Shown here piece after piece: positions 1-64,000 of a stretch of 64,000 nucleotides of DNA (the first letter of the stretch is position 1; every line of letters begins with the position of its first letter). Both the position numbers and the translations under genes were made by a program. The stretch is from an uncultured Flavobacteriaceae bacterium (GTDB taxonomy: Bacteria > Bacteroidota > Bacteroidia > Flavobacteriales > Flavobacteriaceae): contig CANKUU010000009.1 in the NCBI GenBank assembly GCA_947486785.1, positions 62,001-126,000 on the forward strand, read 5' to 3'. The notes beneath the pieces are model-generated. The model searched no databases. It worked only from the letters and a program-made list of their open reading frames with translations, and had not been told where the DNA came from.

Positions 1-118
1 AATTGTAATCTAGTTAGATAGATCTAAAAATGTCTTTTATAATTTTAAATACTATAGAAACAACTTTTGTATGATAAAATACGTTATTCTGAGAAGGTAT
101 TACCCCGTATTTTTTAAA

Positions 119-955
119 TTAACTTTCTTTTTTTGCTCCAATAGCATTAAAATAGCAAATTTCAGCATTAAAAGGTATCTTAGATTGATGCCAGATACTA
201 AAACCAGCTTCCTTAAAAAGGCTCGCATAGTTATGTGAAAATGAACATTCTGGACCATAGATTTGTGATCTTGGATTGGAAGTAAAATCAACGTGGACTC
301 CTATTGGTTCTATTGCAATAAAAATTATTTCTTCTAGATTTCTTAACTCGTTAAGTAACGATTTTAGTTCTTCCTCTGTAAAATATTCAAGAACACCTCC
401 TGATGTAAAAAATATCATACCGCTAGCGCCTGATTTTTTAACCCAATTTAATCCATCTATAGAAGTAAACTCGAGTTTTTTATTTTCTTGATATTTATTT
501 TGATTAATTATTGTTTGCTCCGTATTTAAATCAATACCTACGAATCTATCAATTTGGTGAAATTTAGTGGAAAGATAGTTGATGACATCTCCATGACCTG
601 TTCCAATTTCAACCATAGTATTGAAATTAGTAGCAGTTTTGCTTAATAATCCTTGGAGTTCCTCAAATATTGAAGAACAATAAGGAATAAAAAAATCATC
701 AAGGGCATTACTGTCTTTCTCTGAAAAGAATTCACCTCCTTTTTCAACCCAAAAACTGCGGTGAAATTCAGACAATGAGTTAAAATCTTTATTCTTTTTG
801 GCTTTCTTTAATAGCGAATGACGAATTAAGTTATCTTTAAAACTAAGAGAGTTATTCAAAGAAATCGTCATTCCCTTTTTCGATAGTTCTTTGGCTCTTT
901 TAGGTTGTAAGGCAATCAGCAGATTACCCAAAAGAGTTTTAATTTTTTCTTTCAC
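119..955 (-). CDS. class I SAM-dependent methyltransferase
   Basis: The 278-residue protein carries a recognisable SAM-binding motif I (VEIGTGHGD, near residue 117), followed by an acidic residue at the end of strand beta-2 (VGIDLN). This is the pattern of Rossmann-fold class I methyltransferases. The first ~80 residues are basic and helical and probably serve a family-specific role. No substrate signature is visible, so the target (small molecule, sugar or lipid) is unknown. It is transcribed leftward, downstream of recG on the same strand with a 66-bp gap. Fold assignment is fairly certain; function is not. Confidence 0.75.
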   Translation of the reverse strand: MKEKIKTLLGNLLIALQPKRAKELSKKGMTISLNNSLSFKDNLIRHSLLKKAKKNKDFNSLSEFHRSFWVEKGGEFFSEKDSNALDDFFIPYCSSIFEELQGLLSKTATNFNTMVEIGTGHGDVINYLSTKFHQIDRFVGIDLNTEQTIINQNKYQENKKLEFTSIDGLNWVKKSGASGMIFFTSGGVLEYFTEEELKSLLNELRNLEEIIFIAIEPIGVHVDFTSNPRSQIYGPECSFSHNYASLFKEAGFSIWHQSKIPFNAEICYFNAIGAKKES

Positions 956-1021
956 AAAAAATGAATATTTATAAGTTTTAAATAACCATTCTAAAATTAT
1001 TTTAATCTCTAAAGCTTAGAT

Positions 1022-3127
1022 TCAACTAATATAATTCCAGATATTCTTATATTTTATTAATTGCGCATAGATATTACGAATTACCTTATTTTCCGCTTTT
1101 TCTAGATTAGGGTCGTCTTTTAGCAGTTGAATAGCATAATAGCGTGCCGTTTTTAAAATGTCATTATCTTTAACAATATCTGCAATTTTAAGATTTAGCA
1201 CACCACTTTGTTGGGTTCCCATAATGTCGCCTGGTCCGCGAAGCTTTAAATCAACTTCTGCAATTTCAAAACCATCATTGGTACGCACCATGGTTTCTAA
1301 TCTTGTTTTTGCTTCGGTAGAAAGTTTGTGACCCGTCATTAAAATACAGTAGCTTTGATCGGCACCTCTTCCAACCCGTCCACGCAGTTGATGTAGTTGA
1401 GATAAGCCAAAGCGTTCTGCACTTTCTATAATCATAACAGAGGCATTTGGCACATTTACACCCACTTCAATTACTGTTGTAGCAACCATAATTTGAGTTT
1501 CACCTTTTACAAACCGTTCCATCTCATAATCTTTATCTGCAGGTTTCATTTTGCCATGTACAATTGATATTTGATAGTCTGGTAATGGAAAATCGCGTGA
1601 AATACTTTCAAAACCATCCATTAGGTCTTTATAGTCTAATACTTCTGATTCTTGAATTAAAGGGTAAACGACATAAATTTGTCGCCCCTTTTTTATTTCA
1701 TCACGAATAAATTGAAATACTTTTAAGCGATTAGAATCATACCTATGTACTGTTTTAATGGCTTTTCGACCTGGCGGAAGTTCGTCAATAACTGAAATAT
1801 CTAAATCGCCATATAAGCTCATAGCCAAAGTTCTGGGTATCGGCGTAGCTGTCATTACCAGTATGTGGGGCGGAAATTTATTTTTATGCCATAATTTAGA
1901 ACGTTGGGCTACACCAAATCGATGTTGTTCGTCAATAATGGCGAGTCCCAGATTTTTGTATTTTACTTTATCTTCGAGTAATGCATGGGTGCCAATCAGA
2001 ATTTTAATTTCGCCATTTTCTAGCTGTTCATGAATTGGTTTTCTAGCAGATTTTTTAACAGAACCTGTGAGTAGTGAACAACGCACACCTATCGTATCGA
2101 GAAGTTCTTTAATGCCAGTATAATGCTGGTTTGCAAGAATCTCGGTTGGTGCCATTAAGCAGGCTTGATATCCGTTATCTACCGCCAATAAAATAGCCAT
2201 TACCGCCACTATAGTCTTACCAGAGCCAACATCACCTTGCAATAACCGATTCATTTGGGCATTGCTACCTAAGTCATGTCTTATTTCTTTTATTACTCTT
2301 TTTTGTGCGTTGGTTAGCTCAAAGGGTAGATGATTTTTATAAAATTCATTAAATAATTGGCCAACTTGATTAAAATTAAAGCCTTTAATTTTTTTCTTGT
2401 GCAACAAATTTTTAATAAGTAGCTGCATTTGAATATAGAATAGCTCCTCAAACTTCAAACGAAATTGTGCTTTTGCCAATAAATCTTGACTTTTTGGAAA
2501 GTGAATGTTTAATAGCGATTCACTCTTTGGTAGTAGTTTTAATTGTTCTAATAGATTTTCGGAAAGCGTTTCAGAAAAATTAGCTTTAGTCTCTATAAAT
2601 AATTGTTGCACTAATTTACTAATGACTCTATTGGTGATTCCTCTAGAACTCAATTTTTCACTTGAAGGGTAAATGGGTTGCATTGCTATTTTGAGACTAT
2701 TTTTATGCTCTTGTAAGAGTTCCATTTCGGGGTGTGGCATAGAAAATATACCGCCATAAAAATTACACTTGCCAAAAATGACGTAAGGTGTATTTAATTT
2801 TAGGTTTTCGCGAATCCATTTTTGACCACGAAACCAAACGAGTTCCATTTTTCCGGTTTCATCAATAAAAGTGGCTACCAAGCGCTTGCCTTTTTTTTGA
2901 TCGATGGTTTTGATATTAATAATTTTACCTACAATTTGAACATCCGCATTACTGCGTTGTAGTTGGGCTATTTTATAATATTGGGTTTTGTCTATATATC
3001 GATTAGGAAATAGATTTAATAAATCTTGATAAGTGTAAATGCCAAGTTCACCTTGCAAAGTTTCAGCTCTGCCTGGGCCTACACCTTTTAAATATGTAAT
3101 CGGAGTTTGCAAAAAATTTGCTGTCAT
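1022..3127 (-). CDS. recG: ATP-dependent DNA helicase RecG
   Basis: RecG remodels stalled replication forks and branch-migrates Holliday junctions. At 701 residues the length is typical. An N-terminal wedge/OB-fold region (about residues 1-260) precedes the two RecA-like motor domains. Walker A is GDVGSGKT with Lys304, motif II is DEQH as usual in RecG, TATPIPRT is motif III, and the C-terminal part has QLRGRVGRG (motif VI) and LKLRGPGD, both highly characteristic. The start codon lies about 190 bp from the divergent aminopeptidase gene. Nothing suggests damage to the gene. Confidence 0.97.
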   Translation of the reverse strand: MTANFLQTPITYLKGVGPGRAETLQGELGIYTYQDLLNLFPNRYIDKTQYYKIAQLQRSNADVQIVGKIINIKTIDQKKGKRLVATFIDETGKMELVWFRGQKWIRENLKLNTPYVIFGKCNFYGGIFSMPHPEMELLQEHKNSLKIAMQPIYPSSEKLSSRGITNRVISKLVQQLFIETKANFSETLSENLLEQLKLLPKSESLLNIHFPKSQDLLAKAQFRLKFEELFYIQMQLLIKNLLHKKKIKGFNFNQVGQLFNEFYKNHLPFELTNAQKRVIKEIRHDLGSNAQMNRLLQGDVGSGKTIVAVMAILLAVDNGYQACLMAPTEILANQHYTGIKELLDTIGVRCSLLTGSVKKSARKPIHEQLENGEIKILIGTHALLEDKVKYKNLGLAIIDEQHRFGVAQRSKLWHKNKFPPHILVMTATPIPRTLAMSLYGDLDISVIDELPPGRKAIKTVHRYDSNRLKVFQFIRDEIKKGRQIYVVYPLIQESEVLDYKDLMDGFESISRDFPLPDYQISIVHGKMKPADKDYEMERFVKGETQIMVATTVIEVGVNVPNASVMIIESAERFGLSQLHQLRGRVGRGADQSYCILMTGHKLSTEAKTRLETMVRTNDGFEIAEVDLKLRGPGDIMGTQQSGVLNLKIADIVKDNDILKTARYYAIQLLKDDPNLEKAENKVIRNIYAQLIKYKNIWNYIS

Positions 3128-3262
3128 AAAACGAATTTAAGGGTTCAAGTTTTGAACTGCAACAAAAAAAGTATAGACGCTTAGTGCTAAACCATTTTTA
3201 CAACTATATCGTTAAAATTGGCGTTTAATTAAATCAGGGGCTTGGTCACTTTTGAGAATAGG

Positions 3263-3294
3263 TTAGTCGATAGCTGTCTAAATTCTTAAATTTG
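3263..3294 (+). promoter_or_regulatory. putative Bacteroidota-type promoter for the M1 aminopeptidase
   Basis: TAAATTTG at 3287-3294 matches the -7 consensus TAnnTTTG. The -33 position, 20 bp upstream, is only a weak match (TTAG at 3263). It lies 25 bp before the aminopeptidase ATG, which would leave a short leader. Confidence 0.45.
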
Positions 3295-3319
3295 GATAAT
3301 ATTTTACAATAGCTATGTT

Positions 3320-5401
3320 ATGAAAATATTTTTTATTGTACTTTTTATTGTTGTTCACCTAACAAACGCACAGCATCAAGATAAGGTTGATTTTTTAAAG
3401 GCAGAGGTAGTCATAAATCCAAATGGCAAAGAAAAGCGTATTGATGGAACGGTTATATATGATTTTAAGTTGCTTGAAGCAGTAGATTCTGTTTTTTTAG
3501 ATGCTAAAGCTATGAGCTTTAGTGCTGTAAAATTAAATGGCAAAAATGCGAGCTACCGAAACCACGATAATAAAATATGGATTAAAAATAAATTTAAGAA
3601 AGGATCAAAACATAAGCTCATCATTAGCTATAGCTGTACACCAAAACAAACTGTTTATTTTATAGGATGGGATGATGCTATTAAAGGAAATGAACAAATA
3701 TGGACACAGGGTCAGGGCAAGTATACTAGCTATTGGTTACCTAGTTTTGACGCCATGGAGGAAAAGTTTGTAGTTAATTTAACTATAAAATCGAGTAAAA
3801 ATAGTACCGTAATAGCAAATGGTATTTCTAATACTAAACCTCTTTTAAAAAATGATACACTCAGTTGGCAGTTTAATATGAAAAAACCAATGAGCAGCTA
3901 CCTTTTGGCATTTGCTATTGGCACATATAACAAGCAAGAACTGATATCAAAAAGTGGTATTCGAATTGAAAATTATTATTACCCAAAAGACAGTATAAAA
4001 GTAGAGCCGACTTATAGGTACACGAAAGAAATTTTTGATTTTATGGAGCAGGAGATCGGCATTCCGTATCCGTGGCAAAATTATAAACAGGTGCCGGTTC
4101 ATGATTTTTTATATGCCGGAATGGAAAATACAACAGCTACACTATTTTCTGATGGCTATGTTATAGATTCAACTGCTTTTATAGATAGAAATTACATAAA
4201 TGTAAATGCGCATGAATTGGCACATCAGTGGTTTGGAAATTTAGTAACAGAAAAAAATGGCAATCATCACTGGTTACATGAAGGTTTTGCCACGTATTAC
4301 GCACAACTAGCTGAAAAAAAACTTTTTGGTAATGAGCATTATTACTGGAAATTATATAATTCTTTGTTAGAACTTCAAAAAATAATAGATAGAGGAGAAG
4401 GACAAAGTTTAACCGACCCAAATGCCAGTAGTCTAATTTTTTATGAGAAAGGAGCTTGGGCAATTTATATGTTGCGAAATTTAATAGGTGATGCGAAGTT
4501 TAAGTTGGGTATTAAAAAATACTTAAAAAGTTTTGCTTTCAAAAATGCCACAATTAATGATTTTTTGAGTGAAATGGAGAAGGCTAGTGGTATTTCACTA
4601 TCAAATTTTTCAAAGACTTGGTTAGAAGGTAATAAAATACCTTTTAATGAGGCTAAAGCAGAATTGCAGAATGATGCTGAATCACTTCGATTGTTATTTG
4701 AAATGGAAAATAAATCTGATTCAATTTCTGACAATAATTTAGTTTATCAACAACTATGGTTACAAACTAATTCTATTGAGCTAAAGAATTATATAATCCA
4801 TACAAAAGCATCGAAACTCTCAACTCTAATTTGGGAAAAGGCTCTCGATGAAGATGATTTAAGAATACGTCGAGCTATTTCTTTAAATATGGATACTATT
4901 CCGCTTGTTTTAAAGGAAAAATTTGAAAAATTGCTTTTTGATAAAAGTTATGTTACCATAGAGAATGCTTTGTTTAAGCTATGGGTGCAGTACCCTAGTG
5001 AAAGGAGAAAATATTTAGATCAAACAAAAGCCATTATGGGCTTACCCAATAAAAATGTTCGGTTATTATGGCTTACTTTAGCCATCTTAACGAATGATTA
5101 TAATGCAAAGCATACCCAATATTATTTTCAAGAGCTTAGTGGTTATACAGCAGCACATTATAGTTACGAAGTAAGAATGAGCGCTTTTCAATATTTAAAC
5201 CAAGCTATTGGTTTGAACGACTTTTGCTTAGCAAACTTAGTATCTGCAACGCAACACCATAGCTGGCAGTTTAAAAAATTCGCTCGAAATTTAGTAGATC
5301 AATTAATACAGGATGTAAATTATAAAGCACGGTTTACCGCCTTAACTAAAAAAATGAAAGACGAAGAGTTGCGATATATAAAAACTAAATTAAATAAGTA
5401 A
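3320..5401 (+). CDS. secreted M1 family zinc aminopeptidase
   Basis: The protein has 693 residues and an N-terminal signal peptide ending near Asn-Ala-Gln. The M1 zinc site is complete: HELAH at residues 298-302 plus Glu321 in the following WLHEGF helix. A GMEN motif near residue 265 corresponds to the family's GxMEN exopeptidase loop. The region after the catalytic domain is helical, HEAT-like by appearance. It probably trims N-terminal residues from peptides in the periplasm. Its stop codon overlaps the start of the following patatin gene (TAATG), so the two are probably co-translated. Confidence 0.93.
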   Translation: MKIFFIVLFIVVHLTNAQHQDKVDFLKAEVVINPNGKEKRIDGTVIYDFKLLEAVDSVFLDAKAMSFSAVKLNGKNASYRNHDNKIWIKNKFKKGSKHKLIISYSCTPKQTVYFIGWDDAIKGNEQIWTQGQGKYTSYWLPSFDAMEEKFVVNLTIKSSKNSTVIANGISNTKPLLKNDTLSWQFNMKKPMSSYLLAFAIGTYNKQELISKSGIRIENYYYPKDSIKVEPTYRYTKEIFDFMEQEIGIPYPWQNYKQVPVHDFLYAGMENTTATLFSDGYVIDSTAFIDRNYINVNAHELAHQWFGNLVTEKNGNHHWLHEGFATYYAQLAEKKLFGNEHYYWKLYNSLLELQKIIDRGEGQSLTDPNASSLIFYEKGAWAIYMLRNLIGDAKFKLGIKKYLKSFAFKNATINDFLSEMEKASGISLSNFSKTWLEGNKIPFNEAKAELQNDAESLRLLFEMENKSDSISDNNLVYQQLWLQTNSIELKNYIIHTKASKLSTLIWEKALDEDDLRIRRAISLNMDTIPLVLKEKFEKLLFDKSYVTIENALFKLWVQYPSERRKYLDQTKAIMGLPNKNVRLLWLTLAILTNDYNAKHTQYYFQELSGYTAAHYSYEVRMSAFQYLNQAIGLNDFCLANLVSATQHHSWQFKKFARNLVDQLIQDVNYKARFTALTKKMKDEELRYIKTKLNK

Positions 5402-6315
5402 TGAGAGCTTTAGTTATATCTGGTGGTGGCAGTAAAGGGGCGTTTGCAGGAGGCGTTGCTCAATTTCTTCTTCAAGAATCTGGCAATAAATATGATTTGT
5501 TTGTAGGTACCTCAACAGGTAGTCTTTTAATTTGTCACCTAGCGCTGGGTAAATTAGACAAAATAAAAGAGATTTATTCTAATGTAGATCAAAATACCAT
5601 TTTTAATAATTGTCCATTTTTAGTAAAGAAAAAGAATGGTATTGATGAAATATCAATTAACCATTGGAATGTTTTTAAGAATTTCATGAAAGGAAAAAAA
5701 ACCTTTGGCGAAAGTGAGAATCTTAGAAAATTAATACGTAAAAGCCTTACCATTGAAGAATATCAAGAATTGCGAGATGGTCCTAACGATGTTGTAGTTA
5801 CCGTATCAAATTTATCTTTAAATCAAGTAGAATATAAATCGATTAATGATTATACCTACGATGAATTCTGTGATTGGATATGGATATCGGCAAATTATAC
5901 GCCTTTTATGAGTTTAGTACGTAAGAATGGATCTGAATATGCCGATGGTGGTTTAGGCAGTATTGTGCCTATTGAAGAGGCAATTCTTCGTGGGGCAGCA
6001 TATGTTGATGTTGTAGTACTTCATACAGAAATTAACTATATGAATCGAATGCCATCTAGAAACCCGTTCGAGCTTTTAACTACGATGTTAAGTTTTATTC
6101 TCGATCGAATCGAAAATCATAATATTAGAATAGGAAAATTAGTGGCTAATCAAAAAGATGCCATTATTAATTTGTATTACACGCCAACTGTTTTAACAAC
6201 GAATTCTTTAATATTTAATAAAGAAAAAATGACACGTTGGTGGAAACGTGGATATCTGTATGCTAAAAATAAGAACGAAAAAACGAATCCAATTCAGCCT
6301 AATGAGCATGAATAA
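5401..6315 (+). CDS. patatin-like phospholipase
   Basis: This 304-residue protein shows the full patatin signature: glycine-rich oxyanion loop GGGSKG (residues 8-13), nucleophile elbow GTSTG (36-40, Ser38) and the catalytic Asp in DGG (Asp182). Patatins are Ser-Asp dyad lipid acyl hydrolases. No signal peptide is visible, so it is likely cytoplasmic or peripheral on the inner membrane. The start overlaps the aminopeptidase stop by one base, which suggests translational coupling. The substrate cannot be read from sequence. Confidence 0.92.
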   Translation: MRALVISGGGSKGAFAGGVAQFLLQESGNKYDLFVGTSTGSLLICHLALGKLDKIKEIYSNVDQNTIFNNCPFLVKKKNGIDEISINHWNVFKNFMKGKKTFGESENLRKLIRKSLTIEEYQELRDGPNDVVVTVSNLSLNQVEYKSINDYTYDEFCDWIWISANYTPFMSLVRKNGSEYADGGLGSIVPIEEAILRGAAYVDVVVLHTEINYMNRMPSRNPFELLTTMLSFILDRIENHNIRIGKLVANQKDAIINLYYTPTVLTTNSLIFNKEKMTRWWKRGYLYAKNKNEKTNPIQPNEHE

Positions 6316-6376
6316 AATTCGTTTTAATCTTAAATAAAATAAAAGCTTGTAGTTTAAAATGGCAATTTTAAGTAGT

Positions 6377-6895
6377 TTACCAGAGTTCAGAAATTTCTTT
6401 TTTAACAAAAGCTAATGCTGTTGTAGAGGGGTTTTGTTTATCCATAGTTTTGGTTAAAATATCCTCTCGTAGCTTATCTGCAGAATCGGTTTCGCTCATT
6501 CCTGCTTTTCTAATCATTTGAATAGTTGTGCTTTTAGCGGCTTTAATAACATTCCACAATTCGTCTGTTAAATATATTTGTTGTGAGAGATTGTGCTCAA
6601 ATTCATTTTCAATACTCTTAATCAGTAAATTTTCATAAGCGGTTTTGTCATCACTTTTAGGTGCTACGCGAAGCACTAAATTCGGAATGGAGATGCGCTC
6701 TAAAAATAAAGCCATGCGCTCATAGGCTTGTAATCGTATAGGTAACGTGCTTGCTTGCGAGTCTTTGTGCAGTAAAAATCGCCTTCTTCCTTCTTCGTTA
6801 TTGGTGTGCATTCTAAAAAAATAAAAAGCAATTGCACCAGTAATTACAGATGGTAATAGGTATGCAAATAGTTGAAACATTTGATCGCCCGTCAT
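6377..6895 (-). CDS. DUF7935-like membrane-anchored protein
   Basis: This 172-residue protein has one N-terminal membrane segment (about residues 7-26), followed by a charged helical cytoplasmic domain containing RLQAYERM and a long amphipathic stretch. The layout matches a small family common in Flavobacteriaceae that I recall as DUF7935; that name is from memory and not checked. No catalytic motif is seen. The gene converges on the patatin gene, with about 60 bp between the stops. Function is unknown. Confidence 0.7.
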   Translation of the reverse strand: MTGDQMFQLFAYLLPSVITGAIAFYFFRMHTNNEEGRRRFLLHKDSQASTLPIRLQAYERMALFLERISIPNLVLRVAPKSDDKTAYENLLIKSIENEFEHNLSQQIYLTDELWNVIKAAKSTTIQMIRKAGMSETDSADKLREDILTKTMDKQNPSTTALAFVKKEISELW

Positions 6896-7066
6896 ATTTA
6901 TAAATTTGAAGTTATACTGAAAATAAAACGATCATTTTTTTGAAAAAGTATTCTATTGCAATTAGAAATTGTTGACTTAAGTTTTGCTTGACCAGTAATG
7001 GTATAAAGACTCTTTTTTTGACACGAAAATTTCTAAAAAAAAACTTTTATTTACAACATCAACTTT

Positions 7067-7840
7067 TTACTTGTTATGTTTCATCTGTTCTTTCGCCATT
7101 TTGTAAAATTCATTAAACATAGGATGAATTTTTAAAACAATACCCTCTTTTAAATTTCCATCTTTACCTATACTAGATATTCGTTCTGGAGCAATATTCA
7201 TTTTAAGAAGGGTCATGCCAATTGCAGAGGCTTGTTTAAAGGGTACCTCTAAATTTCCGGTCATGCTCAAGCCTTCTATACTGATAGCCATGTTAGGGCA
7301 CATAGCAAGAATTTGAGAAATTTTTTCAATCCAAGTTTTACCAGCAGCACTTAAACTTGTACCTGTATCGGTTTCAAAGATAGAAGCTAAACTAGAAGAT
7401 ATGATTACACTTCCGTTTGCAACGCTAATTTTAGCATTTTCACCTAATGTTTGCTTTGCTTTGGTTAATACAACTAAAGCCGTAGAATCGTTTCTTGAAA
7501 TGGCATTATTGATACCTGCAAGCTGTTTTTCTTTTTCATTAAGACGTTCCATCGCCTTATTAAAATTAGTAGAATTTTTTGTAGACACTTCGGTAAAACT
7601 AGTTAAGCTCTTCATTAGCGTTTGATTGGCATGTTGAAGTTCAGTTACCTGACCCTTAAAAGATTCTGCTTCTGCTTCTGCGACTTTTTGTTTCTTTTGA
7701 GCATTAGTTATTAATGCATTAATGGAGTCAAGTTGAAATCTTAAAGTACTAATTTCAGTTAGCAGTTCACTTTTCTTTTGTGCATTTATTGCGGTGACAG
7801 TTGAAAGGGTTAAGACAAAAAATAATAGTTTTAATTTCAT
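7067..7840 (-). CDS. coiled-coil envelope protein, degenerate OmpA-like paralogue
   Basis: The product has 257 residues: a signal peptide (cleavage near INAQ), a coiled coil (about residues 22-120) and a globular C-terminus. It aligns by eye with the OmpA-family lipoprotein encoded at 15202-16056, including ISRNDS versus ITRRDS, SIEG versus MVEG, and FYKMAKEQMK versus FYSMIEEGMK near the C-termini. The OmpA peptidoglycan-binding residues are missing: there is no TDD, no NxxLSxxRA helix and no terminal RRT/RI motif. It may have kept the fold and lost cell-wall binding. It is secreted but lacks a lipobox. Confidence 0.75.
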   Translation of the reverse strand: MKLKLLFFVLTLSTVTAINAQKKSELLTEISTLRFQLDSINALITNAQKKQKVAEAEAESFKGQVTELQHANQTLMKSLTSFTEVSTKNSTNFNKAMERLNEKEKQLAGINNAISRNDSTALVVLTKAKQTLGENAKISVANGSVIISSSLASIFETDTGTSLSAAGKTWIEKISQILAMCPNMAISIEGLSMTGNLEVPFKQASAIGMTLLKMNIAPERISSIGKDGNLKEGIVLKIHPMFNEFYKMAKEQMKHNK

Positions 7841-7880
7841 AAGATGGTTATGCTTCGTGAATATTTTCGTTTTTTACAAA

Positions 7881-7888
7881 CAAAAGTA
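7881..7888 (-). promoter_or_regulatory. putative -7 element for the 7067-7840 gene
   Basis: Read on the minus strand, TACTTTTG matches TAnnTTTG exactly, 40 bp upstream of the ATG. The -33 element falls inside the end of the neighbouring FMN-enzyme gene and is not convincing, so this is tentative. Confidence 0.4.
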
Positions 7889-7890
7889 AA

Positions 7891-9465
7891 TTATTTAGTT
7901 GATTTGGAATACACTTTACCTCCTAAGTACGGACAATCGTATAATGCCTGCATTCCCTTAAATTCTACTGGGTTCTTATTATATCCGTAAGAAGCTCTCA
8001 AATTTCGGGTTAAATCAATATCATCTACATTAATTTGAATATCATTCATAGTAAACTGGCAAGGGTGTTCATAGCCGGCGGCATGGGTAATTTCAATTAA
8101 TTCTTTTCTAAAGGTTTTAAAATATTGCGCTAAGCGTTCTGACTTTAAAGGGATATTAATACCTTTCTGTCTCCATTTGCTTTGTGTTGCAATACCTGCA
8201 GGACATTTGTTGGTGTGGCATACCTGAGCTTGGATACAGCCAATGCTCATCATGGCTTCTCTAGCAACATTAATACAATCAACACCCATCGAAAAAGCCA
8301 TAGCTGCTTTAGCAGGAAAACCTAATTTTCCACTACCTATAAATACAATACGGTCTACTAAATTTCTTTTTTGAAAAACTTTATAAAGGCTTGAAAAGCC
8401 ATAAACCCAAGGTAACGAAACATGATCGGCAAATGACGGCGGGGCAGCACCTGTGCCGCCTTCTCCACCATCTACAGTAATAAAATCTGGCCCTTTGCCT
8501 GTTTCAACCATTATATCGGCTAATTCATGCCATTGTTCTAGTTTTCCTATAGCGCCTTTAATACCTACGGGTAAACCGGTAGCTTCGGCAATTTCTTCAA
8601 TGAGTTGCATTAATTCGGTAACATCACTAAACGCTTTGTGGGTAGCTGGTGAAAGTACATCTTTGCCTATGTCTACACCTCTTATTTCAGCAATTTCTTT
8701 TGTTATTTTTGCTCCAGGAAGTACACCTCCTTTTCCTGGTTTTGCACCTTGTGATAATTTAATTTCTATAGCTTTAATACAAGGATTTTCTTGAGTAAGC
8801 TGAACGAGTTTTTTTAGAGATAAATTTCCGTCAGAAGAGCGAACACCAAAATATCCGGTTCCAAAGTGAAAAACGACGTCGCCACCTAGTTGGTGATACG
8901 GAGATAAACCGCCTTCACCAGTATTGTGATATGCGCCTGCTTTGGCAACACCTTTATTAAGCGCTTCAACAGCAGCTGCGGAAAGTGAACCGAAACTCAT
9001 CGCTGAAACATTTATTATTGAGGCTGGCCGATATGGTTTTTTGCGTTGGTTGTAAGCACCTATAATTTTAGCGCAAGGGACAAAATCTTTGTGTTTTGTG
9101 CTAGGGTGATTTTCAGAAGTTTTATAGGCCATCATCTGATTTTTAATAAAAATATGCTGATGTGCATATATGTCTCGGTCAGTACCGAAACCTTCATAAT
9201 TATTTTCTTTTTTAGCAGAAGCGTATATCCAACTTCGCTCAATTCTATTAAAGGGTAATTCTTCTCTATTATTTGCGACAAAATATTGTCGCATTTCAGG
9301 ACCAATACTCTCTAACCAAAAGCGTAAATGCCCTACAATTGGGTAATTGTGTGATATGGTATGAGATTTTTGAAAAAAAACATCACGAATTGCTACAATG
9401 ACGAGTAGTATTAAAAGCCATACCCACCAACTAATCTGAGAAAAAAAAACTATTACTTGCTCCAA
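7891..9465 (-). CDS. FMN-binding glutamate synthase family protein
   Basis: This 524-residue protein begins with a membrane segment (about residues 8-26), followed by the FMN-binding TIM-barrel domain of glutamate synthase. Visible features are the glycine-rich HNTGEGGLSPYH region, GGEGGTGAAP, and a Cys-x5-Cys-x4-Cys cluster (in QVCHTNKCP) that matches the 3Fe-4S site of GltB. It lacks the amidotransferase and GXGXG domains, so it is not a complete glutamate synthase. Stand-alone members of this family are widespread and poorly characterised oxidoreductases. The membrane anchor suggests that it works at the inner membrane. Confidence 0.92.
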   Translation of the reverse strand: MEQVIVFFSQISWWVWLLILLVIVAIRDVFFQKSHTISHNYPIVGHLRFWLESIGPEMRQYFVANNREELPFNRIERSWIYASAKKENNYEGFGTDRDIYAHQHIFIKNQMMAYKTSENHPSTKHKDFVPCAKIIGAYNQRKKPYRPASIINVSAMSFGSLSAAAVEALNKGVAKAGAYHNTGEGGLSPYHQLGGDVVFHFGTGYFGVRSSDGNLSLKKLVQLTQENPCIKAIEIKLSQGAKPGKGGVLPGAKITKEIAEIRGVDIGKDVLSPATHKAFSDVTELMQLIEEIAEATGLPVGIKGAIGKLEQWHELADIMVETGKGPDFITVDGGEGGTGAAPPSFADHVSLPWVYGFSSLYKVFQKRNLVDRIVFIGSGKLGFPAKAAMAFSMGVDCINVAREAMMSIGCIQAQVCHTNKCPAGIATQSKWRQKGINIPLKSERLAQYFKTFRKELIEITHAAGYEHPCQFTMNDIQINVDDIDLTRNLRASYGYNKNPVEFKGMQALYDCPYLGGKVYSKSTK

Positions 9466-9999
9466 ATCTTATAAATTTATTTGCAGTTGTTTGCCAATCT
9501 TATGATGATGGGCAACAAATTATTAAAGGTTAACCGCTTTCGTGTTCTATTTATATTTTTTCAAAAATAGGTATTAAGAATTGATAATTTGGCTAGTAGC
9601 CAATTGATGAAAAAGATTTTATTAGTATCATTTACTTGCACTTAACATTAAAACTAATTACTAGAATATTGGCTAAAAAATTCTGAGCTTAAATTTGAAA
9701 TTAATTTTTGCATTATCTGCAACTGTCATTTCAGCTTAATCGGCCTAACGGAGTCTTAAATATGCCTTATTTTTTATCTGCAATACACATTAAACTTTAC
9801 ATTTTAATAAGTTACTGTTGTAATAAATCTAGCTGGTCATTAAAATGAAGTATTACCTTTTTTTCATTAAAATTAAACGATTTTATTCTTTAGATATTGT
9901 TTTATCTGGGGTATCCACATAGCATCTATAATACGCATGGTTACCTATTTTTGTAGCGGTAAATAATTTTAATACATTTTACTTTTTTTTACAATAAAA
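9466..9999. other. gene-free interval
   Basis: About 530 bp of AT-rich sequence separate the FMN enzyme from the terminator of the M20 gene. I see only short dyads, for example TTGGCT/AGCCAA near 9592-9606. No reading frame resembles a protein and there is no recognisable RNA gene. Confidence 0.5.
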
Positions 10000-10035
10000 A
10001 ATACCAACTTAAGAAGCATTTCCTAAGTTGGTATT
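10000..10035 (-). terminator. intrinsic terminator of the DsrE-M20 operon
   Basis: The arms AATACCAACTTA and TAAGTTGGTATT form a stem of about 13 bp with one bulge and a short loop. Read on the minus strand, the stem is followed by TTTTTATTG, a T-rich tail. It lies 37 bp beyond the M20 gene stop. Confidence 0.75.
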
Positions 10036-10071
10036 CCTAAAAAGAGTTTAACTTGATGGTTATTTTAAGGG

Positions 10072-11349
10072 TTATTTTGCATTTAAATAGTCTAAACTCA
10101 TTTCTGTTAGGGTTTTTACACCCAAAATTAAGCCACTATCATCAATTAAAAAATCTGGAGTGTGGTGTGGAAATGATGCTGTTGTACCAGGAGTCATTCC
10201 CCCTAAGAAAAAGAAAAAACCAGGTGCTTCTTTTTGAAAATAGGAGAAATCTTCAGCGCCTGTAACAGCTTTTTGTGTTTGAACATTATTAGCTCCGGCA
10301 ACCCTTTGCATAGTGGGTAACATTTGCTGCACCAAAGCAGGCTCATTATATGTTATTTCTGTAGCTTCCTTTATTTCGCAGGTTGCTTCACCACCATATG
10401 CTTTTGCAATGGTTTCTACCATTTCTACCATACGTTTGTTAATTTTGTCTTTCATATCATAGTCCAAAGTGCGAATAGTACCTATCATTTCCGCACTTTC
10501 AGGTATAATATTAAAACGAACACCGCTTTTAATTTTGCCAACAGTTATTACTGCGGCTTCATTGGTGAGATCTGTTTCTCTACTAATAATGGTCTGTAAT
10601 CCATCTATAATCTTGGCACTAATTAATATAGGATCAACACCAGACCAAGGCTGTGAACCATGACTTTGTTTTCCTTTCACTTTAATGACAAAACTTTGAG
10701 CAGCTGCCATTGTTCCTCCAGATTTGTAACGAATTACGCCTACTGGAGTTTGTGAGTTAATGTGTAAACCAAAAATGGCGTCAACTTTTGGATTTTCCAT
10801 AACACCTTCTTTTACCATTAAAAGTGCTCCACCTTCCTCACCTGGTGGGGGACCTTCTTCTGCGGGTTGAAAAATAAATTTCACAGTACCCTTTATTTTA
10901 TCTTTGTTCTTCGATAAAACTTCGGCAACACCCATTAAAATTGCAGTATGTGTATCATGTCCGCAAGCGTGCATAACGCCTACTTTTTCACCCAAAAATT
11001 CAGAAGTAACTGTAGATTTATAGGGTAAATCGTTTCTCTCATAAACAGGTAAGGCATCTATATCTGCACGAAGTGCAACTACTTTTCCAGGCTTATTCCC
11101 TTTTAATATTCCTACAACACCGGTATGCGCTACTTTGGTTTGCACTTCAATACCCAAAGACTTCAAATGTTTCGCTATTTTTTCGGCGGTTTTAAATTCT
11201 CTATTTCCTAACTCAGGATTTTGATGAATTTCGCGACGCCATTCAACTACCTTGCCTTCAATAGCATTGTAATCTTTTTCTAGCTTCGATTTTTGAGCTA
11301 CTGCAAAGCCTACTGAGAAAAGCAAGGTTGCAATCAATAGTTTTTTCAT
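10072..11349 (-). CDS. secreted M20 family amidohydrolase/peptidase (M20D type)
   Basis: The binuclear-metal site of M20D enzymes is visible: LRADIDALPV, HACGHDTH and the Glu-Glu-Gly pair. Family members hydrolyse N-acyl amino acids or release amino acids from conjugates (IAA-amino acid hydrolase/hippurate hydrolase type). I chose the ATG at 11349 because it places a clean signal peptide (MKKLLIATLLFSVGFAVAQ) at the N-terminus. An in-frame ATG at 11373 would add eight residues before it. It follows the DsrE-like gene closely on the same strand and the two are probably co-transcribed; the terminator follows. The exact substrate is unknown. Confidence 0.93.
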   Translation of the reverse strand: MKKLLIATLLFSVGFAVAQKSKLEKDYNAIEGKVVEWRREIHQNPELGNREFKTAEKIAKHLKSLGIEVQTKVAHTGVVGILKGNKPGKVVALRADIDALPVYERNDLPYKSTVTSEFLGEKVGVMHACGHDTHTAILMGVAEVLSKNKDKIKGTVKFIFQPAEEGPPPGEEGGALLMVKEGVMENPKVDAIFGLHINSQTPVGVIRYKSGGTMAAAQSFVIKVKGKQSHGSQPWSGVDPILISAKIIDGLQTIISRETDLTNEAAVITVGKIKSGVRFNIIPESAEMIGTIRTLDYDMKDKINKRMVEMVETIAKAYGGEATCEIKEATEITYNEPALVQQMLPTMQRVAGANNVQTQKAVTGAEDFSYFQKEAPGFFFFLGGMTPGTTASFPHHTPDFLIDDSGLILGVKTLTEMSLDYLNAK

Positions 11350-11387
11350 AATTAAATTGGTTTTAATTTTCATTAGAGGGAATATAT

Positions 11388-11927
11388 TTAAAATTTTATA
11401 AGTCTATAATTTTCATCTTGAAGCTGTACCAAAGCGGTCATTGCAGAGAGAGAAAGTTGAACGCCATCTATAAGGTCTTCTCGATCAAACCCTCTAGATA
11501 AGGATGATTGCCCACAAAAAATAACCTGCCCGCCAGCTTCAATTAAAGCTTCGATAAGTTTTTTATTCGGATTATCTGTTCCGTACTTCTTTTGATATGC
11601 CTCATTACTAATTACATCTTTAGAAGCTGCATTATGCACCACTAAAGCAATTTTTAAATTTTTAGCGGGAACACCACTTTGAGCATGCATATTTAAAAAG
11701 CGAGCAGCCGTTTCAATACTCGCATTGATGGACTGATGATTCTCGGCACTTTTCATAATATCAAAAACAGCCCGGTATTCTTTAGCGATATTTATTTTAA
11801 AATCTGGATTTTCAATGGCCCAAACTTTTCCATATTCTTTAATTATGGGACCTTGCTTTTTCTGAGAAAAACCTGTGTTTCCTATCATGACACCTATAAT
11901 AATGGTAAAAACATATTTTATTTTCAT
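11388..11927 (-). CDS. exported DsrE family protein
   Basis: The 179-residue product has a signal peptide (ends near GNTGFSQ) followed by a DsrE/DsrF-like alpha/beta domain. The strand ALVVHNAAS and the segment containing Cys in QVIFCGQS match the family core, in which that cysteine often carries sulfur. An exported DsrE-like protein would sit in the periplasm, unlike cytoplasmic TusBCD/DsrEFH. It is the first gene of a likely two-gene operon with the M20 hydrolase. Function is unknown. Confidence 0.8.
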   Translation of the reverse strand: MKIKYVFTIIIGVMIGNTGFSQKKQGPIIKEYGKVWAIENPDFKINIAKEYRAVFDIMKSAENHQSINASIETAARFLNMHAQSGVPAKNLKIALVVHNAASKDVISNEAYQKKYGTDNPNKKLIEALIEAGGQVIFCGQSSLSRGFDREDLIDGVQLSLSAMTALVQLQDENYRLIKF

Positions 11928-12013
11928 AGTTCAGCTATAAGTGCTTTAAATATATTCAAATTCATTAAAACTCAAGGTCTATTGTTCATAATTATTGAAA
12001 TGAAGTTTTTAAG

Positions 12014-14398
12014 ATGATTTTTATTATGGTTAAATTCACGGTCATAAATACTGATAAAAAAAATCTTTTGGAGAAATTTATTAATCAATTAAATGATGCT
12101 CAAAAAGCACCTGTATTACACAAAGACGGGCCTTTAATGGTTATTGCTGGCGCGGGTTCTGGAAAGACTCGTGTTTTAACCTATCGTATAGCTCATTTAA
12201 TGAATCAAGGAGTTGATTCTTTCAACATTTTAGCCCTAACTTTTACAAACAAAGCGGCACGCGAAATGAAAAAGCGGATAGCGGATATTGCTGGCAGCGG
12301 TGAAACCAAAAATTTATGGATGGGCACCTTTCACTCTGTTTTTGCTAAGCTTTTACGCTATGATGGAGATAAACTTGGTTTTCCTAGCAATTTCACCATT
12401 TATGATACGCAAGATTCACAACGTTTGATTTCTTCTATCATTAAAGAAATGGGTTTAGATAAAGACATATACAAATACAAACAAGTTCAGAATCGAATTT
12501 CATCATATAAAAACAGTTTAATTACGGTGAAAGCCTACCTGAACAACCCAGAGTTGGTAGAAGCTGATGCAATGGCTAAGCGACCAAGAATGGGAGATAT
12601 TTATCAAAACTATGTGGAGCGTTGTTTTAAAGCAGGTGCTATGGATTTTGATGATCTTTTGCTTAGAACTAATGAGCTTTTAAATCGTTTTCCAGAGGTT
12701 TTAGCTAAATATCAAGACCGTTTTAGATATATTTTAGTAGACGAGTATCAAGATACAAACCATTCGCAATATTTAATTGTAAAGGCGCTTTCTGATAGAT
12801 ACCAAAATATTTGTGTTGTTGGAGATGATGCACAGAGTATTTACTCTTTTCGAGGAGCAAATATTAACAATATTTTAAATTTTCAAAAAGATTATGATGA
12901 TGTAGGTATGTATCGTTTAGAACAAAATTATCGTTCTACCAAAAACATTGTAAACGCGGCTAATTCGATCATAGCAAATAATAAAGATCAATTAGAAAAA
13001 GTAGTTTGGACATCAAATGATGATGGTCCTCCAATTATAATTCACAGGAGCGTTACAGATGCTGAAGAAGGTCGCTATGTGGCCAACTCTATTTGGGAGA
13101 ATCGCATGCAGCACCAAATGCCAAATGGTAATTTTGCGGTGCTGTATCGTACTAATTCACAATCAAGAGCTATTGAAGACGGGTTGCGAAAGAGAGATAT
13201 ACCTTATCGTATTTATGGCGGACTGTCGTTTTATCAACGAAAAGAGATTAAAGATGTTTTATCTTATTTAAGGCTCGTTATTAATTCAAAAGATGAAGAA
13301 GCTTTAAAACGGGTTATCAATTTTCCGTCAAGAGGTATTGGTAATACTACCATCGATAAATTAGTCGTTGCAGCAAATCATTATGGACGTTCTATATTTG
13401 AAGTGATAGACAATATTGATCGCGTTAATTTAAAGATAAATGCAGGCACCAAAAGAAAATTACAAGATTTTGTTGCCATGATAAAGAGTTTTCAAATCAT
13501 GAGCGAAAGTTCTGATGCTTTTACGCTGGCAGAACATGTTTCGAAGAAAACCGGAATTTTATTAGAGTTTAAGAAGGATGGTACGCCCGAGGGTATTGCA
13601 AAAATGGAGAATATTGAGGAGCTCCTAAATGGAATTAAAGATTTTGTGGAAGGCCAACGAGAAATCGATGGAGCAAGTGGTAGTATCTCTGAATTCTTAG
13701 AAGATGTCGCTCTTGCAACAGATTTAGATAATGATACTGGCGATGATGATCGGGTTGCTTTAATGACTATTCATTTGGCTAAGGGGCTTGAGTTTCCGTA
13801 TGTATACATTGTTGGAATGGAGGAAGATCTTTTTCCGTCAGCTATGAGTATGAGCACGAGAAGTGAGCTAGAGGAGGAGCGAAGATTGTTTTACGTGGCC
13901 TTGACAAGAGCAGAGAAACAAGCGTATTTAACCTATACGCAAAATCGGTATCGATGGGGTAAATTAATTGATGCAGAACCAAGTAGGTTTTTAGAAGAGA
14001 TTGATGAAAAATATGTTGAAAATTTAACACCAATTGATACCGCGGCATATAGATACAAGCCTCTGATAGATAATGATATTTTTGGTGAAGTTGATAAGAG
14101 CAAACTAAGACAATCAAAACCTCAAAAAGGAACGCCGCCTTTAGTAGGTAAACCTAATGAAAGTCAATTGCGAAAGCTTCGCAAGCTAAAACCAGAAATA
14201 GCTTCGCCGGTTGGTAATACAAATGTTATTGACCCAAATTTAGCTGCTGGGGCACTTGTTAATCATATGCGTTTTGGTAGAGGTAAAGTACTAAAAATTG
14301 AAGGTGTAGGTAATGACCGAAAAGCCGAAATTAAATTTGAAAAGGGCGAGGTAAAAAAGTTGTTACTTCGTTTTGCTAAATTAGAAGTGCTTTCGTAA
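12014..14398 (+). CDS. uvrD: UvrD/PcrA-type ATP-dependent DNA helicase
   Basis: This superfamily 1A helicase for repair and replication restart has 794 residues, in the PcrA/UvrD range. Walker A is GAGSGKT (residues 46-52), motif II is VDEYQDTN, motif III is VVGDDAQSIYSFRGA, and motifs V/VI follow (MTIHLAKGLEF; YVALTRA). The C-terminus has the basic linker and a Tudor-like module (MRFGRGKVLKIEG) that in PcrA/UvrD contacts RNA polymerase. Family members usually begin close to the QLNDAQ motif, so translation may start at a later site than 12014, for example Met5. The 5' end is therefore uncertain by a few residues. Confidence 0.95.
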   Translation: MIFIMVKFTVINTDKKNLLEKFINQLNDAQKAPVLHKDGPLMVIAGAGSGKTRVLTYRIAHLMNQGVDSFNILALTFTNKAAREMKKRIADIAGSGETKNLWMGTFHSVFAKLLRYDGDKLGFPSNFTIYDTQDSQRLISSIIKEMGLDKDIYKYKQVQNRISSYKNSLITVKAYLNNPELVEADAMAKRPRMGDIYQNYVERCFKAGAMDFDDLLLRTNELLNRFPEVLAKYQDRFRYILVDEYQDTNHSQYLIVKALSDRYQNICVVGDDAQSIYSFRGANINNILNFQKDYDDVGMYRLEQNYRSTKNIVNAANSIIANNKDQLEKVVWTSNDDGPPIIIHRSVTDAEEGRYVANSIWENRMQHQMPNGNFAVLYRTNSQSRAIEDGLRKRDIPYRIYGGLSFYQRKEIKDVLSYLRLVINSKDEEALKRVINFPSRGIGNTTIDKLVVAANHYGRSIFEVIDNIDRVNLKINAGTKRKLQDFVAMIKSFQIMSESSDAFTLAEHVSKKTGILLEFKKDGTPEGIAKMENIEELLNGIKDFVEGQREIDGASGSISEFLEDVALATDLDNDTGDDDRVALMTIHLAKGLEFPYVYIVGMEEDLFPSAMSMSTRSELEEERRLFYVALTRAEKQAYLTYTQNRYRWGKLIDAEPSRFLEEIDEKYVENLTPIDTAAYRYKPLIDNDIFGEVDKSKLRQSKPQKGTPPLVGKPNESQLRKLRKLKPEIASPVGNTNVIDPNLAAGALVNHMRFGRGKVLKIEGVGNDRKAEIKFEKGEVKKLLLRFAKLEVLS

Positions 14399-14500
14399 TG
14401 GGGTAAAGCATAATTAATAGGTTGATAAAAAGTAGTTTTCATAAAAATTTAGTGTTAAAAATTATTTGTTTGTTTAACTAAATATATTTTAAGTTTTTTC

Positions 14501-15121
14501 ATGGCGCAGTTTGTAAAAATATATGAAGATAATCCTAACCCTAAAGAACTAAAGAAGGTGGTTGATGTACTTCGTAAAGGGGGGCTAATTATCTATCCTA
14601 CAGATACGGTGTACGGTCTAGGTTGTGATATCACCAATACTAGGGCTCTCGAGAAAATTGCACGTATTAAAGGAATTAAATTAGAAAAGGCAAAGTGGTC
14701 ATTTATTTGTGCAGACTTAAGCAACCTTTCAGATTATGTTAGGCAAATAGATACAGCAACCTTCAAGATTTTAAAAAAGGCGTTACCCGGTCCGTATACG
14801 TTTATTTTACCAGGAAATAACAACCTGCCAAAAGCCTTTAAAAAGAAAAAAACGGTGGGTATAAGGGTGCCAGACAATAATATTATACATGAAATAGTAG
14901 TGGCTTTGGGTAATCCTATTGTTTCAACTTCAATAAGAGATGAGGACACTATTTTAGAATATACCACAGACCCCGAACTTATCTTTGAAAAATGGCAAAA
15001 TTTAGTTGATATTGTAATCGATGGTGGTTATGGTGATAATATTGCATCTACAATAGTAGATCTTTCCATAGAATCCCCCATCATTGTTCGCCATGGTAAA
15101 GGAGATAGCGATATATTTTAG
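14501..15121 (+). CDS. YciO/Sua5/YrdC-domain protein (threonylcarbamoyl-AMP synthase-like)
   Basis: The 206-residue protein is a single YrdC domain with YPTDTVYGLGCD near residue 30 and GIRVPDN. TsaC/Sua5 enzymes make threonylcarbamoyl-AMP for tRNA t6A. The segment following the first motif (KWSFICADLSNLSDYV, then LPGPYTFILPG) resembles the YciO subgroup, whose role is less certain. The usual KR-x3-KP motif is not seen, so I do not assign tsaC. A strong terminator lies 35 bp downstream. Confidence 0.85.
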   Translation: MAQFVKIYEDNPNPKELKKVVDVLRKGGLIIYPTDTVYGLGCDITNTRALEKIARIKGIKLEKAKWSFICADLSNLSDYVRQIDTATFKILKKALPGPYTFILPGNNNLPKAFKKKKTVGIRVPDNNIIHEIVVALGNPIVSTSIRDEDTILEYTTDPELIFEKWQNLVDIVIDGGYGDNIASTIVDLSIESPIIVRHGKGDSDIF

Positions 15122-15154
15122 TTCTTGAAATTATAATGCGGTAGCAGCAAAACA

Positions 15155-15184
15155 AAAAAAGCACACCAATTGGTGTGCTTTTTT
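15155..15184. terminator. bidirectional intrinsic terminator
   Basis: A perfect 30-bp palindrome has a GC-containing core, GCACACCAATTGGTGTGC, flanked by A6 and T6. It sits between the convergent YciO-like and OmpA-like genes and has a U-tract in either direction, so it should terminate both. Confidence 0.92.
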
Positions 15185-15201
15185 AAGTTTGTTTAAATGT
15201 C

Positions 15202-16056
15202 TTAGTTGTTGATAGCAGGGTCTTTCATACCTTCTTCAATCATACTATAAAATTGATCGATTTTTGGTAAAACAACAATTCTAGTTCTTCTATTTTTCGA
15301 CTTCTCTGTTTTAGATACAGGAACATATTCTGCTCTACCAGCAGCAGTCATTCTTTTTGGGTCAACTCCATAATCGTTCTGAAGAATACGAACTACTGCC
15401 GTAGCTCGCTTTACACTCAAATCCCAATTATCTAAAATATTACCTTTTGATCTGTAAGGTACATCGTCAGTATGGCCTTCAACCATAAATTCAAAATCAG
15501 GCTTGTTGTTTACTACTTGGGCAACTTTACCTAAAACTGTTTTAGCCTTACTTGTAATGTTGTAACTACCGCTACTGAATAATAATTTATCAGAAATAGA
15601 TACAAAAACAACACCTTTTTCAACACTTATTTCGATATCTTCATCATCTAAATTACCTAGAACACCTTTTAAACTTTGAACTAAAGAAAGGTTTACAGAA
15701 TCTCTGCGAGTAATGGCTTCATTTAATTTACGAATAGTTAAATCTTTCTCTTGAATACTTTCTAAAGATTTTTCAAGGTTTTCTGCTCCTTTGGTAGTAA
15801 GAGTAGTCAAATTACCCATGTTGTTGATTAACTCTTGGTTATTTGCTTTTAAAAATGAATTTTGATCTTCTAAAGTTTTTAACCTTGAAGACGCTGTTGC
15901 TTTTTCTTCTAGGCAGGTATTTAATTTTAGCGTTGCCGAGTTTAATAAATCTTGCGCTTCTTTCTCCTTAGCTTCTAAGGCTGCGAATTTTTTTTGTGAT
16001 ACACAAGAGGATAACAACAACGTTGCTCCTAAAACACCTAAAATGATTTTTTTCAT
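15202..16056 (-). CDS. OmpA family lipoprotein with coiled coil
   Basis: This 284-residue protein is a lipoprotein: the signal ends in a lipobox (LLSSCV, Cys18). A coiled coil (about residues 20-120) is followed by an OmpA-like peptidoglycan-binding domain with EGHTDD, an NWDLSVKRA helix and NRRTRIVV. All the residues that clamp diaminopimelate are present. It probably tethers the outer membrane to the wall. The protein at 7067-7840 is its degenerate relative. Confidence 0.92.
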   Translation of the reverse strand: MKKIILGVLGATLLLSSCVSQKKFAALEAKEKEAQDLLNSATLKLNTCLEEKATASSRLKTLEDQNSFLKANNQELINNMGNLTTLTTKGAENLEKSLESIQEKDLTIRKLNEAITRRDSVNLSLVQSLKGVLGNLDDEDIEISVEKGVVFVSISDKLLFSSGSYNITSKAKTVLGKVAQVVNNKPDFEFMVEGHTDDVPYRSKGNILDNWDLSVKRATAVVRILQNDYGVDPKRMTAAGRAEYVPVSKTEKSKNRRTRIVVLPKIDQFYSMIEEGMKDPAINN

Positions 16057-16108
16057 AATACTCTTGATTATTAATGTTTGTTATTTGACAAATGGTTTAA
16101 AATCAACT

Positions 16109-16116
16109 CAAAACTA
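16109..16116 (-). promoter_or_regulatory. putative -7 element for the OmpA lipoprotein gene
   Basis: On the minus strand, TAGTTTTG fits TAnnTTTG, 53 bp upstream of the ATG. A weak ATTG at 16140-16143 may be the -33 box, with 23-bp spacing. Confidence 0.4.
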
Positions 16117-16151
16117 TGTAAAATAGTTGTAGTGTGAAGCAATTAAAGTAG

Positions 16152-17153
16152 TTAATCTTTTACTAAAGCTCTATAATTGCTTATTCGATGTACGAAGTGA
16201 GACCAGACTATGGATTTCACAACATAGTATTTTAATATAAAATTAGCTTTTTCTCGTTTGTTGTACATTTTTCTAAAATGCATGTAAAAGCTTAAATGCG
16301 CCTTTAAAATGGCATAAAAATGACTAAATTTAAGCTGAAAAATAAATCTAACCGCCGCAATAGCATCTAAAACTAATCTAATGAAAATAATTAAAAAAGC
16401 TTTTCTTCGAGGTAGATTTTTGGTTATTGAAAACAAAGAATTTCTAAAATTTAAATAGGTTTTTTTAGGGTTCATATTACTTAACGTAAAACCACCTAAA
16501 TGATATATTTTAGAAGCACCAACGTAATAAATTTTATGTCCTGCATTTTTAGCTCGCCAGCATAAATCTACTTCTTCTTGATGTGCAAAATAATCTTCAT
16601 CAAACCCACCCACTTCATTAAAAACAGATTTCTTTATAAACATACAAGCACCTGTAGCCCAAAATATTTCGCGTGTATCATCGTATTGCCCCGTATCCTT
16701 TTCTAACACCTGAAAAATACGACCTCTGCAAAACGGATAGCCTAACTGATCTATAAACCCACCTGCAGCACCCGCATACTCAAAATAATTTTTTCGTTTT
16801 AAATCGAGTATTTTAGGCTGAATAATGCCAGCCTCTGACATATCTTCAAAAGCCTTAGATATTGGATCTAACCAATTTTCTGTTACCTCTACGTCAGAAT
16901 TTAAGAGACAAAATACATCTGCTGTAACATACTTTAACGCATCATTGTAGCCTTTTGCAAAACCGCCGTTAACTTTATTCTGAATTATTTTTACCGATGG
17001 ATAATTATTTCTAACGAAAGAGACCGAATTATCTGTAGATGCATTGTCGGCAACATAAATATCTGAACCTTTAGAATATGCTATTGTAGCGGGGAGGTAC
17101 CTTTTTAGAAGTTCCTCTCCATTCCAATTTAATATGACCACGGCTATGTTCAA
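16152..17153 (-). CDS. family 2 glycosyltransferase
   Basis: This 333-residue GT-A fold transferase begins with the typical IAVVILNWNGEELL strand. CLLNSDVEV supplies the DxD-like metal motif, and WATGACMFIKKSVF with GGFDEDYFAHQEEVDLCWR is the acceptor-site/base region of rhamnosyltransferase-like GT2 enzymes. A hydrophobic C-terminal stretch (about residues 250-290) may be membrane-associated. The sugar and acceptor are unknown; cell-surface polysaccharide is the likely pathway. It lies 12 bp beyond the HsdR_N-like gene on the same strand. Confidence 0.93.
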   Translation of the reverse strand: MNIAVVILNWNGEELLKRYLPATIAYSKGSDIYVADNASTDNSVSFVRNNYPSVKIIQNKVNGGFAKGYNDALKYVTADVFCLLNSDVEVTENWLDPISKAFEDMSEAGIIQPKILDLKRKNYFEYAGAAGGFIDQLGYPFCRGRIFQVLEKDTGQYDDTREIFWATGACMFIKKSVFNEVGGFDEDYFAHQEEVDLCWRAKNAGHKIYYVGASKIYHLGGFTLSNMNPKKTYLNFRNSLFSITKNLPRRKAFLIIFIRLVLDAIAAVRFIFQLKFSHFYAILKAHLSFYMHFRKMYNKREKANFILKYYVVKSIVWSHFVHRISNYRALVKD

Positions 17154-17165
17154 AACGATGGCAAA

Positions 17166-17612
17166 TTAACGCTTAAAATCAGGAATATCCCTTAAAAAAG
17201 TATACTTTTCTTTTTCAAAATCCATTTTGCAATAAAAATGATCTAGCCCATTAGTTACCATTAGGTAGTCGGCATTTAACTTTAAGTTATATCTAGCAAT
17301 TTGATTAAAGGTATTTTGATCTATTTTAATTTCTGGAGCTTTACATTCAAGTAAAATATTTATAGAACCATCGGTGTTAAAAACTACCACATCATATCTC
17401 TTTTTTAAGCCGTTAATATGAAGCTGTTTTTCAACATTTATTAAACTTTTTGGATATTTTTTTGATAAAATTAAATAATGAACAAGATGCTGTCTTACCC
17501 ATTCTTCTGGTTGTAAAATGACAAATTTTTTACGGATTATATCAAAAATCTGCACTTTATTTTCGCTATTTTTGAAACGAAATTTACAGTAAGGAAAGTT
17601 GAGCGGTAGCAT
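17166..17612 (-). CDS. HsdR N-terminal domain (PD-(D/E)XK) nuclease-like protein
   Basis: The small protein resembles the N-terminal nuclease domain of type I restriction R subunits. The motif core is visible as an Asp in YDVVVFN followed by LLECKAP (Glu-x-Lys). No helicase domain or HsdM/HsdS genes are nearby, so this is not a restriction system. I chose the ATG at 17612 because it starts just before the conserved segment and leaves 26 bp to the divergent holA; an ATG at 17675 would overlap holA. The function of this stand-alone family is unknown. Confidence 0.82.
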   Translation of the reverse strand: MLPLNFPYCKFRFKNSENKVQIFDIIRKKFVILQPEEWVRQHLVHYLILSKKYPKSLINVEKQLHINGLKKRYDVVVFNTDGSINILLECKAPEIKIDQNTFNQIARYNLKLNADYLMVTNGLDHFYCKMDFEKEKYTFLRDIPDFKR

Positions 17613-17638
17613 GACACAAATTTGAGGATTTTTTTTTA

Positions 17639-18640
17639 ATGGATGAAGTAAAACAAATAGTAAGTGATATTGCAAATGGTCGGGTATATCCGATATACTT
17701 TTTAACCGGAGAAGAACCTTACTACATTGATCAAATTGCCAGTTATATTGAGAAAAATGTTCTTCGTGAAGAAGAGAAAAGTTTTAATCAAATGGTGCTT
17801 TATGGCAAGGAGGTTAGCGTAGACGATATTCTAACTAATGCGAAGCGGTACCCGATGATGGCCGAACGCCAAGTCATAATTATAAAGGAGGCACAACATT
17901 TGGCGCGTAATATTGACAAGCTTGTTGATTATGCCAAAAACCCTCAACTAACAACAGTTCTTGTTTTTTGCTATAAGTACAGTAAGTTTGATAAACGAAA
18001 GAAACTTTTTAAGCTTTTAAAAGAAAAGGGGGTTTTTTATGAAAGTAAAAAAATCTACGAAGATAAGGTGCATTATTGGATTACTAGGGTTTTAAAGGAT
18101 GCGGGTTATTCCATTACGACAAAAGCGTCTATGTTGCTTGTAGAGCATTTAGGTAATGATTTAAGTAAAATCAGTAAAGAGCTTGAAAAATTAAAGTTAG
18201 TTCTTTCTAAAGATAAAGAAATTACCCCTTTAGATATTGAAAAAAATATTGGTATAAGTAAAGACCATAATAATTTTGAATTAAATAAGGCAATAGGCGC
18301 CCGCGATATTGTGAAGGCTACCCGAATTATAAATTATTTTGCTCAAAACCCCAAGGATAACCCTATTGTGCTAACCATTAGCTTGCTACATGGTTTTTTT
18401 ACAAAACTTTTAAAATATCATAGCCTAACAGATCTTAACCCAAAAACGGTTTCTAAGACTTTAGGAATTAATCCATATTTCGTTGAAGAATATCGTATTG
18501 CAGCAAAAAATTATCCTATGAAAAAAGTAAGCAGAATTATTTCAATCTTGCGCGAACTTGATTTAAAAGGTAAAGGTGTTGGGGTATCAAACGTTTCACA
18601 AGGTGATTTGTTAAAAGAACTTCTTGTAAAGATTATCTAG
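17639..18640 (+). CDS. holA: DNA polymerase III subunit delta
   Basis: HolA opens the beta sliding clamp as part of the clamp loader. The 333-residue length fits. The N-terminal GRVYPIYFLTGEEPYYIDQI segment and the following RQVIIIKEAQ match the delta-subunit AAA-like domain, which lacks a working Walker A. The C-terminal helical collar domain is recognisable (NNFELNKAIGARD). It is divergently arranged with the HsdR_N-like gene. Confidence 0.93.
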   Translation: MDEVKQIVSDIANGRVYPIYFLTGEEPYYIDQIASYIEKNVLREEEKSFNQMVLYGKEVSVDDILTNAKRYPMMAERQVIIIKEAQHLARNIDKLVDYAKNPQLTTVLVFCYKYSKFDKRKKLFKLLKEKGVFYESKKIYEDKVHYWITRVLKDAGYSITTKASMLLVEHLGNDLSKISKELEKLKLVLSKDKEITPLDIEKNIGISKDHNNFELNKAIGARDIVKATRIINYFAQNPKDNPIVLTISLLHGFFTKLLKYHSLTDLNPKTVSKTLGINPYFVEEYRIAAKNYPMKKVSRIISILRELDLKGKGVGVSNVSQGDLLKELLVKII

Positions 18641-19048
18641 TACGTTTATTTTCGATCTACACTATATTTTACAGGCTCAAAAAATAATAGAGTAAGAAAA
18701 AGCAGAACTTTCTCTTTGGATGCAAAATGGGCTTATCTATGCACTATTTAAGTTGCTACAAGCATTGTCATTACTGCTACAACTGCGACGCAAGGTGTTT
18801 TAAAACCCGCTAGTAAAAGAACCGAACAAACAAATTTGCCTATTACAGTTAGAAAAAGGAAGGTGAAGTTTCAATTTTCATGAGGTCATTAAACCTGAAA
18901 TTTAGCCTAATAATCTTTTAAATTACTAATAATCAATTTCTTAGATTTATAAGAACAGGTGAATTTTTTAAAATAGCTAATACCTTTAAGAAACACATTT
19001 CACAGTTTTTTACTGAATAAATTTATTATAAAGTTTATATTTTTTGTG
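18641..19048. other. gene-free interval
   Basis: About 400 bp lie between holA and the convergent aminotransferase fusion. Short open stretches exist (around 18770-18880) but lack a start and resemble nothing I know. No strong terminator is visible. It may hold a decayed gene, but I cannot support that. Confidence 0.4.
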
Positions 19049-21292
19049 CTAATTTAAAATATTTTGAATTGCTTGTGCTAAGGTTTCTGAGTCATGCTTG
19101 GTAAAAGATAAGGGAGGCTTTATTTTTAAGACATTGTCATAAGGCCCATCTGTACTAACAAGTATAGAAAGCTCTCTTAGACTATTTTTTACATGTGCAG
19201 CAAGTGATGTATTTGGCTTTCCGTCTGCAGTTATTAACTCAACACCTAAAAACAAACCACTACCTCTAATATCACCAATTTCTGGTTTAGTTGCTTTTAA
19301 ATTTTTTAATAGTTGACTCAGATGATCTCCAACCTTTTTTGCATGTTCTTGCAAATTTTCTTCCTCAATAACTTCTAAAACAGCATTGCCAATAGCACAA
19401 GAAATGGGGTTGCCGCCGAAAGAACTAAAAAATTCAGGGCCATTTGCAAAGCTTTCTGCAATTTTTGTAGTGGTAATTACAGCACCAATTGGATGCCCGT
19501 TTGCCATAGGCTTTCCTAAGATCACTATATCTGGCACTACATCATACATCTCATATCCCCAGAAGTAATCTCCTAAACGACCAAAACCTACTTGAACTTC
19601 ATCGCTGATACAAACTCCACCTTGTGCACGTATTTCTGTATATATTTGTTGTAGGTACCCTTTAGCAAGTGGCACTTGCCCACCACAGCCAACAATAGGC
19701 TCTGCTATAAAGGCTGCAATTTTATTGTAGTTATCTTTAATTTGATTTTTGGTTAGTTGAGCGAAATAGTTGCCGGCGCTACCATCATCCTTAAAGCCCG
19801 AGAGAAACGCCTTGGGCAGAGGAGTATCAATAATATATTCTCTTTTGCCGACACCACCGGTATGATTGTATTTATAATGGCTAATATCAATGCCAATTTT
19901 GGTATTGCCATGATAGCCATGTTCTAGCACCATAACTTTTGGTTTTTGTGTATAATTATTTGCCAAACGTATGGCTAAGTCACTAGCTGCACTGCCCGAG
20001 TTTACAAAAAACACCTTGTTTAAGGTCTCGGGAAATTTACTTAATAGTTTTTCACCGTACGCTAAAAAATCTTCATATAAATAACGTGTATTTGTATTTA
20101 ATTTAGCCATTCCTCTTTGTCCAGCACGAGCCACTTTTGGATGACAATGACCAGCAAGCATTATGTTGTTGTAGGCATCTAAAAAGGTGTTTCCATTAGC
20201 ATCATACATGTATTGAAAAGCCGATTTTGACATATGAATAGGCTTTTTGTAACTTAAAGAGAGCGCATTACTAAAATGTTGTTTTCTTCTTTTTAGTTGT
20301 GTTGCGATACTTTTTTTACTGGTTGCATCAAAGCCTGCTGCTATTCTAAATGTATCTTCAACTTTAATTGGGTTAATACTTAGCCACTTACGCAGTAGGC
20401 GCCAAGCTGCTTGTTCGCTAACCGTGATATAGGCAGAGTCAGGCTTTAGAGTTTTTGCATATGCCGAATTACATACACTTGTACATAAGCGTGCTGCAAC
20501 CAAATAATATAGTATTGATATTTCTTCTTCTTTTAAGGGATAACGTGAGTGGTATCCTTCAATTAACGGGGTAGCTATAGCTAATGGATCATTTTTCTCC
20601 ATCATAATATAGGTGAGTGCGATTGCAACTTCATTAATTACCCATGAATAGCAAGAGTCACCAAAATCAATAATACCTGATAAAACCCCATTTTTAGTAA
20701 GAACATTCCAATGATTAGCATCGTTGTAAATTATGCTTTGTCGTAATTCATCTTGAAGTGGATATATATGCTCATCAAATTGCATAAAAAAATAATCTAC
20801 TAAGTTTCTATCCTTAGGATTAACAATATATGAAAGATATTTACGGTTTTTTTTAAACAATTTTAAATCCCATTGTGTTTGTTTTCCTACTAAGGCGCTG
20901 TTATGAAAAGTTGCCAAAATATGATCCATATCTGCTAAAAAAACACCTATTGATTTTGACAACTCTGTCGTATGCGGTACATCTCCTAAAAAATCACCTT
21001 CAACAAAAGATAATAAGCGATAAATTTGACCTTCTTCAACTATTAATGATTCGGTGTTTAAAGATGCTTTAACCTTTGGAAACTCATAGTTTTTTAAAGC
21101 AGAAAGTTTGTGAAGCATTTCATTTTCTGCCTGCAGTAGTTCGAGTGTTTTTTCGCTATATTCTTGTTGTTTTAATACAAAATTGCCTTTTGCGCTTTGT
21201 ACTTTATAGTTGATACTGTCATAACCCTCTAGAGAAAAATAGGAACAGTCTTGCAGTTGGTAATGCTTTTCTAAAATGGTTTTTACTGACAT
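19049..21292 (-). CDS. fused APH-type kinase and class III aminotransferase/phospholyase
   Basis: This 747-residue fusion combines two enzymes. Residues 1-310 form an aminoglycoside-phosphotransferase/choline-kinase fold, with NDANHWNVL as catalytic loop (the usual His is replaced) and IIDFGDS as metal motif. Residues ~340-747 are a class III PLP enzyme with NSGSAASDLAIRLA, DEVQVGFGRLG and the Schiff-base lysine in ILGKPMANG (Lys594). Separate eukaryotic relatives are hydroxylysine kinase and the PLP phospholyases acting on phosphohydroxylysine or phosphoethanolamine. I infer that the kinase phosphorylates an amino alcohol and the PLP domain eliminates phosphate. The substrate is unproven. 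It is a single-gene unit. Confidence 0.88.
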   Translation of the reverse strand: MSVKTILEKHYQLQDCSYFSLEGYDSINYKVQSAKGNFVLKQQEYSEKTLELLQAENEMLHKLSALKNYEFPKVKASLNTESLIVEEGQIYRLLSFVEGDFLGDVPHTTELSKSIGVFLADMDHILATFHNSALVGKQTQWDLKLFKKNRKYLSYIVNPKDRNLVDYFFMQFDEHIYPLQDELRQSIIYNDANHWNVLTKNGVLSGIIDFGDSCYSWVINEVAIALTYIMMEKNDPLAIATPLIEGYHSRYPLKEEEISILYYLVAARLCTSVCNSAYAKTLKPDSAYITVSEQAAWRLLRKWLSINPIKVEDTFRIAAGFDATSKKSIATQLKRRKQHFSNALSLSYKKPIHMSKSAFQYMYDANGNTFLDAYNNIMLAGHCHPKVARAGQRGMAKLNTNTRYLYEDFLAYGEKLLSKFPETLNKVFFVNSGSAASDLAIRLANNYTQKPKVMVLEHGYHGNTKIGIDISHYKYNHTGGVGKREYIIDTPLPKAFLSGFKDDGSAGNYFAQLTKNQIKDNYNKIAAFIAEPIVGCGGQVPLAKGYLQQIYTEIRAQGGVCISDEVQVGFGRLGDYFWGYEMYDVVPDIVILGKPMANGHPIGAVITTTKIAESFANGPEFFSSFGGNPISCAIGNAVLEVIEEENLQEHAKKVGDHLSQLLKNLKATKPEIGDIRGSGLFLGVELITADGKPNTSLAAHVKNSLRELSILVSTDGPYDNVLKIKPPLSFTKHDSETLAQAIQNILN

Positions 21293-21308
21293 GAAGTATT
21301 TTTTTAAA

Positions 21309-21316
21309 CAAATCTA
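21309..21316 (-). promoter_or_regulatory. putative -7 element for the kinase-aminotransferase fusion
   Basis: On the minus strand, TAGATTTG matches TAnnTTTG, 16 bp before the ATG. No good -33 box is present at the expected spacing, so support is partial. Confidence 0.4.
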
Positions 21317-21658
21317 AATTAAATCTATTTCAACATTATTTTGTCAAAATTATCTAAAATAATGAAGCATTCTATTTAAGAAAATAAAAAGAGCTCCTTA
21401 TCATTTAAAGTTTAGGCTTTATTTGTTTCACATCATTTTATCTATGCTAGATATTGCATTTATTATTGCGAATTGCGATCATACCGTTGTTTTTAGGTAA
21501 CTTTAAAGAATAGGGTTATTTTGATTGTTATAGCATAGTTATTTGTTAAATATGTGAAATAGAATATTTGCTTTAACAGTTAGAGGTATCCTTTTTATTG
21601 GTTTAGCATCGTTTTTTACCAAAGAGTACAGATAGTTAATTAATCAAATTTAATTTTC
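21317..21658. other. divergent intergenic region, no gene seen
   Basis: About 340 bp between two divergent genes must hold the promoter for the SDR-DUF2867 gene, but I find no clear match to the consensus. No dyad or small reading frame stands out. Confidence 0.4.
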
Positions 21659-23083
21659 ATGAAAATATTACTTACCGGCGCCAACGGTTATATTGGGATG
21701 CGTTTGTTACCACAGCTATTAAGAATGGGGCATGAGGTAGTATGCACAGTTAGAAATGCTTCACGTTTTTCAGTTGATTCTGAAATTAGAACACAGATAG
21801 AGGTTTTGGAGATTGATTTTCTAAAGCCTGTAGAGAAAAACACGATCCCGGCAGACATAGACGCAGCCTATTTTCTGATTCACTCCATGAGTTCTTCTAC
21901 AAACGATTTTGATGCGCAAGAAGCTACAACGGCAGATCATTTTAATAAATACATGTCTAAAACACGGGTAAAACAAGTAATTTATCTTAGTGGTATTGTA
22001 AATGAAGAAAATCTTTCAAAGCATTTATGGTCTAGAAAAAATGTAGAGAGAATATTATACGAAGGTCCTTTTAAGCTTACCGTTTTAAGAGCGGGTATAA
22101 TTGTTGGTTCTGGTAGTTCATCATTTGAAATTATTAGAGATCTCTGTGAAAAACTTCCTTTAATGATTACCCCTAAATGGGTGCTTACTAAAACACAGCC
22201 TATCGCAATACGAGATATTATTGATTTTTTAACGGGAGTTTTAGGAAACGAAAAGACTTATAACGATTCTTTTGATATTGCTGGGCCAGATATTCTTACT
22301 TATAAAGAAATGCTTGAAAAATATGCAGAAAGAAGAGGTTTTAAAAATTGGATTTATACGGTTCCTGTAATGACTCCAAAGTTGTCTAGTTATTGGTTGT
22401 ATTTTGTTACGTCGACATCGTATACATTAGCCTTAAACTTGGTTGATAGCATGAAAATTGAAGTGATTGCCAAAGACACGCGTTTACAAGAATTGTTAGG
22501 TATTAAACCTCATAGTTATGCGGAGGCTATTGATATGGCTTTTGTGAAAATAGAGCAAAACCTTGTCGTTAGTAGCTGGAAAGATAGTTTGGTAAGTGGA
22601 CGTTTTACAAAAAATATTGAAAAGCACATTCAGGTTCCTAAATATGGAGTTTTAAAAGACGAAAAACACTTAAAAATTGAGCAACCAGATAGAGTTTTAG
22701 AAAATATTTGGAAAATAGGAGGTGAAAATGGCTGGTATTATGGTAACTGGCTTTGGAAAATACGTGGTTTTATTGATAAACTGTCGGGGGGTGTTGGCCT
22801 AAGACGTGGACGTACACACGCAAATAAATTATCTGCTGGCGATGCGTTAGATTTTTGGCGGGTACTTTTAGCCGATAAAGAGGGTAAAAGATTACTACTA
22901 TTTGCAGAAATGAAACTACCCGGTGAAGCTTGGTTAGAATTTAAAATAGATGAGCAAAATATTCTTCATCAAACTGCTACTTTTAGGCCAAGAGGATTGA
23001 AAGGGCGATTATATTGGTATAGTATTGTACCACTTCATTTTTTTATTTTTGGAGGAATGATTAAAAATATAGCCAAAAAATAA
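21659..23083 (+). CDS. NmrA-like SDR with C-terminal DUF2867 domain
   Basis: The 474-residue protein starts with a Rossmann nucleotide-binding loop (LLTGANGYIG) and continues as an atypical extended SDR/NmrA-type domain to about residue 290. The remaining part matches DUF2867 (WKIGGENGWYYGNWLWKIRG near residue 355). This two-domain arrangement is common in Bacteroidota, where it is annotated as an SDR oxidoreductase. The catalytic reaction is unknown. No signal peptide is seen. Confidence 0.88.
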   Translation: MKILLTGANGYIGMRLLPQLLRMGHEVVCTVRNASRFSVDSEIRTQIEVLEIDFLKPVEKNTIPADIDAAYFLIHSMSSSTNDFDAQEATTADHFNKYMSKTRVKQVIYLSGIVNEENLSKHLWSRKNVERILYEGPFKLTVLRAGIIVGSGSSSFEIIRDLCEKLPLMITPKWVLTKTQPIAIRDIIDFLTGVLGNEKTYNDSFDIAGPDILTYKEMLEKYAERRGFKNWIYTVPVMTPKLSSYWLYFVTSTSYTLALNLVDSMKIEVIAKDTRLQELLGIKPHSYAEAIDMAFVKIEQNLVVSSWKDSLVSGRFTKNIEKHIQVPKYGVLKDEKHLKIEQPDRVLENIWKIGGENGWYYGNWLWKIRGFIDKLSGGVGLRRGRTHANKLSAGDALDFWRVLLADKEGKRLLLFAEMKLPGEAWLEFKIDEQNILHQTATFRPRGLKGRLYWYSIVPLHFFIFGGMIKNIAKK

Positions 23084-23204
23084 TTTAAAGCAGCTTAAAA
23101 ATAAACGAGTATAATTTTAATAGTGAAGAGCAGGATTAAAAACCGAAGGGTAATATTTTAAGACATTAAGTAGTCACTAAATTAATTGTATTGAATTATT
23201 AAAA

Positions 23205-25616
23205 TTAGCGTAATTGTGGATATTCTTCAGGGTTAGATTCATGCATAATATCATATACTGTTTCAAAAACATCCTCTATACTCGGTTTTGAAAAGTAGTC
23301 TCCATCTGTGCTATATGCGGGTCTATGCGCTTGTGCAGTTAGCGTTTTTGGCGCACTATCTAAAAACTGGTACGCCCCTTGTTTTTCAATTATTTCATTT
23401 AATAAATATGCCGAACAACCACCTGGCACATCTTCATCAACTACCAACAAACGATTTGTTTTTTTTATGCTTTGTAAGCAATCATTGCTAATGTCGAAAG
23501 GTAATAGCGTCTGAGCGTCAATAACTTCGGCATTAATACCAACTTCTCTAAGTTCCTCTGCGGCATTCATTACAAGGCGCAATGTTGACCCATAGGAAAC
23601 TATAGTAATATCGCTACCTTTTTTTAAGGTTTCTACCATTCCAATTGGGGTGCAAAATTCTCCTAAATTATTTGGTTTAGGTTCTTTTAAACGATATCCG
23701 TTGAGACTTTCAATCACTAACGCAGGCTCGTCAGATTTTAATAAGGTGTTATAAAATCCTGCTGCTTGCGTCATATTTCTTGGAGAAAGAATATACATGC
23801 CTCTAAGTACATGAATAAGCCCCCCCATTGGCGATCCGGAATGCCAAATACCCTCGAGTCTATGCCCTCTAGTTCTAACTATTAGTGGTGCTTTTTGCCT
23901 ACCAAAAGTACGATAGCGTAATGATGCTAAATCATCAGACAACGTAGTCATGGCATAAAAAATATAGTCTAAATATTGAATTTCTGCTATAGGTCTCAAT
24001 CCTCTAAGCGCCATGCCAATACCTTGCCCTATTATTGTTGATTCTCTAATGCCAGTATCAGCTACTCTTATTTTTCCAAATTTATCTTGGAGTCCTTCAA
24101 GACCTTGATTTACATCACCAATAGTACCAGTATCTTCACCAAAGACGAGTACTTCAGGATATTTGCAAAAAATTGCATCAAAATTATCACGTAAAATAAC
24201 TCTACCATCAACGTGTTCTGGTTTGTTGTCATAGGTAGGCTTTATTGCTGAAATTGCTGTAGCCTTGTCCTCAGATTCATTATAAAGGTGTTTACTATAT
24301 TTTAGCTGCATTTCGCCTAAAAAAGTATTCGTCCAAGCTATTAGGCTCTTTTTTTCATTAGTATCTTCACCAAGTAAATAGCGCAAGGCTTTTCTTGCAC
24401 TTGAAGCTAAATCCTTTTTAATTGGTTCTTCAATTGCAATTAAATCGTTTTTCACCCTAGTAATGAAAGATCTATTTTTACTAGAATTTGCCGCTTTATC
24501 TAAAAGATCAATTAAGGTTCGCTTTAATTGTTTATGTGAGCCTAAATATTCGCTCCAAGCTTCTTTTTTTGCTGTTCTAACAGTTTTTGTTATTTGTTTT
24601 TCTATCTTCTCTAATTCTTCGTTAGTTGCAATACCAGAAGAAATAATCCATTCTTTAAATCGTTTGTTACAATCGTTTTCTTTTTCCCAGTTTAATCTTT
24701 TTTCGTCTTTATAACGTTCATGAGAACCAGATGAAGAGTGTCCTTGGGGTTGTGTCAACTCTGTAACGTGCAATATAACAGGTACATGTTCTTCCCTTGC
24801 AATATCAGCAGCGTTTTCATAGGCATGCATTAATGCAGTGTAATCCCAGCCTTTTACTTTGAGCATTTCATAGCCCTTGTTTTTTGAGTCTCTGCGAAAA
24901 CCCTCAAGCATTTTGGTGATGTCTTCTTTTGTTGTATGATATGCCGCGGGTACAGATATACCGTACTCATCATCCCATATGCTTATTACCATTGGTACTT
25001 GTAGTACGCCCCCGGCATTAATTGTTTCTAAAAATAGACCTTCGCTTGTACTCGCATTACCTATGGTGCCCCATGCTACTTCATTGCCATTAACTGAAAA
25101 CATTGAAGCATCAAGATCTTTTAAATTTCGATATACTTTTGACGCTTGGGCGAGTCCCAATAATCTTGGCATCTGACCAGCGGTACAAGAAATATCAGAA
25201 CTACTATTTTTTTGTTGTGTTAAATCACGCCAGCTACCATCTTCATTTAAGCTATGCGTAAGAAAATGAGCCCCCATTTGCCTGCCAGCACTCATAGGCT
25301 CTTTAGTTATATCAGTAGTTGCATATAAAGCATGAAAAAAATCTTTAGGTGTCAAAAGATCTAGTGCTAGCATGAAAGTTTGATCTCGATAATAGCCACT
25401 TCGGAAATCACCATTTCTGAATGATCTAGCCATAGCGAGTTGCGGTAACTCTTTACCGTCGCCAAAAATACCAAATTTTGCTTTGCCCGTAAGCACTTCT
25501 TTTCGCCCCAAAATACTACAGGTTCTGCTTAGTGTAGCGATTTCAAAGTCTTTCAGAATTTGAACCCTGAAATCTTCAAATGAAATGTCGTTACTTGTTT
25601 TTGCAGAAATATCCAT
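23205..25616 (-). CDS. fused E1 alpha-beta 2-oxoacid dehydrogenase (2-oxoisovalerate type)
   Basis: The 803-residue product joins both E1 subunits of a thiamine-diphosphate 2-oxoacid dehydrogenase. The alpha part (to about residue 370) has GQMPRLLGLAQ and a WGTIGNASTSEG segment at the cofactor site. The beta part (about 470-803) has VFGEDTG, VADTGIRES and IAEIQYLDYI. The fused form is usual in Bacteroidota. Branched-chain 2-oxoacids are the likely substrates, feeding iso-fatty-acid synthesis and degradation. E2 and E3 genes are not in the window. Confidence 0.93.
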   Translation of the reverse strand: MDISAKTSNDISFEDFRVQILKDFEIATLSRTCSILGRKEVLTGKAKFGIFGDGKELPQLAMARSFRNGDFRSGYYRDQTFMLALDLLTPKDFFHALYATTDITKEPMSAGRQMGAHFLTHSLNEDGSWRDLTQQKNSSSDISCTAGQMPRLLGLAQASKVYRNLKDLDASMFSVNGNEVAWGTIGNASTSEGLFLETINAGGVLQVPMVISIWDDEYGISVPAAYHTTKEDITKMLEGFRRDSKNKGYEMLKVKGWDYTALMHAYENAADIAREEHVPVILHVTELTQPQGHSSSGSHERYKDEKRLNWEKENDCNKRFKEWIISSGIATNEELEKIEKQITKTVRTAKKEAWSEYLGSHKQLKRTLIDLLDKAANSSKNRSFITRVKNDLIAIEEPIKKDLASSARKALRYLLGEDTNEKKSLIAWTNTFLGEMQLKYSKHLYNESEDKATAISAIKPTYDNKPEHVDGRVILRDNFDAIFCKYPEVLVFGEDTGTIGDVNQGLEGLQDKFGKIRVADTGIRESTIIGQGIGMALRGLRPIAEIQYLDYIFYAMTTLSDDLASLRYRTFGRQKAPLIVRTRGHRLEGIWHSGSPMGGLIHVLRGMYILSPRNMTQAAGFYNTLLKSDEPALVIESLNGYRLKEPKPNNLGEFCTPIGMVETLKKGSDITIVSYGSTLRLVMNAAEELREVGINAEVIDAQTLLPFDISNDCLQSIKKTNRLLVVDEDVPGGCSAYLLNEIIEKQGAYQFLDSAPKTLTAQAHRPAYSTDGDYFSKPSIEDVFETVYDIMHESNPEEYPQLR

Positions 25617-25635
25617 TTATATGTTGTAGTTTTTA

Positions 25636-25667
25636 CAAAAATACTTAATCAAAAGGATGAATGCAAG
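25636..25667 (-). promoter_or_regulatory. putative promoter of the fused E1 gene
   Basis: On the minus strand, -33-like CTTG (25664-25667) and -7 TATTTTTG (25636-25643) are 20 bp apart. The predicted start is about 15 bases before the ATG. Confidence 0.55.
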
Positions 25668-25860
25668 CTCTTAAAGCATTTGCATCTTTTGATAACCCAA
25701 TACAAATGGGCTTCATTATATTTTTAAAATTATTTTGATGCGTTAGTGGTAATTTAATTTCACCTATTTTGTACGTGTTTCCTTTAAAAATATGAGCTTA
25801 GTTTATATGAAATAGGGTTTATTAAAATTCAAATCCTATTTTTGGGTTTAAATACTATAA

Positions 25861-26370
25861 ATGAGCAAGCGGGCGCTACAGAAATACATTAAAGACTTAA
25901 AAAAGTCAGACCTTGAAGATCAAATTATTGATTTATATGTTCGCTTTCCTGTGGTAAAGGAATATTATGATTTTGTTTTTAATCCTAAGGAAGAAAAATT
26001 GGTTCAAGAAGCAAAAACTAAAATTTCTAACGAATATTTTCCTCTAAAACGAAAACGCCCCAGAGCAAGGAGGTCGGTAGCACAGAAATATATTAAGCAC
26101 TTTAAAAAATTAGGGGTAGAATCGCATTTGGTAGTAGATGTAATGTTGTATAATTTGGAAATAGCTCAAACCTATTCCTTAGAAAGAAATCTACCCGATT
26201 CTTTTTTTAAAAGTATGTCAAATTCTTTTAAAGAGGCAGTTCATTTTGTTTCTGTAAACAGTTTATTGTTCGAGTTTAAAGAAAGAATTTTAAAAATATA
26301 TAATTTTACTCTAGAACATCATTGGCCTTATGAAGAGGAATTCTCAAGAGCGCTCGATAGTATCGACTAG
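25861..26370 (+). CDS. DUF6155 family protein
   Basis: This 169-residue all-helical, highly charged protein begins SKRALQKYIKDL and has a basic central stretch (KRKRPRARR, near residue 62). The pattern fits the family I know as DUF6155, common in Flavobacteriaceae and of unknown function. It has no signal peptide or membrane segment. The basic patch may bind nucleic acid, which is inference. A stem-loop follows the stop. Confidence 0.75.
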   Translation: MSKRALQKYIKDLKKSDLEDQIIDLYVRFPVVKEYYDFVFNPKEEKLVQEAKTKISNEYFPLKRKRPRARRSVAQKYIKHFKKLGVESHLVVDVMLYNLEIAQTYSLERNLPDSFFKSMSNSFKEAVHFVSVNSLLFEFKERILKIYNFTLEHHWPYEEEFSRALDSID

Positions 26371-26376
26371 TACCAA

Positions 26377-26408
26377 ATACCGTTTATTGTATTAAGTACA
26401 AACGGTAT
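26377..26408 (+). terminator. stem-loop after the DUF6155 gene
   Basis: ATACCGTTT and AAACGGTAT pair perfectly around a 14-nt loop, starting 7 bp after the stop codon. There is no T-tract, so it may protect the 3' end of the transcript or be a weak terminator. Confidence 0.35.
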
Positions 26409-26457
26409 GGGTGATGTATTCGGTTAAATTTAATAGTATGATATAATACAGATTAAT

Positions 26458-27387
26458 ATGGCTATAGTAATCGTTAGGCAAGATGATAAAATATTGCTTT
26501 GGAAAAAAGCGCTTAAGCAAATAAACCCAGAGCTTCAAGTGTATAGTTTTTTAGAAGACCATCCAATAAATGAAATTGAGGTTGCGCTAGTTTGGAAACA
26601 TCCTGCGGGAATATTATCTAAATATCACAACCTTAAATATATTGCATCAAGTGGTGCAGGCGTTGATTTTATTTTTGAAGATGCTAGTGTACCAAAGCAT
26701 TTGCCTATCACAAGAGTTGTAGACAAAATGCTGGCAAATGACATGTCAGAATATATTATCGCTGTAATCTTTAATTTTCTTAAAAATTTGAATAGCTATA
26801 AACTTATGCAAACCAAGGCTATTTGGAGCAGCAAACCCTATTATCGTATTTGTGATTTGAAGGTGGGTATTCTTGGTTTAGGTGCATTAGGGTCAGTATT
26901 AGCCAAAGATTTAGTGAAATTTGGTTTCAATACTAGAGGCTGGTCTGCATCTCAAAAAAATATTGATGGAATTCGGTCTTACGCGGGCAAAGAGCAGTTA
27001 TCCGATTTCTTGGCAGAAACGCAGGTATTAATATGCTTACTTCCATTGACTAATAAAACTAAAAACATTTTAAATAAACAGCTTTTTAAACAATTACCAA
27101 AAGGAGCTCACATTATAAATGCAGCTCGAGGAGGACATTTGGTTGATGCAGAACTTATAGAAATGATTGATAATGGGCACCTTTCTGGAGCTAGTTTAGA
27201 TGTTTTTCATAAAGAGCCTTTAGAGCCTGGTCATTTATTTTGGGCACATGAAAAGATTAACATTACTCCGCATTGCGCAAGTGTTTCAGATACTGACTCA
27301 GTAGCGCCTCAGATTATTGAAAATTATTATAGAATGAAAAAAGGTTTACCACTCTTATATTTAGTTTCAAAAAAAGAAGGTTATTAA
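26458..27387 (+). CDS. D-2-hydroxyacid dehydrogenase (glyoxylate/hydroxypyruvate reductase type)
   Basis: The 309-residue protein has the NAD(P) loop GLGALGS, and the catalytic Arg (AARGG), Glu (HKEPL) and His (ITPHCAS) of the D-isomer-specific dehydrogenase family. The pattern is closest to GhrA-like glyoxylate/hydroxypyruvate reductases. It should reduce a small 2-oxoacid with NAD(P)H in the cytoplasm. The precise substrate cannot be assigned. Confidence 0.92.
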   Translation: MAIVIVRQDDKILLWKKALKQINPELQVYSFLEDHPINEIEVALVWKHPAGILSKYHNLKYIASSGAGVDFIFEDASVPKHLPITRVVDKMLANDMSEYIIAVIFNFLKNLNSYKLMQTKAIWSSKPYYRICDLKVGILGLGALGSVLAKDLVKFGFNTRGWSASQKNIDGIRSYAGKEQLSDFLAETQVLICLLPLTNKTKNILNKQLFKQLPKGAHIINAARGGHLVDAELIEMIDNGHLSGASLDVFHKEPLEPGHLFWAHEKINITPHCASVSDTDSVAPQIIENYYRMKKGLPLLYLVSKKEGY

Positions 27388-27506
27388 AAGAAGTGGCTGT
27401 TTATGTTATAAACCTTTCAGAATATTTCGTTTCGCTATAAAAATCTGTTAATTTTACAAGATAACTTTATCGCAAAGTTTAATCATTTTTAAAAACGACT
27501 GACTTC

Positions 27507-29018
27507 TTGGGGCTGCAAAAAGAAACAAACGAAAAAAAACTATACAATTATCAGATTGAAGATTTGAATATGATTTTCAAATGCTTTGATGAGTCTGATG
27601 ATACCGCAAACATTCTTTACCAATTACCAACGGGTGGGGGTAAAACGGTAGTGTTTTCTGAAATTGCTCGTAGGTTTATTAAACAACGAAATAAAAAAGT
27701 AGTTGTTTTAACGCATCGGATAGAATTATGCGCGCAAACCTCGAGAATGTTGACAGGGTTTGGTGTGCAGAATAAAATTATCAATAGTGAGGTAAAAGAA
27801 CTACGTGATCAAGGCGAGTTTTCTTGTTTTGTTGCCATGGTTGAAACCTTAAATAACCGACTGCAAGAAGATAAAGTTGAAATCAACAACATAGGTCTTG
27901 TAATTATTGATGAAGCCCATTACAACTCGTTTAGGAAACTTTTTAAATATTTCGAAAATTCAATCATTTTAGGAGTAACCGCAACTCCATTGAGTTCGAA
28001 TATTAAGCTTCCGATGAAAGATAATTATCAAAAGTTAATTATCGGTGAGTCTATTGAATCGCTTATTAAAAAGAATTTTTTGGCAAAAGCGAATGTATAT
28101 AATTATGACGTTAGCCTTCAGAATTTAAAATTAGGTATTAATGGTGATTACACGGTGAAATCATCTGACGAGCTTTATAGTAATCACAATATGCTAGGAA
28201 AGCTTATGACGGCCTATAAAGAGATTGCGTTGGGTACTAAAACACTTATTTTTAATAATGGTATTAATACCTCTAGATACGTATATGAAACGTTTAAAAA
28301 GGCAGGCTACAATATTCGACATCTCGACAATAAAAATAATGCAACAGAACGTCGAGAAATTTTGGAATGGTTTTCAAATACACCTGATGCTATTTTAACC
28401 TCTGTTAGTATTTTAACTACTGGTTTTGATGAGCCCACAGTAGAAACCATTATTTTAAACAGGGCTACTAGATCATTGACATTATATTTTCAAATGATTG
28501 GACGTGGTTCTAGAATTTTACCCAATAAAAAAGAGTTTACTGTGGTTGATATGGGTAATAATGTTGCTCGATTTGGAATGTGGAATGCACCCATTGATTG
28601 GCAAGAAATCTTTCATTTTCCTGATTTCTTTTTAGAGAATATTAAGAACGATGAAGATATCGAACGCGAGTTTGTTTACGAGATGCCCAAAGAACTGCGC
28701 AAGAAATTTTTAAAATCAAAAAATATAGATTTTGATATAAAAAAAGAGTACAAAGAAGTTTTTGCTCTTGGTCAAAAATCAAAAATTGTTTTAGAGAGAA
28801 GTATAGAACAGCATGCATCAATTTGTGTTGAAAATGCAAAGGATGTTTTTGAAGCTCGTATTTTGGCGAAAGAACTTAAAGAAGAAATTACGTTCAGAGT
28901 GCTACAATATTCTTATTGTATCATGAACAACACTAAGAACTACAAGGAATGGTTAGAGGAGGATTATGAACGTAAATTACGTTCAAGTATCTCTAAAAAG
29001 TTTGCTGCTAAAATGTAG
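27507..29018 (+). CDS. SF2 DEAD/DEAH-box helicase (TTG start), paralogue of the 44707 gene
   Basis: This 503-residue SF2 helicase has TGGGKT (Lys46), DEAH (135-138), TATPLSS and the arginine finger region IGRGSR. The frame is open only from 27483 and contains no ATG before the conserved LYNYQ motif, so TTG at 27507 is the best start. It aligns along its whole length with the product of 44707-46260, including the unusual C-terminal ~110 residues (KVVLERSIEQHA). I estimate about 60% identity by eye. Substrate (DNA or RNA) is unknown. Confidence 0.88.
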   Translation: MGLQKETNEKKLYNYQIEDLNMIFKCFDESDDTANILYQLPTGGGKTVVFSEIARRFIKQRNKKVVVLTHRIELCAQTSRMLTGFGVQNKIINSEVKELRDQGEFSCFVAMVETLNNRLQEDKVEINNIGLVIIDEAHYNSFRKLFKYFENSIILGVTATPLSSNIKLPMKDNYQKLIIGESIESLIKKNFLAKANVYNYDVSLQNLKLGINGDYTVKSSDELYSNHNMLGKLMTAYKEIALGTKTLIFNNGINTSRYVYETFKKAGYNIRHLDNKNNATERREILEWFSNTPDAILTSVSILTTGFDEPTVETIILNRATRSLTLYFQMIGRGSRILPNKKEFTVVDMGNNVARFGMWNAPIDWQEIFHFPDFFLENIKNDEDIEREFVYEMPKELRKKFLKSKNIDFDIKKEYKEVFALGQKSKIVLERSIEQHASICVENAKDVFEARILAKELKEEITFRVLQYSYCIMNNTKNYKEWLEEDYERKLRSSISKKFAAKM

Positions 29019-29067
29019 TAAAATTTTAAAGTATTCGTATGCTCAAAGGCAAATTTGATCACCTGAT

Positions 29068-30306
29068 ATGAAAAAGCTTCTGATTATCGCTTTTGTTTGG
29101 CCTGAGCCTAGTTCTACAGCTGCAGGTAATCGCATGTTGCAAATAATTGAATATTTTAAAAACAAAAGCTATGAAATTACCATAGCCAGTACAGCAGCAA
29201 TTACCGATCTTTCGATGAATTTCAATTCTCTCGAGATTCAATCGGTTGCCATAAAACTTAATCATGAAAGTTTTGACGTTTTTATTTCTGAACTAAAACC
29301 AGATGTGGTACTCTTTGATCGATTTTTAACAGAAGAGCAATTTGGGTGGCGAGTAGCAGAATTTGCACCAAAAGCCATGCGAATTTTAGATACAGAGGAC
29401 CTACATTCATTGCGACAAGTACGACTAAATTGCTTAAAAAAAGGAGTGCCTTTTTCTGCTTATACTTGGTTAAATGCAGCTATAACCAAACGAGAAATCA
29501 CCAGTATTTACCGTTGCGATCTTACGCTTGTAATATCTACTTATGAAATGTTCTTATTAAGTTCAATCGTTAAGGTAAATAGCACTCTTTTACTTTATGT
29601 TCCTTTTATGTTAGATTCACTTTCAGAAAAAGAAATTAATTACTGGCCTAATTTTAAAAGTAGAACAGATTTTATGTTTATTGGCAATGGCAAACATGCC
29701 CCTAATATCGACGCCATACGTTGGTTAAAAAAAGAGATTTGGCCGCTAATTAAAAAAGGACAACCAGAAGCTAGTTTAAAAATATTTGGGGCATATTTGC
29801 CAGAATTTATTAAACAAATGCATAAACCTAAAGAAGGTTTTTTTATTGAAGGATGGGCGCCAAGTTGTGATTTAGTTATGCAGCAAGCTTTGGTTAATTT
29901 AGCCCCTCTGAGGTTTGGAGCAGGTTTAAAAGGAAAGCTAATTTCAGCGATGCAGAATGGTTTACCTACAGTAACCACCGCTATTGGGGCTGAAGGTATT
30001 CATTTACATCTACCGTTTAATGGAAGCATAGCAAATACTTCAGAAAATATTGCTTTAGCGGCTATTCAATTATATACGGATCAAAAAAAATGGAATAGTG
30101 CGCAACACGCAGGAATAGCAATTATTAATACTCTTTTTAATAAGTCCGATTGGATAAAAAAGTTTGATTCAAAAATTTTATTTCTTCAAAATAACTTGGA
30201 GTCCCACCGAACACAGAACTTTATTGGCGCAATGCTTATGCAAAATACTTTGGCAAGTAGTAAATATATGTCTAAATGGATTCATGAGAAAGCTCGAAAT
30301 AATTAA
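29068..30306 (+). CDS. family 4-like glycosyltransferase (GT-B fold)
   Basis: The 412-residue protein has an N-terminal Rossmann domain (LIIAFVWPEPSS, with AAGNRM) and a C-terminal GT1/GT4 nucleotide-sugar half with FIGNGKHAPN, FIEGWAPS and LAPLRFGAGLKGKL. The donor and acceptor are unknown; it may act on surface polysaccharide or protein glycans. It begins 49 bp after the SF2 helicase and may be co-transcribed. The IS982 element is inserted 73 bp after its stop, so the gene itself is intact. Confidence 0.9.
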   Translation: MKKLLIIAFVWPEPSSTAAGNRMLQIIEYFKNKSYEITIASTAAITDLSMNFNSLEIQSVAIKLNHESFDVFISELKPDVVLFDRFLTEEQFGWRVAEFAPKAMRILDTEDLHSLRQVRLNCLKKGVPFSAYTWLNAAITKREITSIYRCDLTLVISTYEMFLLSSIVKVNSTLLLYVPFMLDSLSEKEINYWPNFKSRTDFMFIGNGKHAPNIDAIRWLKKEIWPLIKKGQPEASLKIFGAYLPEFIKQMHKPKEGFFIEGWAPSCDLVMQQALVNLAPLRFGAGLKGKLISAMQNGLPTVTTAIGAEGIHLHLPFNGSIANTSENIALAAIQLYTDQKKWNSAQHAGIAIINTLFNKSDWIKKFDSKILFLQNNLESHRTQNFIGAMLMQNTLASSKYMSKWIHEKARNN

Positions 30307-30373
30307 AATAGCGTGTAAAACAGACATCAATTTTAAGTTGTATTTCAGGTGTAATTTAATTTTAAATTTGATT

Positions 30374-30379
30374 TAATTA
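30374..30379. repeat. left target-site duplication TAATTA
   Basis: The hexamer TAATTA is directly repeated at 31400-31405, immediately outside the inverted repeats of the IS982-family element. Because the hexamer is itself palindromic and AT-rich, an alternative boundary one base away is possible. Confidence 0.75.
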
Positions 30380-30423
30380 ACGTGAGTTCGACGTAAGAAA
30401 TATGTTTTTTATACAATGAAAAA

Positions 30424-30481
30424 AGCAGAAATTTAGTATATTTAAGTATCTGAAGTTCAAATATTTAACTAAAATTCTGCT
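30424..30481 (+). promoter_or_regulatory. stem-loop covering the transposase initiation region
   Basis: AGCAGAAATTTAGT (30424-30437) and ACTAAAATTCTGCT (30468-30481) pair over 14 bp with one mismatch. The 3' arm ends one base before the transposase ATG (30483). Such a stem in a transcript read in from outside would mask the start region and limit transposase synthesis. Confidence 0.6.
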
Positions 30482-30482
30482 T

Positions 30483-31379
30483 ATGATTTCTAATGATAAA
30501 ATTACTGAAATTTTCTGTGTTCTTGATGATTTTTGTAAAGAAATCGACCAAATAATCAATCAAAATACGATTCTCGAGAATACCAGCAAGAAAAAACGCA
30601 ATCGAAAATCTAAAATGTCGGATAGCGAGGTGATTACCATTATGATTTTATTTCACCTGAAAGGGTATCGATGCTTGAAGCATTTTTATATCAACCATGT
30701 TACCAAACACATGACAGATGATTTTCCGCAAACAGTATCCTATAACCGTTTTGTCGAGCTACAGAAAAAATGCGTCCTCCCAATGACTATTTTTCTACAG
30801 AGCTGTTGTTTGGGCAAATGTTCTGGGATTTCATTCCTCGATTCTACCGTTTTAAAAGCCTGTCATTATAAACGAGAGAAACAAAACAAGGTTTTCAAAG
30901 GAATAGCTGCCAAAGGTAGAGGAACCATGGGGTGGTTCTTTGGGTTCAAACTACATATTGTAATCAATGAGCGTGGCGAGATTATCGATTTCCTTATAAC
31001 ACAAGGCAATGTGGACGACAGACAGCCATTGAAGGACAAGACGTTTCATGACAAGGTGTTTGGTAAAATATTTGCAGATAGGGGGTATATAGGAAAGGAT
31101 CTCTTTGAAAAACTATTCGTGGACGGCATACATCTGATTACAAAAATCAAGAAAAATATGAAGAACGCAATTATGCACGTTTATGACAAAATTCTCCTGA
31201 GAAAAAGAGCAGTCGTCGAGAGTGTAAACGACATCCTGAAAAACCAATGCCAAATCGAGCATACAAGACATAGAAGCTTTGATAACTTTATTACAAACCT
31301 AGTGTCAGGACTGATAGCATACTCCTTCTATCCAACTAAATCAAATATCAATATTGATAATTTTCAAAGAATAGGCTAA
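30483..31379 (+). CDS. IS982-family transposase
   Basis: The 298-residue transposase has the family's N-terminal helical region (SDSEVITIMILFHLKGYR) and a DDE catalytic domain: Asp in SFLDSTVLK, Asp in FADRGYIGK, and Glu in VVESVNDILKN. The fold and spacing match IS982 (DUF4372-free type). There is no frameshift or stop, so it is probably functional. It has no other gene partner inside the element. Confidence 0.93.
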   Translation: MISNDKITEIFCVLDDFCKEIDQIINQNTILENTSKKKRNRKSKMSDSEVITIMILFHLKGYRCLKHFYINHVTKHMTDDFPQTVSYNRFVELQKKCVLPMTIFLQSCCLGKCSGISFLDSTVLKACHYKREKQNKVFKGIAAKGRGTMGWFFGFKLHIVINERGEIIDFLITQGNVDDRQPLKDKTFHDKVFGKIFADRGYIGKDLFEKLFVDGIHLITKIKKNMKNAIMHVYDKILLRKRAVVESVNDILKNQCQIEHTRHRSFDNFITNLVSGLIAYSFYPTKSNINIDNFQRIG

Positions 31380-31399
31380 GTCTTATATCGAACTCACGT

Positions 31400-31405
31400 T
31401 AATTA
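31400..31405. repeat. right target-site duplication TAATTA
   Basis: Direct repeat of 30374-30379, abutting the right inverted repeat of the IS. Confidence 0.75.
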
Positions 31406-31486
31406 GAATCATTAAACAGATTATTTAATTTAAAAATAATTTTGGTTAGAAGCCTTATCTTTATACGCTTAAAGTAAAAGATATAC

Positions 31487-32329
31487 ATGAAAACTCCCAA
31501 TTGGAAAACAGCTAAAGAATTCGAAGATATCACATATACCAAGAGTGATGGTGTTGCCCGAATAGCTTTTAATAGACCAAACGTACGAAATGCTTTTCGG
31601 CCTAAAACTACAAGTGAATTGTATCAAGCATTTTATGACGCGCAAGAAGATACCTCGATAGGTGTAGTATTACTATCCGCAGAAGGACCATCAACTAAAG
31701 ATGGTGTTTACTCATTCTGTAGTGGTGGTGATCAAAAAGCAAGAGGAGCGCAAGGTTATGTGGGTGAAGATGGCATGCATCGTTTAAATATACTAGAAGT
31801 TCAGCGTCAAATTCGATTTATGCCCAAAGTGGTGATTGCCGTTGTACCAGGCTGGGCAGTTGGTGGTGGTCATAGTCTACATGTGGTGTGCGATTTAACA
31901 TTAGCAAGTAAAGAGCATGCTATTTTTAAACAGACCGATGCCGATGTTACTAGTTTTGATGCGGGCTATGGTTCTGCGTATTTAGCAAAAATGGTGGGTC
32001 AAAAAAAGGCAAGAGAAATTTTTTTTCTTGGTAGAAACTATTCAGCTCAAGAGGCTTATGATATGGGAATGATTAATGCAGTTGTACCTCATGATGAATT
32101 AGAAGCAACAGCTTATCAATGGGCTCAAGAAATTTTAGAAAAATCTCCTACGTCTATAAAAATGTTAAAATTTGCAATGAATCTTACCGATGATGGTATG
32201 GTTGGTCAGCAAGTGTTTGCGGGTGAAGCTACTCGTTTGGCCTATGGTACTGAGGAAGCAAAAGAAGGTAGAAATGCTTTTTTAGAAAAAAGAAAGCCCA
32301 ATTTTGGAAAAAATAATTGGATACCTTAA
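31487..32329 (+). CDS. menB: 1,4-dihydroxy-2-naphthoyl-CoA synthase
   Basis: MenB closes the second ring of the naphthoquinone in menaquinone synthesis from o-succinylbenzoyl-CoA. The 280-residue crotonase-fold protein shows the MenB-specific SFCSGGDQ, GGGHSLHVVCDLTLAS and TSFDAGYGSAYLA segments. The C-terminus (GRNAFLEKRKPNF) is also typical. The IS982 insertion lies upstream, its end 88 bp from the ATG, so it could have displaced or supplied promoter sequence. A strong terminator follows. Confidence 0.96.
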   Translation: MKTPNWKTAKEFEDITYTKSDGVARIAFNRPNVRNAFRPKTTSELYQAFYDAQEDTSIGVVLLSAEGPSTKDGVYSFCSGGDQKARGAQGYVGEDGMHRLNILEVQRQIRFMPKVVIAVVPGWAVGGGHSLHVVCDLTLASKEHAIFKQTDADVTSFDAGYGSAYLAKMVGQKKAREIFFLGRNYSAQEAYDMGMINAVVPHDELEATAYQWAQEILEKSPTSIKMLKFAMNLTDDGMVGQQVFAGEATRLAYGTEEAKEGRNAFLEKRKPNFGKNNWIP

Positions 32330-32441
32330 CTACACTTTATTACGTCGCTTGATGTTTTGTGGTTTAAGTAATTGTAAAGTGACTTTTTTATTTAGTATAT
32401 TTTTATTGTTTAAATACAATTTTAACAGCCTTATTATATAC

Positions 32442-32475
32442 AAAAAGAGCCCGGTCTTAAAGACTGGGCTCTTTT
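32442..32475 (+). terminator. intrinsic terminator downstream of menB
   Basis: AAAAGAGCCCGGTCT pairs with AGACTGGGCTCTTTT (one G-T pair) with a very tight loop, followed by a T-run contained in the stem. The A-run on the other side lets it also serve the opposite strand. Confidence 0.9.
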
Positions 32476-32616
32476 ACGAGAACACTATATGAAAATGAAA
32501 AATTATACTTAGTTTTTTGTACACAGTAAAAGTACCGCCATTAAATAACTTTTTTAAATTATTGTTGTGACTTATAAGCTTTTTGTTGTAAAAATGGCAT
32601 AATCTGTTATTTAAGC

Positions 32617-33963
32617 TTATTTAAAAGCCTTGAGAATTTGTTTTAAAAAATTATTTTCATCAAAATCAGGTGCTTCTGCAAGTCCAGTTCTTACAATAAC
32701 TAATTCTTTTGAGGGTATTATGTAAACATATTGCCCTTGAAAACCATTTGCAGAATATAAATCTCGTGGCGCATCAGGGTATTTACCACTTGAATTAAGC
32801 CACCAATGCGCACCATATTTACCATCTGAACCTGGAGTAGGTCTAGTGATATAATCAATCCATTGTGGGTTAAAAAGTTGTTCACCGTTCCAATTCCCTT
32901 TATAAAGATGTAACAGTCCAAATTTTGCCCAATCGCGTGTGGTAGCCCAGCCATAAGAAGAGCCCACAAAATTGCCTGCCATGTCTGTTTCTAGCACCAT
33001 AGAATGCATTCCTATTTTGTCGATTAATTCGAGATATGGAAAATCAAGATATTCATTATGTGTACTAAATTGGGCTCTTAAAACTCCCGAAAGAAAATTG
33101 GTAGTTCCGGATGAGTAATTCCAAACTTTAGGCGCATTTGCATCGAATGCTGTATTTATTTGAGATTTTGTCATATCTGCCTCTAAAAACAGCATTTTAG
33201 TAACATCAGAAATACTTGTGTAATCCTCATTCCAGGCTAAACCGCTCGACATTCTTAAAAATTCATCTAGTGTAATTGCAGCCCTTGGATCATTGCCTTT
33301 TTTTTCGGACAGATCTAATTCGTTAAAAGGGCGATAATTCATACTTATTTTACCCTGATATTCAAGTATTCCGAATAAAGTAGCTAAGAGGCTCTTCGTC
33401 ATAGACCATCCTAATATTGGAGTGTTTTCAGAAAAACCATCCATATAATATTCTGCAACAATATGCCCTTTATACACTACTATAGCTGTTCTTGTTTTTT
33501 GCAGTTCATAGTTAGATGTTATATTTTCTATTGCGGCGTTTAGCTTAGCATAATCAATAGTATTAAAAACAGTATCTTTTTTGCCATTATTGCCATACGG
33601 AAAGGGTAGTCCATTTTTTAGTAGAGTTCGCTTTGGAACTTGGTTAACTTGGCTTTTATCGTATTCTTCGTTAATAAGAACACATCCCAAGCCTGGCCTA
33701 CAGATAGTTTCACGTTTCATAAATCCAAAAACGGAAGTAATTACATTATTGTTTGAGGTATGCTCTGTTTTGGCCCAACGAATTAGCGGAATATTATTGT
33801 CGTTCTTAGAAATATCGTCAAAAGATCTTTTTGAGATATAACTTGTGGAGGCTAAATTTTTAGAAGCAAACCCAGATATTATATTAAGTTTAGGGTAATT
33901 ATACAGCGCTGCTAAAAAAATCAACGCTACAAAAAGCAAAAGAATATGTTTAAATTGTTTCAA
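32617..33963 (-). CDS. serine hydrolase, beta-lactamase class C family
   Basis: The 448-residue protein has an N-terminal membrane anchor or signal (about residues 6-22). The catalytic Ser-x-x-Lys is SMTK in GWSMTKSLL, the Tyr-containing motif is WNYSSG, and HWWLN takes the place of the KTG box. It belongs to the broad beta-lactamase/PBP-like hydrolase family (EstB, 6-aminohexanoate hydrolase, DD-peptidase). The exact role, esterase or peptidase, is open. It is divergent from the 3D-domain lipoprotein gene. Confidence 0.9.
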   Translation of the reverse strand: MKQFKHILLLFVALIFLAALYNYPKLNIISGFASKNLASTSYISKRSFDDISKNDNNIPLIRWAKTEHTSNNNVITSVFGFMKRETICRPGLGCVLINEEYDKSQVNQVPKRTLLKNGLPFPYGNNGKKDTVFNTIDYAKLNAAIENITSNYELQKTRTAIVVYKGHIVAEYYMDGFSENTPILGWSMTKSLLATLFGILEYQGKISMNYRPFNELDLSEKKGNDPRAAITLDEFLRMSSGLAWNEDYTSISDVTKMLFLEADMTKSQINTAFDANAPKVWNYSSGTTNFLSGVLRAQFSTHNEYLDFPYLELIDKIGMHSMVLETDMAGNFVGSSYGWATTRDWAKFGLLHLYKGNWNGEQLFNPQWIDYITRPTPGSDGKYGAHWWLNSSGKYPDAPRDLYSANGFQGQYVYIIPSKELVIVRTGLAEAPDFDENNFLKQILKAFK

Positions 33964-34014
33964 AATAAAAGAGAATTAGTAAGTTGAACATTTAAAAGCG
34001 AATATATTGAATCA

Positions 34015-34443
34015 ATGACAAACTATTCTATACTAATTTTGACGCTTACGTTTACGCTACTACTTTCTTGTGAAAAGAAAAAGGAAGAGTATATTTGGAA
34101 ATCATTAGAAGTCACCGCTACTGCCTATAATTCTGTTCCTTCGCAGACACAAGGTAATCCGTTTATTGCAGCATGGGGAGATTCTTTACAATCTAATGTA
34201 CCATCGATAGCTGTTTCAAGAGATTTATTAGCCTTAGGTCTAAAGCATAATACTCCAGTTAAAATTGAAGGTTTTGACAAGGTTTTTTTGGTTAAAGATA
34301 AAATGCACCGTCGGTGGCGCAAGAGAATAGATATTTTTATGGGTGATGATATTAAAAAAGCGAAGCAATGGGGAAAAAAAAAGCTATACATTCAATTTCA
34401 AGTACCTAAAGATAGTTTGACTTCTAAACCAGCATCAAAATAA
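34015..34443 (+). CDS. 3D-domain lipoprotein
   Basis: This 142-residue lipoprotein has a lipobox (TLLLSCEK, Cys19). The remainder is a double-psi beta-barrel 3D domain: the start VTATAYN, Asp in VKDKMH and Asp in KRIDIFMG provide the acidic residues that name the family. Related MltA-type folds cleave peptidoglycan, so it may be a small lytic enzyme. It lies just 27 bp before the amidase lipoprotein, suggesting joint cell-wall work. Confidence 0.85.
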   Translation: MTNYSILILTLTFTLLLSCEKKKEEYIWKSLEVTATAYNSVPSQTQGNPFIAAWGDSLQSNVPSIAVSRDLLALGLKHNTPVKIEGFDKVFLVKDKMHRRWRKRIDIFMGDDIKKAKQWGKKKLYIQFQVPKDSLTSKPASK

Positions 34444-34470
34444 TTTTTATTGTTAAAACCTTTCGTACCA

Positions 34471-35136
34471 ATGAGGCATTTAAACCTAGTAATTGTGGCT
34501 TTTTTATTAATTTCATGTTCCTCTAAAAAGAGAATAATTGATAAGCCTATTATTTTTGATGAAGTTCGAAAAAAATTGACTTTGCAGTACCTTTCTGATC
34601 GCTATGGTTTGATAAAAAAAGAACCAAGCATTGTACCTAAAATGATTGTTTTGCATTGGACGGTTATACCCACTTTTAAGAAATCATTTGAAACTTTTAA
34701 GCCTTCAAAATTACCCAGCAGACCCGATATAAAGGCGGCAAGCGCCTTAAACGTCAGTTCACAGTTTATGGTAGATCGTGATGGCACTATTTATCGTTTA
34801 ATGCCAGAAACCACCATGGCAAGGCATGTTATTGGCCTTAATCATTGTGCCATAGGTATAGAAAACGTTGGTGGAACGGCAGACTTTCCTTTGACTGCAT
34901 CACAAGTGGCTTCTAATATTTGGTTGGTGAATTATCTTTCAGATAAATATGAGATTGAGTATCTCATTGGCCATTATGAGTATGAGATGTTTGAAGGTCA
35001 TGAACTTTGGTTAGAAAAGGATAAAAATTATCGAACTAAAAAAGAAGACCCCGGCGTGTCTTTTGTACAAAAAGTAAGAGCAGCAACAAAAAAGCAAAAT
35101 TTTAAACCTGTTCCAAAACAAATTTCAATACATTAA
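34471..35136 (+). CDS. N-acetylmuramoyl-L-alanine amidase lipoprotein
   Basis: This Amidase_2 (PGRP-like) enzyme removes the peptide from muramic acid in peptidoglycan. VLHWTV, ARHVIGLNHCAIGIEN and IGHYEYE supply the likely zinc/catalytic histidines. I use the ATG at 34471 because it gives a lipoprotein signal (VAFLLISCSS); a TTG at 34450 would add seven residues and weaken it. With the 3D lipoprotein it forms a two-gene wall-remodelling unit. Confidence 0.92.
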   Translation: MRHLNLVIVAFLLISCSSKKRIIDKPIIFDEVRKKLTLQYLSDRYGLIKKEPSIVPKMIVLHWTVIPTFKKSFETFKPSKLPSRPDIKAASALNVSSQFMVDRDGTIYRLMPETTMARHVIGLNHCAIGIENVGGTADFPLTASQVASNIWLVNYLSDKYEIEYLIGHYEYEMFEGHELWLEKDKNYRTKKEDPGVSFVQKVRAATKKQNFKPVPKQISIH

Positions 35137-35221
35137 TTAAACTCTTAACAAATTGATTGGTTCTTAGTAGTTCCTTTATAATTGCAATTAGATACCCAAT
35201 TAACTAAAATATCATAATAAT

Positions 35222-36694
35222 ATGCTTTTTAAATTAACGCTTTTTTTCGCTCTACTTTTTAGTAGTCTTAGCACGTATTCACAAGAGAAAGAACTAACTG
35301 CAAAATTATTTGACACCTATGAAAAATACAAAGAAACAACTTTAGATCAACGAAGAATCAAGCATCACCAACTTCAGCCTTTGTTAAATAAGCTGAGAAA
35401 TAATTCAAAATTTAAGGTAAAAGAAGTAGGTAAATCAATTGAAGGGCGCAGTTTAACTTTGGTTAGCGTAGGAGAAGGAAAAACGCATGTTTATTTATGG
35501 TCACAAATGCATGGCGATGAGCCTACAGCAACTCAGGCTATTTTTGACATCTTTAATTTTTTAGCTTCTGAAGATTTTTTGGCTGAAAAGAGAGCAATTT
35601 TAAGTCAACTTACCTTACATTTTCTACCAATGTTAAACCCCGATGGTGCAGAGCGTTTTCAACGCAGAAATGTATTAGGTGTTGATATAAATAGAGATGC
35701 TTTAAGATTACAATCACCTGAAAGTCGAACTTTAAAACGTATTCGAGATAGCTTAAACGCTGACTTTGGCTTTAATTTACATGATCAAAGTACGTATTAT
35801 AATGCAGAACGCACCAATAAGCCAGCAACCATATCTTATTTAGCGCCAGCCTATAATTATGAAAAAGATATAAATAAAACACGTGCTAATGCGATGAAAG
35901 TTATTGTTTTTATGAATGAAATTATTCAAAAATATGCACCCGGTCAAGTAGGCCGTTACAATGATGATTTTGAGCCGAGAGCATTTGGTGATAATATTCA
36001 AAAATGGGGAACAAGCACCATTTTAATTGAATCTGGAGGTTATGCAAATGATGTAGAAAAACAAGAAGTTAGAAAGTTAAATTATGTTTCTATTCTTTCT
36101 GCTATTTATACTATTGCGAAAGGTAATTATGAAAAAATACCCTTAACGGACTACGAAAAAATACCAGAAAATGATCGTAAACTTTTTGATTTAAAAATTA
36201 AAAATGCTACCCATCTAATTGATAACAAACCTTATATCATTGATTTAGGGATGAATCGTCTCGAAGTTCCTGTCGAAAATAGTGTGAATTTTTGGTATAG
36301 CAGCAGAATTATAGATCAGGGCGACTTATCAACTTATTATGGTTACGAGACTTTTGACGCTGAAGGATATACAATAAGACAGGGAAAAGTAGCTCCAGAA
36401 ATTTTGAGCGAATTGGGTCAATTAAATAAAAATGATGCTTTAGCTATGTTAAAGGCGGGGTATACGTATTTAAGAATAAAGAATATTCCAATAAAATGGC
36501 TACAATCTCCACTTCCAATTCATTTAGTTTCAAAAGACTATAAAGTGCCGGATTTTAATTTACAAGTAGGTATAAACCCCACCTTTCTTTTAGAGAAAAA
36601 TGGGGTTTATGAATATGCAGTAGTTAATGGATTTTTAATTGATCTAAGACTTCAGGTCTTAGGTAATTTTAAAAATGCCATGATTTTTAGGTAG
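35222..36694 (+). CDS. secreted M14 family zinc carboxypeptidase
   Basis: The 490-residue protein has a signal peptide (ends near STYSQ). The zinc ligands are His97 and Glu100 (HGDE) and His187 (NLHDQ), with catalytic Glu270 in ILIESGG. The NPDGAERFQRRN and DINRD elements are typical of M14. The C-terminal ~190 residues form an extra domain I do not recognise. It follows the two wall lipoproteins on the same strand after an 85-bp gap; the substrate could be a peptide or muropeptide. Confidence 0.92.
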   Translation: MLFKLTLFFALLFSSLSTYSQEKELTAKLFDTYEKYKETTLDQRRIKHHQLQPLLNKLRNNSKFKVKEVGKSIEGRSLTLVSVGEGKTHVYLWSQMHGDEPTATQAIFDIFNFLASEDFLAEKRAILSQLTLHFLPMLNPDGAERFQRRNVLGVDINRDALRLQSPESRTLKRIRDSLNADFGFNLHDQSTYYNAERTNKPATISYLAPAYNYEKDINKTRANAMKVIVFMNEIIQKYAPGQVGRYNDDFEPRAFGDNIQKWGTSTILIESGGYANDVEKQEVRKLNYVSILSAIYTIAKGNYEKIPLTDYEKIPENDRKLFDLKIKNATHLIDNKPYIIDLGMNRLEVPVENSVNFWYSSRIIDQGDLSTYYGYETFDAEGYTIRQGKVAPEILSELGQLNKNDALAMLKAGYTYLRIKNIPIKWLQSPLPIHLVSKDYKVPDFNLQVGINPTFLLEKNGVYEYAVVNGFLIDLRLQVLGNFKNAMIFR

Positions 36695-37307
36695 TGTTTT
36701 TTCTATATAAAGTGTTTTAAGTTTAACAAAGTAATAGTGCTATTAATATCCGAATTGTATTTGAGCATTTGCTCCATGTATTAATAACGTAGTTAACATG
36801 GATACTAAAATAACTACAATTGTTGAAAATAAAAGAATTGTAGTTGTTTTGTACCAAGCTGGCATTCCGTTTAAAGAACTGTTTTTGATAATTGAATTTA
36901 ATACATCCATAATTTCACATTTTTTAGTTTATAATGTTACTAATTTTATGGATAAGGGTATTCCATTAAAATTAGTGTTCTGATTACAAGAAAGTATTTT
37001 TGCTTCAATCGGTCGTGCTTTAGTATAAAAAATCGTTCAATTGTTTATAAATTGGATGAAAATCAACATTGTTAAATTTAAAATTGGTGTTAAAAATTAG
37101 TTAGGGCAATTAGTAGCTAACAAATGATAAACTATAACTCGTAAAAAGAGGTAAAGAACATTAAGTAAAAACATGTGATTTTTGTAATGAAAAAATTTTG
37201 GAGTAATAATTTTTCTTGTTTTAGAAAAAAGTAGGTGAGGGGCAGGTTTTTATAAAAAGGGCTCAAGAAGCAATATTAGATGATAATGCGTGTTTGTAAA
37301 ATTAAAA
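36695..37307. other. gene-free interval with short dyad
   Basis: About 600 bp between convergent transcription units. A perfect 10-bp inverted repeat (AACTACAATT at 36812-36821 and AATTGTAGTT at 36836-36845) is the only marked structure. The 61-codon frame at 36798-36983 spans it, but its composition is ordinary noise and I do not call it. Confidence 0.45.
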
Positions 37308-37344
37308 AGAGATTTGTAAATACGTTAGGTATTTACAAATCTCT
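37308..37344 (-). terminator. intrinsic terminator of the vWA lipoprotein gene
   Basis: A perfect 16-bp stem with a 5-nt loop. Read on the minus strand, the stem is followed directly by TTTTTAAT. It lies 101 bp beyond the vWA gene stop. Confidence 0.85.
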
Positions 37345-37444
37345 ACTCTGTTTAAAAGTATTCTGTGTTGCTTTTTTTTTAGCAAAAATCACTTAAAATT
37401 ATTACGCGGATATTTTAGCTTATACAAAGAAATAAATCTTAAGT

Positions 37445-38557
37445 TTATTCGCAGCCACCTTCAAAACCAGTTGCATCAAACTTAGTTTGTACTGCGCCTT
37501 GTAAATTGCCATTGTTTAGTTGAATCGCTAGGTTGTTTTCGCCGCTTCCGTCTCTTTTTGGACTGCAATATTCAAATAGATAAAAACTGTTAGCTTGTTG
37601 TGAAACACGCTGAGAAATGTCGTTAAAAGTATTTTCTAACTCTTCTTTATTACTTGCGAATACGCTAAAAGTTTTACCCAGATCAGTAAGAACATTCGTA
37701 TCAATTTCGCTGCCTAGTCCTATGGTAAAAAAAGCAATATTTCGGTCTGCTTCATCTACTTTCTTTTGGGCATCTTGTTTTGTAAATCTTGAAGCTTGAT
37801 CAGTACCATCGGTAAAAATGACTACTGAGGCAGAACCAATTTTGTCACCAGAAGTACTAGCGCTAAGTAAATCAGAAGCAATATCTGTAGATTTTATAAC
37901 GGCGCCATATAAATCAGTAGAGGGATCATTACTAATATCCGTAGTAATTCCGGCAATGGCAGCTTTTAAATCTGCTTTTTCAGCAGTTAATTCGCTTAAG
38001 GGGTGTAAAACATTCTCTCCATCAAACCAGTAGATAGCCATTTTATATGATTCTTCAGTAGTTTCTGGCATTACATTATCAACAAAACTGGAGCTTGCAG
38101 CCTTAAGTTCTTCTAAACTACTACTTAAAACACTATTACTTAAATCTAAAACTAAAATTGTGTTGGCAGCAAAAATTTGTGAATTTGGTGAAATTCTTGC
38201 TTGAGACTCGGACGTAGATATGGTATTAAAACAATCATCATTTCTACCTTGTTCATATATGGTAAATTGGTTGGCGTTTAAACCAGCAACAGGATTGCCA
38301 TCTGTATCTGAAACCTTAAATAAAATCGATATTTTTCCAGGTAGAGTGGTATATTGTTCTTGAATAGATAAAACTAAATCACTCTCAGGAAAACCTAAAC
38401 AATCATCAACCTTAACCCCTTTTCCTAAAGGTCCGCCCGTGTTTAATGAAAAATTGGTGTCATCGTCCGCATTTCCGCAAGATAAGGCGATTACAAAAGA
38501 GAATATTGATATCAATAACTTAGTAGAGGACTTCATTTTCATCATTTTTGAGTTCAC
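37445..38557 (-). CDS. vWA-domain lipoprotein
   Basis: The 370-residue product has a lipobox (VIALSCGN). An Ig-like or carboxypeptidase-regulatory-like region (about residues 55-115) precedes a von Willebrand A domain with MIDAS residues in LVLDLSNS and VIFTDGTD. The extracellular vWA fold usually mediates metal-dependent protein binding. Several ATGs are clustered at the N-terminus (38557, 38545, 38542, 38536), so the exact start is uncertain. The gene is monocistronic by context. Confidence 0.88.
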   Translation of the reverse strand: MNSKMMKMKSSTKLLISIFSFVIALSCGNADDDTNFSLNTGGPLGKGVKVDDCLGFPESDLVLSIQEQYTTLPGKISILFKVSDTDGNPVAGLNANQFTIYEQGRNDDCFNTISTSESQARISPNSQIFAANTILVLDLSNSVLSSSLEELKAASSSFVDNVMPETTEESYKMAIYWFDGENVLHPLSELTAEKADLKAAIAGITTDISNDPSTDLYGAVIKSTDIASDLLSASTSGDKIGSASVVIFTDGTDQASRFTKQDAQKKVDEADRNIAFFTIGLGSEIDTNVLTDLGKTFSVFASNKEELENTFNDISQRVSQQANSFYLFEYCSPKRDGSGENNLAIQLNNGNLQGAVQTKFDATGFEGGCE

Positions 38558-38671
38558 TCATCAGAACGAAGAAAATGGACTTTAAGTATTAGATTCTTTT
38601 TAAAGTTATGTTAAAGAATGTTAAGAGTTTTTTGTAGTTTTCAATAACAAATAAAATTATATAAAAGTTCT

Positions 38672-40849
38672 GTGAAAAAATTAGTGCTTTTTACAAGTAG
38701 TTGTTTTTTAATTTATACGAGTTTAATTGCTCAAAAAAAGAATGGAAATTTTCGTTTAAACATTAGAAAAGCTACTGCTGACATTACTATTGATGGCATT
38801 GGTGATGATGCCGGTTGGAAGGATACAGAAGTTGCCAAAGATTTTCATATGGTTTTGCCTATGGATGTTGATTTAGCGAAAGAAAAGACCGAAATTAGAA
38901 TGGCCTACGACGATACCTATATTTATCTTTTGGCTACTTTTTATCATAGCGAAAAAGCAAAATACACTGTAGAATCTTTAAGGCGTGATTTTTCTTTTGG
39001 TAACAACGATAACTTTCTTTTGTTTTTAGACCCTTTTAATAATCAAACTACTGGTTTTTCTTTCGGATCAAATGCCTATGGGGCTCAATGGGATGGTACT
39101 ATGTATGACGGTTCTAAAATTGACTTAAATTGGGATAGTAAGTGGGTTTCAGAATCGACAAGAGATGATAAGAAGTGGGTATTTGAAATGGCTGTTCCTT
39201 TTAAGTCAATTCGTTATGAAAATGGGGTTTCTGAATGGGGTATCAATTTTAGTAGGTTAGACCTAAAATCTTCAGAAAAATCAAGCTGGACTCCCGTTCC
39301 GCGTCAGTTTCCAACCTCATCAATGGCTTATAATGGAACGCTCGTCTGGGACAAACCGCCACCATCGCCAGGATTCAATTTTTCTATTATTCCTTATGTT
39401 TCAAGTTCTGTTGCTAAAAAAATAGAAACCGACACAAAATCTAAATACGATTTAAAAATTGGGGGCGATGTAAAGTTTAGTTTAACCTCTTCTTTGAATT
39501 TAGATTTAACCGTAAATCCTGATTTTTCTCAAGTAGAAGTAGACCGTCAGATTACCAATTTAGATCGCTTTGAGCTTTTTTTTCCAGAAAGAAGACAGTT
39601 TTTTCTTGAAAATGGAGATCTCTTTGCCAATTTTGGATATGCCAACATAAGGCCATTTTTTTCACGAAGAATTGGCTTAGGTGTACCTATACAAGCAGGA
39701 GCTCGCATTAGCGGAAATTTAAATAATAATTGGCGTTTGGGTGTTATGAATATGCAGACCGATGCAGTTACTGAAACAGGTTTGCCTAGTCAAAATTTTG
39801 CGGTTGTTACTTTACAGCGCAAAGTGTTTAGTAGATCTAACATAGGTGTAATGTTGGTAAATAAGCAATCTTTCAATTACCAAAATGAAAGCGACTCCTT
39901 ACGAGTTTTATATCCACAGTATAATAGAAACTTAGGTGTAGAATACAATCTTGCATCTGCCAATAACACCTACAACGGAAAAGCATTTTTTATAAAATCT
40001 TTTTCGCCAAATGAAGAAAATAATGGCATTACTCAAGCAGCTCACCTCCAATATAGTAGTAAGGATTGGAAGTGGCGTATAGAAGAGCAGTGGGTTACAA
40101 ATGACTATAGTGCAGAAGTGGGCTTTGTACCAAGAAAGGGCTATGTAAGCGTTAATGGTTATCTTGGTTATCTGTTTTTTCCTAAGCGCGGTAAAATACT
40201 GAGTCATGGCCCCACCTTAAACGCTAATTACTACTTTGATGAAAAATTGAATCGAACAGATAAAACCAGTTACGTAGTATATGATTTTGCCTTTAAAGAC
40301 CGGAGTAATTTAGATGTATTTGTTTCAGATGATTATGTAGAATTACTTTCTCCTTTCGATCCTACGCGCTTAGGCAAACCAACGTTGCCATCAGGTACAA
40401 AACATCAATGGAATGCTTTTGGCTTTAATTACAAATCAAAGCCCCAAGGAATTTTTACCTATGGCTTTAAAGGTCGTTTTGGAGGGTATTATGCAGATGG
40501 TAATCGCACCAGTTTAACTTCAGAACTGGGTTACAGGTTTCAGCCCTATGTGAGTGTTAGTGCTAATCTAAACTACAATAATATCGACCTACCTCAACCA
40601 TGGTATACCAATACGTTTTGGCTTATAGGCTCTGAAGTTGATGTAACCTTTACGAATAAAATATTTTTCGCTAATCTTTTTCAGTACAACGAGCAAACGG
40701 GTAATCTAAATATAAATTCTAGATTTCAATGGCGTTACGCTCCGGCCTCAGATTTATTTTTGGTCTACACTAATAATTACTTTATTGAACCCTTTGAAGG
40801 AAAAAATTGGGGAATCACTTTAAAACTAACCTATTGGCTCACTAAATAA
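38672..40849 (+). CDS. DUF5916 outer-membrane barrel protein with CBM9-like N-terminus
   Basis: This 725-residue protein starts at GTG (38672) and has a signal peptide ending near SLIAQ. Residues ~28-210 resemble a family 9 carbohydrate-binding module (DITIDGIGDDAGWKD). The rest (NPDFSQVEVDRQ, FPERRQFFLENG) is the DUF5916 region, predicted as an outer-membrane beta-barrel by its alternating aromatic strands and terminal aromatic-rich strand. Such proteins are widespread in Bacteroidota and of unknown function. Confidence 0.88.
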   Translation: MKKLVLFTSSCFLIYTSLIAQKKNGNFRLNIRKATADITIDGIGDDAGWKDTEVAKDFHMVLPMDVDLAKEKTEIRMAYDDTYIYLLATFYHSEKAKYTVESLRRDFSFGNNDNFLLFLDPFNNQTTGFSFGSNAYGAQWDGTMYDGSKIDLNWDSKWVSESTRDDKKWVFEMAVPFKSIRYENGVSEWGINFSRLDLKSSEKSSWTPVPRQFPTSSMAYNGTLVWDKPPPSPGFNFSIIPYVSSSVAKKIETDTKSKYDLKIGGDVKFSLTSSLNLDLTVNPDFSQVEVDRQITNLDRFELFFPERRQFFLENGDLFANFGYANIRPFFSRRIGLGVPIQAGARISGNLNNNWRLGVMNMQTDAVTETGLPSQNFAVVTLQRKVFSRSNIGVMLVNKQSFNYQNESDSLRVLYPQYNRNLGVEYNLASANNTYNGKAFFIKSFSPNEENNGITQAAHLQYSSKDWKWRIEEQWVTNDYSAEVGFVPRKGYVSVNGYLGYLFFPKRGKILSHGPTLNANYYFDEKLNRTDKTSYVVYDFAFKDRSNLDVFVSDDYVELLSPFDPTRLGKPTLPSGTKHQWNAFGFNYKSKPQGIFTYGFKGRFGGYYADGNRTSLTSELGYRFQPYVSVSANLNYNNIDLPQPWYTNTFWLIGSEVDVTFTNKIFFANLFQYNEQTGNLNINSRFQWRYAPASDLFLVYTNNYFIEPFEGKNWGITLKLTYWLTK

Positions 40850-40859
40850 GCTTCTTAAT

Positions 40860-41465
40860 TTGCAGAAAAATCAAAATATAGCCATTATTATTCTTGCTGC
40901 TGGCAGTAGCAGTCGTATGAATGAACATGTTAAACAAATTTTACCTTGGAAGCAAACTACGCTATTAGGTAACGCTATAGCTCAGGCAAATGCCGTTAAA
41001 TATGCAGACGTTTATGTTGTTCTTGGAGCTCATAAAGAAATTATTCAGAGAAATATGCAACTTGAGAAAACCAGTATTATTTTTAATGAAAATTGGAAAG
41101 ATGGAATAGGAAGCTCTATAGCAAGTGGTGTCAATCATTTTTCGACATACAAAATTAATTACGATGCCGTTTTAGTAAGCCTTGCAGATCAGCCTTTGGT
41201 CGATACCAATTACTTAAACTTATTGCTAACAAAATGGCAAAGCAATCGAAATAAAATTATTGCCACAAAGTATGCAAATCATGCAGGGGTACCTGCTATA
41301 TTTAATAAAAACTATTTTTCCACATTACAAACATTAAATAAAGATATTGGAGCAAAAGAGATTATATCAGCTAACCTAAAAAAACTGATGGTAATTAATC
41401 CTAATGGAAAAGAAATTGATATTGATCTATGGGAGACTTATCAAAAAATGTTACAAAAAAAATAA
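40860..41465 (+). CDS. MobA/MocA-like nucleotidyltransferase (TTG start)
   Basis: The 201-residue protein has the nucleotide-binding signature LAAGSSSRM with VKQIL. Asp in SLADQPLVD is the metal site, as in MobA/MocA cytidylyl- or guanylyltransferases for molybdenum cofactor. The signature begins at residue 12 and the next Met is too late, so TTG at 40860 must start the gene. No molybdenum gene is nearby, so the substrate is uncertain. It starts 10 bp after the barrel gene and overlaps no other gene; the amidohydrolase follows in 11 bp. Confidence 0.88.
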   Translation: MQKNQNIAIIILAAGSSSRMNEHVKQILPWKQTTLLGNAIAQANAVKYADVYVVLGAHKEIIQRNMQLEKTSIIFNENWKDGIGSSIASGVNHFSTYKINYDAVLVSLADQPLVDTNYLNLLLTKWQSNRNKIIATKYANHAGVPAIFNKNYFSTLQTLNKDIGAKEIISANLKKLMVINPNGKEIDIDLWETYQKMLQKK

Positions 41466-41476
41466 AATCCAAAACA

Positions 41477-42562
41477 ATGAATATCAACCCTATAATTTAC
41501 ATGCTGTTTTTAACTTCTTTTGTGACTGCTCAAGAGATAAGTTTTGAAGCGTACAATCCAACATCTACACTAAAAGTAAAAGGAGAAGAAATACCTAAAG
41601 CAAAGTTTCCGTTTGTAGATGTGCACAGCCATCAGCGGAATATGGATGCTGCTACTTTAAGCCAGCTGATAGCTGAAATGGATCGTTTAAATGAAGGTGT
41701 AATGGTTAACTTAAGTGGTGGATCTGGCGACGAACTTTATAAGAAGTTAGAAGCAATTAAAAATAACTACCCAAATCGTTTCGTTGTTTTTGCTAATGTA
41801 GATTTTGAAGGAGTAGGCGAAGAGGGGTGGAGTGAAAAGGCTGCAGCTCAACTAGAAAAAGATATTAAAGCAGGGGCGAAAGGACTAAAAATATTTAAAA
41901 GCCTCGGTTTAAGATATGAGGATATTCATAAAAATCGAATAGCTGTAAATGATCCGAGATTAGATGCGATTTGGAAAAAATGTGGTGAAATGGGTGTGCC
42001 AGTACTAATACATTCGGCCGATCCAAAACCATTTTGGGATAAAATGGATAGTAAAAATGAGCGCTGGTTAGAGCTTAAAACACATCCTCGTAGAAAGCGA
42101 TCAGCAACTAATCCGGCACCATGGGAGCAGATTATTAACGAACAGCATCAAATGTTTAAGAAACATCCGAATACTAATTTCATAAACGCACATATGGGAT
42201 GGTACGCTAATAACCTTGGTAAATTAGGGGAGTTATTAGATGAGATGCCAAACATGAATGTTGGCATAGCTGCGGTAATAGCCGAACTAGGTCGACAACC
42301 TAAAAACGCAAAGGCATTTTTTGAGAAGTATCAAGATCGAATCTTATTTGGTAAAGATAGCTGGAAACCTAACGAATTTCCTACTTATTTTCGGGTGTTG
42401 GAATCTGATGATGAGTATTTTCCCTATTACAAAAAGTATCATGCCTTTTGGGCAATGTATGGTTTAGATTTATCAGATGAAGTTCTAAAAAAAGTGTACT
42501 ACAAAAACGCTCTTAGATTAATACCGGGGCTTGATAAAAACTTATTTATTGAGAGTAATTAG
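41477..42562 (+). CDS. secreted amidohydrolase (TIM-barrel metal hydrolase)
   Basis: The protein belongs to the amidohydrolase_2 type: FVDVHSHQ supplies the first metal histidines, VLIHSADP the second strand and FINAHMGW the third, with LFGKDSW as the C-terminal Asp strand. I start at ATG 41477, which gives a signal peptide ending in SFVTAQ; the longer frame from 41429 overlaps the nucleotidyltransferase gene. Substrate is unknown. It converges with the GntR regulator gene, with only 8 bp between the stops. Confidence 0.9.
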   Translation: MNINPIIYMLFLTSFVTAQEISFEAYNPTSTLKVKGEEIPKAKFPFVDVHSHQRNMDAATLSQLIAEMDRLNEGVMVNLSGGSGDELYKKLEAIKNNYPNRFVVFANVDFEGVGEEGWSEKAAAQLEKDIKAGAKGLKIFKSLGLRYEDIHKNRIAVNDPRLDAIWKKCGEMGVPVLIHSADPKPFWDKMDSKNERWLELKTHPRRKRSATNPAPWEQIINEQHQMFKKHPNTNFINAHMGWYANNLGKLGELLDEMPNMNVGIAAVIAELGRQPKNAKAFFEKYQDRILFGKDSWKPNEFPTYFRVLESDDEYFPYYKKYHAFWAMYGLDLSDEVLKKVYYKNALRLIPGLDKNLFIESN

Positions 42563-42570
42563 TTTACGTT

Positions 42571-43203
42571 TTAAACGTCAGGCAATTGGCGTTTAATATA
42601 GTCTAAAATCAACATCCAGTTCATTTTTAACACTAAAGACGCGGTTGGTACATTATCATCTTCAATGGCTGAAATAATGGCATCATGTTGATTATCTGAC
42701 TTTGAATAAAGTAACTCATCCGCCATAAATTCTCGTTCATAAAAAAAAACACGAATTTTTAAATCCTCTAAAATATGTTGGGCCAAGCTGTTGCCATACT
42801 TTTTTGTTAAAAGACGATGAAACCCCAATTTAGCATTAATTCTAGTAACGGTATCTGCGGCACTTTTAAATGCAATTTGTTGCTCTTTAAGTTCTCTAAT
42901 TGAATCATCATCAAACTCAGAATTTTCAATAGCCAAAACCTCTAAGTCAGCTACCAACTCGTAAAGATCTTTTGCTTCTTTTAAGCTTAATTCAGAAATA
43001 ATAAATCCACGATTTGCAATCGCTGTAATAATCCTTGATTGTTGCAGCTGCGTTAGTGCTTCTCGGATAGGGGTTACACTTACCTTAAGTTTTCTTGCAA
43101 GTGCGGCTAAATTTATGGTTTGCCCCTCTTGCAAATGCCCTTTTTTCATTTCATCAATAAGAAATTCACGAACCTCGTCTCGAAAACTAGTTTTACTTTT
43201 CAC
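42571..43203 (-). CDS. GntR family transcriptional regulator (FadR/FCD type)
   Basis: The 210-residue protein has an N-terminal winged helix (NLAALARKLKVSVTPIREALTQLQQSRII), followed by an all-helical FCD ligand-binding domain. FCD members bind small carboxylates through a metal site. A 12-bp palindrome directly upstream (43220-43231) fits the family operator, so it probably represses itself. Possible target genes are the amidohydrolase and neighbours, which is inference. Confidence 0.92.
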   Translation of the reverse strand: MKSKTSFRDEVREFLIDEMKKGHLQEGQTINLAALARKLKVSVTPIREALTQLQQSRIITAIANRGFIISELSLKEAKDLYELVADLEVLAIENSEFDDDSIRELKEQQIAFKSAADTVTRINAKLGFHRLLTKKYGNSLAQHILEDLKIRVFFYEREFMADELLYSKSDNQHDAIISAIEDDNVPTASLVLKMNWMLILDYIKRQLPDV

Positions 43204-43207
43204 ACAT

Positions 43208-43215
43208 CAAATATA
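43208..43215 (-). promoter_or_regulatory. -7 element of the gntR gene
   Basis: TATATTTG on the minus strand matches TAnnTTTG. It ends 4 bp from the ATG at 43203, so transcription would start at or next to the start codon, giving a leaderless or nearly leaderless mRNA. No good -33 box is seen. Confidence 0.5.
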
Positions 43216-43219
43216 CCAT

Positions 43220-43231
43220 ATCGTATACGAT
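43220..43231. promoter_or_regulatory. putative GntR operator ATCGTATACGAT
   Basis: A perfect 12-bp palindrome that contains TCGTATACGA, matching the TNGTNNACNA pattern described for FCD GntR operators. It lies 4 bp upstream of the -7 box, in the promoter spacer, where a bound dimer would block RNA polymerase. Confidence 0.65.
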
Positions 43232-43317
43232 TTTAGAAAATATAAGGCGAAATTGATCTAAAAATATGAGCTAAGCCTCAAAATCTGTGTATTTTGATAT
43301 AAATATATGTCAAACTA

Positions 43318-43349
43318 TTTGCTTAACTTAAGGTTCAAAGTTATCTTTG
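43318..43349 (+). promoter_or_regulatory. promoter of the cold-shock-domain gene
   Basis: TTTG (43318-43321) and TATCTTTG (43342-43349) with a 20-bp spacer are a full match to the Bacteroidota consensus. The predicted start is near 43355, leaving an ~80-base 5' leader. Confidence 0.75.
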
Positions 43350-43435
43350 AAGGCATAGATAGGGGGGTAAATACTCCACAAATAGAGAAGTATCACTCAC
43401 TCCTCCTAATTTAAAAAACAAACAGTATTTAAAAT

Positions 43436-43888
43436 ATGGCTAGAGCACAAGAAACCTATGGTAAAAAAGAGCGTGAAAAAAAGCGTTTAAAAAAGCGTGA
43501 AGTAAAGGCAAAAAAGAAAGCGGAAAGACAAGCAAATGCGGTTTCAGGGCAGTCCCTTGAAGATATGCTGGTATATGTGGATGAAAATGGACATTTTACA
43601 GATACGCCACCAGACCCAACCAAAAAGGTGAAAGTTGATGCAGAAAGCATTGTTTTAGGTATTCCTAAGAAAGAAGATCAAGAAGAAGAAGATCCAATCA
43701 GAAATGGAAAAGTTTCATTTTTTGATACCTCTAAGGGTTTTGGGTTTATCATTGATACTGAAAATAACGAGAAATATTTCGTTCATGTTAGCGGTTTGAT
43801 TGATCAAATTGAAGAAAATGATAAGGTCGCTTTTGAATTAGAAAGAGGAATGAAGGGCATGAACGCTGTTCGTGTGAAGAAAATTTAA
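43436..43888 (+). CDS. cold-shock-domain RNA-binding protein with basic N-terminus
   Basis: The 150-residue protein has a lysine/arginine-rich first ~35 residues, a linker, and a C-terminal cold-shock domain (about 85-150) with RNP1 KGFGFI and RNP2 YFVHVS. It should bind single-stranded RNA or DNA and may act as an RNA chaperone. The preceding ~80-base leader is of the kind used for temperature control in cspA-like genes. It heads a region rich in helicases. Confidence 0.92.
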   Translation: MARAQETYGKKEREKKRLKKREVKAKKKAERQANAVSGQSLEDMLVYVDENGHFTDTPPDPTKKVKVDAESIVLGIPKKEDQEEEDPIRNGKVSFFDTSKGFGFIIDTENNEKYFVHVSGLIDQIEENDKVAFELERGMKGMNAVRVKKI

Positions 43889-44675
43889 GATTTACGCATC
43901 TATTTTGTGACTATTTACTAGACAAAAAAGTTATTCGCTGCAATTTTTTAGATACAGACACATCAAATATAGACGCTAAACTCATTTTAAATATTAAAAA
44001 TACCTTAGTTAAAGAGCATAGTTGATTGTTTAAACTCCATCAACTATTCCTTTAGCTTAGATGCATACAACTTAAATTCTGCCTAAGATATTTAATGTAG
44101 TCTTGCTCTAGCGTCAAAAAATAAATGAATCATTTTTTAAGTTAACTTGGTTTAGTAAAGAATTTACTTTTTTACTTGAGGTTTGTTCGACTTTATATTT
44201 TTTTAGTGGACCTTAAAGAGAACGAGGCAAACAATGGTTTATAAGATTTGCTCAATTTTTCTAAATCTTAGTTAGTAATTTATTTCAATATTATTTTTAA
44301 ATGGCTGTGGGTCTTCTTTAAATTGATTCGCCTTTACGCCGTGCTAAAATTGTTGAAATACGTAAGATTCATGATATTTTTTTTCATTTTTCGATCATCG
44401 AGTAAAGCTAAACAGTAGTTAGAGTACTTATTATTTACATTTTTAATAAAATGCTTTTCAAATAATACTGAGATTAGCAGGTGAAAAATTAGCATCTAGT
44501 TTATATTAAGTCTATAAATATTGGTAAATGATTTTCTACTCTAAACTCCATAGTTTAAGGTTAAAAAGAGACAAAGTTTCTCTCGTATAACTTTCTCACC
44601 ATATCCTAATCTAAACCTATTAGCGATTTCTTGTACAGTTTATACACAAAAATTCTATATACCTAGATAAAGCAC
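43889..44675. other. long gene-free interval, possible gene remnant
   Basis: Nearly 800 bp lie between the CSD gene and the SF2 helicase. An open stretch of about 39 codons near 43908-44024 reads like protein but has no start codon and no relative I recognise. No hairpin with a T-tract stands out. It could be decayed coding sequence or a non-coding RNA locus; sequence alone does not say. Confidence 0.4.
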
Positions 44676-44683
44676 TATTTTTG
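44676..44683 (+). promoter_or_regulatory. putative -7 element of the SF2 helicase gene
   Basis: TATTTTTG matches TAnnTTTG exactly and is 23 bp before the ATG. The -33 region is only a weak match. Confidence 0.5.
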
Positions 44684-44706
44684 CATTCGCTAAAAGAAAA
44701 AGGAAT

Positions 44707-46260
44707 ATGCCGGACAACGTAACAGGAATTGCACAAATTAAAACCGATAAAGAACTTTATAGCTATCAAAAAGGAGCGATAAATCAAATTTTTGAGAAGT
44801 TCGAAAATGCACCAGAGGACTACCACTTACTTTACCAATTACCTACTGGAGGAGGAAAAACAGTAATTTTCTCTGAAATGGTACGTCAGTATTTAAAAAA
44901 CCATAATAAAAAGGTGTTGGTAATGACACACCGTGTAGAGTTATGTCGACAAACATCTGAGATGTTATCAAGTTTTGGTGTAAAAAACAAGGTCGTAGAT
45001 AGTAAGGCAGATTTAGATGATCAGGCTGACTATACCTGTTATGTGGCAATGGTTGAGACCTTAAATAATAGACTCAATGATGAAATACTAGACATTTCAG
45101 ATGTCGGTTTAGTCATTATTGATGAGGCGCACTATAACTCGTTTACTAAACTTTTTAAATTCTTTGAAAAATCTTTTATTCTAGGTGTTACGGCTACGCC
45201 ATTGAGTTCTAATAAAGATTTACCTATGAAGAGTAATTACGATGAGTTAATTACAGGTGAAACTATTGAGGCGTTAATTGAAAATAAATTTTTGGCAAGA
45301 GCAGAAGTTTTTCAATATGATATGGCTTTAACTTCGCTTGAAGTAGGTTCTAATGGAGATTATACTGTAAAATCTTCTGAAGATTTATATTCAAGTCCAT
45401 TAATGCTTGAAAAGTTATTAAATGCTTATGAGAAGCATTCAAAAGACAAAAAAACATTAATATTTAATAACGGAATTAGCACATCCATTAATGTTTATCA
45501 TACATTTAAGTCGGCAGGTCTTCCGGTTATGCACTTAGACAATACGGCAACAAAAACACAAAGAAAACAAATATTGCAATGGTTTAAAGAAACGCCGAAT
45601 GCAATTTTAACTTCAGTTAGTATTTTAACTACCGGGTTTGATGAGCCAACTATTGATACCATAATTTTAAACAGAGCAACCAAATCGTTAACCTTATATT
45701 ATCAAATGATTGGGCGTGGTTCGCGTATTTTAAAGAACAAATCTAAATTTACGGTCATCGATTTAGGCAATAATAATTATAGGTTTGGTCCTTGGGGTGC
45801 CGATTTAGATTGGCAAACTATTTTTAAATCACCTAATTTTTTCATCGACCGAATAAAAGATGATGAAACCCTTGAAGAGCAATTTAAGCATGAAATGCCC
45901 GAGGAGCTTCGAGCTGAATTTTCTAAATCTGAGGAAGTTTTTTTTGATATAAAAAATGTTTACCGCACTGCAACTAGTAAAGGAGAGTCTTCAAAGGTGG
46001 TATTGGAGCGATCTATAGAGCAACATGCTAGAATTTGTATCGAAAATAGCGAAGATGTCTATGATGCTTTAGGTTTGGCAAAAATGCTAAAAGGTGATAT
46101 CGATAATCGTATTCAAACCTATGCCAAATGTATTAGTAGAAGTACGTTTAATTTTTTGCATTGGTTAAAAGATGATTACAAGAAAAAGTTAAATGCATAT
46201 TTAAGACAAAATTTTGATCAAATTTTTGAAGAAATACATGGGTACCCACCCGAAGATTAA
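44707..46260 (+). CDS. SF2 DEAD/DEAH-box helicase, paralogue of the 27507 gene
   Basis: The 517-residue helicase has LYSYQ near its start, PTGGGKT (Lys51), DEAH at 139-142, TATPLSS and IGRGSR, then a C-terminal ~120 residues shared only with the 27507 paralogue. The two share long identical stretches (e.g. ILTSVSILTTGFDEP). Here the start is a clear ATG. It precedes a DEAD-box RNA helicase and follows a cold-shock gene, which suggests but does not prove a role in RNA handling. Confidence 0.9.
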   Translation: MPDNVTGIAQIKTDKELYSYQKGAINQIFEKFENAPEDYHLLYQLPTGGGKTVIFSEMVRQYLKNHNKKVLVMTHRVELCRQTSEMLSSFGVKNKVVDSKADLDDQADYTCYVAMVETLNNRLNDEILDISDVGLVIIDEAHYNSFTKLFKFFEKSFILGVTATPLSSNKDLPMKSNYDELITGETIEALIENKFLARAEVFQYDMALTSLEVGSNGDYTVKSSEDLYSSPLMLEKLLNAYEKHSKDKKTLIFNNGISTSINVYHTFKSAGLPVMHLDNTATKTQRKQILQWFKETPNAILTSVSILTTGFDEPTIDTIILNRATKSLTLYYQMIGRGSRILKNKSKFTVIDLGNNNYRFGPWGADLDWQTIFKSPNFFIDRIKDDETLEEQFKHEMPEELRAEFSKSEEVFFDIKNVYRTATSKGESSKVVLERSIEQHARICIENSEDVYDALGLAKMLKGDIDNRIQTYAKCISRSTFNFLHWLKDDYKKKLNAYLRQNFDQIFEEIHGYPPED

Positions 46261-46293
46261 TTTGCTGAAACTAAGAAAGCGGTTGTACCTTTG
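46261..46293 (+). promoter_or_regulatory. promoter of the DEAD-box RNA helicase gene
   Basis: TTTG (46261-46264), a 21-bp spacer and TACCTTTG (46286-46293) match the Bacteroidota consensus closely. The predicted start near 46299 leaves a leader of about 34 bases. Confidence 0.7.
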
Positions 46294-46332
46294 TAAAAAT
46301 CGGATTTTCTGCGATTTTAAAAATTTAAAAAC

Positions 46333-47685
46333 ATGCTCTCTTTCGACGATTTTAAAATTTCAAATCTTTTACGAAATGCGATTAGCGATTTAGGTTATAA
46401 AAAGCCTAGACCCATTCAATCAAAATCATTTCCTGTTATTCTTTCAGGAAAAGATATGGTTGGTATCGCACAAACTGGCACGGGTAAGACCTTTGCATAT
46501 ATGCTACCTATTCTTCAAATGCTTCCTTTTTCTAAGGAGAAACATCCAAGGGTATTGGTATTGGTACCTACTAGAGAATTAGTTGTTCAAGTAGTAGCGG
46601 AAGTAGAAAAGTTTGGTAAATATTCTTCTATAAAAGTCTTAGGCATATATGGCGGCACAAATATGAATCGTCAAAAAGAAGCCTTAACAGAAGGCGCAGA
46701 TATTATTGTTGCGACTCCTGGCCGACTTTATGATTTAATTTTAACCAGAGCTTTAAAATTAAAAACAATCAAAAAATTAGTGATTGATGAGGTAGATGTA
46801 ATGCTCGATTTAGGCTTTCGTTTTCAGCTAACCAATATTATGGATTTATTGCCAAAAAGAAGACAAAATATTATGTTTTCGGCTACCATGACCTCTAATG
46901 TTGATAAGCTAATTAATGAGTATTTTATTGGTCCGGTTAAGGTAACCGTTGCCTTAAGTGGAACCCCTTTAGATAATATATCACAGACCTGTTATTCGGT
47001 TCCCAACTTCTACACCAAAGTTAATCTATTGGTTGATATATTAAGAAATAATGAACTGTATAATAAGGTTTTAGTTTTTGTTTCTAATAAGAAAAGTGCA
47101 GATCGTTTATTTAATGCTTTAGATGAATTTTACGGAAGTGAAACGTGTATAATACATTCAAACAAGACCCAAAATTATAGACTGCGATCTATAAAACAAT
47201 TTGATGAAGGAAAGAATAGAATTTTAGTTACCACCGATGTAATGGCTAGAGGATTAGATTTAGATAAAATATCGCACGTAATTAATTTTGATACGCCGCA
47301 ATACCCCGAAAATTATATGCACCGAATTGGCCGAACTGGAAGGGCTGAAGAGAAAGGGGCTTCATTGCTATTTTTTACCGAAAACGAAAAACAGTATAAA
47401 GAAGGTATTGAAGATTTAATGAATATTAAAATACCTGAGATTGTGCTGCCTGATCATATCGAAATAGCGACACGTTTAACCCCTGCCGAAACACCAAAAA
47501 TTATTGAACTTAATAATCCTACGAAAAGAAATTCGAGTGAAGAAGGCTCTGATTTTCACGTTAAAAAAGATAAAAATAAGCGTACGAATCAAGGCGGTTC
47601 TTACAAAAGAATAATAGAAAAAAAGTATAAAAAAGCAAAGACTAAGGGTGATAAGAACTACAACAAAAGAAATAAGCGCAAATAG
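46333..47685 (+). CDS. DEAD-box RNA helicase with DEVD motif II
   Basis: This 450-residue ATP-dependent RNA helicase has a Q motif (KKPRPIQSKSF), AQTGTGKT, PTREL, TPGR, SAT, RGLDL and HRIGRTGR. Motif II reads DEVD (152-155) rather than DEAD. A lysine-rich tail (about residues 395-450) probably binds RNA. It has its own promoter upstream and is followed 16 bp later by the SDR gene. Ribosome assembly or cold adaptation is a plausible role, inferred from family and neighbours. Confidence 0.92.
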   Translation: MLSFDDFKISNLLRNAISDLGYKKPRPIQSKSFPVILSGKDMVGIAQTGTGKTFAYMLPILQMLPFSKEKHPRVLVLVPTRELVVQVVAEVEKFGKYSSIKVLGIYGGTNMNRQKEALTEGADIIVATPGRLYDLILTRALKLKTIKKLVIDEVDVMLDLGFRFQLTNIMDLLPKRRQNIMFSATMTSNVDKLINEYFIGPVKVTVALSGTPLDNISQTCYSVPNFYTKVNLLVDILRNNELYNKVLVFVSNKKSADRLFNALDEFYGSETCIIHSNKTQNYRLRSIKQFDEGKNRILVTTDVMARGLDLDKISHVINFDTPQYPENYMHRIGRTGRAEEKGASLLFFTENEKQYKEGIEDLMNIKIPEIVLPDHIEIATRLTPAETPKIIELNNPTKRNSSEEGSDFHVKKDKNKRTNQGGSYKRIIEKKYKKAKTKGDKNYNKRNKRK

Positions 47686-47701
47686 TTAGGGTACATTTGA
47701 T

Positions 47702-49252
47702 ATGAAAGAAACACAATCTAACACATTAAAAACAATTTCTGAAAAGCAAATTGATCAATGTATAAAGACATTAGAGCAACTATTAGAGAATACTGATTTC
47801 ATATTTGATATACCCAAAGAAAAGCGAACCGCTTTAATAAAAGCATCAGGGCGTTTATCACGCCCGAGTCGTGAAGAGTTTGCAAGAAGAAAGAAAGATG
47901 CAAAAAAAGCTCAGAAGCGTAAACAGGCGGCGAGAGATCGTTCTGCAAGAAAAGAGACCGGCATTAGAAGCGCTCGAGAAGCATCAATATTTGTAGCACC
48001 TAAATTACTGCCAATAGCTGAATTATCTTCAAAAGAAACAGCTGAGCTCGAATCACCAAGAAATTGTTACGTGTGTAAAACAGAATTTACCAAACTGCAT
48101 CATTTTTATGATACAATGTGTACCGATTGCGGAGACTTCAATTATGCAAAACGATTTCAAACAGCTGATTTAAAAGGTCAGGTTGCTGTTATTACCGGTT
48201 CTAGGCTAAAAATAGGATATCACATTTCTTTAATGCTTTTGAGGGCTGGTGTTACTGTAGTTGCTACCACGCGTTTTCCTGTAGATTCGGCTTTGCGGTT
48301 TTCAAAAGAAGATGATTTTACTGAGTGGGGCCATCGACTTAAAATTCATGGTCTCGATTTGCGTCATATTCCGAGCGTAGAAATTTTCTGCAATTATATT
48401 GAACAGAAATACGATCGCTTGGACATTTTAATTAATAATGCCGCACAAACCGTTCGAAGGCCAGCAGGTTTTTATCAGCATTTGATGCCTAATGAAGAAA
48501 AAACTATTGATGAGTTGCCAGCTTATGCGGCCTCTCTTTTGAAAGACCATGTTGCGTGTTTACAAGAATTAAAGGTGCTTACTTCTGCCGCCTCTTCAAA
48601 TCAGAATATGCCGGTAACTTGGCATGGCCCAGAGCCGGGTATTGGTCTTAGAGCTTCTGCAAAACTATCTCAAATACCATATAGTTTTGATAATTCGTTA
48701 CAGGCGAAAGAAGTTTTTCCTGAGGGCGAGTTAGATGCAGATTTACAACAAGTAGATTTGCGTAAAACGAATAGCTGGCGATTAAAACTTGGTGAGATTG
48801 AAACTACTGAAATGATTGAAGTGCAATTAGTTAATTCTGTAGCCCCTTTTGTTTTGTGTAATCGCTTATCTGAATTAATGAAGAAAGAGTTTACAGGCAT
48901 GAAACATATTATCAATGTTTCTGCAATGGAAGGTAAATTTCATCGCTTTTTCAAAGAAGATCGACATCCCCATACCAATATGGCAAAGGCCGCTCTTAAT
49001 ATGCTTACCCATACTGCGGCAGGCAGCCTAGCCAAAGATGGTATTTATATTAATGCTGTAGATACTGGTTGGGTAACCGATGAAGACCCTGCCGAATTAG
49101 CAAAACGCAAAGAAGAATTACACGACTTTCAACCTCCACTAGATATTGTTGACGGAGCTGCAAGAGTTATGGATCCGCTTTTAGACGGTATTAACACGGG
49201 TAAACATTGGAGTGGTAAGTTTTTAAAAGATTACCGCCCTATTGATTGGTAG
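47702..49252 (+). CDS. atypical SDR oxidoreductase with N-terminal cysteine pairs
   Basis: The 516-residue protein has a basic helical segment (about residues 55-90), then CYVC and CTDC (Cys122, 125, 140, 143), which look like a zinc knuckle. A Rossmann SDR domain follows, with GSRLKIG (166-172) and INNAAQ. The segment that normally carries Tyr-x3-Lys reads TNMAK, so the catalytic Tyr is replaced by Thr (near residue 425). The downstream part is otherwise SDR-like. Its reaction is unknown; it probably shares a transcript with the RNA helicase. Confidence 0.85.
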
Positions 49253-49330
49253 CCAATATATGTTTCCTTTTTTTACTTTAGAAGTACTTTGTTTTACGGA
49301 GATTTCATTGGTTTGGTTAGCATTTGTAGC

Positions 49331-50203
49331 CTAATCTAAAAACTTCCAGCTAATAATTCTACTTTTTTTATTTCCTTGTGTTATATGCACTACCTTATAT
49401 CTGGCGCCTAGTTTAATTAATTGTTTCTTAATTTTGGGTAAACTTTCAGATTTAGATACCAAACTTGTAAATATGCCTACTTGTTTTTTAAAAGCAAAGC
49501 TTTGTTTAATCATTCGCTTTAAAAAGAGTGATTCGCCACCATTACACCATAGTTCATTAGGCATGCCACCAAAATTTCGCTTTGTATCAATCGCATAAGA
49601 AAGTCCTTTTAACTTGTTTTGTGTTTCTCTCTCCGCATTTTCTTTAGAGTTATAAAAAGGTGGGTTGCACATGGTAAAATGAAAATACTCTTTAGGCTGT
49701 ATAATACCCTCAAAAATATTTGCATTTTGTAGCTGTTGACGTATTTCTATTTTATGAGACAACTCTGGGTTACAGTTTACATTCGCAATAGCAGCCGATA
49801 CCGCCATTTTATTAATATCGCTTCCAACCATTTTCCAATGGTAAATTTTACTGGCTAAAATGGGATAAATACAGTTTGCTCCAACACCGATATCTAATCC
49901 TTTTATAGCTCCATGAAGCTTTTCCTCTTGCAAAATAGTATGTATATGATGTACGTAGTCTGCCCTGCTTGGTATTGGTGGGCAAAGATAGCCTTCTGGA
50001 ATGGTGTACTCGCTAAGGCCATAGTCACTTTTTAAAATAGCGCGGTTTAATTGATAAACGGCTGAAGGGTTATTAAAATCAATAGTTTGAGTATTAAATT
50101 CGTTTACAAATACAAACTGTTCTAATTCAGAATTTGCTGTTATAAGTTCTTTAAACTGGTAGGGTCGTTGATGTAAATTTTTCGGATGCATGAATAGCTT
50201 CAT
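49331..50203 (-). CDS. rlmF: 23S rRNA (adenine-1618-N6)-methyltransferase
   Basis: RlmF methylates A1618 of 23S rRNA. The 290-residue length, the SAM loop in GLDIGVGANCIYP, the following GSDIN, and the catalytic NPPF (CNPPFYNS) match the family. KNLHQRPYQF near the N-terminus and GGESLFLKRM are also characteristic. It converges on the SDR gene. Confidence 0.94.
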   Translation of the reverse strand: MKLFMHPKNLHQRPYQFKELITANSELEQFVFVNEFNTQTIDFNNPSAVYQLNRAILKSDYGLSEYTIPEGYLCPPIPSRADYVHHIHTILQEEKLHGAIKGLDIGVGANCIYPILASKIYHWKMVGSDINKMAVSAAIANVNCNPELSHKIEIRQQLQNANIFEGIIQPKEYFHFTMCNPPFYNSKENAERETQNKLKGLSYAIDTKRNFGGMPNELWCNGGESLFLKRMIKQSFAFKKQVGIFTSLVSKSESLPKIKKQLIKLGARYKVVHITQGNKKSRIISWKFLD

Positions 50204-50208
50204 TTAAG

Positions 50209-50216
50209 CAAATATA
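50209..50216 (-). promoter_or_regulatory. putative -7 element of rlmF, near-leaderless
   Basis: TATATTTG on the minus strand matches TAnnTTTG and ends 5 bp from the ATG. Transcription would begin about at the start codon. The -33 region is weak. Confidence 0.4.
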
Positions 50217-50552
50217 CGTGTAAAATGAGCTATAAGCTTTAAGGTATTTCTACATCATACACTAGCCTAAAACGTACAGCTCTTTAACGATGTTAAAAAT
50301 TAAATACAACATTATAATTATAATTAACTATTTGTTATATAACAACTTATGTATATTTTATAAAATCTATAGTTTAATTGAATTATTTTAATTGTTATGC
50401 TGTATCGGTTTTGTTTATTTGTGATTTTATAGGTTTAATGCCGTTTTAAATATCTACGACAAATTAATTATCAGATAAAAATTTAGTACTTTATAACGAT
50501 CATGTAACAAAGTATAACTAGTTTTAACTGTACTTTATTACTACTTGTTTTT
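50217..50552. other. divergent intergenic region with a 14-bp palindrome
   Basis: This very AT-rich spacer between rlmF and the EamA gene contains TTGTTATATAACAA at 50332-50345, a perfect palindrome that could be a regulator site. No gene is seen. The palindrome is AT-rich enough that chance is possible. Confidence 0.4.
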
Positions 50553-51506
50553 ATGTCTAATTCTAAAATTACTCCTTTAATACTATTGGCATTTTTCTCC
50601 ATATATGTAATTTGGGGTTCTACCTATTTACTAAATAAAATTGCAGTAGCCGAGTTAGCACCTTTTATGCTTGCCTCTATTAGGTTTATTATCGCAGGGG
50701 TTTTAATATTTATAATGGCAAAACTTTCTGGCAAGTCAATAATCATTTCCAAAAAGCAATTGATTAATACAATCATTGCTGGTTTTTTGTTTTTAGCATT
50801 TGGTAATGGGGTGGTAGTTTGGGCACTTAAATACGTAGATAGTGGTTTGGCAGCACTTGAAATATCTGCTCAACCTTTACTAATTTTAATTCTAATGCGG
50901 ATTTTACAAGGAAAAAAAATAAAGCCCATGTCAATTATTGGTGTAATTCTTGGAATTATAGGTATTTATCTGTTAATCAGTCAAAAAGCAGTATTAAATC
51001 AAGAAAATTCTATTCTTGGTATGGTGATGATTTTCTTTTGCATGCTTAGTTGGGGTTATGGTAGTTTATTTGTAAGTAGTGCAGACCTTCCAAAAAACTA
51101 TTTTGTAAATACGGGTTATCAAATGCTTACCGCTGGCGTAATGTTGTTATTTGCTAGTCTAGTATTTCGGGAGACATGGTCTTCGCCAACTTCATGGAGT
51201 GGAACTGTTCAGCTATCGATGCTACTGTTAATTATTTTTGGAAGCATTGTAGCATTTACGTCTTTCAATTATTTACTTCGAGTGGTTTCTCCAGAAAAAG
51301 TGGCAACATCTACCTATGTGAACCCAATTATAGCTTTAGCCTTAGGATGGTATTTTTTAGAAGAACAAATTACCTTGCAGTCGATAGTAGCTGCTGTAGT
51401 ACTTTTAACAGGTGTGTATTTCATTAATACAAAGAAAAAATTGGTGTTATTTTCTAGGTTTAGGTCAAAATATTTAAAAAATCGTGGTTCGGAACCGTCT
51501 TTATAG
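50553..51506 (+). CDS. EamA family (DMT superfamily) transporter
   Basis: The 317-residue membrane protein has about ten hydrophobic segments in two EamA repeats. The starting IYVIWGSTYLLNKIAV and second-repeat SPEKVATSTYVNPIIALALGW are typical. EamA proteins often export amino acids or related metabolites. Its 3' end overlaps the kinase gene on the other strand by 47 bp, tail to tail. The neighbouring amino-acid operon hints at the cargo; this is inference. Confidence 0.93.
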   Translation: MSNSKITPLILLAFFSIYVIWGSTYLLNKIAVAELAPFMLASIRFIIAGVLIFIMAKLSGKSIIISKKQLINTIIAGFLFLAFGNGVVVWALKYVDSGLAALEISAQPLLILILMRILQGKKIKPMSIIGVILGIIGIYLLISQKAVLNQENSILGMVMIFFCMLSWGYGSLFVSSADLPKNYFVNTGYQMLTAGVMLLFASLVFRETWSSPTSWSGTVQLSMLLLIIFGSIVAFTSFNYLLRVVSPEKVATSTYVNPIIALALGWYFLEEQITLQSIVAAVVLLTGVYFINTKKKLVLFSRFRSKYLKNRGSEPSL

Positions 51507-52401
51507 CATCTGCAATCACTTTAAGGCCTAAGTAATGATCGTTCATTTTTGGTTCAGGGTTGGTATAATTAAAGTTTCGATGTCTCCAAAAGGTCATCGC
51601 AGCCGCGGCATATACGGTAAAAGCCTGTAAAGCTAATTTTTCTTTTTCATGTAGTTTTATGATTTGTTGATAGCCTTGCATCAGTGAAGCAGCCTTTTTA
51701 AGATTTAGCCTGTCATTTTCGCTACAAAGCCCTACCAGAGCCATTCCTACATCAAAAATTCGGTAGTAATGGGCCGCTTCTTCAAAATCCATAATACAGG
51801 CAGATTTTCTGCTATTGTGTATTATTACATTGCTGTAAAAAATATCGCTGTGAATTAAGGTTTTTACAAGATCATTGGTAAAAAATGGATTAATATAGCT
51901 CTGAATATCATTCAACCACTTTTCAAAAGGAGACCCTTTAGCATAAAGGCTAACCGTGTTAAAATATTCGCGGCCGTATGGTATTACTTTAGGTAGGTAG
52001 ACAGGCGGTTTTATTTGATGTAGTTGCCCTATTTTAAATCCTAAATCGCGTAAAATAGTTGTAGATAAATTTTGTATTATATCACCTTCTAAGTACGTTT
52101 TTAGCATCACTGGCTTATTTTTCCAAGTAGAAATAAGTTTGTTTGAATTTGTGCGAATAACTATAGAAGTTTCAAATTGTTGTTGCTGTAAATATTCTAG
52201 TAACTGACCAAGTTCTAGCGCATTTTTAGCTGTCTTCTGCTCACAAATGGTAAGTATAAATTCGTATGTATTACTTTTAATGAAGTAATTGGTGTTTTCA
52301 GAACCTCCCCTTAAAAGCGCAAATGAATCTACTGTTTTAATAGCATACGCTGTCATTATTTTTATAACATCAGAACGATTTAAGTTTGTGTAATTAGACA
52401 T
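51460..52401 (-). CDS. APH-family small-molecule kinase (homoserine kinase II-like)
   Basis: The 313-residue kinase has the APH/choline-kinase catalytic loop LIHSDIFYSNVI and metal motif IMDFEEA. Family members phosphorylate amino alcohols, aminoglycosides or homoserine (ThrB2-type). It begins one base after the thrC-like stop, so it is the third gene of a tight operon. O-phosphohomoserine or another phospho-hydroxy-amino acid is a sensible product for the neighbouring PLP enzyme. No resistance role is indicated. Confidence 0.85.
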   Translation of the reverse strand: MSNYTNLNRSDVIKIMTAYAIKTVDSFALLRGGSENTNYFIKSNTYEFILTICEQKTAKNALELGQLLEYLQQQQFETSIVIRTNSNKLISTWKNKPVMLKTYLEGDIIQNLSTTILRDLGFKIGQLHQIKPPVYLPKVIPYGREYFNTVSLYAKGSPFEKWLNDIQSYINPFFTNDLVKTLIHSDIFYSNVIIHNSRKSACIMDFEEAAHYYRIFDVGMALVGLCSENDRLNLKKAASLMQGYQQIIKLHEKEKLALQAFTVYAAAAMTFWRHRNFNYTNPEPKMNDHYLGLKVIADAIKTVPNHDFLNILT

Positions 52402-52402
52402 A

Positions 52403-53854
52403 CTATTTCTCGTTTTTTAAATCCCAATCTGTTAACATTACTTGAGTCAATGCAGCCTCAGCATGTAAATGATCACATAAGTAAACCTTTTCGCAACGTG
52501 TCTTCGCTTTTTCAATGGAATGATGTTTTCCTTTATCAGGAATTTCTTTTCCTTTTAAAGCCCTTTTTGTGATTTTTGTAAACTTTGCGGGATGGGCGGT
52601 AGCTAGACACAAGGTTTTTAAATCTTCTAGTTCGTTTTTTAATTGTTCCACTGCCTTTAATGCAACGGCGCCATGCGGATCTAGAAGATAGGATTCATTT
52701 TTATATATCGATGCTATAGTTTCAAGCGTTTGCCCATCATTTATACTGGCAGATAAAAATCCTTCGGCATAGGAATTATGCGTACCCGCATCAAAATGAA
52801 TTTGCCCATTAGTTTTAAACTCGTTCATCCATGCCTTAATTTTTTCAGAATCTTTGTTAACGCAGAAATATAAATACCTCCAAAAGTTATAGGGTATTAA
52901 TATATCAATAGCAGATGAAGGGGTTTCAACTATGGGTTGCTTTTGAAATATTCCATTAGAAAAAATTCGATGTAAACAGGCATTCGTATTATTTGCAACT
53001 ATAAAAGTGTTTATAGGCAGTCCCATTTTTCGTGCTAAACCGCCCGCGCACAAATTACCAAATGCACCTGACGGTACAGAGACATTTATTTTTTCTCCAA
53101 TATGGTCTACCATTTGTAGATATCCATAAAAGTAATGCACCGTTTGCATAAGTATTCTACCCCAATTAATAGAATTAACACTAGAGAGCTGTACTTTATT
53201 TTTGAAGTCTAAATTTGCATATAATTTAGCTATTATAAGGTCTAAGTCATCACCACCATCTGGACAGTTTGATACACCAACGGGATGTATGTTTGTATGA
53301 GCTAAGGTGGTCATTTGCCGTTCTTGCTCTTCTGTAATAAAGCCTTTTGGGTACAAGATCCAAGCTGATAGATTAGATTTTCCGGCTGAAAAAAATGCAG
53401 TTGCTGGCCCTGTATCACCTGTTGTAGCTACGATAATAGATTTAAATTCATTATTTCTTTTTAAAAAGAAATCTACAAGATTTACTAAAAAAGCTAAGCC
53501 AATATCTTTAAAGGAAAGGGTAGGGCCATAAAAAAGCTCCATGATAAAGGTTTCTTTCTTCGTTTTTAACTTATGGAATGGTATAATTTCTGACTTTTCA
53601 AAAGAATTGTAGGCATCATGAAGTAGTGTTTTTAATTCAATTTCAGAGATAACTGATCGGTCTATAAAAAGCGATAAGATTTCAAAAGCCAATTCTAAAT
53701 ATCCTAATTTTTTCCAATTTGCTAGTTGCTGTAAAGAAATTTTAGGAAGCGCTGTTGGTACATACAAACCACCATCTACCGCAAATCCATCTAAAATGGC
53801 TGTTTCAAAGTCTACTGGTTTTCCTCCACCTGTATTGCTTATATATTGAATCAT
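52403..53854 (-). CDS. thrC: threonine synthase-like PLP enzyme
   Basis: The 483-residue protein has the fold type II PLP lysine in LSFKDIGLAF and the phosphate-binding TTGDTG motif, typical of threonine synthase. The start overlaps the preceding OCD gene by ATGA. Threonine synthase converts O-phosphohomoserine to threonine. Because no thrA or homologue of the GHMP kinase thrB is here, and an OCD gene leads the operon, it could be a second, specialised copy. The symbol is by family only. Confidence 0.85.
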   Translation of the reverse strand: MIQYISNTGGGKPVDFETAILDGFAVDGGLYVPTALPKISLQQLANWKKLGYLELAFEILSLFIDRSVISEIELKTLLHDAYNSFEKSEIIPFHKLKTKKETFIMELFYGPTLSFKDIGLAFLVNLVDFFLKRNNEFKSIIVATTGDTGPATAFFSAGKSNLSAWILYPKGFITEEQERQMTTLAHTNIHPVGVSNCPDGGDDLDLIIAKLYANLDFKNKVQLSSVNSINWGRILMQTVHYFYGYLQMVDHIGEKINVSVPSGAFGNLCAGGLARKMGLPINTFIVANNTNACLHRIFSNGIFQKQPIVETPSSAIDILIPYNFWRYLYFCVNKDSEKIKAWMNEFKTNGQIHFDAGTHNSYAEGFLSASINDGQTLETIASIYKNESYLLDPHGAVALKAVEQLKNELEDLKTLCLATAHPAKFTKITKRALKGKEIPDKGKHHSIEKAKTRCEKVYLCDHLHAEAALTQVMLTDWDLKNEK

Positions 53855-54807
53855 AAACGGTCTAATTTATAGTTTTGGTAAACCGATGTAGCGATCATTA
53901 TATCTTGAACAGCTACTCCGGTAAGATCTACTACAGATATTTGGTCGTTATGTTGGCGTTGTAGTTTTTTATTTTGAATGGCTAAACCAAGCTCTACTAT
54001 AGCTTTGTTAGAAATAAACCCTTGCGAAAGTGCTTGATAAATTTCTCCGCGACTTTTACTCTGTTCAATGCTATCGGCAATAATTAGATCTGCTTTTTGA
54101 AGAATACTACCTGCCAATTCTTGTTTATCTGATGTATCTGAGCCCACAGCGGTAATATGGGTGCCTGGTTGAATATCATCTGCATCAAGTAAAGCAGTCG
54201 CTGATGGGGTAGTAGTGACAATTAAATTACAATTTGCAGCAACTTCTCGTGGGTTTTTAGCAATGTTAATATTAAAATACCCACCTAATTCTTCTTTAAA
54301 TTTCTGGACATTTTTATTCGTTCTACCCCAAACCCAAACCTGCTTACAATCCATTACTTTTTGCAAATACTGTAACTGTAACTTTGCTTGTATACCGGTA
54401 CCTATGATACCAATTGCTTTAATTTTTGATGGAGCAAAATACGTAGCAGCTACCGCACCAGCTGCTGCGGTACGCACATCTGTTAAATGACCTTCATCTA
54501 ATAAAACAGCTGTGGTTTGTCCTGTTTGTTGATTAAACAAGACCATCATACCTTGACTTGAAGGTAGCCCTAATTTCGAATTTTCATAAAAACCAGATGC
54601 TATTTTAACCACATAGTAGGCATCATCTTTAATATAACCATATTTAATATGTACATCTCCGGGAGGCGAATTAAAAAGTAATTCGGCAACAGGTGGAACC
54701 ACCGTATTACCATTGCTATATGCTATAAAACCAGTTGTAATGGCATTAACAACATCAATCTTTTTAAGAAGTAATTTAATTGTTTCTAGCGTAATAATTG
54801 CGGTCAT
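53851..54807 (-). CDS. ornithine cyclodeaminase/mu-crystallin family protein
   Basis: The 318-residue NAD(P)-binding protein has IGIIGTGIQAKLQLQYL as nucleotide loop, the substrate lysine region YYVVKIASGF and the terminal VDLTGVAVQD signature. The family includes ornithine cyclodeaminase, alanine dehydrogenase, ketimine reductases and SbnB. It is the first gene of the operon with the threonine synthase-like and kinase genes, overlapping the next by 4 bp. The substrate cannot be read from sequence. Confidence 0.9.
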   Translation of the reverse strand: MTAIITLETIKLLLKKIDVVNAITTGFIAYSNGNTVVPPVAELLFNSPPGDVHIKYGYIKDDAYYVVKIASGFYENSKLGLPSSQGMMVLFNQQTGQTTAVLLDEGHLTDVRTAAAGAVAATYFAPSKIKAIGIIGTGIQAKLQLQYLQKVMDCKQVWVWGRTNKNVQKFKEELGGYFNINIAKNPREVAANCNLIVTTTPSATALLDADDIQPGTHITAVGSDTSDKQELAGSILQKADLIIADSIEQSKSRGEIYQALSQGFISNKAIVELGLAIQNKKLQRQHNDQISVVDLTGVAVQDIMIATSVYQNYKLDRL

Positions 54808-55129
54808 GTGTTAATTCATTTATACCATAAAAATAGGATAATATAAAAACTCTAGTGTAGTCTTTCCATTTTAGGTTACCCCTATATTCGATAAAAAATT
54901 GCTTTTAATTAAAACGCTTTTATTTTATTCGGAATAGCTTTGTTTTTAATTTAATTAGCTATTAATTTTTGTGTTTTATGTCTAAAAGGTCGAAAATCAT
55001 TTGAAAATTTTCACTTGCTCTTTTGAAAGACAAAGGTTTTATTACAATTTTTTTGGTAATATGATTTTATATTTCTTTTTAACTAACCATGCTGTGAAAC
55101 TGTCCTCAGAAAAGAGATGACCACATTTT
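54808..55129. other. gene-free interval upstream of the OCD operon
   Basis: About 320 bp between two leftward genes. It should contain the operon's promoter; TATTTTTA (minus strand, 54828-54835) is a near match to the -7 box. No small gene or clear terminator is visible. Confidence 0.4.
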
Positions 55130-55771
55130 TTAAATGTTAAAACAATTATTCTCTCTATAAAATATAGTGGTTTGCCATTCAATGAATGAAACTGGTCCAA
55201 GACCTTTAAATTCAATCTTTTTAAATTGATTTTTCTCTATTAAATCATAAGCTTCTTTATATTTGGCTCTATCAGAATTATCAAAAATGATAATTCCATC
55301 TTTCTTTAAAGCCGTAAAACAGTTTTTCACACATTCTACTCTTTCTCTTCCATCGATAATCAAAATATCAAAAGTATCTTTATACATTAGTATTTCGGAT
55401 GCATACTTATCTTCAAGAGTTTTTAGTTTATAGGTAATATTCTTGTTGGAATCCATTTTATTCTTCATCTTATTGTAGAAAAACGTGTCATTTTCAACGG
55501 ATATAATCTTTTCAACTTTAGAAGAAAACCAAAGAGTAGAATTTCCACTTCCATACTCAAATACGGTCATTGGTCGTGTTTTTAGTTTTTGATTAATAAA
55601 ATGTATTGACGAATACGTAAACCAAGGGATAGGTTTTTTGTTTTCGTCGATAGGTTCGTGTAGAAAACGGCTTTCAAACCATCCTTTTGGTATAAGATGT
55701 TTTCTTAAGAAAAAATACGATTCTAAAATGAAGGAACTGGTTCTATTTCGTCGTAATATTTTTTTTATCAT
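55130..55771 (-). CDS. class I methyltransferase-like protein
   Basis: The 213-residue protein contains VFEYGSGNSTLWF as motif I, IISVEND as the acidic second strand and ILIIDGRERVECV as the fourth strand, a SAM-dependent methyltransferase fold. The first ~45 residues are basic with hydrophobic stretches. The substrate is unknown; similar proteins occur in polysaccharide clusters. It stands alone between long intergenic regions. Confidence 0.8.
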   Translation of the reverse strand: MIKKILRRNRTSSFILESYFFLRKHLIPKGWFESRFLHEPIDENKKPIPWFTYSSIHFINQKLKTRPMTVFEYGSGNSTLWFSSKVEKIISVENDTFFYNKMKNKMDSNKNITYKLKTLEDKYASEILMYKDTFDILIIDGRERVECVKNCFTALKKDGIIIFDNSDRAKYKEAYDLIEKNQFKKIEFKGLGPVSFIEWQTTIFYRENNCFNI

Positions 55772-56511
55772 AATCTATTTATGGCCAATGTAAAGAAAAT
55801 TATTCAATATATTTTAATGTTTGATTAATTCGTTTTTTAAGTGTTTTATCAATAGGATTAACAAAAAACAACTACAAATTTCATCGGTTTTTTCTTTAAA
55901 TGCTATTCATTTTTTTCAAGACCATAAAAACCAAACAACTCATACCCATTGCCGATACTTCGTATTTGAGAAAACCAGCAATCACAGAAAGCCATATTCG
56001 ATCAGCGAAAAACATTTGATAAGATGACCCCGCCAAACATAGGAGTCGAGAAAACTATTTCAATACTATATACTAACTTTTATTGCTTTGAGCTTTAAAG
56101 ACAAAAAACTTCCTTGAAAAACAAGTTTGTAGCTACGAATCAATTATAATTTAACGCCCTAGTTGTAATAGCGAACTCACATTAAGTAACAATAAACCAA
56201 ATACAAAATCTGATAGGACTTTGGTAAATTGGCTAAAACCAAGCAGTTAATTATGCAAGTTGCTGTGTCTAGTGCTTTTTAAATTAAGTTTGATATTCAG
56301 ATTTTTTATTATTTAATTCGGATTTAACTTTCATATAATAGCAATTGTACTGATTGTGCGCTAACGCTTTTATTATTAAAACTAATGATTAATAAACTGC
56401 CACTGTAAACAAGACTTTGCCTATAAATCTTAGTTTTAAAACCTCTGATGCAATGTTTTGTCCTTATTATTTACAATAAAAAGTGAATTAACTATAATGA
56501 GGCTCCCTTTT
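55772..56511. other. gene-free interval with an IS-end-like motif
   Basis: This 740-bp stretch has no credible gene. At about 56171-56186 it reads CGAACTCACATTAAGT, close to the right end of the IS982 element (CGAACTCACGTTAATT). It may be the scar of an older insertion. The short frame at 55821-56027 lacks protein character. Confidence 0.4.
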
Positions 56512-59500
56512 TTATTGTTTTATTATTTTGTAAACCTTCTGCTCATTGTTCGTTTTGTTTAGTAAACTTAAATAATATATGCCTGTTGACAATGTTGAAA
56601 TGTTTATCGTTTCGGTTTCATTAATTGGATTTATTGTTTGATGAATACTTCCTGTCACATCAAATATATTAATCTGAAATAGATTTGTATTACCTGTAAT
56701 AATAAATTGATTTGTAACTGGATTTGGGAAAATTTGAATTTCGTTTGTACTAACATCATCAAAACTTGAAGGTACATCAGGATCATAGAAACCAAAATCT
56801 ACAGAGTTATTTCCAGCTGCATCATAATTAAAATTACAATCAAAAGCATCACCATCATTTAAAGGCTCACCTGTAGTCGTTAAAGTTATAATTCCTGATT
56901 TAATTTCTGTAAATGGCTCTCCAAAACCATTATTATCACCGTCAACATCATTATTTGCGTTTGCGACAAAGCCATTGGTTGATACAAAACCATTTAAGGG
57001 TTCACCAACTCCCCAATTATCTTGACTCCACACAAAAAGCAAATAATTACCAGGTTTTAAACCTGAAAATTTATAATAGCCCTCGCTATCAGTAACTTCA
57101 ATGCCACTAAATAATTCAGGATTACCATCTCCATCCGAATCACTCCATAACACAACCGAAACACCGGAAATACCTGGTTCGTTAGGATCATTTATTCCAT
57201 CTCTATTGAGATCATTCCATACACGGTTCCCTATAGATACAACTCCCGGAGCGCTTAAATCGCTCTCACAGTCTTGCGAACAAAAGGCCATTTCGTTTAC
57301 AGATCGTATCATCTCATCACCGATTAATTTTCCAATATTTAAAAAGCTGAGTGCATTATTATTAAAATGAAATACAGCATCGTCGGGAGATACTGAACTT
57401 TCAAGATAAAATCGTTTAGTGTCTACAAAACCAACATGACCTCCATAAGTATCATCATCACATCCAACCGTCTCTTGAGCGACAGAGATAATATTTTGAA
57501 TATCTTGTACCCAAAGATCATCGCTAGGTGTATAGCCGCCATGACCAGAACTCGCAATAACAAATGGCAGATTTGGAACCTTTAGATCATTTCTTACATC
57601 ATTGATAAGGTGGTTTAAGTTACTTTCATATTCATTTAAAAAACTAGCATTATCGGCATCATTCCAACCTTGAAACCATGCAAAACCAGATAATTCAAAA
57701 TCTGATATCCCAATAGTTGGAAACTCTGTATTTAAATTTTGAGTGACGTTTTGTACAATTTGAATCATTTCATTATAAAATACACCTGTTGTTCCACCAG
57801 CAGAAGGCGGACGAAAATCTTCTGCTAAATTTTTTCCTCCCCATGCGGTTTTAATAATCACGACAGGATCATCGTAAAATTTATCTAGCTGATGTGCAAA
57901 CATTAATTCTGGCCCAAAAGAATTAGAATTTGCTCCTTGGCCAACCGTAACGTTTTGTTTTATGGTGCCATCATCACCTTCATAATATAAAAACACATCG
58001 TTTAGGGTGTTCCAATTATCAACACGTCCAACGTCAGACCAATCACCGCTTTCATCATTTTGTATAACATCTATTAAATCTCCAAGATCATTTTCTGGAT
58101 CATCAATAGCTCCATGTCCTTGCATATTTGACTGACCAGCTAAAATAAAGACTCTTACTTTAGGTGGTGTTTTTTGTTGTCGTGTAACAATAGGTACATA
58201 GCCTATCTCCAAACCAGCAGGTGGATCAATAATTATTTTAGGGTCTAGAGTTGCAAGCTTCCCAAAAGAAGGAGCTGCTAAATATTCATCTTTATGACTC
58301 CAATTAGAATGAATTAACTCCACTCTGGCTTGCATAGCGGTGCGCATAGACTCAGGAAGATTTGCATGAATAACAGCTGGCTGATCTATAAACCGATACC
58401 AATAATAAGTTACTGTTGTGCCATCGCCTAAATCTGCTGTAAACGGGCCAGCCGTAGGACCAGGACTTTGCCATGGGCCACTTGGATCTTGAAATAGACA
58501 ATCTGGCTCCATTGGAGTTAGGTACGGAATTTCACTTCTTGGTGTGTTTGGAACATTTGTTGTTAATAAATTTGTAGATTCGGGTACATTAGCAGCATCA
58601 ATAGGACGCCATTTGTTGTCTGTATCTAATCTAAAGTATTCTGGTAAAATAAAAACCCCATTACTTTTTTCAACGATATTGAGATCGAACTCAAAACCTG
58701 TTACATTATTAGATGGTTTCAGGTTTTGAATATAAGTTAAATCTATTAAGTGTTCGAAACCACCTTCTGCGGCTTCTGAAATTTCACCTTCAATTGCGCC
58801 ACCATTATCTATAAAATCAATATTTAATACTCCTGTTTGATTAATTTGTGGTTGGACTATTGCACCACCATTAAACCAAGCGTTCATATTATTCCAAAAA
58901 GCATTTTGAGAATAGGCTTTAACTTGACTCAAAACGATCGAATTGTTACTGCCACTTTCAGGAAATTGTATTCTTTTAATTTTAGCGAAATGATTGCCAT
59001 CATCATCTTTAAAAATTATTGCCGGATATTCGGCTTGCTCAACACCTAATCCAACGTTTGGATCTGAAGGTCTTGTGTCAAAAAATAAACCTTCTAAGGC
59101 TGGGTTTTCTAATACAGGCTTTGTCCAAAATGTGGGTAAGAAAAAATTGATAGGGCCCTTAAAATTCGTTGTGTTCATAAATAATGTCCAACACTGGTTA
59201 CCTGTTGCTATATTGGTACCAGCAGTCTGAGTCATAGGATCAGTAATAGGCAAAGGTATATAGCCATAACCTAAGAATTCTCCATTTAATCCTTGAGCCA
59301 TATTTAAGCCATCAGGAGCCCATAATAATCGATTTGACAATTGCGCAACACCATATTTTCCACCAGGTGTTCTCCAATCTCTTTGTCCGTTTGCTAACAT
59401 ATTACTTTTACCTGCGCCTGTGCCATTTGCCCATGAAGAGAAATTAAGTGCGACACCACCCATTATAAATTTTGGCGTTTTTGTACCAAATCGAGTATCT

Positions 59501-59874
59501 GACCACCAACCTAATCCACCTTCAATGGTAGTATAGAAATCTGTTGGTTCTTTACCTGTTGATTGTGGGGTAAGCCAAGAACTTCCAAGCCCTGTTTGAA
59601 AATCTAATGACCCAGGATATTCTTTAAATGTAGGCCAAGCTGCGCTATACATGGTAAAACCAGATCCAAAGCTAGTATCTGTTACCCTTTCGGTGTTAAT
59701 CCAAGAAAAACCAGTCCTTCGCGCTTTAACCACTTGTGCATTTGCATCATAAAAGGAGATTGAAAAAATGATAAGGAACGTCTTAAGAAGCAACGGTAGA
59801 TTCAATAAAGGGTCTTTACTGAGGTCATTGCTACTTGTATATTTAAATAAACTAAATCTATTTTTAAGAGTCAT
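56512..59874 (-). CDS. T9SS-exported SASA/CE6-type esterase with large N-terminal module
   Basis: This 1120-residue secreted protein has four visible parts. A signal/anchor covers residues 1-46. An unrecognised Trp- and Gly-rich module follows to about 560. A sialate-O-acetylesterase/CE6-type domain (about 570-860) has the serine in GQSNMQG (Ser582) and a possible acid/base region at 831-836 (DDAVFH). An SdrD-B-like repeat (about 885-1035) has DLNRDGINDPNEPG. The C-terminal ~75 residues are a type A T9SS sorting domain (IFPNPV...GIYYLSL). It should be exported across the outer membrane and remove acetyl groups from a polysaccharide. Confidence 0.88.
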   Translation of the reverse strand: MTLKNRFSLFKYTSSNDLSKDPLLNLPLLLKTFLIIFSISFYDANAQVVKARRTGFSWINTERVTDTSFGSGFTMYSAAWPTFKEYPGSLDFQTGLGSSWLTPQSTGKEPTDFYTTIEGGLGWWSDTRFGTKTPKFIMGGVALNFSSWANGTGAGKSNMLANGQRDWRTPGGKYGVAQLSNRLLWAPDGLNMAQGLNGEFLGYGYIPLPITDPMTQTAGTNIATGNQCWTLFMNTTNFKGPINFFLPTFWTKPVLENPALEGLFFDTRPSDPNVGLGVEQAEYPAIIFKDDDGNHFAKIKRIQFPESGSNNSIVLSQVKAYSQNAFWNNMNAWFNGGAIVQPQINQTGVLNIDFIDNGGAIEGEISEAAEGGFEHLIDLTYIQNLKPSNNVTGFEFDLNIVEKSNGVFILPEYFRLDTDNKWRPIDAANVPESTNLLTTNVPNTPRSEIPYLTPMEPDCLFQDPSGPWQSPGPTAGPFTADLGDGTTVTYYWYRFIDQPAVIHANLPESMRTAMQARVELIHSNWSHKDEYLAAPSFGKLATLDPKIIIDPPAGLEIGYVPIVTRQQKTPPKVRVFILAGQSNMQGHGAIDDPENDLGDLIDVIQNDESGDWSDVGRVDNWNTLNDVFLYYEGDDGTIKQNVTVGQGANSNSFGPELMFAHQLDKFYDDPVVIIKTAWGGKNLAEDFRPPSAGGTTGVFYNEMIQIVQNVTQNLNTEFPTIGISDFELSGFAWFQGWNDADNASFLNEYESNLNHLINDVRNDLKVPNLPFVIASSGHGGYTPSDDLWVQDIQNIISVAQETVGCDDDTYGGHVGFVDTKRFYLESSVSPDDAVFHFNNNALSFLNIGKLIGDEMIRSVNEMAFCSQDCESDLSAPGVVSIGNRVWNDLNRDGINDPNEPGISGVSVVLWSDSDGDGNPELFSGIEVTDSEGYYKFSGLKPGNYLLFVWSQDNWGVGEPLNGFVSTNGFVANANNDVDGDNNGFGEPFTEIKSGIITLTTTGEPLNDGDAFDCNFNYDAAGNNSVDFGFYDPDVPSSFDDVSTNEIQIFPNPVTNQFIITGNTNLFQINIFDVTGSIHQTINPINETETINISTLSTGIYYLSLLNKTNNEQKVYKIIKQ

Positions 59875-60187
59875 AATAAATTGATTTACATTGAATAAGC
59901 TTCGTTTGAAGCTTTAATATAGTTATATTTTTTTATTATTTCGCTCTGCTTTATTTATCAGACAAGTGAGATTTAAGTACGCGCTACTATTATTTCTGAT
60001 TTGGGTCTCAAATTCTCGTTTCTTAATAAGGGCTTATTTACTTACCATTCTGTCTTAGTTACGAACCTATGACCATCACCATTTGAGAATTTGTTGGTTA
60101 AGTTCATAGAAATTCAGTCTATTAAATTTGAACTATGTTACATCGAGTCTATCTTAATTTTCTTTGTTTGGGTTTTGTTAAAAACTC
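59875..60187. other. gene-free interval upstream of the T9SS esterase
   Basis: About 310 bp without a gene. A 7-bp hairpin (AAGCTTC/GAAGCTT, 59897-59914) lies close to the esterase start, on the 5' leader side. Its role is unknown. Confidence 0.4.
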
Positions 60188-60216
60188 AAAAAGGCAACCT
60201 AAGAGGTTGCCTTTTT
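60188..60216. terminator. bidirectional intrinsic terminator after the PQQ-propeller gene
   Basis: AAAAAGGCAACCT and AGGTTGCCTTTTT pair perfectly with a 3-nt loop, giving a 13-bp stem with T-runs on both strands. It lies 34 bp beyond the PQQ-propeller stop. Confidence 0.9.
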
Positions 60217-60249
60217 ACATTTTATCAAGTAGATCTTATCTATCTTTTC

Positions 60250-62205
60250 TTAGAATTTATAACTAGATATTTCATTAGTACTTGTTTGGTAGAAAACAAT
60301 TCCTGTAACACCGTCCATAACGTATGCAGGCTTTCTATCTTTCCCTAAGCTAATTCTTGATTCAATCTCACCTGTGTTTTTATTGACTTTCATTAAGTAG
60401 TTGTTTTTTTCAACTTGACTTAAAATAACAACATAATTATCTGCTTCTTTAGTAGCACTAAACCTTTTATTAGCCAGTTCCCATGATTTTTTTGCAAAGT
60501 CGGTTGCTTGGTCTCCAATTTCTTTAAAAACATTTCCTAAATCTGAAACTATAGCCCCTGTTACTTGATCTTCTTTACTAATATCATTTGCTGCACTTTG
60601 ATATGCAAGAGCTCCAGAATAAGACACAGCGCCTATATACGCAGCTCTAATAGCTTTAGCATAACGAAGTGCTCTAAGAATTCCTGGCTCACGTGGAGCT
60701 TCAAGATATGTATGGAAAGTTGTTTTTCCAGAATAATCGATAAGTGCTAAATTTTGAGAAGCTGAAACTAAAACACCATTATCACGCATACGTATAGATG
60801 AAGGTGATTCTTTTCCTTCAAAAGTAATCTTATTACCTAATTTACTCACTACTCCTGTTTTCTTATCTAATAGTTTAATAGTAGAACTTGAATTATCGAA
60901 AGCATATAGTACATCTTCATTTTGATCTATAAGTGATGGACTTGTTAAAATTTCATTATCTATGGTAGTTTTTCCAGAAGAAATATCCAAAATATTAACT
61001 TCACTAGTAGTCATGTAGAGTAAACCACTAGGGGTTATCTCGCCAAACAACACTTCTCCGTTAATTTTTATTGGTTTATCGAACACTAAACTTCCAGATT
61101 TTAAATCAAGGAATGTAATAAAGTTTTTATTATTAGGCTTCTTAGAAATTAATATAAGTCCATTTTCTACTTCTATAAAGTCATAAATACCTCCTTTAAC
61201 TTTAACTCCTCTTCCTTTTTTACCCCAAAGACCTTCTTGAGTTTGGTAATCAAATAAATTTATTTTTGTATTTAGACCATCATCCGGTAAAATTACCATA
61301 CCTTTTTTATCAAAGAATAATTGGCCCATTTTCCCGTTAATATCTAAGTCTTTTTTCCAAATTCTACTACCATCATTTAAACTAAAGGCAGTATAGGTTG
61401 TATGATAAGCTGGCTCACCATTTGATACACTTGTTGAGAATCCCCTTGTTGGTGCTCTACCTTCTTTTTCAGAAGCAATATAGAATATAGGCTCAAAAGG
61501 ATTTTTGTAGAATTGAATATTGAAATCCATATCTTGAGCTACATTAGAAGCCATCTCTTTCATTAAAGCACCAAAGCCTCCTGCTTTGTCTAGATCTTTA
61601 TTTGCACCAGAAGTATCGTTTTTCCAAATTAACTCACCAGAATGTGCATCAATTTTATAGTTGTTGAAAACGGTAACAACAAGAATTTCAGAATTAGAAA
61701 TATCACTTGCTGTGATAAATCTTCCAAAATCATCTTCAAGTTTCCAAATAATTTTACCGCTTGATAAAGAAGAAAGTACTAAAACATCCTTTTTACTGTA
61801 TGTGCGCCCTGAAACTAAAATAGCATTAGAATTGTACAAAATCATTTGGTCTTTTATTTCACTAATTCCTGCTTTTTTTGAATCAAATTGTGATTCTCCA
61901 GAAAAAGGGTCAATCATAGTTATCGTTGTTCCTTGATTAACTGAAATAAGAGGCGAATTGCCTACTTGTGAGACATCACTTTCGAGTAAATTTTTAAATT
62001 CAGGTTTACTCCATAAGACCTTTCCAGAATCTTGATCGACATATAATAAACCATTGCCTGTTCCGACAAGATAGTGACCGAAAGCTGAAACTTTTTGCCA
62101 ATTAATAGGATATGCAAAGTCTTTTTCCCAAGCTACAGATACGTTTTGAGCATTGGAAACTACTGCTAAAACTAATAGAGCAATAGTAAATGCGATTTTT
62201 TTCAT
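60250..62205 (-). CDS. secreted PQQ-like beta-propeller protein
   Basis: The 651-residue protein has a signal peptide (ends in SNAQ) and a series of repeated blades with hydrophobic strands and WxK/GxxxW motifs such as GKVLWSK, GKIIWKL and GELIWKND. This is the PQQ_2/WD40-like beta-propeller fold. BamB-like proteins use it for scaffolding; some members bind PQQ, but no dehydrogenase catalytic set is seen. A helical region (about 490-590) interrupts the propeller. It has its own strong terminator. Confidence 0.85.
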   Translation of the reverse strand: MKKIAFTIALLVLAVVSNAQNVSVAWEKDFAYPINWQKVSAFGHYLVGTGNGLLYVDQDSGKVLWSKPEFKNLLESDVSQVGNSPLISVNQGTTITMIDPFSGESQFDSKKAGISEIKDQMILYNSNAILVSGRTYSKKDVLVLSSLSSGKIIWKLEDDFGRFITASDISNSEILVVTVFNNYKIDAHSGELIWKNDTSGANKDLDKAGGFGALMKEMASNVAQDMDFNIQFYKNPFEPIFYIASEKEGRAPTRGFSTSVSNGEPAYHTTYTAFSLNDGSRIWKKDLDINGKMGQLFFDKKGMVILPDDGLNTKINLFDYQTQEGLWGKKGRGVKVKGGIYDFIEVENGLILISKKPNNKNFITFLDLKSGSLVFDKPIKINGEVLFGEITPSGLLYMTTSEVNILDISSGKTTIDNEILTSPSLIDQNEDVLYAFDNSSSTIKLLDKKTGVVSKLGNKITFEGKESPSSIRMRDNGVLVSASQNLALIDYSGKTTFHTYLEAPREPGILRALRYAKAIRAAYIGAVSYSGALAYQSAANDISKEDQVTGAIVSDLGNVFKEIGDQATDFAKKSWELANKRFSATKEADNYVVILSQVEKNNYLMKVNKNTGEIESRISLGKDRKPAYVMDGVTGIVFYQTSTNEISSYKF

Positions 62206-62420
62206 GTTTAAAGTTTTAAAGTTTATTTATATTTATTTATGTTTTACAATCAGTATGCCAATTATATGGTTTACCCTAGGGCTGTAACTTAGTGCAATTT
62301 AAATCTCAGTTACCTCAAAAATAATTTCACTAATGCTATTTTTTTCTGAACATCTAATCAATAGTTTGCGTTTTGTAATAATGAAGGTTACTAACCAGTT
62401 ATAATCAAATCGTTTAAATT

Positions 62421-63965
62421 TTATCTAGGTTCTAAAACTACAAATGGTATAATCATTTCTTCAAGAGAAACACCTCCGTGCTGGTAACTGTTTCTATAAT
62501 AGCTTACATAGTGATTATAGTTGTTAGGGTATGCAAAAAACAAATCATTCTTAGCAAATATGTAAGAACTACTCATATTTATACTCGGTAAATGTATGCT
62601 GCGAGGATCTTTTGCTTCTAAAACATCTTTTTTTTGATAGGTTAAACTACGCCCAGTCTTATACCTAAGGTTTAAACTAGTTTCTTTATCGCCAATAACC
62701 TTTGACGGTTGTTTTACATTAATAGTACCATGGTCAGTAGTGATTATTAACTTAAAGTTCATTTGTTGAGCTTGTTGAATAATCTCAAGTAGTGGCGAGT
62801 TCTTAAACCAACTTTTTGTTAAAGATCGGTAGGCCTTATCGTTTGATGCTAACTCTTTAATAACTTCCATTTCTGTTTTTGAATGAGACAGCATATCTAC
62901 AAAATTGTATACAATAACCGTTAAGTCATTATTTTTTTGAGATCTAAAATTATGTGATAGCTGCTTACCTTGTTTTAAACTTGCTATTTTATGATATTCC
63001 CATTTTAAGTTTAAGCCCAATCTTTTTAGCTGCGCTTCTAAAAATTTGTTTTCAAATAAATTTTTACCGCCTTCGTCGGTGTCATTTTTCCACCACTCTG
63101 GATGTTTTTTTTCCATTGCTAACGGTGTTAGCCCAGAAAATATTGCGTTCCTAGCATATTGAGTTGCTGTTGGTAAAATGCTTAAGTAAGATTTTTCTTG
63201 TGATTTTTTATAAAATGAGTTTACAATATCCTCAAAGGCATACCATTGATCAAAACGTAAATTATCAACTACTATTAATAGGGTAGGGGTATCTTTAAGT
63301 TCAGGTACCACCCAATTTTTAAATAAGGTATGCGACATTATAGGCCCAGATGAGTCTGTAAACCAATCTTCATAATTTTTTTCAACAAATTTTCCGAACT
63401 GCTGATTTGCTTCTACTTTCTGCGATTCTAGAATTTCAAACATGCCGCTATCTTCAATACCTTCTAACTGCATCTCCCAGTAAATAAGCTTTTTATAAAG
63501 CTCGGCCCATTCTTCATAGCTATTTACTACTGACAAATTCATCGCGATCTTACGAAACTCTTGTTGGTAGTTTGAGGTTGTTTTTTCAGAAACCAAACGA
63601 GAATGGTCTAAATTTTTCTTAAGAGATAATAAAATTTGATTAGGATTTACTGGTTTTATTAGGTAGTCTGCTATTTGAGAACCAATAGCTTCTTCCATAA
63701 TAAACTCTTCTTCACTTTTGGTAATCATTACTACAGGAAGCGTAGCATGCATTAATTTTATTTCACCTAAAGTTTCAAGTCCAGATATACCTGGCATGTT
63801 TTCATCTAAAAAAACAATATCAACTTGAGAGTGAGTAAGTTCTTGAAGCGCTTCTTGTCCACTTTTACAAGTAATAACATCATAATTTTTTGATTGAAGA
63901 AAAATTATGTGTGGCTTTAAAAGATCTATTTCATCATCAACCCAAAGAATACGTATCTTTTTCAT
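62421..63965 (-). CDS. porX: T9SS response regulator PorX
   Basis: The 514-residue protein has a receiver domain (Asp10, Asp11, phosphoacceptor Asp54, Thr82, Lys104), a helical linker and a PglZ/alkaline-phosphatase-like effector domain from about 210 with VVDNLRFDQW and ITTDHGT. This architecture is PorX, which with PorY and SigP controls the type IX secretion system. The pairing of this gene with a T9SS cargo gene 2.5 kb away fits a T9SS-using organism. The start codon ATG at 63965 overlaps a partial frame entering from the right edge. Confidence 0.95.
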   Translation of the reverse strand: MKKIRILWVDDEIDLLKPHIIFLQSKNYDVITCKSGQEALQELTHSQVDIVFLDENMPGISGLETLGEIKLMHATLPVVMITKSEEEFIMEEAIGSQIADYLIKPVNPNQILLSLKKNLDHSRLVSEKTTSNYQQEFRKIAMNLSVVNSYEEWAELYKKLIYWEMQLEGIEDSGMFEILESQKVEANQQFGKFVEKNYEDWFTDSSGPIMSHTLFKNWVVPELKDTPTLLIVVDNLRFDQWYAFEDIVNSFYKKSQEKSYLSILPTATQYARNAIFSGLTPLAMEKKHPEWWKNDTDEGGKNLFENKFLEAQLKRLGLNLKWEYHKIASLKQGKQLSHNFRSQKNNDLTVIVYNFVDMLSHSKTEMEVIKELASNDKAYRSLTKSWFKNSPLLEIIQQAQQMNFKLIITTDHGTINVKQPSKVIGDKETSLNLRYKTGRSLTYQKKDVLEAKDPRSIHLPSINMSSSYIFAKNDLFFAYPNNYNHYVSYYRNSYQHGGVSLEEMIIPFVVLEPR

Positions 63966-64000
63966 CTAGCGCGTCCAATTTCAAAAAATTTAAAAAATCA
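63937..64000 (-). CDS. partial 3' end of a gene upstream of porX
   Basis: An open frame enters from the right edge and ends at TGA 63939-63937, overlapping porX by 29 bp. The visible end reads FLKLDALDEKDTYSLG, plausible protein sequence but too short to identify. The overlap would couple it to porX; it could equally be a chance frame. Confidence 0.35.
   Translation of the reverse strand, partial: DFLNFLKLDALDEKDTYSLG

Follow-up and report, generated by a model that had tools for sequence, protein, structure and literature searches.

A three-gene operon in an uncultured Flavobacteriaceae bacterium encodes a kinase, a paralog of threonine synthase (ThrC) and a protein of the OCD/mu-crystallin family. 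We give about even weight to the proposal that the ThrC paralog has turned into a dedicated phospho-lyase and serves an amino-acid pathway not previously described: a gamma-hydroxy amino acid would be converted to an imine and then to a saturated amino acid, for example L-2-aminobutyrate, by a module mobile between Bacteroidota and Pseudomonadota. This module is accessory and self-contained; it would most likely be catabolic or salvage and would act in the order kinase, phospho-lyase, imine reductase.

Architecture and accessory status of the operon

The DNA analysed, here called the window, is a stretch of 64,000 nt taken from assembly GCA_947486785.1 (contig CANKUU010000009.1, forward strand, positions 62,001-126,000). 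The operon of OCD, ThrC-like and kinase genes is real and lies at the following window coordinates, where the open reading frames that a first-pass annotation had described as overlapping or abutting were confirmed:

53851-54807, minus strand: OCD/mu-crystallin-family putative reductase, 318 aa, operon gene 1
53851-53854, minus strand: stop/start overlap of the OCD and ThrC-like genes, 4 bp
52403-53854, minus strand: ThrC-like fold-II PLP enzyme (THRC2), threonine-synthase paralog, 483 aa, operon gene 2
51460-52401, minus strand: ThrB2-like kinase, APH fold, 313 aa, final operon gene
50553-51506, plus strand: EamA/YedA-type exporter, 317 aa, convergent to the kinase gene

The 4-bp overlap likely couples the translation of the OCD and ThrC-like genes, and a 1-bp gap at position 52402 separates the latter from the kinase gene. 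Assignment of the three proteins to the OCD, threonine-synthase-like and APH-type kinase families was upheld by the PF02423, TIGR00260 and APH models. The EamA gene had been suggested as an exporter of the pathway product; it is indeed convergent and overlaps the 3' end of the kinase gene by 47 bp, but this adjacency occurs only in the window and in the two nearest complete loci (L011 and L012), so that its tie to the operon is weak and it was dropped as a component of the system.

The host genome (3.57 Mb, 99.8% complete) contains, on contig C6, a second and better-scoring thrC (281 vs 222 bits) in a compact operon with a GHMP-type thrB, downstream of an 816-aa ORF that starts like an aspartokinase and was read from its sequence as a probable fused thrA. 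The operon might have carried the only thrC of the genome, a case raised by the first-pass annotation; this complete thrA-thrB-thrC set on another contig rules it out as the sole threonine route, and the operon is accessory and separate from threonine biosynthesis. The paralog was found in seven of 298 relatives (the host genome itself plus six more, these at 62–70% identity), all seven of which also encode a canonical ThrC, ~34–37% identical to the paralog. A canonical ThrC is likewise present in 24 of the 25 paralog genomes searched whole, and the paralog is never the sole ThrC, save in one incomplete MAG.

The ThrC paralog

The PLP enzyme contains the Thr_synth_N and PALP domains and scores 221 bits against the TIGR00260 thrC model, above its curated cut-off of 167. 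A phmmer search of the PDB returned threonine synthases only, and models of SbnA or cysteine synthase (CysK) gave no match at E <= 0.01. The structure was predicted with a mean pLDDT of 91; its best structural matches are all threonine synthases of the full-length class, to which it aligns from end to end (Z 45–50, TM 0.79–0.90), as against Z ~26 for cysteine synthases, dehydratases and serine racemases. By sequence and predicted fold, the enzyme is thus of the threonine synthase type. In a phylogenetic tree, 26 paralogs group in a single long-stemmed clade with SH-aLRT support of 100%, whose closest neighbour is ThrC of the yeast/Brucella type; the program flags a meeting of long branches at this position. 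The members of the clade come from Flavobacteriaceae, Saprospiraceae, Lewinellaceae, Alteromonadaceae, Porticoccaceae, Granulosicoccaceae, Chromatiales and the Sinorhizobium meliloti plasmid pSymA.

Active-site residues were compared in an alignment of 51 paralogs, some of them near-copies, with 30 canonical ThrCs. The PLP lysine K116, D147, T148, N227, S228, N230 and R233 are unchanged in every paralog, the last four forming the NSxNxxR motif, which we take, from the Thermus enzyme, to be the binder of the substrate phosphate. Position 114 is Ser in 51/51 paralogs and Ala in 30/30 canonical enzymes; P150 is equally fixed in the paralogs, and the canonical ThrCs have Gly, Ser or Ala there, never Pro. 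At position 264, in the GNFG loop that holds the PLP phosphate, all paralogs have Ala or Gly (A264 in the window), as opposed to Asn in all canonical sequences. Because the PLP-site and NSxNxxR residues are kept while S114, P150 and A/G264 are changed, the substrate is likely to be phosphorylated and the reaction or the pocket altered: the paralog probably takes a gamma-phosphorylated amino acid, judging from the alignment and the model. The A/G264 replacement could alter the size of the pocket instead of the reaction type. The occurrence of SFK in place of AFK was also tested as a dehydratase signature, and had no discriminating power.

The comparison of active site and fold proposed in the first-pass annotation therefore yields an enzyme of threonine synthase type with substitutions at S114, P150 and A264. 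With the full-length class of canonical ThrC (yeast 1KL7, Brucella 4F4F, E. coli 1VB3) it shares the fold, the N-terminal domain, the PLP lysine, GDTG and NSxNxxR, and it differs in those three residues, in its separate clade, in its ~34% identity to the ThrC of its own genome, and in the presence of an OCD gene in the operon.

The kinase and the OCD-family protein

The kinase matches the APH domain with 61 bits. Its best named relative is the homoserine kinase family PRK05231/ThrB2, at 141 bits against a cut-off of 271; TIGR00938 gives 92 bits (cut-off 256), and the sole phmmer match in the PDB is homoserine kinase 2PPQ. The catalytic motifs H184-x-D186 and D205-F206 are kept, the HxD and DF elements being invariant in 16 orthologs and common to 2PPQ. 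The likeness to ThrB2 (2PPQ, PRK05231) extends over a full-length alignment and includes the MxxYTxL start, ENTN, the HxDxF catalytic loop and DF. The scores, however, stay under the family cut-off and the acceptor region diverges, with DFEEA for DFYFA, reading MDFEEAxYYYR as against IDFYFACNDLL in ThrB2.

The OCD protein scores 204 bits against PF02423 (gathering cut-off 24) and contains the nucleotide-binding GxGxxA motif, as GIIGTGIQA, together with the motifs HIKYGY, [VI]KIASGF, RTA and DLTGVAVQD. Its top phmmer match in the PDB is an archaeal alanine dehydrogenase. It falls below the cut-offs of the EutC model TIGR02992 (252.7 against 471.7 bits) and the SbnB model TIGR03944 (96.5 against 326.9 bits), and reaches 166 against 500 bits in the comparison with BhcD. 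It is assigned to a subfamily of its own, with EutC as the closest named characterised relative. Within the 25 genomes searched whole, members of the subfamily stand at 46–72% identity, and every other OCD at 33% or less. In the corresponding stretch where alanine dehydrogenase has Asp, the protein has Gly-Arg (WGR), which, from the motif and general experience, may favour NADPH and hence the reductive direction. Members of the OCD/mu-crystallin family, BhcD and CRYM, reduce imines in vitro (PMC11876095). By analogy with its relatives, the OCD protein is a putative NAD(P)H-dependent 2-imino-acid reductase.

Distribution of the module

Scanning species genomes of bacteria and archaea yielded 43 paralog-encoding loci, some of which are near-copies or short contigs. 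With pSymA counted in, the OCD subfamily is present at 33 of 44 loci and the kinase also at 33, several of the other loci being short contigs. The arrangement of the genes exceeds chance, the complete triad having been found in 26 further loci of Flavobacteriaceae, Saprospiraceae and Alteromonadaceae. Inserted genes interrupt some loci, an EF-hand gene in the case of L013 and two genes in that of L020. In the 25 paralog genomes searched whole, the OCD subfamily occurs in 24, including those where it is unlinked to the paralog. The kinase is present in 21 of the 25 and as a broken copy in one more; several of these genomes are incomplete MAGs, in which gene absences are weak observations. A phylum-wide genome search, with a sample drawn from the same family, added nothing.

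Inter-locus protein distances correlate among the three proteins (r 0.72–0.87, 0 of 2000 permutations), so the three have travelled as a unit, and the module moves in this way between distant bacteria (Bacteroidota, Pseudomonadota). The recurrence of the triad and these correlations agree with the earlier suggestion that the genes act together. Since the OCD co-occurs with the paralog whether linked or not, it is a partner of the paralog; a chance neighbour is ruled out, and with it the known alternative that had been put forward, a second ThrB2/ThrC threonine route beside an unrelated OCD.

The genes around the triads point to amino-acid uptake and use, and none of them names the product. An EutB-like or threonine/serine-dehydratase-type enzyme adjoins the OCD or kinase gene in seven triad loci, and the same type of dehydratase adjoins the unlinked OCD in two genomes; the OCD thus has enamine- or imine-forming PLP enzymes as recurrent partners. 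M28 peptidases are found in five of these dehydratase/OCD settings. In the majority of triads, including that of the window, a dehydratase does not adjoin. In Aquimarina AU58 the kinase gene is followed directly by homoserine dehydrogenase, and by a GNAT gene. A polar amino-acid ABC transporter accompanies the OCD and paralog on S. meliloti pSymA and in a Chromatiales symbiont, in both cases with LAO-type binding proteins, and an Lrp/AsnC regulator lies upstream in Paraglaciecola. In Aquimarina a GntC/VioD-like PLP enzyme is encoded right beside the OCD gene, and in a Chromatiales genome in its vicinity.

The pSymA plasmid encodes the OCD and the paralog and has no ortholog of the kinase; the best match in S. 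meliloti is chromosomal, annotated as ThrB2-type, and 22.9% identical. Rhizobia are known to have a ThrB2-type housekeeping homoserine kinase, so O-phosphohomoserine would be available to the kinase-less pair on pSymA.

Proposed pathway

In the first step, the ThrB2-like kinase would phosphorylate the gamma-hydroxyl of an amino acid and so create a leaving group. Homoserine is the most likely input, because homoserine dehydrogenase follows the kinase gene in Aquimarina and because pSymA lacks a kinase ortholog. The kinase and phosphate-leaving-group chemistry of the first-pass annotation, with homoserine as its probable substrate, was accordingly retained as plausible. In the second step, the ThrC paralog would form the PLP aldimine, take the alpha and beta hydrogens and expel the gamma-phosphate as a threonine synthase does, the reaction of which passes through an aminocrotonate intermediate. 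Addition of water at C-beta would be replaced or accompanied by release of the alpha,beta-enamine, which would give a 2-imino acid, 2-iminobutyrate in the case of phosphohomoserine. In the third step, the OCD protein would use NAD(P)H to reduce the imine before it is hydrolysed; the resulting saturated amino acid would be L-2-aminobutyrate if homoserine is the input. A catabolic setting is suggested by the adjoining amino-acid ABC transporter, Lrp/AsnC regulator and M28 peptidases. Formation of alpha-ketobutyrate is a second activity of some threonine synthases (PMC12172450).

The same logic has been proposed for EutB/EutC of hydroxyectoine catabolism and is known for BhcB/BhcD, with phosphate here replacing water as the leaving group. 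EutABC is proposed to convert hydroxy-ADABA to ADABA, that is, to remove a hydroxyl by means of EutB/EutC (PMC13188858). As in that system, a PLP lyase is followed by an OCD-family enzyme, ~38% identical to EutC; here, in contrast, the lyase is a ThrC paralog that would need a phosphate leaving group, a kinase is added, and the OCD model score is well short (253 vs 472 bits). The pair BhcB/BhcD, a dehydratase and an iminosuccinate reductase, acts on beta-hydroxyaspartate by elimination to an imine and OCD-family reduction, but with a lyase of another family and no kinase. A search of open-licence papers on the triad, the pSymA genes or phosphohomoserine lyases found no description of the module.

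For the chemistry class as such, kinase, phospho-lyase and imine reductase, the balance is even or slightly favourable. The specific sequence from homoserine through O-phosphohomoserine and 2-iminobutyrate to L-2-aminobutyrate is the most economical reading, with substrates, product and direction of the OCD reaction set by analogy; we propose it tentatively, at somewhat under even chances.

Alternative readings

The strongest rival, unlikely but to be taken seriously, is a catabolic or salvage route to threonine: imported homoserine would be converted to threonine by the kinase and the paralog and the threonine then broken down, with the OCD protein acting on a downstream imine such as that from threonine dehydratase. 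The TIGR00260 score above the curated cut-off and the retained NSxNxxR and PLP-site residues would suit such an enzyme, and the triad context, with dehydratases recurring beside the OCD, also fits a route from homoserine through threonine to degradation. Homoserine salvage through HSK and ThrS operates in T. brucei (PMC4460637). Rhizobial plasmids also carry thrC and a ThrB2 kinase with kbl, with or without tdh, beside a peptide ABC importer, and so resemble the present module in having an accessory ThrC, a ThrB2-type kinase, an importer and a catabolic setting. Their ThrCs, however, are canonical in their motifs, including the Asn never found in the paralog clade, and they are accompanied by threonine degradation genes, not by a tight OCD partner. 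For threonine alone there would be no need of the dedicated OCD that 24 of 25 genomes possess, and most triads lack the adjoining dehydratase.

Rather unlikely is a second reading, in which the same kinase, lyase and reductase logic serves another gamma-hydroxy amino acid (a 4-hydroxy ornithine, arginine, glutamate or branched-chain derivative) and leads to the deoxy amino acid. The fixed active-site changes of the paralog and the kinase's departure from ThrB2 in the acceptor region are in keeping with a different substrate, as are the LAO-type binding proteins of S. meliloti and Chromatiales; the GntC/VioD-like proteins by the OCD in Aquimarina and Chromatiales hint at gamma- or beta-hydroxy substrates. 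Against it stand the homoserine dehydrogenase in the Aquimarina operon and the missing dedicated kinase on pSymA.

The diamino-acid route put forward by the first-pass annotation appears improbable. Here an amine, ammonia or glutamate, would be joined by the paralog to C-beta of the aminocrotonate; the outcome would be 2,3-diaminobutyrate, or else an adduct for oxidative cleavage by the OCD protein, in the manner of SbnA/SbnB in 2,3-diaminopropionate synthesis. The enzyme classes and the operon logic match, a PLP enzyme acting on a phosphorylated amino acid with an OCD-family partner; the chemistry of fold-II enzymes would allow an amine as nucleophile, and a GNAT gene follows in Aquimarina. 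SbnA, however, is cysteine-synthase-like, and the window proteins are not homologous to either Sbn protein at the subfamily level: the OCD protein lies far under the SbnB model, the PLP enzyme has no SbnA or cysteine-synthase match at the threshold used, and its predicted fold is that of threonine synthases. Homology to SbnA/SbnB is thus ruled out by the curated models and the fold. No siderophore or NRPS genes were seen in the subset of neighbours scanned, and the import-type and peptidase neighbours suggest uptake over export. A diaminobutyrate-type product, as first suggested, is chemically possible, but imine reduction fits the relatives of the OCD protein better.

An inhibitor-resistant spare threonine synthase with its own kinase, comparable to the self-resistant enzyme of rhizocticin producers, would account for a second ThrC with pocket changes, yet it leaves the OCD unexplained, no phosphonate genes were found among the neighbours scanned, and we regard it as highly improbable.

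Annotation labels genes of this kind threonine synthase and homoserine kinase, so that they would be assigned to threonine biosynthesis. If they do form a route of their own, based on a phospho-lyase and a reductase, then both annotation and metabolic models would be wrong at this point for many marine bacteria and for S. meliloti pSymA, and the paralogs would constitute a new enzyme family, recognisable by clear diagnostic residues, with a possible use in making non-standard amino acids.

Gene content around the operon's relatives

Several loci carrying relatives of the operon genes also contain extra, inserted or damaged genes:

L116 (Aquimarina AU58), 6777-7991: third threonine-synthase-type gene (PRK08197, 405 aa), with a second OCD copy ~5 kb away
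L013, 4872-5981: gene for an EF-hand protein (369 aa), between the ThrC paralog and the OCD
L020, 4765-5976: gene for a reductive-dehalogenase/QueG-like iron-sulfur protein, flanked by the ThrC paralog on one side and a YfcC-type transporter on the other
G689 (Chromatiales symbiont), contig C84, 10919-11721: fragments of the kinase ortholog with several in-frame stops
G681, contig C125, 9283-10221: OCD copy with a single in-frame TAG

A third match per genome to TIGR00260, the thrC family model, was also found in genomes G683, G685, G687 and G697. The interrupted kinase of the Chromatiales symbiont represents either an assembly error or a pseudogene.

Within the window itself, a large predicted secreted protein of 1120 aa is encoded at 56512-59874. 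Read by eye, its sequence seems to combine a sialate-esterase-type domain, a repeat resembling SdrD-B and, at the C-terminus, a tail of the type IX secretion kind. The gene for the type IX regulator PorX is located at 62421-63965. The 516-aa protein at 47702-49252, one half of which resembles a dehydrogenase and which also has a stretch rich in Cys, matched none of the NCBIfam models searched at 1e-25.

Rhizobial plasmid clusters

Plasmids of Mesorhizobium (L092), Aminobacter (L093) and Bradyrhizobium (L094) carry a thrC with the canonical motif, a ThrB2-type kinase and a peptide ABC importer. The cluster includes kbl in Mesorhizobium and Bradyrhizobium, and tdh in Mesorhizobium; an OCD lies nearby in Mesorhizobium and Aminobacter. 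These assemblages look like homoserine/threonine catabolism clusters.

GntC/VioD-like enzymes near the OCD

GntC/VioD-like PLP enzymes (PRK07324) are encoded close to OCDs of the operon's subfamily at two loci:

L116 (Aquimarina), 12066-13184: immediately following the OCD
L130 (Chromatiales genome), 3096-4241: on the opposite strand to the OCD, ~1.4 kb away

The substrate of these enzymes might provide a clue to that of the OCD itself.
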